31,491 nucleotides of DNA. It comes from Nitrospirota bacterium. Its GTDB lineage: Bacteria; Nitrospinota_A; UBA7883; JACRGQ01. The notes under the pieces were generated by a model. It was not told where the DNA came from. It ran no database searches and was given only the letters and a program-made list of their open reading frames with translations. Positions 1 to 31,491 of the stretch are shown here, piece after piece (the stretch's first letter is position 1; each line of letters begins with the position of its first letter). The stretch is taken from contig JAJRYD010000046.1 of the NCBI GenBank assembly GCA_024275955.1, positions 1-31,491 on the forward strand, given 5' to 3'. A program made the translations under genes and the position numbers.

Positions 1-1
1 A

Positions 2-103
2 CTTCGTGCTGTACACTCTGAGCTTAATCCGTATAATTTAAAAAAAGAGATTGAGAAGAAATTGAAGAGAATCTTTACTGTTCTAGGGGCAGGTAAATCA
101 TGA
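2..103 (+). CDS. C-terminal end of a probable transposase/integrase (partial)
   Basis: The frame beginning at base 2 is open from the window edge to a TGA at 101-103 and gives 33 residues, including LNPYNLKKEIEKKLKRIF. From memory, a motif of the form NP-x-x-LK-x-x-IE-x-KL-x-x-IF is the usual tail of a DDE-type transposase/integrase family whose catalytic part would lie to the left of the window. The DDE triad is not visible, so the family is not proven. This would be the only mobile-element gene here. It runs opposite to the glycosylation operon that ends 64 bases further on. It could instead be another DNA-binding protein tail. Confidence 0.45.
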   Translation, partial: LRAVHSELNPYNLKKEIEKKLKRIFTVLGAGKS

Positions 104-155
104 GTCAACGAAGGAACTTCTTGGGGCCGATGGGTTAGGTTTTACCATGAGTCAA
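99..155. repeat. 10-bp direct repeat beside the transposase end
   Basis: The sequence CATGAGTCAA occurs at 99-108, overlapping the transposase stop codon, and again at 146-155, a spacing of 47 bases. Two copies on the same side of an element are not a target-site duplication, so a terminal binding repeat of the element or chance is more likely. The exact element end cannot be placed without the other end. Confidence 0.4.
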
Positions 156-166
156 TGCGCGTTAGA

Positions 167-1801
167 CTATATTGGCCATTTGTCAAGAAGCGTCTGCATG
201 AAAGCTGTGCCGCTTAGTATCCCTTTGTAAAGGATTTTGGTTTTAGAAAGCATCATTACAGGGTTGTCGCCGGTAAGATTTTCTTTTCCCAGTTCAAACA
301 GCCTTACTATAGGCTTTAGCTCAGGGTGGGCGTTTCCCATAATCTCTATTTCCCTGTCGATACCGGCAATATCACCAGACCGCTTTTTTACCTTTTCTAT
401 TTTCCCCTTTTTATAATCCAGCTCCATTTCTCCGGCAAGCTTCAGCCCGCTGTTGGCAAGCACCGCGAGTTTTGAAAAAGTTTCTTTCTCGGCCCTAACC
501 CACTCCAACACCTTTTCCGCATCCCATTGGAGATAGTTTTTTTTAAGCGTGTCCACCCAGTAACTGTCATCAAGCCCTTTTACCGCCGAAGATACGAAGA
601 AATACCTATAGATGCGGGAGAAAATATCTTCTTCTTTCAGCTCCCTTTTTATCAACGGCTGAAAATCGAGAAAACCGGCCTCATCGAACCTCGATATCAG
701 CGGTCTCGACATCGCGAAACTGCCGGCCGGCAGTGGCGTACTCTTTCCTTGCGAAAAGCCAAGAGCTATATCGGCGGCGGCCGCCACATCTTCCGGCGTA
801 ACATGGTTGAGACAGGCGTAATGCGGACACTTAGAATTATGCGAGCATGGAAAACATTCTATTTCCGGCTCTATCACTATGTTCCCCTCGGAACTCGGCC
901 CTGTTTCCACTCCAAAAGCATGGACAAGAAAAAGCGCGACTAAAGGCGTGCCGACGGCGGCCGCTATATGCATCGTGCCGGTATCGTTAGTAAGTAAAAT
1001 ATCGCACCGTTTCACAAGCCCTATAAGCTCTTCGAGAGAGCTTTTGCCAAGAAAGCTTATCGACCGCTCTTCCATATGGGAGGCGACCGCTTCGCCAAGC
1101 TCTTTTTCCGATTCGGTTCCAAACAACAGCACCTTGGCCCCAAGCTTGCGCGATACCATATCGGCGGCGGCGGCGAATTTTTCCGGCGGCCACCTTCTCT
1201 CCTTTAGGCTCGAACCTGCCTGCAGGCCTATTACCTTTTCTCCATCTTTGATTCCAACATCGGCCAAGAGGGAAGCCGCCGCCTTTTGAGGCTCTTTGGT
1301 ATTAAGAAAAAGCCCTCTCCCCTTAGGCGTAACACCGCCGCCAAGCTGATATATATCTACAAGATTAAAGGTATTGTAGCTACGGAAAGCGAGGAAGGCG
1401 CTGAAATATATCAGCCATCTGCCGTTTATTACCCTATATCCGTCTTCAGTCGAATAAAAACCACGGACATGTCTGATGCCAAGCAGTCTGCTTATTGCGG
1501 CAGTCAGCTTTGAATGACTAAGGTTAATTAGTTCGTCGAACTTTTCTTTCTGCAATTCGTCTATCAGCCGGTCGAAGTATCGGTAAATATCAAGGATAGA
1601 CAGTTCCTCCCCATCTTTCTGGAACTGCTGTACGTCGAAGGTAAGCAAACGGTCTATATTCGGCAGATGCTTGCAAACGTCTATGAACTTTACATTGCCA
1701 AGAAGCGTTATCTCTGCCTCTTTATCCTGCTCTTTAAGGCCGGCAAGCAAAGGGGTCGTCTGCAAAAGATCGCCCATGCGGGTAAGGTTTAGTATCAGCA
1801 C
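167..1801 (-). CDS. Glycosyltransferase family 9 (heptosyltransferase-like) with C-terminal extension
   Basis: Residues 1-347 match the ADP-heptose:LPS heptosyltransferase (GT9) plan. The N-terminal nucleotide-fold strand is LILNLTRMGDLLQTTP. A donor-site loop GLQAGSSLKERRWPPEKFA lies near 192-210, and the family motif TNDTGTMHIAAAVGTP is at 271-286. A Cys cluster CFPCSHNSKCPHYAC lies near 316-330. Residues 350-544 form an added helical, charged domain that I do not recognise. It is the last gene of a four-gene minus-strand operon with a Maf/DUF115 protein and CgeB-type enzymes, so protein glycosylation is as likely a role as LPS core synthesis. The start is uncertain. GTG at 1801 is the first standard start, but the family normally begins M-K-K-x-LIL, and here an ATT at 1813 is followed by K-K-K-V-L-I-L and preceded by AGG nine bases away. 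Confidence 0.85.
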   Translation of the reverse strand: MLILNLTRMGDLLQTTPLLAGLKEQDKEAEITLLGNVKFIDVCKHLPNIDRLLTFDVQQFQKDGEELSILDIYRYFDRLIDELQKEKFDELINLSHSKLTAAISRLLGIRHVRGFYSTEDGYRVINGRWLIYFSAFLAFRSYNTFNLVDIYQLGGGVTPKGRGLFLNTKEPQKAAASLLADVGIKDGEKVIGLQAGSSLKERRWPPEKFAAAADMVSRKLGAKVLLFGTESEKELGEAVASHMEERSISFLGKSSLEELIGLVKRCDILLTNDTGTMHIAAAVGTPLVALFLVHAFGVETGPSSEGNIVIEPEIECFPCSHNSKCPHYACLNHVTPEDVAAAADIALGFSQGKSTPLPAGSFAMSRPLISRFDEAGFLDFQPLIKRELKEEDIFSRIYRYFFVSSAVKGLDDSYWVDTLKKNYLQWDAEKVLEWVRAEKETFSKLAVLANSGLKLAGEMELDYKKGKIEKVKKRSGDIAGIDREIEIMGNAHPELKPIVRLFELGKENLTGDNPVMMLSKTKILYKGILSGTAFMQTLLDKWPI

Positions 1802-1820
1802 TTTCTTTTTAATACTGCCG

Positions 1821-3617
1821 TTACCTATTCTTCGTGGTTATCTGGTCGATCATCTGCATTATAGATTCAACACGCGAGAGAGTTCCCTCCCCTTTCGCTA
1901 TCTCGTCCATCACCTCTTCTACCGAAAGCACTTTTTCTTGGTCAAACTTTTTGAGAAATTCCACAAGCTCAGGCATGTCGCCTGCTTCCTTGATAATATT
2001 TTTAACAAGGTTGCGCGAGTTCCAAACAGGGGCAACAGCTCTCTCGCCCAGTTTATCCCCTTTGGTTTCGATAATTATTCTAAGAATATCCTCAAGCCTT
2101 CTATCGAAGGTATGGTCTTCCAGCACCCTTTTCCGTCCGGCAGAGGCAATTTTCTCTCTTTCATCATCGTTTTTAAGGTAATAGTCTATTTTTTTTCTGA
2201 GATCCTTTTGAGATGAAAAGGTAACTATTTCCTCTCCCGCTTTCATCAACGGTTCCAGCTCGGCCCTGCTGTCGACCAGCTGAAAAGCTCCGCATGCCGC
2301 AAGCTCGAAAACTCTTGGGTTTACGAAATCGCCCACAGGGTCTATACCTGCAAGAAGGCTGGAGCTGTGCAGGTTTATATTTATTTTCGACGCGTTGAAA
2401 ACTTTTGAATATTCTTCCGGAGCCATCCTGCGGTTTTCATTTTGTACCCGCTTGCCGACTTCCGTAGAGAGGTTCCACTCCGTACCCCATATTTTAAAGT
2501 CGTAGTCTAGCAGACCGTTAAAAAACTCCTGCCGGTTTTTGTATCCGGCACCCATAAACGAGATATCCGAACCGTATTTTTCTTTATCTTCGCTGGAGAG
2601 TTCGGCCGGCCGCATCACTTCCGGGGCCGCCGCCTGCGGTATATAGGCAACATTTTTTGCGCCGGCAGACCCAAGCTTTTCAAAAAACTCTCCCCTTTGG
2701 ATAGTAAAAAAGTAATCGTAAAAAGGTGCCACCCTATCCCAGTATTTTATGGTTCGGAAATCCTCGACAAACCAAAAAGCAAGGGGAACGTTAAGTCCCT
2801 TAAGTCTCGAAAGCACGCCTGTATCAAGCGGCGACTGCGCCATCACCAGTATAATGTCGGGCCTTTCCTGATCTGCGAAAGCTGTGGCGGCCTCGCCTAG
2901 CATGCCGCTAAAAAGCGACCTTAACTGCCCCAAATGCCGTTCGTTTTTTGTAAAGTTTTCAAGCTTAAAAAACGAACCGGCAAAAGGCGTAACGTCAAAC
3001 GGCAATACCTTAGCGCCTATGCGCCTTAGCGCATCTGCCGTATATCTGTATGTCGTTTCGGAGCCTCCGTAAATAGGGCTTGTAAGCATTATTTTTAACG
3101 GCTTGCGGGAGAGAAACGACTTTACCGTAAATGCTGTTTCCAGCCTATTAAACTCCGTTTCAAAAAAGCTTAGGTACGGCCGGTGCGACAAAAGAGCCGC
3201 GTTAGCAAGGTTCGATGCAGAGAGCTTTTCCCTGAAAGACGAGCCGACAATGACGTGGCACTTTTCAAATATTTCCGCAAGCTCACCGTTCTCGACAGAG
3301 CTTTTGAATATCTCCAAAGAAGGCTCCACTACGACGATATTCAGATTACGCTTTATAAGCTCTCTTAAATGCCAGCCATAGCCAAGCCCGAACACCCATA
3401 CACTGTCGGCGGAAGCCGGCAGGTTGGAAACGCCTCTTGCCGCCTCCTCTTCCGGCTTATAGGAAGAGTGAAAGAACGTAGAGCCAAAACGGAAAACCTT
3501 GCCAACGCCCGACTTTGCCTCGACAGGCTCCACCATACCGCCGCTGGAAAGAGATTCGTACAGCTTCAACAGCTCTGGGTGTCTCGCCTTTAGAGCTTCG
3601 ATATTTCTAGACCGCAT
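1821..3617 (-). CDS. CgeB-type glycosyltransferase with Maf-like N-terminal module
   Basis: Numbering here is from the GTG at 3638. The C-terminal two thirds (about 180-530) is a GT-B glycosyltransferase of the CgeB/spore-maturation type. It has SPIYGGSETTYRYTADALRR near 187, the acceptor-side FWFVEDFRTIKYW near 288-300 and the donor-side NPRVFELAACGAFQLVDSR near 440-458, then DHTFDRRLEDIL. Residues 75-165 resemble the N-terminal domain of the neighbouring Maf protein (a VFGLGYG-type loop followed by a VVVEPS strand). I favour the ATG at 3617, 12 bases after AGGAG, over the longer GTG at 3638; both overlap the end of the upstream gene. The stop (TAA, 1821-1823) lies 19 bases before the GT9 gene. 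The likely role is sugar transfer to a surface protein such as flagellin, inferred from its neighbours. Confidence 0.82.
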   Translation of the reverse strand: MRSRNIEALKARHPELLKLYESLSSGGMVEPVEAKSGVGKVFRFGSTFFHSSYKPEEEAARGVSNLPASADSVWVFGLGYGWHLRELIKRNLNIVVVEPSLEIFKSSVENGELAEIFEKCHVIVGSSFREKLSASNLANAALLSHRPYLSFFETEFNRLETAFTVKSFLSRKPLKIMLTSPIYGGSETTYRYTADALRRIGAKVLPFDVTPFAGSFFKLENFTKNERHLGQLRSLFSGMLGEAATAFADQERPDIILVMAQSPLDTGVLSRLKGLNVPLAFWFVEDFRTIKYWDRVAPFYDYFFTIQRGEFFEKLGSAGAKNVAYIPQAAAPEVMRPAELSSEDKEKYGSDISFMGAGYKNRQEFFNGLLDYDFKIWGTEWNLSTEVGKRVQNENRRMAPEEYSKVFNASKININLHSSSLLAGIDPVGDFVNPRVFELAACGAFQLVDSRAELEPLMKAGEEIVTFSSQKDLRKKIDYYLKNDDEREKIASAGRKRVLEDHTFDRRLEDILRIIIETKGDKLGERAVAPVWNSRNLVKNIIKEAGDMPELVEFLKKFDQEKVLSVEEVMDEIAKGEGTLSRVESIMQMIDQITTKNR

Positions 3618-5499
3618 ACGCCGACTTATCTCCTTCACCTTCTTTGCCTGCTGTTTTATTCAGTTCCTTAATGTTTTTCTCGAACTCTCTCGCAACCTGA
3701 TACACCTCACGGAAAAATATTAACAGCAGTTCGCCGTCGAAGTAATATCTCTTTCGTTTATCAGAAACTTTCGCGGAAGACTGCATTTTCTGAAGCCTGT
3801 CCATCACCTTTTCAAGCCTCCAGTGGTTAATCGAAAGAAAATCTGTTTTTTTCATAATCTCCATCATGTAGCCGGAACAGATAGTCAGGTGCGGCTCCAA
3901 TTCCTTTTCTATTCTACCGTCTTCGCAGAAAAACTGCAGTTCATTCGCCTTTTTTATTCCTAGCGAACAGAGATGCCGTATCTCGGACGTGCTTTTCCCA
4001 AAAGTTTTCAGCTCGCCGAGAATCGCGCCAAAATGATGCCTAGCTGTTCCCCCCGCAAAACTTTCGACTGTTTCCCTAATCTCTTTTTCAGCATTGCCGT
4101 ACCGCGTAACTGTTTCCTGAAGGGTGGCTATTTTCGCGCCCGTGATTTTAGCTCCTCCTTCGGTGGCGTTTACGCAGTCTATACCGCCCTTTTGAATCTG
4201 TATTTCGAACCAGTTTTTCCAAGTAATCATCTTGCCGTTAGAAACAACAGTATGGCCGAGGTTGCCTTCGATACCTCCTTCACTCTCCTTTTCCACCACT
4301 TCCATATGGTGCGACGAACGTGGGGCGACAAAACCGAGCGACGAATAAACCATCTCATCTTTAGAGCCTCCGCTGGCATGCGTTCTGCCTCCGGTAAAAG
4401 CGAGGTCCTGGCCGGCAAGAATTATAGGCGAGCAACCGAGCCTTTTGGCAAAATCGAAAGCAGAGGCGGCTACGGAACCGCCGGTAATGTTTTCACCAAG
4501 CTCTCCTCTAAACTTTTCGATCCATTTAACCATCGGCTCCGTGTAGCTGGTAAACATCATTAAGCCTTTATGATCGGATAATATTCTGGGATATGTAACA
4601 GGGTTCGCCACCAGCGTATAGCTGGCAGAATCGACACCTTCAATATGCGTCCAGTTTTCTATAAGCGCGTCGAGGGAGCAAACGATATGCGGCGCTATGC
4701 CGTTTCTCTCCAAAGTTTTTAAGGCGGTATCGACAGCAATTATAAGCATCGAAGATGAAGCTATTTTTATCCACTTGCAGTTTTTATCAAGAGACGGCCC
4801 AGCCGCCACGATAAGCGCCGGCACTCCTTTCATTTTTCCAAAAGAGTTTTTTATCCCCGCCTTCGCGAAAATGGCCGGAAGGTTGGCGAAGATATTTTTC
4901 TGCCACAACGATGAAAGGCGCGTAATGACCGTTAGATTCTTTTCCGCCATCTCCCTTTGCTTTTCCAGTATTTCGTCTACCCCTCTATAAAAATCGGGGT
5001 CGATACTATACGAAAGATTGTTTTTTATAACCTGAAAATTGGAGCGCGTAAAAACATCGAACTCCTTTTCGAGACGAACCATTACGGCGTCTACAGGGTC
5101 CTCGCCGACGGAAATGCTAAGGCGAGGGTCGGCAAGCTCTTTAGAAAAATCGAATGTTTCTAAAAGCTTTTTAAAAAACTGGGGATTCGATTCTATAAGA
5201 ATAATAAACGCCGTTTTATCGGAGCTTTTTAAAACATCAAAAAGCTGTTCTCCAAGCCCAACGCCTACCAGAATGATAACTTCCGTAAAGCCGAAAAAAT
5301 TTTCCCTAGAGAAAATGTTTTCCACATTGGAAGCACTGCCGTCTTTTTCGAAATAAACCGACTTACCCGAAGAAAGAGATACCTTAAGCCCGTTTTTAAC
5401 CTGACGTACAGTTCCGTCATCCGGCATGGCGGCAAGCCGCTCGGCTAGACACGGCTCTTTTTCTTTTAGCGAGGCAAGGTTTTTCGCCAGACGGTTCAT
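3607..5499 (-). CDS. Maf/DUF115 motility-associated glycosyltransferase-like protein
   Basis: This 630-residue protein has the DUF115 (MptE-like/Maf) core at about 222-385. The signature PALIVAAGPSLDKN is at 227-240, followed by a DTALKTLERNGIAPHIVCSLD stretch in two parts, TGGSVAASAFDFAKRLG, and AGQDLAFTGGRTHASGG. The N-terminal domain has a VGVGLGEQLFDVL loop and an IIESNPQFFKKLL strand. Maf proteins of this size are required for adding nonulosonic acids to flagellin in several motile bacteria, so surface-protein glycosylation is the likely role; the sugar is unknown. The ATG overlaps the preceding stop as ATGA (5496-5499), which indicates translational coupling. The gene end overlaps the CgeB-type gene start. 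No flagellin gene lies in the window. Confidence 0.87.
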   Translation of the reverse strand: MNRLAKNLASLKEKEPCLAERLAAMPDDGTVRQVKNGLKVSLSSGKSVYFEKDGSASNVENIFSRENFFGFTEVIILVGVGLGEQLFDVLKSSDKTAFIILIESNPQFFKKLLETFDFSKELADPRLSISVGEDPVDAVMVRLEKEFDVFTRSNFQVIKNNLSYSIDPDFYRGVDEILEKQREMAEKNLTVITRLSSLWQKNIFANLPAIFAKAGIKNSFGKMKGVPALIVAAGPSLDKNCKWIKIASSSMLIIAVDTALKTLERNGIAPHIVCSLDALIENWTHIEGVDSASYTLVANPVTYPRILSDHKGLMMFTSYTEPMVKWIEKFRGELGENITGGSVAASAFDFAKRLGCSPIILAGQDLAFTGGRTHASGGSKDEMVYSSLGFVAPRSSHHMEVVEKESEGGIEGNLGHTVVSNGKMITWKNWFEIQIQKGGIDCVNATEGGAKITGAKIATLQETVTRYGNAEKEIRETVESFAGGTARHHFGAILGELKTFGKSTSEIRHLCSLGIKKANELQFFCEDGRIEKELEPHLTICSGYMMEIMKKTDFLSINHWRLEKVMDRLQKMQSSAKVSDKRKRYYFDGELLLIFFREVYQVAREFEKNIKELNKTAGKEGEGDKSAYAV

Positions 5500-8400
5500 T
5501 TGGCGGCTTTGGCCTCTTTAACCTTCTCCATAAGGGAAACAGCGCTTTCGTGGTCCTGCTCAAAGAGTAAGATACGGCTGAGGGTATCTTCCGCCTCTTC
5601 CATCTTTTCCTGCTGAAATTGAACACCGGCAAGGCCGAACAGCATATCGAGATTAGCGGGGTGCAGTTCCAGATAGTTTTTTAGCGCGTCTTCCGCCGCG
5701 TCGAGCCTTTTTAGCTCGTAAGAGGCATGAAGTATCGACATTATCGCCGGAATATTTTCCGGGTTTAGCGCGACAGCGTTCATGTAAAGCCCAAAGCCTT
5801 CTTCTTTTTCGCCCAGATGGTACCTTGCCATACCTAGCCCGCAGACAGCGCGGTCGTTATCGGGGTTTATTTTTACAGCCGCTTCGAAGTTTTCGTGAGC
5901 CTGTTTAAAATCTAAAGAGCCAAGACAAAGCGTCCCGATGCCTATGCGGCCGGTTTCGCTATCGGCAATTTTAAGAGAGTTGCGGTAATGCGCGAGCGCT
6001 CCGGCAGGGTTACCCATCTTTTGCATGCAGTCTCCCAGTTTTGAGAGGGCATAGTAGTTCGTCTCATCCAGTTCCAGCGCGCTCTGTGCCGCCTGTAGGC
6101 TAGCCTCGGTGTTATGCGCTTCCCAATGTTCCATGCTTTGCTTTACCGCCCTCTCCGCCGATATCGCGTTAAGCGACTTTTTATAATTAAAACCGCTTCT
6201 CCCGCCGCCTTTCTGTAAAACAGCGATGAAAGAAGCACCAAGCAGTCTGCCCGAATAGACGAGCGATATGCCATTGACCAGTTCTACAAGATTTTTAAAG
6301 CCGTCTATACTGAAAAGGTGAAGGCCGCCGCTATCCGCTTCAGGCGTTGGAAGAACAAGCCCTATAAGCCCCCCATCCTTTAGCGAATCTTTCCATCGGC
6401 AAAGAGTGCCTACAGGGTCAGGATCGTTTTCAAATAGATTAATAGAAGTTATATAATCCAGCCCTTTCATTTTTCCAGCGTCGAATGTTTCCATGCCGTT
6501 AAGCCTAACCCCTTCGCCCCCCTCTACAGGCAAAAGAGCAAACCTTTCCGGTTTGTCATCGCCTTTCGAGTATGTTTCGATAAGCTCCGCAACTCCCGCG
6601 TCGTCTTTTAGCGGCCACCATATCTCGAACGCTTTATAAAGAAGCCCTCTTGCCGCGTACGACAGCCCCAGCAGTTTTTTGTTATCCGCCTTTTTGTAAA
6701 ACTCCTCCGCTTGAGAGAACTTGCCCAGCACCATATTTAGATGACCGGCAAACAAGACCCTCTCGCTTTCGGTTTCATCGGAAAGATTCGGAAGCACAAC
6801 CGGCGTTCCGTTTCCGCCTTTCATCGCCATAACGCCGGCTTTTACAAGCGGGTCGTCTGTTTCTTCATTAAAGAGATTAGAGTCTTCAAGCATTTTTTTG
6901 AACCTGCTTGGGTTGGCGATGTCCGGCTTATCGTTTACAGTTTCTCCCACTTTCCGCGCCGCCCGTATTATGTATTGGAACGCGAAGAACCCGAGCATTT
7001 CATCTTCGTTAAGCGGGCCTACCTGCCAGCGTCCTATCCTCAATGTACCTGAAGCGCCTTCCTTATAGTGATTGTCTACCGTTTTGGAATGGACTTCGTA
7101 ATTGGAAAGCCCAAGCCGTTCGAGCATCTGTCTTATCTCGTAAAGCGTGAAAAAACGCAGGTGGGTTCTGTCGAGCAGGCCCTCATCGGTATATGTCCAT
7201 CTTCCGGCCATCAGCTGGTTTATAACGGTGAAGTGTTGTACGTTTGGGATGCTCATCACCATAAGGCCGTCATCTTTTAACAGCTGTTTATGCTTTTTCA
7301 GCAACGCTTCAGGATTGTTAAGGTGCTCTAGAACGTCGGCATATATAATCGCGTCGAAGTACCGTTTAGGGTAAGGGAGTGTCAGCTTTTCTATATCGCC
7401 GGTAAAGACTTTGTCTAAAACTCCCGAAGCGCTTTTTGCCGCCTCTTTGTTAAACTCCACACCGACTACTTCTCTTCCCTTATTTTGTTCTTTTAAAAGT
7501 TTTCCGGTGCTGCCTGCCCCGCATCCTATCTCCAGTATTTTCATAGCCGATTCCGGTACGAACTCGATAACCTCTACCCTTGCGTGGCTGTAATACGCCT
7601 CTGCCTTTCCCACACGCGGAACAGCTCTCTCTTTTGCTACTTCGCGAACGGTTTTGATAATCTGTTCGACGCGGTGCCTGTATGTGTGATTGGCCAGCAC
7701 CTCTTTCCTTCCTGCCTCTGCTATCGCAAGCCGTTCATCGTCGTTCGCAAGGTAGTGCTTTGCTGTTTTAGCTATATCGGAATCGTTATAGATTACGAGA
7801 TGTTTTTTATCTTCAAAAAATTCCGTAAGCCCGTCCGCCTTGTCTGTCAAGAGCATCGTGCCGGAGCATAGCGCTTCGAACACCCTCATATTCAGGTCGT
7901 CCTTTATTGCGTTATTAAACCCTATTTTGCTGGCACTGAAATGTTCGGTCATCTCTTCAAGGAACAATCTTTGAACATCGACCTTGCAACCGTTGGCATC
8001 GAGATGCTCTAAAAGCTGTTTACGTCTTTGGTGGGCGGGGGTGATGCTACCTACAAACCCTATTTCGCGGATAACATCTACATTCTTCTTGCCATGTATC
8101 TCCGGGTCGCACGCAAGCGGAAGCCAGAAAACATGCTTTATGCCGGAATCTTTAAAAGCATCTATATACTTCCTTTGGGCCAGAAAAACTATATCGAAAC
8201 GCTTTGCGGCTTGTATGTGTGAATCTAAATTAATATGCGTATCTATGAAGTAGGCAACCCTCGGTATCGGAAGCGACTCAATGCCGTTAGGAGGGCCGTC
8301 AAGACCTGTCTCTACCCAGAGGAAAAACTCCGGCTTTTTATCTTTCGGAATCATCTCGAAAATAGAGGAGGCAGACGATGCCGCGCTTCTCGGTATATCC

Positions 8401-9731
8401 TGCTCCTTTATCTCCGCTTTCATGTTCCCTAGGTTCCACATTTCTATCACTTCACGCGTTATGGAGCCGCCGCTGGTTACTACGCTATGCGGGCTTTGAA
8501 TAGCTCTTTTGAGGTAATGCGCCGTCGTGGCAGGATAATAGACATAGTCTATCCATATGTTACACGCTTTGGTTTCGTTCTTTTTTACGGCTGGTTCTTC
8601 ATCAGTCTGGTCAGCCAGAGTTTTAATATCCTCAGCCGGTTCCTTGATGAGAGGTTTTTTGGTTATTACCGGCTCTGTTTTTTTCTCTGAGAGCGTTACT
8701 TCCAATATGTCGGAAGAATCGAACATATCGGAAAGAAGGCCGGTATTTACCTTCGGTTTTCTTTTTGCCGCGGTTTCGATAACCTTTTTCCAGCTTTTGA
8801 TAAATGTTTTAATCGGGAATTTTTTAAATACCGTATCTCTTGCAAGCTTGCCGATATCTCTTGCCTTTTCCTGATCCTTGAGTAGCATCTGTGCCTGTTC
8901 TCTTAGATAACCTATATCGTCGCTTATATATCCTTCTATGCCGTCGGTGATGGGGGATGTACTGTTTGCAAGCGAGAGGATAGGCATGCCGGTAGCCATA
9001 GCCTCGAGCAAGGCAAGGTTGTAGCCGTCCTCATAAGGCTGTTTGGTGGTATTAAGGAAAATCCTGCACCACTTGTAATGATTTTGAAGGTCGGCCCAGC
9101 CGCTGGAGAGGCGGGAATTAAGGGTTGGATTCTGCCCGAGTATCGTGGTGGGAAGTAGCTCGCATATTTTTTCCTGTTCGGTATATCCAAGCATTAAATC
9201 ACGTTCTTTGAGCAGATTTCCAACGCGAAGTATCGTTTCCAGCTGTCCCTGATATCCGCCATACTCGAACGGGTCTATCCCTGGCAGAATGACACGCCCT
9301 CCTTCAAGCCCCCAGTCCTTTTTCTTGCCCTCGGAGATGAAAACAAGGTCTATACCTTCTAGGTGCGATTTTATTTTCTCTCGGTACTCATCCGCGCTCA
9401 CCTTGCTACCGCCAAGCTCTATCTCCGTCGAAAGCCTATTGTGAAAAACCATAACTTTTGGAATCGGCCGGTATTTCGCCGCCTCCAAAACATCTTTGAT
9501 GTTGTGGCAGACGATTACATCTATATCCTTGATACATCGATCGACCTCCTCGGGCTGGATGAGGGTAATATTTTCAGGCAGAGGCCGCATACGCTCATCC
9601 CACCTTCGGTAGTTTTCATCAGCCAGCTTTGGTTCGACAACGAAGAAATGGTGGCCGGTCTTGGCCATCATGCAGAGATACGGCTCGTGCCAGTTGAAAG
9701 ATAGTACCTTAAAAGCGGTAGCGAGGCTCAA
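5496..9731 (-). CDS. Giant fusion: two glycosyltransferases, SAM methyltransferase, methyltransferase-like remnant, TPR
   Basis: This 1411-residue protein opens the glycosylation operon. Residues 1-325 are a GT-B glycosyltransferase (EDGYNLALLEAMATGMPILS near 234-253). A charged linker spans about 326-385. Residues 390-695 are a second, CgeB-type transferase (MRVFEALCSGTMLLTD near 615-630, then NHTYRHRVEQI). Residues 705-925 are a class I SAM methyltransferase with ILEIGCGAGSTGKLL at 732-746 and FDAIIYADVLEHL at 792-804. About 1075-1175 looks like the second half of another methyltransferase fold (a DYITSINLFE strand, then a LKDGG turn) without a glycine-rich SAM motif. Residues 1195-1411 are TPR repeats. 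The start is TTG at 9731 with GGAG (9739-9742) seven bases upstream; there is no ATG between it and the in-frame stop. The TPRs may bind the protein acceptor (inference). Confidence 0.87.
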   Translation of the reverse strand: MSLATAFKVLSFNWHEPYLCMMAKTGHHFFVVEPKLADENYRRWDERMRPLPENITLIQPEEVDRCIKDIDVIVCHNIKDVLEAAKYRPIPKVMVFHNRLSTEIELGGSKVSADEYREKIKSHLEGIDLVFISEGKKKDWGLEGGRVILPGIDPFEYGGYQGQLETILRVGNLLKERDLMLGYTEQEKICELLPTTILGQNPTLNSRLSSGWADLQNHYKWCRIFLNTTKQPYEDGYNLALLEAMATGMPILSLANSTSPITDGIEGYISDDIGYLREQAQMLLKDQEKARDIGKLARDTVFKKFPIKTFIKSWKKVIETAAKRKPKVNTGLLSDMFDSSDILEVTLSEKKTEPVITKKPLIKEPAEDIKTLADQTDEEPAVKKNETKACNIWIDYVYYPATTAHYLKRAIQSPHSVVTSGGSITREVIEMWNLGNMKAEIKEQDIPRSAASSASSIFEMIPKDKKPEFFLWVETGLDGPPNGIESLPIPRVAYFIDTHINLDSHIQAAKRFDIVFLAQRKYIDAFKDSGIKHVFWLPLACDPEIHGKKNVDVIREIGFVGSITPAHQRRKQLLEHLDANGCKVDVQRLFLEEMTEHFSASKIGFNNAIKDDLNMRVFEALCSGTMLLTDKADGLTEFFEDKKHLVIYNDSDIAKTAKHYLANDDERLAIAEAGRKEVLANHTYRHRVEQIIKTVREVAKERAVPRVGKAEAYYSHARVEVIEFVPESAMKILEIGCGAGSTGKLLKEQNKGREVVGVEFNKEAAKSASGVLDKVFTGDIEKLTLPYPKRYFDAIIYADVLEHLNNPEALLKKHKQLLKDDGLMVMSIPNVQHFTVINQLMAGRWTYTDEGLLDRTHLRFFTLYEIRQMLERLGLSNYEVHSKTVDNHYKEGASGTLRIGRWQVGPLNEDEMLGFFAFQYIIRAARKVGETVNDKPDIANPSRFKKMLEDSNLFNEETDDPLVKAGVMAMKGGNGTPVVLPNLSDETESERVLFAGHLNMVLGKFSQAEEFYKKADNKKLLGLSYAARGLLYKAFEIWWPLKDDAGVAELIETYSKGDDKPERFALLPVEGGEGVRLNGMETFDAGKMKGLDYITSINLFENDPDPVGTLCRWKDSLKDGGLIGLVLPTPEADSGGLHLFSIDGFKNLVELVNGISLVYSGRLLGASFIAVLQKGGGRSGFNYKKSLNAISAERAVKQSMEHWEAHNTEASLQAAQSALELDETNYYALSKLGDCMQKMGNPAGALAHYRNSLKIADSETGRIGIGTLCLGSLDFKQAHENFEAAVKINPDNDRAVCGLGMARYHLGEKEEGFGLYMNAVALNPENIPAIMSILHASYELKRLDAAEDALKNYLELHPANLDMLFGLAGVQFQQEKMEEAEDTLSRILLFEQDHESAVSLMEKVKEAKAAK

Positions 9732-9893
9732 AGCTGTTCTCCATATAACATCATTGCCGGATATTATCGCACTATTCAGGGCTGATCTTATAGAGATTAT
9801 ACAAAGAAAATTTAATACCTATAATATAAAATCTTTAGACTGATAAAGGTGAACGCTTTGTTTTATAGTAGAAGTTATGTTTGAAAGGTCGGT
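9732..9893. promoter_or_regulatory. Divergent promoter region between glycosylation operon and crcB operon
   Basis: The two operons are transcribed away from each other across this 162-base AT-rich gap. A perfect TATAAT on the minus strand lies at 9796-9801 and another on the plus strand at 9820-9825, so each direction has a -10 candidate. Neither has a convincing TTGACA 16-18 bases further upstream. GAAAGG lies just before the crcB ATG. I looked for a fluoride riboswitch here and could not recognise one. Confidence 0.35.
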
Positions 9894-10280
9894 ATGCTCA
9901 AATTGATTTATATAGCGCTCGGCGGGGCTATCGGTTCTTTGCTCAGGTACTCGGTTTCCGGTTTTGCGCAAAGGCTCTCCTCGCCCTCTTTCCCTGCCGG
10001 CACGCTGGCGGTAAATGTTATCGGCGCTCTTGCCGTCGGGTTTTTATGGGCGATGTTTGAACGAAGCGTAGTAGCCCCGAATGTTAGGGCATTTATGCTT
10101 ATCGGCGTTCTGGGAGCTTTTACCACTTTTTCGACATACAGCCTCGAAAGCTTTAACCTTCTGCGCGATGGCGAAATAAAGCTTGCCGCCATAAATATCA
10201 TCGCCAGCAACGTCCTTTGCATCGCTATGGTTTTTGCCGGTTTTGCCATCTCTAAAGCTGTTTTAACGGCAGGAAGGTAG
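9894..10280 (+). CDS. crcB: CrcB/Fluc fluoride channel
   Basis: At 128 residues with four predicted membrane helices, this is the normal size for CrcB (Fluc), a dimeric channel that lets fluoride leave the cytoplasm. Family motifs are clear: GGAIGSLLRY near 10-19, NVIGALAVGF near 41-50 with the conserved Asn, and the signature GVLGAFTTFSTYSLESF near 71-87 with its phenylalanine/threonine pore residues. The ATG at 9894 follows GAAAGG by six bases. The next gene, a DUF190 protein, starts seven bases after the stop, a pairing often seen for this family. Confidence 0.95.
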   Translation: MLKLIYIALGGAIGSLLRYSVSGFAQRLSSPSFPAGTLAVNVIGALAVGFLWAMFERSVVAPNVRAFMLIGVLGAFTTFSTYSLESFNLLRDGEIKLAAINIIASNVLCIAMVFAGFAISKAVLTAGR

Positions 10281-10287
10281 ATAAAAA

Positions 10288-10626
10288 ATGAAACTACCGG
10301 AAAATGGAAGCCTCTTACGAGTTTTCGTAGGGGAAAACGACAATTGCGGTGGAAAAGCTCTTTACGAAGCGATTGTCATAAAGGCGCGGGAGCTCAATCT
10401 TGCCGGCGCTACGGTACTGAGGGGGATCATGGGGTTTGGAGCTGGTTCACAGGTGCATACAGCCAAGATTCTTATGCTTTCGGAAGATTTGCCTATAGTG
10501 GTCGAGATAGTTGATACAAGAGAAAACCTAGAGAAGCTAATACCGTTCCTAAATGAAAACGTAGAAGAAGGCGTTGTTACGATTGAGAATGTGGAGATGA
10601 TAAAATACCGCCACAAAGAGAGCTGA
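10288..10626 (+). CDS. DUF190 family protein (PII-like fold)
   Basis: This 112-residue protein has the DUF190 pattern: an N-terminal LLRVFVGENDNCGGKALYEA strand-helix segment, the central GATVLRGIMGFGAGSQVHTA motif, then LPIVVEIVDTRENLEKLIPF and a final VTIENVEMIKY strand. DUF190 proteins are small PII-like proteins often encoded beside crcB, and a role in modulating fluoride export is suspected but unproven. AGGAAGG inside the end of crcB serves as ribosome binding site, so the two are co-translated. The biochemical activity is unknown. Confidence 0.88.
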   Translation: MKLPENGSLLRVFVGENDNCGGKALYEAIVIKARELNLAGATVLRGIMGFGAGSQVHTAKILMLSEDLPIVVEIVDTRENLEKLIPFLNENVEEGVVTIENVEMIKYRHKES

Positions 10627-10636
10627 TGTAAAACCA

Positions 10637-10652
10637 GCCGGCAATGACCGGC
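10637..10652. repeat. Short GC hairpin between DUF190 and LOG genes
   Basis: GCCGG (10637-10641) pairs with CCGGC (10648-10652) around a six-base loop. It is followed by A residues rather than T residues on the coding strand, so it does not look like an intrinsic terminator. It may be a processing or mRNA-stability hairpin in the 46-base gap. Confidence 0.35.
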
Positions 10653-10672
10653 AAAAAAGTAGAGCAACTGAT

Positions 10673-11365
10673 ATGACTGAGCATTATGAAAAAATAAGTG
10701 AAGTTCTAGCAGGTATATACAAAGATCTTCCATGCGAACTTACGGACGATGAGCTGGAAAAGCTAAAAGCGATCAACCGCGAGTTTATCGCCGGCTTTAG
10801 GATGCTCGTTAATCAGGGAGATCTGGCTACCGTTTTTGGATCTAGCCGAGCAACGCCTGAGAGCGAAGTTTACCGCATAGGGCAAGAGCTTGGAGGCGCG
10901 CTTGTTAGGGCCGGTTTTGCCGTTTTGACCGGCGGCGGACCCGGGTGCATGGAAGCGGTAAACAAAGGAGCATCCCAAGCCAAAGGCAAGTCTATGGGGG
11001 TAAACATCTACATACCTATGGAGCAAGAGCCGAACAGGTACGCGATACCGTCACTAACGCTCGACCACTTTTTTGTGCGTAAGGTGCTTCTTTTAAAATA
11101 CTCTAAGGCCTACATATTTCTGCCAGGCGGGTTTGGAACGCTCGATGAACTTTTCGAGACGCTTACCCTTATACAGACAGGAAAGGTTAAACCTTTTCCG
11201 GTGGTGCTTATCGGTAAAGATTTTTGGACGGGGATAACCGACTGGATAGAAAAAAAGTTAAAAAAAGAAAATATGGTTTCGGCCGATGATATCCAGCATC
11301 TCCGTATCGCCGACAGCGCTAAAGAAGCGGTACGCCTTATAAAGCAAAACGGGCTGAAAGAATGA
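10673..11365 (+). CDS. LOG-family Rossmann protein (TIGR00730-like)
   Basis: This 230-residue protein carries the two LOG hallmarks: a TGGGPGCMEAVNKGA loop near 86-100 and the catalytic PGGFGTLDE at 151-159, plus the DHFFVRKVLLL segment with the Arg-Lys pair. Family members cleave nucleoside 5'-monophosphates, classically cytokinin riboside phosphates, and are often misnamed lysine decarboxylases. The in vivo substrate in bacteria is usually unknown. About 45 extra N-terminal residues precede the Rossmann domain. The ATG at 10673 has only a weak ribosome binding site. The stop overlaps the next ATG (ATGA, 11362-11365). Confidence 0.88.
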   Translation: MTEHYEKISEVLAGIYKDLPCELTDDELEKLKAINREFIAGFRMLVNQGDLATVFGSSRATPESEVYRIGQELGGALVRAGFAVLTGGGPGCMEAVNKGASQAKGKSMGVNIYIPMEQEPNRYAIPSLTLDHFFVRKVLLLKYSKAYIFLPGGFGTLDELFETLTLIQTGKVKPFPVVLIGKDFWTGITDWIEKKLKKENMVSADDIQHLRIADSAKEAVRLIKQNGLKE

Positions 11366-11583
11366 AAAACCGGCAAACAGAACCATTACCGGACGGTTCC
11401 GCTGTTTGCGGTAATTGCGGTAAACCGATACCGCCCAACTCGCAGGTAACGGTGATGCAAAGCTCTAATGGAGATATAATCTGCCATTCCAGCTACCAAT
11501 GCTCTTCCGCCGTAAACGGACGTTACGGCTTTTGGGGGAACGGTAAGCTCGACTCGGCTTTTGGTGCAATAGAACAATGCTAG
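11362..11583 (+). CDS. 73-residue Cys-rich (zinc-ribbon-like) protein of unknown function
   Basis: I do not recognise this protein. It has C16-x-x-C19 in CGNCGKPIPPNS and a second cluster, ICHSSYQC with C41 and C47, which could bind one zinc in a small ribbon, plus a terminal Cys73. There is no signal peptide or membrane helix. Its ATG overlaps the LOG stop by four bases, so it is very likely translated with LOG. A gap of 114 bases with a new promoter separates it from the next genes. Confidence 0.68.
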   Translation: MKNRQTEPLPDGSAVCGNCGKPIPPNSQVTVMQSSNGDIICHSSYQCSSAVNGRYGFWGNGKLDSAFGAIEQC

Positions 11584-11621
11584 AACCGCTTTGGCTCCCC
11601 CCCATTAACCTTAAAATAAAC

Positions 11622-11650
11622 TTGTGAAACAGGCTATACGGCATTAGAAT
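11622..11650 (+). promoter_or_regulatory. Sigma70-type promoter of the cytochrome b / flavoprotein operon
   Basis: TTGTGA at 11622-11627 and TAGAAT at 11645-11650 are separated by 17 bases, the ideal spacing, about 48 bases before the ATG at 11698. The ribosome binding site AGGA precedes that ATG by seven bases. The -35 lies inside CTTGTGAA (11621-11628), which has an exact inverted copy TTCACAAG at 11666-11673, a possible operator. Confidence 0.5.
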
Positions 11651-11697
11651 CACTCTTTTTACGGCTTCACAAGACAAACCTCAAAACAGGATAAAAA

Positions 11698-12036
11698 ATG
11701 GCTGAAAAAAACCTGCACGCAAGCGAAGGTAGCAACCTTTTCCCGTACATGCTAACGATAGTCGGGTCGATTATATGTTTTGGCACTTTCCTTGAAAGCT
11801 ACTATCAGCTTACCAACCAGCCGGTAAGCCTTCTTGATCTGGCCCACCGATTCGGCTTTTTGACAGAATACGCAAGAGCCAAAGAGCCGAACAAAGGTAT
11901 CTGGCATATGCTTGGGTGGATAGGAACCGGCGGTTTTGTTATGATGATGCTCTACTCCGTACGCAAACATTTTGCTTTTATGCAGGATGTTGGCAGCTTC
12001 GCTACTGGCTCGATTTTCATATATTTCTCGGCGTAG
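11698..12036 (+). CDS. Cytochrome b-like membrane protein, N-terminal part (frameshifted)
   Basis: The frame opens with a good ribosome binding site and encodes membrane helices (YMLTIVGSIICFGTFLESYY; a second near GWIGTGGFVMMMLYSV). It then loses sense after QDVGS at 11997, ending in 12 unrelated residues. The reading continues in the -1 frame with LRYWLDFHIFLG, which is what should follow a VRKHFAFMQDVGS segment. One base, most simply a C at about 11997, appears to be missing. Restored, the protein would be about 302 residues with several membrane-facing histidines suited to b-type haem. It is followed directly by a ferredoxin/flavin oxidoreductase. Confidence 0.7.
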   Translation: MAEKNLHASEGSNLFPYMLTIVGSIICFGTFLESYYQLTNQPVSLLDLAHRFGFLTEYARAKEPNKGIWHMLGWIGTGGFVMMMLYSVRKHFAFMQDVGSFATGSIFIYFSA

Positions 12037-12605
12037 TCGGCACATGCCTCGTGATGGTGCATACAACCTTTAAGGTAGGCGGTATCGTTTCCTTAAGCTT
12101 TTGGTCTATGGTGCTGGTCGCTGGAAGCGGGGTGATAGGCAGATACATATATATACAGATACCGCGCAACGTATCGGGAAACGAATTGCGGATAGACGAG
12201 ATAAAAGAGGTGATGGAAGATGTAAATAGAAAAATAGAGGAATACGCCGGTGACAACCAGAATATTCTGCGCTACTTCGAGCTGATTTCAGGCCCTAAAA
12301 ACAGTGAGGAGATGGGGGCGACTAGAACTATTTTTACGATGTTTTTTAATGACTTGTCTAACATAAAAAAGATGATTTCGATTAGGGGTGAACTGCGTCG
12401 AAACCAAGATATGCCGCCAGCGGTAAAAAAAGAGCTTTTCAAACTGATAAGGGAAAAGGGGAGCCTTGTAAGGTCTTCCAACTTTCTTAACAGCTCTCAC
12501 AAGCTTCTCCATTACTGGCATGTTTTTCACAAGCCTTTCGCTATTATCATGTTCGTAATTATGTTTTTGCATATAGCGGTAGCTGTCGTTTTTAAGGCGC
12601 ACTGA
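11916..12605 (+). CDS. Cytochrome b-like membrane protein, C-terminal part (frameshifted)
   Basis: This open frame nominally starts at 11916, but only the part from about 11997 is the true continuation of the gene starting at 11698. It encodes helices with candidate haem histidines (LDFHIFLGVVGTCLVMVHTTF) and SFWSMVLVAGSGVIGRYIYI, then a cytoplasmic helical segment of about 100 residues. It ends with HYWHVFHKPFAIIMFVIMFL, another His-rich helix. The exact function is unknown; a quinone- or ferredoxin-linked transmembrane electron carrier fits the next gene. The stop overlaps the following ATG region (TGATG at 12603-12607). Confidence 0.68.
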   Translation: MDRNRRFCYDDALLRTQTFCFYAGCWQLRYWLDFHIFLGVVGTCLVMVHTTFKVGGIVSLSFWSMVLVAGSGVIGRYIYIQIPRNVSGNELRIDEIKEVMEDVNRKIEEYAGDNQNILRYFELISGPKNSEEMGATRTIFTMFFNDLSNIKKMISIRGELRRNQDMPPAVKKELFKLIREKGSLVRSSNFLNSSHKLLHYWHVFHKPFAIIMFVIMFLHIAVAVVFKAH

Positions 12606-13963
12606 TGACCGATTTTTTTATCAAGCTCATTATGGATAACGCCGTTCTGATAACCGGCACTCTGCTTATGCTGGTGACGGTAGTGCCATACATGGTGATA
12701 CATAACAAAAACACGAAAAAGATGCAGGTGAAACAGGTCGAGGCCGAGCAGTACGGCCTTGCCGAGCCTGTTACCATCCACCCTCATGTAAATAGAGGTG
12801 TCTGCATAGGAAGCGGAGCCTGCATAACAGCCTGTCCCGAGAAAGATATTCTTGGCCGTATTAGAGGCAAGGCCGAGGCTGTTTACGCCTCGCGCTGTGT
12901 GGGGCATGGTGCCTGTGCCAGAGCCTGCCCTACGGGGGCTATCGAGCTGGTATTCGGCACCGAAAAGCGGGGGGTGGAACTGCCGCAGGTCTTCCCTAAT
13001 TTCGAGACGAATGTAAAACAGCTTTTCATAGCCGGAGAGCTTGGCGGCATGGGGCTTATCAAAAACGCTATGACGCAGGGACAGGAAGCTATCCAGTACA
13101 TAAAAGAAGACTACAAAAAAAACGGATACAAGCCAAAAGAGGGAATGCTCGACATCCTTGTTGTTGGGGCCGGACCGGCAGGGCTTGCCGCCACATTACA
13201 GGCGATAAAAGAGAAACTAAAATCGGCTACTCTCGACCAAGAAGATACCTACGGCGGGGCGATACTCTCCTACCCCCGCGCGAAGCTGGTGATGACCAGA
13301 CCTGTAGATGTGCCTCTCTATGGAAGGATTAAGAGGAGGGAGTACTCTAAAGAAGAGCTGATAAAGCTATGGGACGATATAGCCAAAAAAACCTCATTAA
13401 AAGTAGATGCCAATGAAAAGGTTATAGAAGCTAGGAAAGAAGAAGAGAGTAACGGCAAAAGCTTCTTCATGGTTAAAACATCTAAGCGCGATATTAAGAC
13501 CAGATACCTCCTTCTCTGCATAGGCAGACGGGGCACGCCGAGAAAGCTCGGCGTGCAGGGAGAAAAACTCCCAAAAGTTATGTACCGGATGCTGGAGCCG
13601 GAAAAATATGCTAACCAAAAGGTCCTAATAGTAGGCGGCGGCGACAGCGCGGTGGAGGCGGCGACTGCTATTAGCTCGCAAAAAGGGACGGAAGTTACCC
13701 TCTCGTACAGAAAAGGGGTTTTCTCGCGGATAAAGCCTGCCAACCAGCAAAGAATAGAAAAAGCTTTCGACTATGGAGAGGTAAAACCGCTTTTAAGCTC
13801 GACCGTAAAAGAGATAAGACCGAAATCTGTAATAATAAGTACCGAAGACGGGAGCGTAGAGCTGGAAAACGACTCGGTTTTTATCTTCGCCGGCGGAGAA
13901 CTGCCGAACGACTTTCTTAAAAAAGTCGGCATCAATATAGAAACAAAATTCGGCACCTCGTAA
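12605..13963 (+). CDS. Membrane-anchored ferredoxin - FAD/NAD(P) oxidoreductase
   Basis: This 452-residue protein has one membrane helix at about 10-33. An iron-sulfur segment follows with two motifs, CIGSGACITACP at 67-78 and CVGHGACARACP at 98-109. A thioredoxin-reductase-like flavoprotein comes next, with the FAD loop GAGPAG near 188-193 and the NAD(P) loop GGGDSA near 344-349. The redox CxxC of thioredoxin reductase is absent; the region resembles YpdA-type reductases (TYGGAILSYPRAKLVMTRP). In both iron-sulfur motifs the usual second Cys is replaced, by Ser70 and His101. I recall the same pattern in relatives, so this is probably a family trait. It likely passes electrons between NAD(P)H or ferredoxin and the cytochrome b partner encoded just upstream. 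Confidence 0.82.
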   Translation: MTDFFIKLIMDNAVLITGTLLMLVTVVPYMVIHNKNTKKMQVKQVEAEQYGLAEPVTIHPHVNRGVCIGSGACITACPEKDILGRIRGKAEAVYASRCVGHGACARACPTGAIELVFGTEKRGVELPQVFPNFETNVKQLFIAGELGGMGLIKNAMTQGQEAIQYIKEDYKKNGYKPKEGMLDILVVGAGPAGLAATLQAIKEKLKSATLDQEDTYGGAILSYPRAKLVMTRPVDVPLYGRIKRREYSKEELIKLWDDIAKKTSLKVDANEKVIEARKEEESNGKSFFMVKTSKRDIKTRYLLLCIGRRGTPRKLGVQGEKLPKVMYRMLEPEKYANQKVLIVGGGDSAVEAATAISSQKGTEVTLSYRKGVFSRIKPANQQRIEKAFDYGEVKPLLSSTVKEIRPKSVIISTEDGSVELENDSVFIFAGGELPNDFLKKVGINIETKFGTS

Positions 13964-13983
13964 AAAGTTAAGCCTGTCAGGCT
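13960..13983 (-). terminator. Possible terminator after the WD40-GTPase-cyclase gene
   Basis: An AGCCT/AGGCT hairpin with a GTC loop (13971-13983) begins at the last base of the stop codon. On the minus strand it is followed by TAACTTTTTA. The stem is short, so it is a weak candidate. It lies in the 19-base gap between two converging genes. Confidence 0.35.
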
Positions 13984-16900
13984 CAAACGACAGACCAGAT
14001 GGTATGTCTGCCCGGCATCCCTTTAAGTTCGCAATCTCTATAATCTTTCCATTCGATATCTGTCCTCAGCATTTCACCATCATCCAATGCGTCTATTTTT
14101 GAACTGTCGCTAAGCCATATACCGCCAGCCTTAGCAATATCGTGGCCGACTATCCTTGCCGTATATGCCACGTCCAGGCCGGATATATCGTTTTCTTTTA
14201 TAATTACCGTGCCGGAATGGATGCCGACGCGTATCTTTACAAGTTCGTGGCCGGCATTTTCCGAAAGTCCCAGCGCAAAATCGAGCCCGTTAGAAGCAGT
14301 GGGGAAAACCGCCATCACCTCATCGCCTATAAGCTTTACCCTATAGCCGTTAAAATTCTTAGTAAGCTGGTAGCTACGCTCAAAAAAGAGATCCAGAACC
14401 CTGTCCGATTCCATATCTCCCAGTTTCAACACAAGGCCGGTGTAGTCCATCACATCGGCAAATACGATGGTAAGCGGGGCGGTATCTGTCCATTTGTTCT
14501 TTTTCACCCACTGCCTAAAGCTCATCGATCTTTTTATACCGCCGGAGACAGAAAGCATCTCGGCATTCATTCTTATTCTTTTTCTAGATGCTTTTTCTAT
14601 CTCTTTCACCCTCTCTTCAAAATTTCCGCCTTCTGCCTCGGAAGTCTCCCACGACAAGGCAAGCGGTACCGGCGTTCCACAGCTCATGCAAAAAACATTC
14701 TCTTTGCCCTGCTCTATAGACTCCTCTATTATCTCGGCATCCTTTATCTCCTTTTCGCAGTTGGAACAGCTGTAGGAGAACTTTCTCTGTATCTTTACAT
14801 TCTTCTCTTCAAGGTGGTTGGTTATAAGCTTTATAAAAAGAGCCTTATCCTGCTCGCTGGTATCGTTGCCAAAAAAGACTTTCATGGTGCCGAACCCTTC
14901 GCGCGAATCTATAAGCTTAAGACCGCACAAACTTCCGTCAGGAGATATAAACTGGGCCGCGTTTTTATAAAGCTCCTTTAGCTCGAAGCCTCCGCCGTAG
15001 TAGAACTTTACAACGAGGGTGGAATAAACATTCTCCACCATCCCGCCTAGTTCAAATTCTACATTCTCAAGTGTTTCATCTTCAGGAGTTTCCATTTGCC
15101 TATTAAGTTTGGTTGGAAATACAAGGTTACCGTCTTGTTCGAATGCCAGCCTATGCTCAAGTATCATCTCCACCGTTGCAAGTAGCAGGTAGGTCAAGTC
15201 GCCGTCACTTATCTTTTCCGTACTGTTAAGGTGAATAACCCCGGAGAGGACATCCTCCTTATCTACACGGCCAAGCCCCTCATGGTGGTCGCGCGCGCTG
15301 TCTATAATGTCCGAAGCCAGCCCGTTTAGGTATTTCGGAAAAAGTAAAACCAAATCTCCAAAAGAAAATATTTTTATAGAGCCGGTATTTTCCACAAGGT
15401 GCAGTACCGCGTCAAACTGTTCCTGCTCTATCTCTTTTTGTGTTTCCTTTAAGAACATACTAAAAAGCTCTTTGCGGCCGGCGATATTGAGATTCTCCTG
15501 TTTCTTTTTTTCCAGCCATTTTTTTACGTCCCTAAAAAGCTCCGGGCTGGAGGTGGCCGATATCTTTTCCCACGGAATCAGTTTGTTAAGACTGTTCATA
15601 AGTTTGTTGCATCCGGTGCCATCCTTGGCGCTCGTCTCGAAATGACCGATATAGCTGTTATCTTTGCAGTAGGTTTCTATCACCTCGTCGGTATGGCGCA
15701 CCCTGCCTACATCAACCCTGCCGGCAACCAAAAATTTTAAGTAGTCTTTACCGGAAAGTACATGATCGAGCGAACTCTCCCAGTATTTAACGCCGGTAAA
15801 ATGTCTATCCGATTTATCTGGGTCGTAAAGGATAAGCGCGACGGAGGTTTCATTTAAAAACATCTGGTGTATAAGCCTATAGTCGTCCTGGCCGGCAAAG
15901 TCCCAAAGGAGTATCTCCCGCTCGCTATCTTCGCTTAACGGCATTACCATATTTTCCATACCGTGCGTGGATCCGCCGGTATCTACAACCCATTCCCCAA
16001 GAGCCAGCCTATGGGCAAGGCCTGTCTTTCCGACACTGCTATCGCCTACAAGCACAACCTTCGCATTTTTATAAAGCGTTGTTTCTGACAGAGGCTTAAG
16101 GTTAAGCAGAGTGTCGGTATCAAGCTCCCATATCCGTATCGAGGTTTCCGGCTCCATCCCTTCTCCGTCGCCCAGCGTCGCCAGAACCGGCTTTTGCGGA
16201 TGGAACGAAATGGCGGAAGGAAGAAGCTCTAATGACGATTCATCTATGGAAACTATACATTCCCATGTGTCACACTTCCATAGGCGGACGGTATTATCGG
16301 CCGATTTGGAAGCGAGCAGAGTCGCGTCGGAATTGAAAGTAAGGCTCTTAACAGATGCTGTGTGACCTTCTAATGTCATAAAAAGTTTTCCGCTGGCGCG
16401 TTCCCATATCTTTATCGTTTCATCTTTGGAGGCTGTGGCGAGAATATCTCCCGTTGGCGACCACTCTACGCAGGAAACAGGGCTGGCATGCCCTTCCAAA
16501 GTTTTTAAACGCTTCCCGTTAGAGCCGTCCCAGATAACCGCAGTGCCGTCGCGCGACGCGGAAGCGAGAAATTTCCCATCCCGTGAAAATGAGATATCCG
16601 AGACCATCTCGGTATGTCCTCTTTGCGCCCTAAGCCTTCTTAACCCGGAGAGGTTCCAGACCTGCACCACATTATCCCACGAGGCGGCCGCTATATGGTT
16701 TCCAAACCATGAAATAGAGATAGCCGGCCCTGTCTCGACATCAATACGCTTAAGCTCTTTTCCGCTCTTCCAGTCCCAAATTCTTATCGTCTGATCCCAC
16801 GAAGCGGAAGCTACAGATTTACCATCTGGAGACCACTCAATATCCAACACAGCTCCATCATGCTGGTCAAACAGTGATATCTGCTCCATGCTTTGAGAAG

Positions 16901-17045
16901 ACCATATACGGGCGGTACCATCTCTGGATGTAGAGGCGAACTGCCTGCCGTCAGGCGACCAGAAAACCCCAGTAACCTGCTTTTTATGAACACTTATCGA
17001 ACCGGAAAGCTCGTATCCTCGGCTGTTTTTAGTTTTTTTAGACAA
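13983..17045 (-). CDS. WD40 propeller - Ras-like GTPase - zinc ribbon - class III adenylate cyclase fusion
   Basis: This 1020-residue protein has seven WD40 repeats (about 13-318, one full propeller). A Ras/ROC-like GTPase (327-495) has P-loop GDSSVGKT at 334-341, DFAGQ at 382-386, TSAK at 471-474 and an abnormal G4 (AGRVD, 441-445). A helical/winged region (500-650) and a beta region (655-750) follow. A zinc ribbon uses C760, C763, C786 and C789. A class III cyclase (857-1020) has metal aspartates D864 and D908 and the adenine-selecting pair K904 and D953. The transition-state Arg964 is present, but the usual Asn is Ala960. ATP is the likely substrate. No membrane segment is seen. The start is TTG at 17045, since an in-frame TGA lies 12 bases upstream and the next ATG is inside repeat 2. 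It would turn a WD40/GTPase signal into cyclic nucleotide (inference). Confidence 0.88.
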   Translation of the reverse strand: MSKKTKNSRGYELSGSISVHKKQVTGVFWSPDGRQFASTSRDGTARIWSSQSMEQISLFDQHDGAVLDIEWSPDGKSVASASWDQTIRIWDWKSGKELKRIDVETGPAISISWFGNHIAAASWDNVVQVWNLSGLRRLRAQRGHTEMVSDISFSRDGKFLASASRDGTAVIWDGSNGKRLKTLEGHASPVSCVEWSPTGDILATASKDETIKIWERASGKLFMTLEGHTASVKSLTFNSDATLLASKSADNTVRLWKCDTWECIVSIDESSLELLPSAISFHPQKPVLATLGDGEGMEPETSIRIWELDTDTLLNLKPLSETTLYKNAKVVLVGDSSVGKTGLAHRLALGEWVVDTGGSTHGMENMVMPLSEDSEREILLWDFAGQDDYRLIHQMFLNETSVALILYDPDKSDRHFTGVKYWESSLDHVLSGKDYLKFLVAGRVDVGRVRHTDEVIETYCKDNSYIGHFETSAKDGTGCNKLMNSLNKLIPWEKISATSSPELFRDVKKWLEKKKQENLNIAGRKELFSMFLKETQKEIEQEQFDAVLHLVENTGSIKIFSFGDLVLLFPKYLNGLASDIIDSARDHHEGLGRVDKEDVLSGVIHLNSTEKISDGDLTYLLLATVEMILEHRLAFEQDGNLVFPTKLNRQMETPEDETLENVEFELGGMVENVYSTLVVKFYYGGGFELKELYKNAAQFISPDGSLCGLKLIDSREGFGTMKVFFGNDTSEQDKALFIKLITNHLEEKNVKIQRKFSYSCSNCEKEIKDAEIIEESIEQGKENVFCMSCGTPVPLALSWETSEAEGGNFEERVKEIEKASRKRIRMNAEMLSVSGGIKRSMSFRQWVKKNKWTDTAPLTIVFADVMDYTGLVLKLGDMESDRVLDLFFERSYQLTKNFNGYRVKLIGDEVMAVFPTASNGLDFALGLSENAGHELVKIRVGIHSGTVIIKENDISGLDVAYTARIVGHDIAKAGGIWLSDSSKIDALDDGEMLRTDIEWKDYRDCELKGMPGRHTIWSVV

Positions 17046-17126
17046 CTTTGCAACTCACTCCAAAAAAATAATTCGCCATTCCGCCAAAAACGGTGTTCAA
17101 GCAGACGTTATGATTTTATAGACCAA

Positions 17127-17145
17127 GAATATTAGCACGATATTC
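17127..17145. promoter_or_regulatory. Inverted repeat GAATAT-N7-ATATTC upstream of the cyclase gene
   Basis: A perfect 6-bp inverted repeat with a 7-base centre sits about 82 bases before the TTG start, just upstream of a TATAAA-like element on the minus strand. It could be an operator for the cyclase gene; AT-rich chance is also possible. Confidence 0.25.
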
Positions 17146-17260
17146 CAGAATTTATTAGGACGCAAACACGAAAAAGCAAAGAACCACGAGAGAAGAGCAA
17201 AAGATAGAAAAACCAGAGAGATTCAATCACAGCTTTAAGGCAAACAGTTTCGGCCGTTTT

Positions 17261-17488
17261 TTTTTAAACCTACATCCCCCGCCTCTGGCTGAAACTAAAA
17301 GGAAGCAGGGGCGAGGCACAGCAGAACTATAACTACTCAATAAGAGTGTGAGAACAGATAAACCCAAACGGTTTTTTTAAAACCTACATCCCCCGCCTCT
17401 GGCTGAAACTAAAAGGAAGCAGGGGCGAGGCACAGCAGAACTATAACTACTCAATCAGAGTGTGAGAACAGATAAACCCAAACGGTTT
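17261..17488. repeat. 114-bp tandem repeat with a strong hairpin in each copy
   Basis: Two nearly identical copies (about 17261-17374 and 17375-17488, differing mainly at AATAAGAG/AATCAGAG) follow at exactly 114 bases. Their shared start also matches the last 20 or so bases of the outer-membrane protein gene, again 114 bases on (CCCCC at 17276, 17390 and 17504). Each copy contains a long stem at 17277-17316 and 17391-17430: about 12 pairs, one mismatch and one bulge, closing a 13-base loop. On the minus strand each copy has a degenerate coding end, G-G-G-C-R-F-stop, beside G-G-Y-K-F-stop of the real gene. The repeats therefore look like duplicated 3' ends plus untranslated region. Confidence 0.8.
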
Positions 17489-17490
17489 TT

Positions 17491-18783
17491 TTAGAACTTG
17501 TATCCCCCAAGAAGGAATAATGACGAAGACTTATACTCCGTACCGGGCGAACCTGTCGGGGTATAGATGCTGTTTACATCCACATATTTTTCGTTGGAAA
17601 CTTCGTACTGGCCGGTAATGTAAAATTTCTTTCCTGAAAACCAGCTTAAGGAAGCGGCGTACATATTCTGCTCCAGTTTGTAATTAGCCCCTTCGGCTTT
17701 ATTTTCCATCTTCGTTATGCTCAGCTCGCCGGAAAAGTTCCGCGGCAGGTTGGCACCCAAGGCACCACGATAATGCGTGCCGGATGAGGTGAAATGTTTA
17801 AGAATCCTGTACGAAAAATCTGCGTATCCCATCTTCATGAGATTTCTTTCCCTGTAGCCAAAACGGTAGGTGGAGGCGGTTTTGTTGTCTCTTTCCCTTG
17901 TCCGCTGGTCAAAATTAGCGGAAACGGTAGAATTTTTTCTCACCCTGTAGCTTCCCGAAAGTCTTATCGTTTTCTGTAGTTCTCTGTTTATGCTGTAATC
18001 CATCGACTCCCACAGCTGTACCGCCCTGTACTGGCTGTATACAGCCCCCACACGGCCTTTACGGCCTAACTGGTAGTTTACGCTTGCCATTAGGTTTGTC
18101 ATCTCGTAGCCGCCGCTTTTCTTGCGGTCGCTCCTAAGGCTTCCGTAAAGGCTGGTCTGCTGGCTTGGCCTGTAGTCTCCCCTGCCATAGAGGTACGACT
18201 GGTCTTCCTTCCCCTTGTACATTGATGTGGTGTACCCGCCGGAAAAGCCGTAGTATTTATCTCTTTTGTAAGCAAAAAAGCCGAGGGTGACAAACTCTCC
18301 AGACATAATGTCTTTTACAGGATCGGGCTGTGTGCCGCCAAAGATGCCGACACCTGTTTTCTCTCCAAGGCGGTGTTTTAGCTGAACGCCGTCAACGCGC
18401 GACCCGAAGGTATGGCGCACATACTGCCTGCCGACAACCATATCGGTCTTGTCGAATAGGAAATCACCTATCTCAAGATTCGCGTCCTGAATCCTGTAGT
18501 CTGGTGTAGAGGAGTTGTAATCTTTCCCGCCGGTCTGGCGCATCCTTCCGTCGAAGTTGAAAGTCATATCACGCTCTTTAGAAATCTCGCTCACTTTGAG
18601 CCTTAGCCTCTCATTGGTGAAGGTATATTTCTGGTTGGCACTGTCGTCGTTACGCTGATAGTAGGAGGCGGTAAACCTGCCAGAAATCTTCTCCGCGTGC
18701 GCAATGCCGGAAAGTGAAAGGATCGGAATCACAGCCAACGCTATCAGTACTCTTTTGCCATTCACCAGTTTAATACTCTCCAT
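17491..18783 (-). CDS. Outer-membrane beta-barrel protein next to the multiheme cytochrome
   Basis: The preferred start is ATG at 18783, which gives 430 residues beginning MESIKLVNGKRVL. A typical signal peptide follows (LIALAVIPILSLSGIAHA, cut before E). An in-frame upstream start at 18825 would lie inside the cytochrome gene. The mature protein alternates hydrophobic and polar residues, is rich in Tyr, Gly, Arg and Ser, and ends in GGYKF with a C-terminal Phe, the usual signal for outer-membrane barrel insertion. No haem motif is present. It starts seven bases after the cytochrome stop, so the two are one operon. This fits a porin-cytochrome pair, although it is shorter than MtrB-type porins (about 700 residues). 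It is not recognisable as a named family. Confidence 0.82.
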   Translation of the reverse strand: MESIKLVNGKRVLIALAVIPILSLSGIAHAEKISGRFTASYYQRNDDSANQKYTFTNERLRLKVSEISKERDMTFNFDGRMRQTGGKDYNSSTPDYRIQDANLEIGDFLFDKTDMVVGRQYVRHTFGSRVDGVQLKHRLGEKTGVGIFGGTQPDPVKDIMSGEFVTLGFFAYKRDKYYGFSGGYTTSMYKGKEDQSYLYGRGDYRPSQQTSLYGSLRSDRKKSGGYEMTNLMASVNYQLGRKGRVGAVYSQYRAVQLWESMDYSINRELQKTIRLSGSYRVRKNSTVSANFDQRTRERDNKTASTYRFGYRERNLMKMGYADFSYRILKHFTSSGTHYRGALGANLPRNFSGELSITKMENKAEGANYKLEQNMYAASLSWFSGKKFYITGQYEVSNEKYVDVNSIYTPTGSPGTEYKSSSLFLLGGYKF

Positions 18784-18790
18784 TTCTCTA

Positions 18791-21700
18791 TTACCTGTCA
18801 AAGGTGCTTGTATTGTGACATTCAAGACACCTGCCCCATTGACCGGTCGGATGGTCGGAAGGTCCTTCTTTATTCCAGTCGCTCACATGACAGAAATAGC
18901 AGTCGGCGTTCGTAGTCGAGGTCATATCGGTAACATTACTGGTCGCTCCGCCGGTACCGCCCCTAATAGCCTTTATGTTATTGCTTCCCGCCTCGTGGCA
19001 TGTACTACACGAGCTTTTCAATGATGCGTGCGCGCCGGTGAATGTCATTATCGTATGGCTGAATACCCCCTGACTCCAAAGCGTGTGGGAAGCAAAATGA
19101 CAGCTTGTACATGGAGTGTTGCCTGCAAAAGTGCTGTGAGCCGTCGCAGAATTTCCTGCCGCCACGTCGTACTGCGTTTTGTGGCAAAGCTGGCAATCTG
19201 TATTAGCCGAGATGGCGCTACTTGCCCCTCCGCCGCTTTGGTTATACGGGCTCTTTATCTGCGTAGCATCGGAGGCAACATGACAGTTTGTGCATGCTGT
19301 TGCGGAAGCGGTATGCGCGCCGGCAAACGTCCAGCTTCCATGCGTATAGCTAGCCGCGCCGAATGTCGCGTCCGAAGCTGTATGACAGCCGGACGCCGCG
19401 CAATCGCTTGCGCTTGTTTTGCCTGTATGGGCAACACCGGCATTGGATGTAGCCGACGAGAAGCTGGCCGAATGACAGCTGGCGCAATCGTTAATTGTAG
19501 TAGCTCCGCCTATAAGCGCTACTGAGCCGGTAAGGTGGCATGAAGTACAGCTACCGCTTTTTACCGACGCCTCGTGCTGGCCGGACAGGACAGATGAATG
19601 GCCGGATAACGCCTGTTGCCACGTTGCATAGCTTTCTAGGTGGCAGTTTACGCAGGCCGAAGCACTTGTGCTGTTGCCATGCCCTATCGCGGCATTTGCG
19701 TTGGCTCCAGCGGCAGGAGCAAAGTTTGCCGCGTGGCATTGCTCGCAATCTGTGGATGTAGTTGAGGCAGTAGCCGATCCTTTGGTCAACGCCCATGTAG
19801 GTGAACCGCCGGAGTGGCACGAGGTACAGCTTAGCGAAGTCCTAAGCGAATTATGCGCGCCCGAAAAACTCCATGCCGAGTGCTGATAATCGGCAGGTGT
19901 CGAGTTGTATGTCTTGTGGCAGTCTTGGCAGTTCGTATTAGCCGAAGAGCTGTGTACAACGTTTGAGGCTGAATAAACGAACGAACCTCCCCTTGTACTG
20001 TCTGCGTTGTGGCAGTCTACGCAGTCCCTTTCCGCCAGCCTATACTCACGGTTAAGGTGACAGCTCTGGCATTCGGCAACCCTGTGCTGACCTTCCAGCC
20101 TAAAAGTTGTCATGCCGTGCTTGAATTTGGTCGGTGTCCAGTCTAGCGCCGAATGGCAATCGTCGCATGTGGTGCCTAGCTGGTTGAAATGCGGATCTAT
20201 GTGGCAAGAGGTACAATCGGTGCCATTAAGCCCGCCAAAAATCCCAGGCTCTTTATGGCAATCTTTGCATCCTTGCTGAGTATGAAGCCCTTCGAGCGGG
20301 AAGCCGGTAAGGTTATGAAAATTTCCTTTGGGAGCCCACGCAAACGAATCGTGACACTCCTTACAGTTTGCGCCAAGAGAGCCTTTGTGTTTATCGTCTT
20401 TTCTATGGCAGTCGATACATTCCGACTTGAGCGGTTTATACTTACCTTTTTTGTGGCACTTGTCGCATTTTGCTTTCGCATGCTTGCCTTCCAGCTTGTA
20501 TTTGCTCTGCTTGTTATGCTCGAATAAAAGCTTCTTCCAGTCGGCAGTGATATGACAGCTCGCGCACTTTTTATCCTTAAATTGGCTTCCGTGGACGGTA
20601 CCGCCACGCGCCTTAGTATCGTGACAGCCTGAGCCGTTGCAGGTATCGGTTTTGATAGGCTTGTAAACTACCTTGCGGTCTTTGCCTTTGGTATGGCACT
20701 TTTCGCACTTAGCCTCTTTATGTTTTCCGGTAAGCTTGTAGCCGCCGTATGTAGGCGAATTATGGTTAAATACCGACGGTTTCCAGCCCTTTACCGTATG
20801 GCAGTCTTCGCACTTTTGGCCCTTGAACTGCTTACCATGAGCCTTTCCGCTTTTGGATGCCGAATCGTGGCACCCTTTCACGTTACAGCTGGAGGAGTTT
20901 ATCGGCTTATAAACTACCGTTTTTGTTCCCCGCTGAGGCTTGTGACAATTTAGACACTTTACTTCGGTATGCTTACCTTCCAGCTTGTATCCAGCGTACT
21001 TCTTCGAGCTGTGATTAAAGGTTGTCGGCTTCCAGCCCTTTACCGTATGACAATCGTCGCACTTTTTGCTTTTGAACTGCGTGCCGTGTATGTTCCCCCT
21101 GCTTTTTGTATCGTGACAGCCTTTACCACTGCATGTCTCATAGTTTATCGGCTTGAAGTGCGGAACTTTGGTTACCGGATCGCGCTTATGACACTTGTCG
21201 CACTTCACTCTGGCATGCTTGCCGGTAAGCTTGTAGCCTTTATAGGAGGGGGCGTTATGGTTGAACTTAGTCGATTTCCATCCGTCCACTGTATGACAAT
21301 CTGCGCATTTCTGATCCTTAAATTTGTTTCCATGCACTAAGCCGCCCCGTGCCTTCGTATCGTGACAGCCCGATGCGTTACATGTCGAATAATCTTCGAC
21401 TTTGTAAATCCCCTTTTTATTGCCTTTTTGCGAATGGCACTTTTCGCATGTCACTTTCATATGCTTGCCGAGAAGCTGATACTTGGTGCTGTCGTGTTTG
21501 AACTTTAGGTCTTTCCAGTTTTTCTCCGTATGACAGCTTTCGCACTTCTTGCCGAGGGTGCCTTTATGGATGTCATGTTTTTCATGACAGGAAAGACATT
21601 TCGTATCAAGCCCTAAATATGATGTCTGGTTTTTCTTTGTCTTTATCGTGTGGCACTTTTTGCAGTCGGTCGTCTTATGCTTTCCAAGCAGAATGTAGCC

Positions 21701-22081
21701 GGATTTTTTATGATCAAAATCCTTTTCTTTCCACTCAATAAGAGTAAATTTTCGTCCCTTGTGATCCGAGTGGCAAGAGATACATTTATCCTTGCTTACA
21801 GTTGCGTGGTAGCCTTTATTGGCCGATATTCTCTTGCCTATATCCTTATGACAGTCGAGACAGCTGTCGTTTTGAATACCGCCGCGAATAGAGTGACACT
21901 TGGTGCAGTTGGTGATTCCGTCGACAGATTCGTGAAGCCAAGAGAGTTCTCCCGGCGATATAAGGCTACCAAAACTCTTCTCCGCGAAGGAAGGGGCAGA
22001 AAAGGAAAACAGCAGTGCCGTGAAAACCAGAAGAAAACCGGATACCACCCTACCGCTAGAAAAGATCACGCTTTTATTCAA
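18791..22081 (-). CDS. Giant secreted multiheme c-type cytochrome, about 39 haem sites
   Basis: By hand count there are 34 CXXCH motifs and 5 CX4CH motifs (NASG, SGKG, NVKG, NGSG and AASG between the cysteines). I choose TTG at 22081: GGGGA lies nine bases upstream, and the product begins with a good signal peptide (FLLVFTALLFSFSAPSFA, cut before E). The longest frame starts at GTG 22138 but has no ribosome binding site and nearly coincides with the predicted transcription start. The first two thirds is Lys-rich and built from about 82-residue repeats with three haem sites each. From about residue 693 the protein turns Ser/Ala/Thr-rich and nearly Lys-free. There is no C-terminal anchor. Extracellular or outer-surface electron transfer with the barrel protein is likely. 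Confidence 0.93.
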   Translation of the reverse strand: MNKSVIFSSGRVVSGFLLVFTALLFSFSAPSFAEKSFGSLISPGELSWLHESVDGITNCTKCHSIRGGIQNDSCLDCHKDIGKRISANKGYHATVSKDKCISCHSDHKGRKFTLIEWKEKDFDHKKSGYILLGKHKTTDCKKCHTIKTKKNQTSYLGLDTKCLSCHEKHDIHKGTLGKKCESCHTEKNWKDLKFKHDSTKYQLLGKHMKVTCEKCHSQKGNKKGIYKVEDYSTCNASGCHDTKARGGLVHGNKFKDQKCADCHTVDGWKSTKFNHNAPSYKGYKLTGKHARVKCDKCHKRDPVTKVPHFKPINYETCSGKGCHDTKSRGNIHGTQFKSKKCDDCHTVKGWKPTTFNHSSKKYAGYKLEGKHTEVKCLNCHKPQRGTKTVVYKPINSSSCNVKGCHDSASKSGKAHGKQFKGQKCEDCHTVKGWKPSVFNHNSPTYGGYKLTGKHKEAKCEKCHTKGKDRKVVYKPIKTDTCNGSGCHDTKARGGTVHGSQFKDKKCASCHITADWKKLLFEHNKQSKYKLEGKHAKAKCDKCHKKGKYKPLKSECIDCHRKDDKHKGSLGANCKECHDSFAWAPKGNFHNLTGFPLEGLHTQQGCKDCHKEPGIFGGLNGTDCTSCHIDPHFNQLGTTCDDCHSALDWTPTKFKHGMTTFRLEGQHRVAECQSCHLNREYRLAERDCVDCHNADSTRGGSFVYSASNVVHSSSANTNCQDCHKTYNSTPADYQHSAWSFSGAHNSLRTSLSCTSCHSGGSPTWALTKGSATASTTSTDCEQCHAANFAPAAGANANAAIGHGNSTSASACVNCHLESYATWQQALSGHSSVLSGQHEASVKSGSCTSCHLTGSVALIGGATTINDCASCHSASFSSATSNAGVAHTGKTSASDCAASGCHTASDATFGAASYTHGSWTFAGAHTASATACTNCHVASDATQIKSPYNQSGGGASSAISANTDCQLCHKTQYDVAAGNSATAHSTFAGNTPCTSCHFASHTLWSQGVFSHTIMTFTGAHASLKSSCSTCHEAGSNNIKAIRGGTGGATSNVTDMTSTTNADCYFCHVSDWNKEGPSDHPTGQWGRCLECHNTSTFDR
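20561..21540 (-). repeat. About 246-bp tandem repeats inside the multiheme cytochrome gene
   Basis: Four copies are anchored by the CX4CH-D codons at 20621, 20867, 21113 and 21362, with spacings of 246, 246 and 249 bases (82-83 residues). The outer limits are approximate. Each unit encodes GYKL-x-GKH, KC-x-x-CHK, a CX4CHD site, HG-x-x-FK-x-x-KC-x-x-CHT and GWK-x-x-x-FNH. DNA identity is visible by eye, for example the repeated TTTACCGTATG.CA stretch, which suggests recent expansion. Confidence 0.75.
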
Positions 22082-22147
22082 GTTGTATATTCCCCAAAAA
22101 GCAATAAATACCGCTACCTTGCTCACACCCCAGAACACGGAAATGTG

Positions 22148-22175
22148 ATTCTACTATTAATTTGAGCTATGTCAA
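22148..22175 (-). promoter_or_regulatory. Promoter of the cytochrome operon with FNR-like palindrome
   Basis: On the minus strand TTGACA (22170-22175) and TAGAAT (22148-22153) are 16 bases apart, a near-consensus sigma70 promoter with a start near 22141. The palindrome TTGAGCTATGTCAA at 22162-22175 fits the FNR/CRP-family core TTGA-N6-TCAA and covers the -35 element. Bound there (centre near -27) a regulator would block rather than activate. Confidence 0.5.
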
Positions 22176-22298
22176 CAGATTAAAAATAATAAAAAGCAAC
22201 CACTTTGGCAGTTAAAAAAACCAGCCCAGCCCCTTTAAAGTGTTTCGACGATAAACTTAACTTCTGTACAAGAAAATACTACCGCAATCCTACCATTT

Positions 22299-23075
22299 TC
22301 AGATAGGTTCAACCACTTTTATCAGCAAGACAGAGATATTATCTTTTCCACCGTTTTCGTTTGCTTTATCGACAAGAGAACTACAGGCGTAGCTTAAGTC
22401 GCCGTCATTACTGGAGATTATATCTGCAATTTCCCCGTCCTTCACCATGTCGGTAAGCCCATCCGAACATAGCAAAAAGATATCTCCCTTTCGCGGGCTG
22501 TTAGACTGCGTGTCAACCTTAGCTTCCTTCATATGCCCCATAGCCCTTACAAGCCGGTTCCTAAATGGAGATTTTTCCAAAATATCCAACGCCACTTTGC
22601 CTCTTTTTTTCTCTTCGTTGTAGACCGAATGGTCTTCCGTCATCTGCTTTAAAGCGCCGTCTCTTAAAAGATATATCCTGCTGTCGCCGACATGGCCTAT
22701 GTACAGCTCTTTCTCGCCTTTTAAAACGGCGACAATGGTAGCGCCCATCCCCTTTAAATTAGGCTCTTTTTTAGCGACCGCTATCACTTCGGCGTTGGCG
22801 GCCATTATTGCGTAAGCCAGCTTTTTAGCAGGGGGAGGCATATTTTCAGAAAATGTATAGAGCTTGCCGATATCGTCATCGGTTAGGCTTTTGTTTTTTA
22901 CAAAAAAATCCCGCGTGAATTCTACCGATATCTTGCTGGCGACCTCGCCGCTGGCATGACCGCCCATGCCGTCGGATAAAATGTATAGCCCTATATCCGC
23001 ATCGACCAAAATAGAATCTTCGTTTTCCTTACGCCGACGGCCGACATCGGTAGCAGAGGCGTGCGTAAGCTTCAT
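22299..23075 (-). CDS. PP2C-type serine/threonine phosphatase
   Basis: This 258-residue single-domain PP2C has the metal-binding set: an ENEDS motif with D20, SDGMGGHASGE with D35, the central IGHVGDSRIYLLRDG, CSDGLTDMV with D205, and GGKDNISVLL with D245. It is soluble, with no membrane helix. It removes phosphate from Ser/Thr of partner proteins and usually opposes a Hanks-type kinase, but none lies in the window. Its ATG directly abuts the cimA stop, with AAGGA in the end of cimA as ribosome binding site, so it is co-transcribed with amino-acid genes. Some 217 bases separate it from the cytochrome start. Confidence 0.93.
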   Translation of the reverse strand: MKLTHASATDVGRRRKENEDSILVDADIGLYILSDGMGGHASGEVASKISVEFTRDFFVKNKSLTDDDIGKLYTFSENMPPPAKKLAYAIMAANAEVIAVAKKEPNLKGMGATIVAVLKGEKELYIGHVGDSRIYLLRDGALKQMTEDHSVYNEEKKRGKVALDILEKSPFRNRLVRAMGHMKEAKVDTQSNSPRKGDIFLLCSDGLTDMVKDGEIADIISSNDGDLSYACSSLVDKANENGGKDNISVLLIKVVEPI

Positions 23076-24785
23076 CTACTTTTCCTTCTTCTGCTTCTTG
23101 GGCAGGGTTTTGGATTTCGGCAAATTACCGCCAACCTCCTTTAGTTCTTTTGCTAATGAGTGCTTCCCCTTAGCTTCAAGTGAGACGGCAATATCCTCCA
23201 AACCCTTTGCTCGTGTTTTCTTCTTATGCAAACGGTAATCGAGCGAATCTATAAGCGCCTGCCAGCTTGCTTCGATAATATTTTCCGAAACCCCAACGGT
23301 ACCCCACTTGCCGGTTTCGTCGCCGGATTCTATCAATACTCTTGTCTTTGCCTTAGAGCCGGAGGTTTCGTCGAGTATCCTCACCTTAAAGTCAAGAAGG
23401 TCAACCCCTTTTAGCTCAGGATAGTTCTTTACCAATGCTTTTCGTATAGCCTTGTCCATAGCGTTTACAGGGCCGTTTCCTTCCGCGACGGCATGGTGTA
23501 CCGCGCCATCAGGCGTTTTTACCATTATTACCGCCTCGCTAAAAGGCCTCATCTGGTCGGAGGATATAGAGACTATAGTGCGCGCGCGAAGAACGTCGAA
23601 CTTTTTTCGCCACTTTCCGCTAGCCTTTTTCATAAGTATCTCAAGCGAACCTTCGGCCCCCTCAAACTGAAAACCTTGATGCTCAAGCTCCTTTATCTCG
23701 GCTACTATCTTCCTTGTCGCCGGATTTTTGGAATCGAGATCTATGCCGAACTCCTCCGCCTTGGCAAGGATGCTCCCTTTTCCGGCAAGGTCGGAGATAA
23801 GTATTCTCCTCTTATTACCGACGACCGATGGTTCTATATGCTCGTATGTTTTTTCATCTTTCAAGATAGCGTCTACATGTAGCCCGCCTTTATGCGCGAA
23901 AGCAGAATCGCCTACATACGGCTGATGGTTTTTCTGTTTCATGTTCGCCATTTCATAAACGTAATGCGAAACATCCTTAAGCTTTTTCAGCTGGGAAGAG
24001 GAAAGGCAAGCGTACCCCATCTTCAGCTGTAGGTTGGGAATTACGGAGCAAAGGTCGGCGTTTCCGCACCTCTCCCCTATCCCGTTTATGGTGCCTTGCA
24101 CCTGCCTCGCTCCAGCCATTACCGCCGAAATAGTGTTAGCCACAGCCATATCAGAGTCGTTGTGGCAATGTATCCCTATATCTCCGCCAACCTTTAGCTT
24201 CACCACGGAAACAATTTCGCTTATCTCCTGCGGCAAAGAACCGCCGTTGGTATCGCACAGCACGAGACATTTCGCGCCAGAATCTCTAGCGGCGAGAAGT
24301 GTTTCCAGAGCGTAGGCAGGGTTATCTTTGTAGCCGTCGAAAAAATGCTCCGCGTCGTAAAAGACCTCCTCCACTTTTGGAGAAAGGTATCTTATTGAAC
24401 CGGCTATCAGGTCTAGGTTGCGCTCTTTGCTTACCTTAAGCACTTTCGAGACATGCAGGCTCCAGCTTTTACCGACAACCGTTATCACCCCTGCTTTACT
24501 GCCAAGAAGCAGTTTAAGGCCCGGGTCTTTGGCCGGCGTAAAGCTGGGGTGATGCGTACTGCCGAACGCCGCTATACGAAGATTCTTTAATTTTAGCTTT
24601 CTAACTTTTTCAAAGAACTTCTCGTCCTTAGGGTTAGAGCCGGGAAAGCCACCTTCGAGATAATGAAGCCCAAGCTCATCAAGCTTTCTGGCTATACCAA
24701 GTTTGTCTTCAAGCGAAAACGATATCCCTTCCGCCTGGCTCCCGTCTCTTACCGACGAGTCGTACAAAAAAATCTTCTTACTCAT
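23076..24785 (-). CDS. cimA: (R)-citramalate synthase
   Basis: This enzyme joins acetyl-CoA and pyruvate to citramalate, the threonine-independent entry to isoleucine. The HMGL-like TIM barrel covers about 5-275, with the catalytic SSVRDGSQAEG (R13, D14), the metal site GIHCHNDSDMAVAN and GERCGNADL. The LeuA dimer/regulatory domain follows at about 400-530. The pattern is that of the longer CimA-type isopropylmalate-synthase relatives (usual length about 520-540). This one has an added Lys-rich tail (KSKTLPKKQKKEK). It starts three bases after the lysC stop, so the two are one operon. Confidence 0.93.
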   Translation of the reverse strand: MSKKIFLYDSSVRDGSQAEGISFSLEDKLGIARKLDELGLHYLEGGFPGSNPKDEKFFEKVRKLKLKNLRIAAFGSTHHPSFTPAKDPGLKLLLGSKAGVITVVGKSWSLHVSKVLKVSKERNLDLIAGSIRYLSPKVEEVFYDAEHFFDGYKDNPAYALETLLAARDSGAKCLVLCDTNGGSLPQEISEIVSVVKLKVGGDIGIHCHNDSDMAVANTISAVMAGARQVQGTINGIGERCGNADLCSVIPNLQLKMGYACLSSSQLKKLKDVSHYVYEMANMKQKNHQPYVGDSAFAHKGGLHVDAILKDEKTYEHIEPSVVGNKRRILISDLAGKGSILAKAEEFGIDLDSKNPATRKIVAEIKELEHQGFQFEGAEGSLEILMKKASGKWRKKFDVLRARTIVSISSDQMRPFSEAVIMVKTPDGAVHHAVAEGNGPVNAMDKAIRKALVKNYPELKGVDLLDFKVRILDETSGSKAKTRVLIESGDETGKWGTVGVSENIIEASWQALIDSLDYRLHKKKTRAKGLEDIAVSLEAKGKHSLAKELKEVGGNLPKSKTLPKKQKKEK

Positions 24786-24788
24786 TGC

Positions 24789-25286
24789 TTACTTTTTTCC
24801 CGACCCAAGCCCTTTATCCAGTCCAAACCCTTTATGGAGTATCTTTACCGCATTATCTACGTCGTCCTTCTTTACGACGCATGATACTTTTATTTCGGAT
24901 GTGGAAATCATCTCTATGTTTATTCCGGCATCGGCCAGCATCTTAAACATCTTTGCCGCCACACCTGTATGAGAGCGCATCCCCACGCCTATCACCGACA
25001 CTTTTCCGATATCTTCGGCTACAAGTATCTCTCGCGCGTTTATGCTGGACGAAACATCTTTGAGCCTTTCGACAGCCTTTTTCGCTTCGTCCATCGGCAC
25101 CGTAAGCGATATGTCGCTAACACCTTCGACACTTATGTTTTGGATGATCATATCTACGTTAATATCCTTATCGGCAATCGCTGTAAAAATTTTTGCCGCT
25201 ACGCCGGGCTGATCCGGCACGCCGGATACTGTCAGCTTGGCCTGATCTTTCACGCCTACCACACTAGAAACCAGAACCTCTTCCAT
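24789..25286 (-). CDS. lysC: Aspartokinase C-terminal ACT domains (split lysC, possible beta subunit)
   Basis: These 165 residues are two ACT domains of a lysine/threonine-regulated aspartokinase: KLTVSGVPDQPGVAAKIF, NVDMIIQNIS, KVSVIGVGMRSHTGVAAKMF and INIEMISTSEIKVSC. It lies in the same frame as the upstream kinase part, 87 bases after an in-frame TAA. Its ATG has a perfect AAGGAGG (25295-25301) eight bases upstream. In Bacillus subtilis and Corynebacterium, an aspartokinase beta subunit of just this region is made from an internal start, so this site may be a real internal start rather than a product of gene damage. Confidence 0.85.
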   Translation of the reverse strand: MEEVLVSSVVGVKDQAKLTVSGVPDQPGVAAKIFTAIADKDINVDMIIQNISVEGVSDISLTVPMDEAKKAVERLKDVSSSINAREILVAEDIGKVSVIGVGMRSHTGVAAKMFKMLADAGINIEMISTSEIKVSCVVKKDDVDNAVKILHKGFGLDKGLGSGKK

Positions 25287-25294
25287 TGATGAAT

Positions 25295-25301
25295 CCTCCT
25301 T
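25295..25301 (-). promoter_or_regulatory. Perfect internal ribosome binding site in lysC
   Basis: AAGGAGG on the minus strand, eight bases before the ATG at 25286, is the best ribosome binding site in the window and lies inside the aspartokinase reading frame. It fixes the start of the ACT-domain polypeptide. Confidence 0.75.
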
Positions 25302-25373
25302 AACGACCCATGTTCCTGGCCCATCCTTAAAAGTAGATTTTACCAGAATAGGCGTGTCATATTTGGCGGCAAA

Positions 25374-26027
25374 TTACACCGAGCGTATCTGCAAAACTTT
25401 CGCGCCGACACTTGCCATCTCCAGCATCTCCTCGTAGGAGATTTTGTCCATTCTAACAGCCCCCGGCACCACACGCGGGTCGGCACTGTAAACGCCGTCG
25501 ACATCGGTACATATCTCGCAATATTCAGCTTTAAGCGCGACAGCCAGAGCGACAGCAGTGGTGTCTGTTCCTCCACGTCCAAGAGTGGTTACGCTATCTA
25601 CCTCTTCGCTATAGCCTTGAAAACCGGCGACTATAGCAATGTAGTCTTTGCCAAGCCATTTTTCTATATTCTCGGTTTTTATCTCTTTTATACGCGCCTT
25701 GGTATGCATGCCGTCGGTAAAAATGCCGGACTGCCTGCCGGTAAGGCTTATCGCCTTTACCCCCCTAGACTTGAGAATCATAGCCAGAAGGGGGATAGTT
25801 ATCCGCTCGCCGGAAGAGAGGAGCATATCCATCTCGCGTTCGTCAGGTTCTGCGCAGGCCGCATGCGCCAGCTGCACCAGCTCGTTGGTCTGCCCAGCCA
25901 TCGCAGAAAGTACCACCACCAGCCTGTCGCCTCCTGCCTTTCGTTTTTCCACTATGTCGGCGACATTTTTGAGCCTATCTACATCAGCCACCGAAGTACC
26001 GCCGAATTTCATTACTACAAAAGCCAT
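25374..26027 (-). CDS. lysC: Aspartokinase catalytic part, cut by an in-frame stop
   Basis: The amino-acid-kinase domain is clear: [18 protein letters not shown] at the start, [46 protein letters not shown] and [24 protein letters not shown] at 25374-25376 then interrupts it. Reading on in the same frame gives FAAKYDTPILVKSTFKDGPG and the ACT domains, so the full gene (24789-26027, 412 codons, normal length about 405-411) has one bad codon where relatives have GAA (Glu). I start at ATG 26027 rather than TTG 26033. The shortened product lacks the last strand of the kinase domain. It should make aspartyl phosphate for Lys/Thr/Met synthesis if intact. Confidence 0.85.
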
Positions 26028-26273
26028 AACCAAGCCATTCTAGCCCGATATCAAAGAGATAGGCGATATCTTTTTAAATTTAGAGCTTAGGAAGATGCTT
26101 TTTCGGTCGTCTCGAAGATATCTGCCCGAATAATCGCAACTTTATCTAGCTGGTTCTAATTTATCATTAACCTCATACTCTTTTCGCCTCGTCGGCGCAG
26201 TATAGCAAGTTAGCCTCTATCCGGCAGAGGGCGCGCGAAACATGAATAACCGATTTTAAAGACGGTTTTAGAG
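26028..26273. other. Intergenic region between hemerythrin and lysC
   Basis: No gene is seen. It holds several short inverted repeats: GATATC-N12-GATATC at about 26044-26070 close to the lysC start, a CCTCT/AGAGG hairpin and a CGCC/GGCG hairpin around 26190-26235, and AACCG/CGGTT at about 26250-26270 just after the hemerythrin stop. None has a clear T-run for termination. I do not recognise a lysine riboswitch. Confidence 0.4.
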
Positions 26274-26687
26274 CTATAAATTTGTAGCGGTGCAGGGGTC
26301 CTTACCTTTGATATGCAAACTATATTTTTTGTCGGTTTCGATGATATGAACCAACAACCAGTCGGCAATAAATCCCAACAGCTCCGTTTTCATTACCCCT
26401 CCATTCGTAAGCGACCTTTGGTACAAATCCTCTACCTGCTCGACCATATCTGCATGCGCTTTCTTATGGCTTTCCAAATCGGGATAAGAGTGATTCCTCA
26501 TAAGTTTTTCTTCTTTAACAAAATGGGTTTTAGTATAACTAAACAGCTTGTCTACTACCGGCCCGATAACGATAGCCTCTTTACCACTTCTTATCGCGTC
26601 TTCGAATTCAGACAAAAGCCTAAAAAGCTGTCTGTGCTGTTTGTCCATTTCGTCTATGCCTACACTGTATTCATCACTCCACTCCAT
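26274..26687 (-). CDS. Bacteriohemerythrin
   Basis: This 137-residue single-domain hemerythrin has the complete di-iron ligand set: H18 in DKQHRQLF, H55 and E59 in HFVKEE, H74 and H78 in HKKAH, and H114 and D119 in HIIETD. It binds oxygen at a non-haem di-iron site, and in microaerobic or anaerobic bacteria it serves as oxygen scavenger, sensor or supplier. There is no signal peptide or fused signalling domain, so it is cytoplasmic. AAAGGAG lies six bases before the ATG. It follows the ABC permease gene by 35 bases in the same direction. Confidence 0.95.
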   Translation of the reverse strand: MEWSDEYSVGIDEMDKQHRQLFRLLSEFEDAIRSGKEAIVIGPVVDKLFSYTKTHFVKEEKLMRNHSYPDLESHKKAHADMVEQVEDLYQRSLTNGGVMKTELLGFIADWLLVHIIETDKKYSLHIKGKDPCTATNL

Positions 26688-26722
26688 ACATCACTCCTTT
26701 ACATTCGTTCAAATCAAACAGG

Positions 26723-27577
26723 TCAGTTAAGCCTTGTGTCCAGCGCGTCGCGCAATGCTTCGCCAAGCAGATTGTAGCCAAGCACAGTTATAAGTATAGC
26801 AAGGCCCGGAAATAGCGAGAGCCACCACGCGAACTCTATATAGTTTTTTCCCTCGGTAAGTATGCTCCCCCAGCTTGGCGTTGGCGGCTGTACCCCTATG
26901 CCGAGAAACGATAACGCCGACTCTGTGAGAATGGCGCCAGCTATGCCAAGAGTTGCCGATACCAGCACCGGCGCCATAGCGTTTGGCAAAATGTGACGGA
27001 AGATTATCATAAAATCCGACTGACCTATAGACCTTGCGGCGGCGACAAAATCGCGTTCCTTTAGCGAAAGAAATTCCGCCCGTACAAGCCTAGCCACCCC
27101 CATCCAGCCGGTTATGCCGATAACTATCATCACGTTTACGATGCTTGGTTCCAGCATGGTTATAACCGCCAGAATAAGAAAGAAAGACGGGATAGTAAGC
27201 ATAACGTCTACGAACCGCATAGCCGCTTCGTCCACCCATCTGCCGTAGTAGCCGCTTACCGCGCCGACCAATATCCCTATAAAGGTTGCCAACCCCACAG
27301 CTATAAAGCCGACCATAAGCGAAATTCTGCTTCCATATATCATCCGGCTCAAAACGTCGCGCCCCAGCTCGTCGGTGCCGAGCCAATGTTCCATGCTTGG
27401 GGCCTCCAATAGCCTCGACGTTTCGACATCGCCAGGGTCGTAAGGAGATATAACCGGAGCAGACAAAGCGACAAAGAAAAGAAGAGCCACTATGCCGCCG
27501 CCGTAAACGGCGAAGCGGTCCTTTTTGAGACGATTAAAAACTATTTCCCAAAAAGAGCCTTTACGGTTATCACTCAT
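26723..27577 (-). CDS. ABC transporter permease, peptide/nickel type (DppC/OppC-like)
   Basis: This 284-residue inner-membrane permease has the N-terminal OppC/DppC segment and six hydrophobic helices. The LGTDELGRDVLSRMIYGSR motif is near 67-85, and the ATPase-contact loop AAARSIGQSDFMIIFRHILP precedes the AILTESALSFLGIGVQPP signature. It pairs with the DppB-like permease whose stop overlaps its ATG by eight bases, with GAGG as ribosome binding site. No ATPase or binding-protein gene is present nearby, so the substrate (peptide, nickel or other) cannot be stated. Confidence 0.92.
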   Translation of the reverse strand: MSDNRKGSFWEIVFNRLKKDRFAVYGGGIVALLFFVALSAPVISPYDPGDVETSRLLEAPSMEHWLGTDELGRDVLSRMIYGSRISLMVGFIAVGLATFIGILVGAVSGYYGRWVDEAAMRFVDVMLTIPSFFLILAVITMLEPSIVNVMIVIGITGWMGVARLVRAEFLSLKERDFVAAARSIGQSDFMIIFRHILPNAMAPVLVSATLGIAGAILTESALSFLGIGVQPPTPSWGSILTEGKNYIEFAWWLSLFPGLAILITVLGYNLLGEALRDALDTRLN

Positions 27578-28544
27578 ATCTTATCCTCGGGTCTACAAGA
27601 CCATAGCAAACATCGGCGGTAAGGTTGCCGATAAGCGTAAGACCGGAGCCGATTACAAGAACTCCCATCACCATAGGATAATCGCGCGACATGACAGATT
27701 CGAAAAAGAGCTGTCCCATGCCGGGAATCGAAAAAATGGTTTCGAATATTACCGAACCGCCTATAAGGCCGGGGATTGAAAGCCCCAGCACCGTTACAAG
27801 CGGGAGGAGCGCGTTTCTAAGCGCGTGATGATAGTAAACGCTGTTTTCCGAACAGCCTTTGGAACGCGCGGTAGTTATATAGTCCTGCTTCGTAACCTCC
27901 AGCATGCTCTGCCTAGTAAGGCGCGACATAAACGCGAGTGACGTGAGCGACGAAAGCAGTATCGGCATTAGCAGATGTCTTGTTATGTCAATAATTTTGC
28001 CAAACGCCGTAAAGTCATCATGGTTTATGGAGCGTATGCCGGATACCGGAAGCCAGCCGAGATGTACTCCAAAAAGTATCATAAGAAGAAGCGCCAGCCA
28101 AAACCCCGGCGTGGAAAAACCTAAAAATACAAACAGCGTACTCCCCCTATCGAACCACGAGTTCGGCTTTATCGCCGAAAGGACACCTATAGGCAAGGAA
28201 AGAAAAAGAATAATAGCGAGCGAAGCGACATTTATAAAAATGGTAACAGGCATTCTTTCTAGTATCTTGTCAAGCACCGGCCTTGCGTCTGGGGAAAACG
28301 ACCTGCCGAAGTCCAACACCGCAAACCTTTTGAGCCATAGCCCATACTGTATATGCAAAGGCTTATCGAGGTTGTACATGGCGCGCATCTTTTCTTTGGC
28401 GGCGGCGGAAATTTTTGGGTTCATATCTGTCATTTTGTCTGTCGGCTCGCCGGGAGCTAGGTGAATGATAAGAAAAGATATTATGGTAATGCCGAACATC
28501 GTCGGCACCATAAGCAAAAGCCTTCTGATAAAAAAGCTAACCAC
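27570..28544 (-). CDS. ABC transporter permease, peptide/nickel type (DppB/OppB-like)
   Basis: This 324-residue permease starts with the typical FFIRRLLLMVPTMFGITIIS helix. It carries LAPGEPTDKM, the contact loop ARSKGCSENSVYYHHALRN, and the GGSVIFETIFSIPGMGQLFF signature. It forms a heterodimer with the following DppC-like protein. The GTG start at 28544 has AGGA eight bases upstream and overlaps the rmlD stop by eight bases. Peptide transporter permeases are not usual partners of rhamnose genes, so the operon is mixed. Confidence 0.92.
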   Translation of the reverse strand: MVSFFIRRLLLMVPTMFGITIISFLIIHLAPGEPTDKMTDMNPKISAAAKEKMRAMYNLDKPLHIQYGLWLKRFAVLDFGRSFSPDARPVLDKILERMPVTIFINVASLAIILFLSLPIGVLSAIKPNSWFDRGSTLFVFLGFSTPGFWLALLLMILFGVHLGWLPVSGIRSINHDDFTAFGKIIDITRHLLMPILLSSLTSLAFMSRLTRQSMLEVTKQDYITTARSKGCSENSVYYHHALRNALLPLVTVLGLSIPGLIGGSVIFETIFSIPGMGQLFFESVMSRDYPMVMGVLVIGSGLTLIGNLTADVCYGLVDPRIRYE

Positions 28545-29385
28545 GCAAATATTCCTTTAACGCTTCCTGCCAGTGAGGCAGGTTCTTACCTGTAACTTCC
28601 TCGTACCTAGAGCAGTCGAGCGTCGAGTTTTTCGGCCTTCTTGCCGCACTGGCAAACTGTTCAGACGACACAGGCACAACTTTTGCCCCTAAACCTTTCT
28701 CCTTAAAAATAGCTTTGGCGAATTCGTACCAGCTACAAGAACCGGAATTTGTAATATTTAATATCCCTTCGGCGCTGTTTTCTATTGCCGATATTATTCC
28801 ATCCGCAAGGTGCGGGTAATATGTCGGCGTGCCTGTCTGGTCGTTTACGACATTTATCTGCCCGCCTTTTCTGCTAAGCGAAAGCATCGTTTTTACAAAA
28901 TTGTTCCCCGCTTTGCCGTAAAGCCACGAGGTTCTTATTATCAACGAACCTTTGCACCCTGCCGTAATTTTCTCCCCTTCCAGCTTTGTTCTGCCGTAAA
29001 CATTCAGCGGGCTTGGCGCGTCATCTTCAACGTAAGAGATCTCTTTTTTCCCGTCGAAAACATAGTCAGTAGACATAAAAACTATTTTCGCGCCAACAGC
29101 CTGCGTAGCCGACGCAACCGCTTTGGTACCTTCCACGTTAACTGCAAAGGCGGTTTCCCTCTCGGTCTCGCATAAATCTACAGCGGTCATAGCGGCGCAA
29201 TGGAAAACAATTTCAGGTTTCAAATCTTCCAGTGTTTTTTTTATATCTGCCGGGGTTTGAAGGCTAGCCTCTTTTCGGGTAAGCGAAACGCACTCCCACC
29301 CTTTTGCTTTAAGCTTACTTGCAAGCTCTAACCCAAGCCCGCCGTTCGCGCCTGTTACCGCCGCCTTCACTTGCCGTCTACTCAC
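28537..29385 (-). CDS. rmlD: dTDP-4-dehydrorhamnose reductase
   Basis: This 282-residue extended SDR protein performs the last step of dTDP-L-rhamnose synthesis. Visible are the nucleotide loop TGANGGLGLEL, the STDYVFDGKK motif, YGRTKLEGE with the Tyr-x3-Lys pair, IIRTSWLYG, NDQTGTPTYYPHLA and the C-terminal RRPKNSTLDCSR. The GTG at 29385 overlaps the rmlB stop by eight bases; a second GTG at 29370 is possible. Family length and motifs are complete. Confidence 0.93.
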   Translation of the reverse strand: MSRRQVKAAVTGANGGLGLELASKLKAKGWECVSLTRKEASLQTPADIKKTLEDLKPEIVFHCAAMTAVDLCETERETAFAVNVEGTKAVASATQAVGAKIVFMSTDYVFDGKKEISYVEDDAPSPLNVYGRTKLEGEKITAGCKGSLIIRTSWLYGKAGNNFVKTMLSLSRKGGQINVVNDQTGTPTYYPHLADGIISAIENSAEGILNITNSGSCSWYEFAKAIFKEKGLGAKVVPVSSEQFASAARRPKNSTLDCSRYEEVTGKNLPHWQEALKEYLRG

Positions 29386-30403
29386 GTTTGCTTGCGTCGG
29401 CGATACGGCCGGCGTAAAGTTTCTCGTAAAATTCCATATACCTGCCGGACTTTATATCGCTCCACCATTCTTCGTTTTCCATGTACCAATCTATAGTGCT
29501 TTCTATCGACTGCTCAAAACTGTACGCAGGTTTCCAGCCAAGCTCTGTTTCTATTTTCTCGCAGTTGATGGAGTATCTCCTATCATGGCCCTGCCTGTCT
29601 TCTATATATGTTTTAAGCGATTCCGGCTTACCAAGTTTTTTGAGGATAATGTCGGTAATCTCGATATTGGTCTTCTCGCTCCCTCCGCCTATGTTATACA
29701 CCTCGCCCGATTTACCGTTTTTCAAAACCGTGCCAACAGCAGAGCAATGGTCGTCCACATATATCCAGTCCCTCACGTTAAGGCCGTCGCCGTATATGGG
29801 GAGAGGCTTGTCGCTCTTCGCGTTGGTAATAAATAGCGGGATAAGCTTTTCTGGAAACTGGTACGGCCCAAAATTGTTCGAGCATCTCGTAACGGTAACC
29901 GGAAGCTTATAAGTAGCGTAATACGAAAGTGCCAAAAGGTCGGAAGCGGCTTTGCTAGCAGAGTACGGCGAATTGGGGCGTATAGGCGAGCTTTCGGTAA
30001 AACTGCCGTCTTCTATAGAGCCGTAGACCTCGTCGGTAGAAACATGAACAAACTTTTTTACCCGATGTTTTTTTGCCGCCTCCAGCAAAACGCCTGTACC
30101 AAGCATGTTTGTCTCTAAAAACTGAGAAGCATTATCTATGCTTCTGTCTACATGCGATTCCGCGGCGAAGTGAACTATAGAATCGACCCCTTCAACAACC
30201 GAATCGACAAGAGAAACGTCCCTTATATCGCCTTTAATGAAAGAGTGAGAACTGTTGCCTATTACCGCGTCGAGGTTTTTTATGTTTCCCGCGTAGGTAA
30301 GCGCGTCGAGGTTGACTATTTCATCGTTCGGGCAGGCTAAGAGGTGATATCGAACAAAGTTTGAACCTATAAAACCGGCACCGCCAGTTACAAGAATTTT
30401 CAA
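29378..30403 (-). CDS. rmlB: dTDP-glucose 4,6-dehydratase
   Basis: This 341-residue SDR enzyme converts dTDP-glucose to the 4-keto-6-deoxy intermediate. It has the NAD loop TGGAGFIGSNFVRY, HFAAESHVDRSI, the catalytic STDEVYGS (Thr-Asp-Glu), SPYSASKAASD with Tyr-x3-Lys, RCSNNFGPYQFPEKLIPLF and RDWIYVDDHCSA. All usual active-site residues are present. The ATG at 30403 lies 26 bases after the RmlC-like stop. No rmlA (thymidylyltransferase) is in the window. Confidence 0.95.
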   Translation of the reverse strand: MKILVTGGAGFIGSNFVRYHLLACPNDEIVNLDALTYAGNIKNLDAVIGNSSHSFIKGDIRDVSLVDSVVEGVDSIVHFAAESHVDRSIDNASQFLETNMLGTGVLLEAAKKHRVKKFVHVSTDEVYGSIEDGSFTESSPIRPNSPYSASKAASDLLALSYYATYKLPVTVTRCSNNFGPYQFPEKLIPLFITNAKSDKPLPIYGDGLNVRDWIYVDDHCSAVGTVLKNGKSGEVYNIGGGSEKTNIEITDIILKKLGKPESLKTYIEDRQGHDRRYSINCEKIETELGWKPAYSFEQSIESTIDWYMENEEWWSDIKSGRYMEFYEKLYAGRIADASKRE

Positions 30404-30428
30404 GGCTCTGCCTTAAAAGATGTTTGGC

Positions 30429-30884
30429 TCACCCGTCCTTCCTAGTCCAGTCATACGGTATCGAAGGGTCGTTAGCCTCTTTTCTATATTCATCGGGAAC
30501 AGCAGGGTTGTACGCCTCGGTCGGTACATTTATCACTATCGCCTCTTCGTCGGATATGCCTTTAAAGCCATGCAGTACACCTGGCGGAATAGATACAAGG
30601 GTGTGGTTGTGGTCGCCGATGAAAAATTCCAGTAGCTCGCCATTGGTCGAAGAGCTTTCCCTCTGGTCGTAAAGAACCAGCTTTATCATCCCTCTCACGC
30701 AGGCGAAGTGGTCTGTCTGTATTTTATGGTGGTGCCATGCTTTCACCACGCCGGAGTAGACGGTGGTCATATAAACCTGCCCAAACTTTTGGAACATATC
30801 GTCGTCGAATCGGAAAAGCTCCATAAGCCTCCCTCTCTCATCAGGGTGCATCACCAGTTTTTTAGTCTTTACGCCATCTATCAT
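30429..30884 (-). CDS. RmlC-like dTDP-sugar 3,5-epimerase (short cupin)
   Basis: This 151-residue cupin has the pattern DERGRLMELFR, a GVVKAWHHHKIQTDHFACV His-rich stretch, VLYDQRESS, SIPPGVLHGFKG, and the closing PDEYRKEANDPSIPYDW, all like dTDP-4-dehydrorhamnose 3,5-epimerases. It is shorter than standard RmlC (about 180 residues), with WHHHK in place of the usual LHYQ-type motif. It belongs to the short epimerase-related subgroup and may act on a related sugar. Its place directly before rmlB and rmlD supports a rhamnose role. GGAGG lies four bases before the ATG. Confidence 0.83.
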   Translation of the reverse strand: MIDGVKTKKLVMHPDERGRLMELFRFDDDMFQKFGQVYMTTVYSGVVKAWHHHKIQTDHFACVRGMIKLVLYDQRESSSTNGELLEFFIGDHNHTLVSIPPGVLHGFKGISDEEAIVINVPTEAYNPAVPDEYRKEANDPSIPYDWTRKDG

Positions 30885-30974
30885 TAAACCTCCAGCCTAC
30901 TCGCTTCTATCACCATCAGTCGCACACGAAACCTCCGTAGCTATAAGCTTAGGCATCCCTGCAGTTAAAACGCA

Positions 30975-31319
30975 TCAGCCGCCTTTTATTAAATTATTGT
31001 AAGCGAAATAGGCGATTGCCCCGCCGACAAGCATCGTAGCAAGCAAAAACGGGCCAATTTCATTGATGGCGGAATTACGCAAAGCAACACCGCAAACAAA
31101 ATAAACAACAGCTACCGCGCCCCACTGAACCACAAGAGTAGCCTGAACCCTTGTTTTTCGGCTAATAAGAGCAATCACCAAAACTACAGCCACAACAATG
31201 ACCGGCGTGCTGACAACTATAACCATAAGGTCAATACCTTGCCATTTGCCGGTATCAAGGAGGCCCATAAGCCCGTCAAAATTAAACCCGTTTAGGAATT
31301 TTTCAAACTGTTCTTTCAT
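30975..31319 (-). CDS. Small membrane protein of unknown function
   Basis: This 114-residue protein is not one I recognise. It has an amphipathic N-terminal part (about 1-28) with FNFDGLMGLLDTGKWQ, then three hydrophobic helices near 33-52 (VIVVSTPVIVVAVVLVIALI), 61-80 and 88-107, and a short KGG tail. The ATG at 31319 overlaps the stop of a tiny upstream frame as ATGA. AGAGGAA lies about six bases upstream. The 90-base gap before the RmlC-like gene shows no terminator. Confidence 0.72.
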   Translation of the reverse strand: MKEQFEKFLNGFNFDGLMGLLDTGKWQGIDLMVIVVSTPVIVVAVVLVIALISRKTRVQATLVVQWGAVAVVYFVCGVALRNSAINEIGPFLLATMLVGGAIAYFAYNNLIKGG

Positions 31320-31396
31320 AATGGTTCCTCTAAAAATAAGTGATTTTCTTCAGAATCAAGCCCTTTCTTAGTTGAAATTTCCGGCATGACCGTCAC
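31316..31396 (-). CDS. Tiny reading frame coupled to the membrane protein gene
   Basis: A GTG at 31396 (AAAGG upstream) or ATG at 31387 opens a 26- or 23-residue frame containing MPEISTKKGLDSEENHLF. Its TGA overlaps the ATG of the membrane protein. Its GTG overlaps the stop of the preceding 14-residue frame. It may be a real small protein, a translational coupler, or the second half of a frameshifted 38-residue protein. Confidence 0.3.
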   Translation of the reverse strand: MTVMPEISTKKGLDSEENHLFLEEPL

Positions 31397-31437
31397 GCTA
31401 CCTTTGCAACTTTACCGGTATTCAGGATACGTTTCAT
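31393..31437 (-). CDS. 14-residue leader-like reading frame
   Basis: ATG at 31437 is preceded by a strong AAGGAG five bases upstream and encodes MKRILNTGKVAKVA before a TGA at 31393-31395. The stop overlaps the GTG of the next tiny frame as GTGA. A good ribosome binding site makes translation plausible. It may be a leader peptide or the front of a frameshifted small protein joined to the following frame. Confidence 0.35.
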   Translation of the reverse strand: MKRILNTGKVAKVA

Positions 31438-31491
31438 AATGCTCCTTAATTCTATGAGATGTCTATAGCCGTTTACCTTTCTTAAGGACGG

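Follow-up and report, generated by a model that had tools for sequence, protein, structure and literature searches.

The window, by which we mean the whole 31,491-nucleotide stretch of DNA that was analysed, encodes a protein of the Roco class in which a WD40 propeller, a Roc GTPase, a COR domain, a zinc ribbon (ZnR) and a class III cyclase follow one another in a single chain. With modest confidence, we lean towards reading it as a single-chain, mobile receptor of conflict or stress, in which a signal sensed by the propeller would be turned into cAMP through cyclase pairing controlled by Roc-COR. Within this reading we infer that the propeller binds a ligand, that the dimer is controlled, that the cyclase is active and that the protein serves in defence.

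A sequence-only reading of this DNA, which named no strand, had proposed a 1020-residue open reading frame at this place; the frame is indeed there, on the minus strand, and its features are collected in Table 1. As an in-frame stop lies immediately before the TTG start (open frame 1023), this TTG is the sole start that retains the first blade of the propeller. The G+C content of the gene equals that of the host (47.3%), so any transfer of the gene was probably not recent. The full-length AlphaFold model, built with 52 relatives, has a mean pLDDT of 89.2 and a pTM of 0.79, and lays out a propeller (residues 11-308), a GTPase (~322-489), an alpha/beta region that extends to ~752, the Cys ribbon, the helix that follows it and a cyclase that ends at 1019. 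According to this, the WD40 domain, the GTPase, the four-Cys ribbon and the class III cyclase named in the sequence-only reading all stand, and what had been described there as a helical region turned out to be the COR domain.

Table 1. Features of the WD40-Roc-COR-ZnR-cyclase gene and of its insertion site (window positions).
Feature	Position	Strand	Basis
Whole gene, 1020 aa, WD40-Roc-COR-ZnR-class III cyclase	13983..17045	-	ORF and AlphaFold model
GGAGTG, likely ribosome-binding site, 10 nt upstream of the TTG start	17056..17061	-	Direct sequence reading
Seven-blade WD40 propeller, residues ~10-312, putative sensor	16110..17018	-	Pfam PF00400 (E 5e-58); model
Roc/Ras-like GTPase, residues ~321-490	15576..16085	-	Pfam; conserved G1, G3 and G5
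COR domain, residues ~491-752, putative dimer and switch transmission	14790..15575	-	AlphaFold, Foldseek, VIA
Four-Cys zinc ribbon, residues ~755-795 (C760, C763, C786, C789)	14661..14783	-	Cys conservation
Long helix, residues 809-837, joins ribbon to cyclase	14535..14621	-	Secondary structure of the model
Class III cyclase domain, residues ~850-1020	13986..14498	-	Pfam PF00211, alignments, PDB match to Ma1120
Segment that two relatives, G002 and G006, lack at the corresponding site (gene and 0.45 kb upstream)	13964..17490	.	Flank spacing in L150 and L151

The propeller region of the model contains 28 strands, that is, seven blades, which together with the Pfam WD40 match bears out the blade number proposed before, and its best fold match is the WD40 domain of the prokaryotic protein 5yzv (TMt 0.95). 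The GTPase is matched at residues 329-488 by both the Ras and the Roc models of Pfam (PF00071, E 3e-20; PF08477, E 4e-17). The P-loop and the DFAGQ motif, which had been described as intact, can be read directly at 334-341 (GDSSVGKT) and 382-386, and are followed by ETSAK at 470-474; the residues of G1, G3 and G5 are invariant or nearly so among 53 aligned sequences. At G4, where NKxD is expected, the protein has RxD (RVD, 443-445), and this arginine is invariant in all 53. Further along the chain, each cysteine of the ribbon is kept in 51-53 of the same 53 sequences, the Pfam matches for the ribbon being suggestive only.

The assignment to the Roco class depends on what follows the GTPase. 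A Pfam scan of the protein gave no sequence match to the COR model. Residues 490-800 modelled separately (AlphaFold pLDDT 89.3) returned the COR domain of Chlorobium tepidum Roco at ranks 1 to 5 in Foldseek (E 7e-10 to 2e-9), with LRRK2 next. In VIA, the same model superposed on 3dpu_B with Z 14.2 and rmsd 8.2 over 284 of 311 residues (12% identity), and the best unrelated rows, winged-helix domains, reached Z ~9 over 70 residues. The high rmsd, though the whole length is covered, points in the model to a flexible domain made of two parts. Because a COR fold stands directly after the GTPase, the latter is a Roc domain, and both anatomical marks of Roco proteins are present: a Ras-like Roc with P-loop and DxxGQ, and a COR immediately behind it. 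The N-terminal LRR that defines group 1 of the prokaryotic Rocos is absent, a WD40 propeller being in its place. In this regard, a review of 2019 described every identified prokaryotic Roco as LRR-Roc-COR (PMC6337361). The protein resembles C. tepidum Roco (LRR-Roc-COR; PDB 3DPU, 3DPT, 6HLU) and LRRK2 in having Roc and then COR of the same fold, and also in its predicted nucleotide-controlled dimer switch, and differs from them in the WD40 domain that replaces LRR at the N-terminus and in RxD at G4, whereas those proteins lack the zinc ribbon and the cyclase. This family is thus not LRR-Roc-COR but a new layout, with WD40 in place of LRR plus a zinc ribbon and an effector, that falls within the Roco proteins and does not form a separate category. 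CtRoco is a dimer when apo or GDP-bound and a monomer with GTP (PMC5714945), and by homology the Roc-COR module of our protein would therefore be a nucleotide-controlled dimer switch. Since GTP monomerises CtRoco, GTP could, by analogy, turn the cyclase either on or off.

The relatives of the protein are scattered, and their outputs differ. In its own phylum no close relative of the same architecture was found among 24 genomes, which held only small separate cyclases, and the gene occurs in one of the 24. Scanning genome contigs with one single sequence gave no matches. A plasmid search with the part from Roc onward found proteins of Calothrix NIES-4101 (37%, E 2e-76) and Nostoc C057 (32%, E 1e-69), both with the WD40-Roc-COR-ribbon core, to which the Calothrix protein adds a C-terminal TIR and the Nostoc protein a metallophosphoesterase plus CHAT. 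A profile of the shared core (alignment A1) run against the contigs of GTDB species recovered at least 250 relatives; 80 of these loci were kept, chosen for two short peptide patterns (one of them LWD[LF]AGQ[PD]) and for their similarity to the query alignment, so that this census is biased and the proportions that follow are not frequencies. Their hosts include Acidobacteria, Armatimonadetes, Verrucomicrobia, Planctomycetes, Proteobacteria, Bacteroidetes, Poribacteria, Methanothrix and Methanosarcina. With phmmer, the Roc and COR domains of the window were found in all 80 kept relatives, WD40 in 79 and the cyclase in 21, and the four domains stood in the same order in 20 of the 80. This search for the domain order, which had been proposed as a check, therefore shows an architecture spread over many bacterial phyla and methanogens, though no characterised member was found, and the fusion is not the singular one it had seemed. 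The earlier interpretation of the chain as sensor, switch and second-messenger enzyme is well supported by the domain order, the model and these 20 relatives. Five relatives (L124, L076, L086, L091 and L120) carry ~550-700 additional residues N-terminal to the propeller.

Most relatives without a cyclase have TIR in the same C-terminal slot, and a few have DUF4365, a phosphorylase or other effectors. Pfam on 76 tails, that of the window included, gave TIR_2 in 55, cyclase in 20, DUF4365 in 3, and DUF4062, PNP and AAA_15 in one each; cyclase and TIR occur together in some tails, e.g. in L071 and L092. In a maximum-likelihood tree of the core (69 rows, 495 columns), L124, a cyclase-bearing member from Acidobacteria, forms a pair with the protein of the window (47% identity, SH-aLRT 100). 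Gain and loss of the cyclase on this tree takes at least 6 changes, a figure to be read as an estimate because 18 forks are weak. Between the cyclase members of Methanothrix, Bacteroidota, Verrucomicrobiota and Betaproteobacteria the core branches measure ~0.1-0.3, and such short branches across phyla are read as horizontal transfer. As far as sequence comparison goes, the Roc-COR core would serve as a general switch, and the effector that occupies its output slot varies from genome to genome.

The exchange of effectors, the patchy spread across phyla and the variable insertion site described below suggest a mobile receptor for conflict or stress responses. There is a precedent in Kaur et al. 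2020, who placed cNMP cyclases, TIR, PNP and COR-linked AP-GTPases among the parts of predicted prokaryotic conflict systems (PMC7159879). Our protein and those COR-linked AP-GTPases (PMC7159879) are alike in combining a Roc/AP-GTPase with COR; the latter were described in Cyanobacteria and Verrucomicrobia, and the same class of systems has cyclase, TIR and PNP effectors. They differ in that the AP-GTPases of Kaur et al. are parts of MoxR-vWA ternary systems, whereas in our case sensor, switch and effector are all encoded by a single gene, and no MoxR AAA+ or vWA genes were found among the neighbouring ORFs of the window that were scanned. The genomic neighbourhood gives the conflict reading no support. 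PADLOC matched 17 model families among 87 proteins near family members and 21 among 119, including type I RM, MADS, RT, pAgo and Septu, against 68 among 136 ORFs of random stretches, a rough control taken from other genomes. Enrichment in defence islands was accordingly discarded as support, the random stretches having given more matches. No homologue was found in phage records.

The main alternative is that the same switch serves ordinary signalling and feeds a general cAMP-CRP network on a metabolic or developmental cue, with no role in conflict. Such a role would suit the 13 cNMP-binding domains of the genome, which are able to read cAMP, and its three further class III cyclases, as well as the host-like G+C content and the lack of PADLOC enrichment; the outputs of the relatives, mostly TIR and other conflict-type effectors, the presence in a single genome of the 24 and the variable insertion site argue against it, and we consider it rather unlikely. 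The conflict or stress receptor that we favour may also be set beside Pycsar, in which a cyclase (PycC) makes cCMP or cUMP and an effector with the receptor is encoded next to it. The two are alike in an output of the class III cyclase type (weak PADLOC match, E 9e-4). In our protein, by contrast, the K and D residues are of the adenine type and there is no adjacent receptor, as no gene for a cNMP-binding domain or a cAMP-receptor effector was found beside it among the neighbouring window ORFs scanned.

The cyclase itself is matched by PF00211 (Guanylate_cyc) with E ~1e-9 and keeps, in alignments, the metal-binding D864 and D908, the adenine residues K904 and D953, and R964, in agreement with the class III domain recognised before. 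Of the usual Asn-Arg pair only Arg964 is kept, with Ala960 at the position of the transition-state Asn; the closest relative, L124, has Asn there. Loss of this Asn raises the alternative that the domain is dead or a mere nucleotide-binding regulatory module, in line with Kaur et al. (PMC7159879), who report that the cyclase domain of certain conflict proteins is inactive, and with the relative L074, from an Acidovorax MAG, in which, at residues ~1048-1595, a cyclase that has clearly lost both metal Asp is followed by a nucleoside-phosphorylase domain, as if the dead cyclase had been retained as a linker to a new effector. The closest solved cyclase is Ma1120 (PDB 4WP3, 4WP8, 4WP9; E 8e-12), a class III adenylyl cyclase of Mycobacterium avium that shares exactly this active-site set, K, D, Ala in place of Asn, and R, along with both metal Asp, and whose solved chains are without WD40, Roc and COR. 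Ma1120 is active with Ala, and changing Ala to Asn lowers its adenylyl cyclase activity by 91% at pH 7.5 (PMC4215837). On these data an inactive cyclase was dropped as the leading view and, given the retained residues, we regard it as improbable; the protein, with the same set, is predicted from its sequence to be active and to prefer ATP.

Class III cyclases need paired domains, and the active sites of homodimers form at the interface. TIR enzymes likewise act when assembled, so that a switch over pairing would suit cyclase and TIR alike, and this may explain why they share a slot. For the conflict or stress receptor, we propose that a ligand, probably a protein, would bind the N-terminal propeller and, by homology, alter the nucleotide of Roc or the state of the Roc-COR dimer. 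As the model suggests, a rearranged COR and zinc ribbon would then bring two cyclase domains into register through the long helix, and the pair, judging by its residues, would turn ATP into cAMP. The latter could act as an alarm signal read by some of the cNMP-binding domains of the genome.

More tentatively, and short of what we would call probable, the protein may stand for an undescribed large family of single-gene, immune-type prokaryotic receptors present both in methanogenic archaea and in many bacterial phyla. Their WD40-gated dimer switch, a Roc-COR of the LRRK2 type, would drive interchangeable effectors activated by assembly (TIR, cyclase, nuclease-like, PNP, CHAT), with cAMP as the alarm in the present case. 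A description of such a family, as WD40-GTPase-cyclase or as Roco with an anti-phage role, was not found in open-licence full texts, an absence that weighs little, and the open-licence literature yielded no functional data on it. With these proteins the prokaryotic Rocos extend beyond the LRR-Roc-COR arrangement of the 2019 review (PMC6337361), and the nucleotide state of Roc-COR could be read directly, as cAMP or as loss of NAD, in small soluble proteins. In LRRK2, the control of an attached output by the nucleotide state of Roc-COR is still debated, kinase activity being the main readout. If the conflict reading is true, prokaryotic receptors would have Roc-COR as a switch alongside the STAND NTPases, which would also fit the links of some eukaryotic Roco proteins to death and immunity.

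Lastly, the gene lies between an operon on the plus strand that ends in a 4Fe-4S/FAD reductase (12605-13963) and, on the minus strand, the genes of a 444-aa protein and an 1115-aa multiheme cytochrome. In two relatives, G002 and G006, the genes of the reductase and of the 444-aa protein point towards each other with ~80 bp between their aligned ends (gaps from 3048 to 3132 in L150 and from 2546 to 2634 in L151), as compared with 3.5 kb in the window. Two other relatives have different contents in the gap: in G004, ~2.8 kb with a small pair that by eye is nucleotidyltransferase-like and HEPN-like and looks like a toxin-antitoxin system (L152, 3108-3801), and in G007, an unrelated 360-aa ORF (L153, 5054-6136). 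This intergenic slot is a possible insertion hot spot and, being variable, makes the redox neighbours uninformative on function. Clustering of neighbours revealed no partner gene common to members across phyla, only lineage-specific runs, e.g. in Nostocales and Chloroflexi. The hint of the sequence-only reading that the protein senses electron transfer or surface contact in connection with the flanking redox operons, drawn from its position between them, is thus very improbable, as the operons stand side by side without the gene in some relatives, others have different genes in the gap, and no neighbour is shared across the phyla.

Several other features of the locus were observed. The interval that separates the 444-aa gene from the WD40 gene contains a 114-bp sequence repeated head to tail (17255-17482); its two copies are 97% identical, and each has a G+C-rich stretch resembling an inverted repeat and a run of T; a related 43-bp piece has two nearby copies elsewhere in the genome (C22). 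The 1115-aa cytochrome is related to MtrC/MtrF and adjoins the 444-aa protein (17491-22138), which is without a Pfam match and reads like a beta-barrel, and the pair is conserved in the relatives examined. At 9894-10626 a CrcB fluoride exporter gene is followed by a DUF190 gene. Finally, large glycosyltransferase genes occupy the minus strand at 167-9731, in a cluster reminiscent of flagellin glycosylation that encodes MptE/Maf-like proteins as well as a glycosyltransferase-methyltransferase-TPR fusion of 1411 aa.
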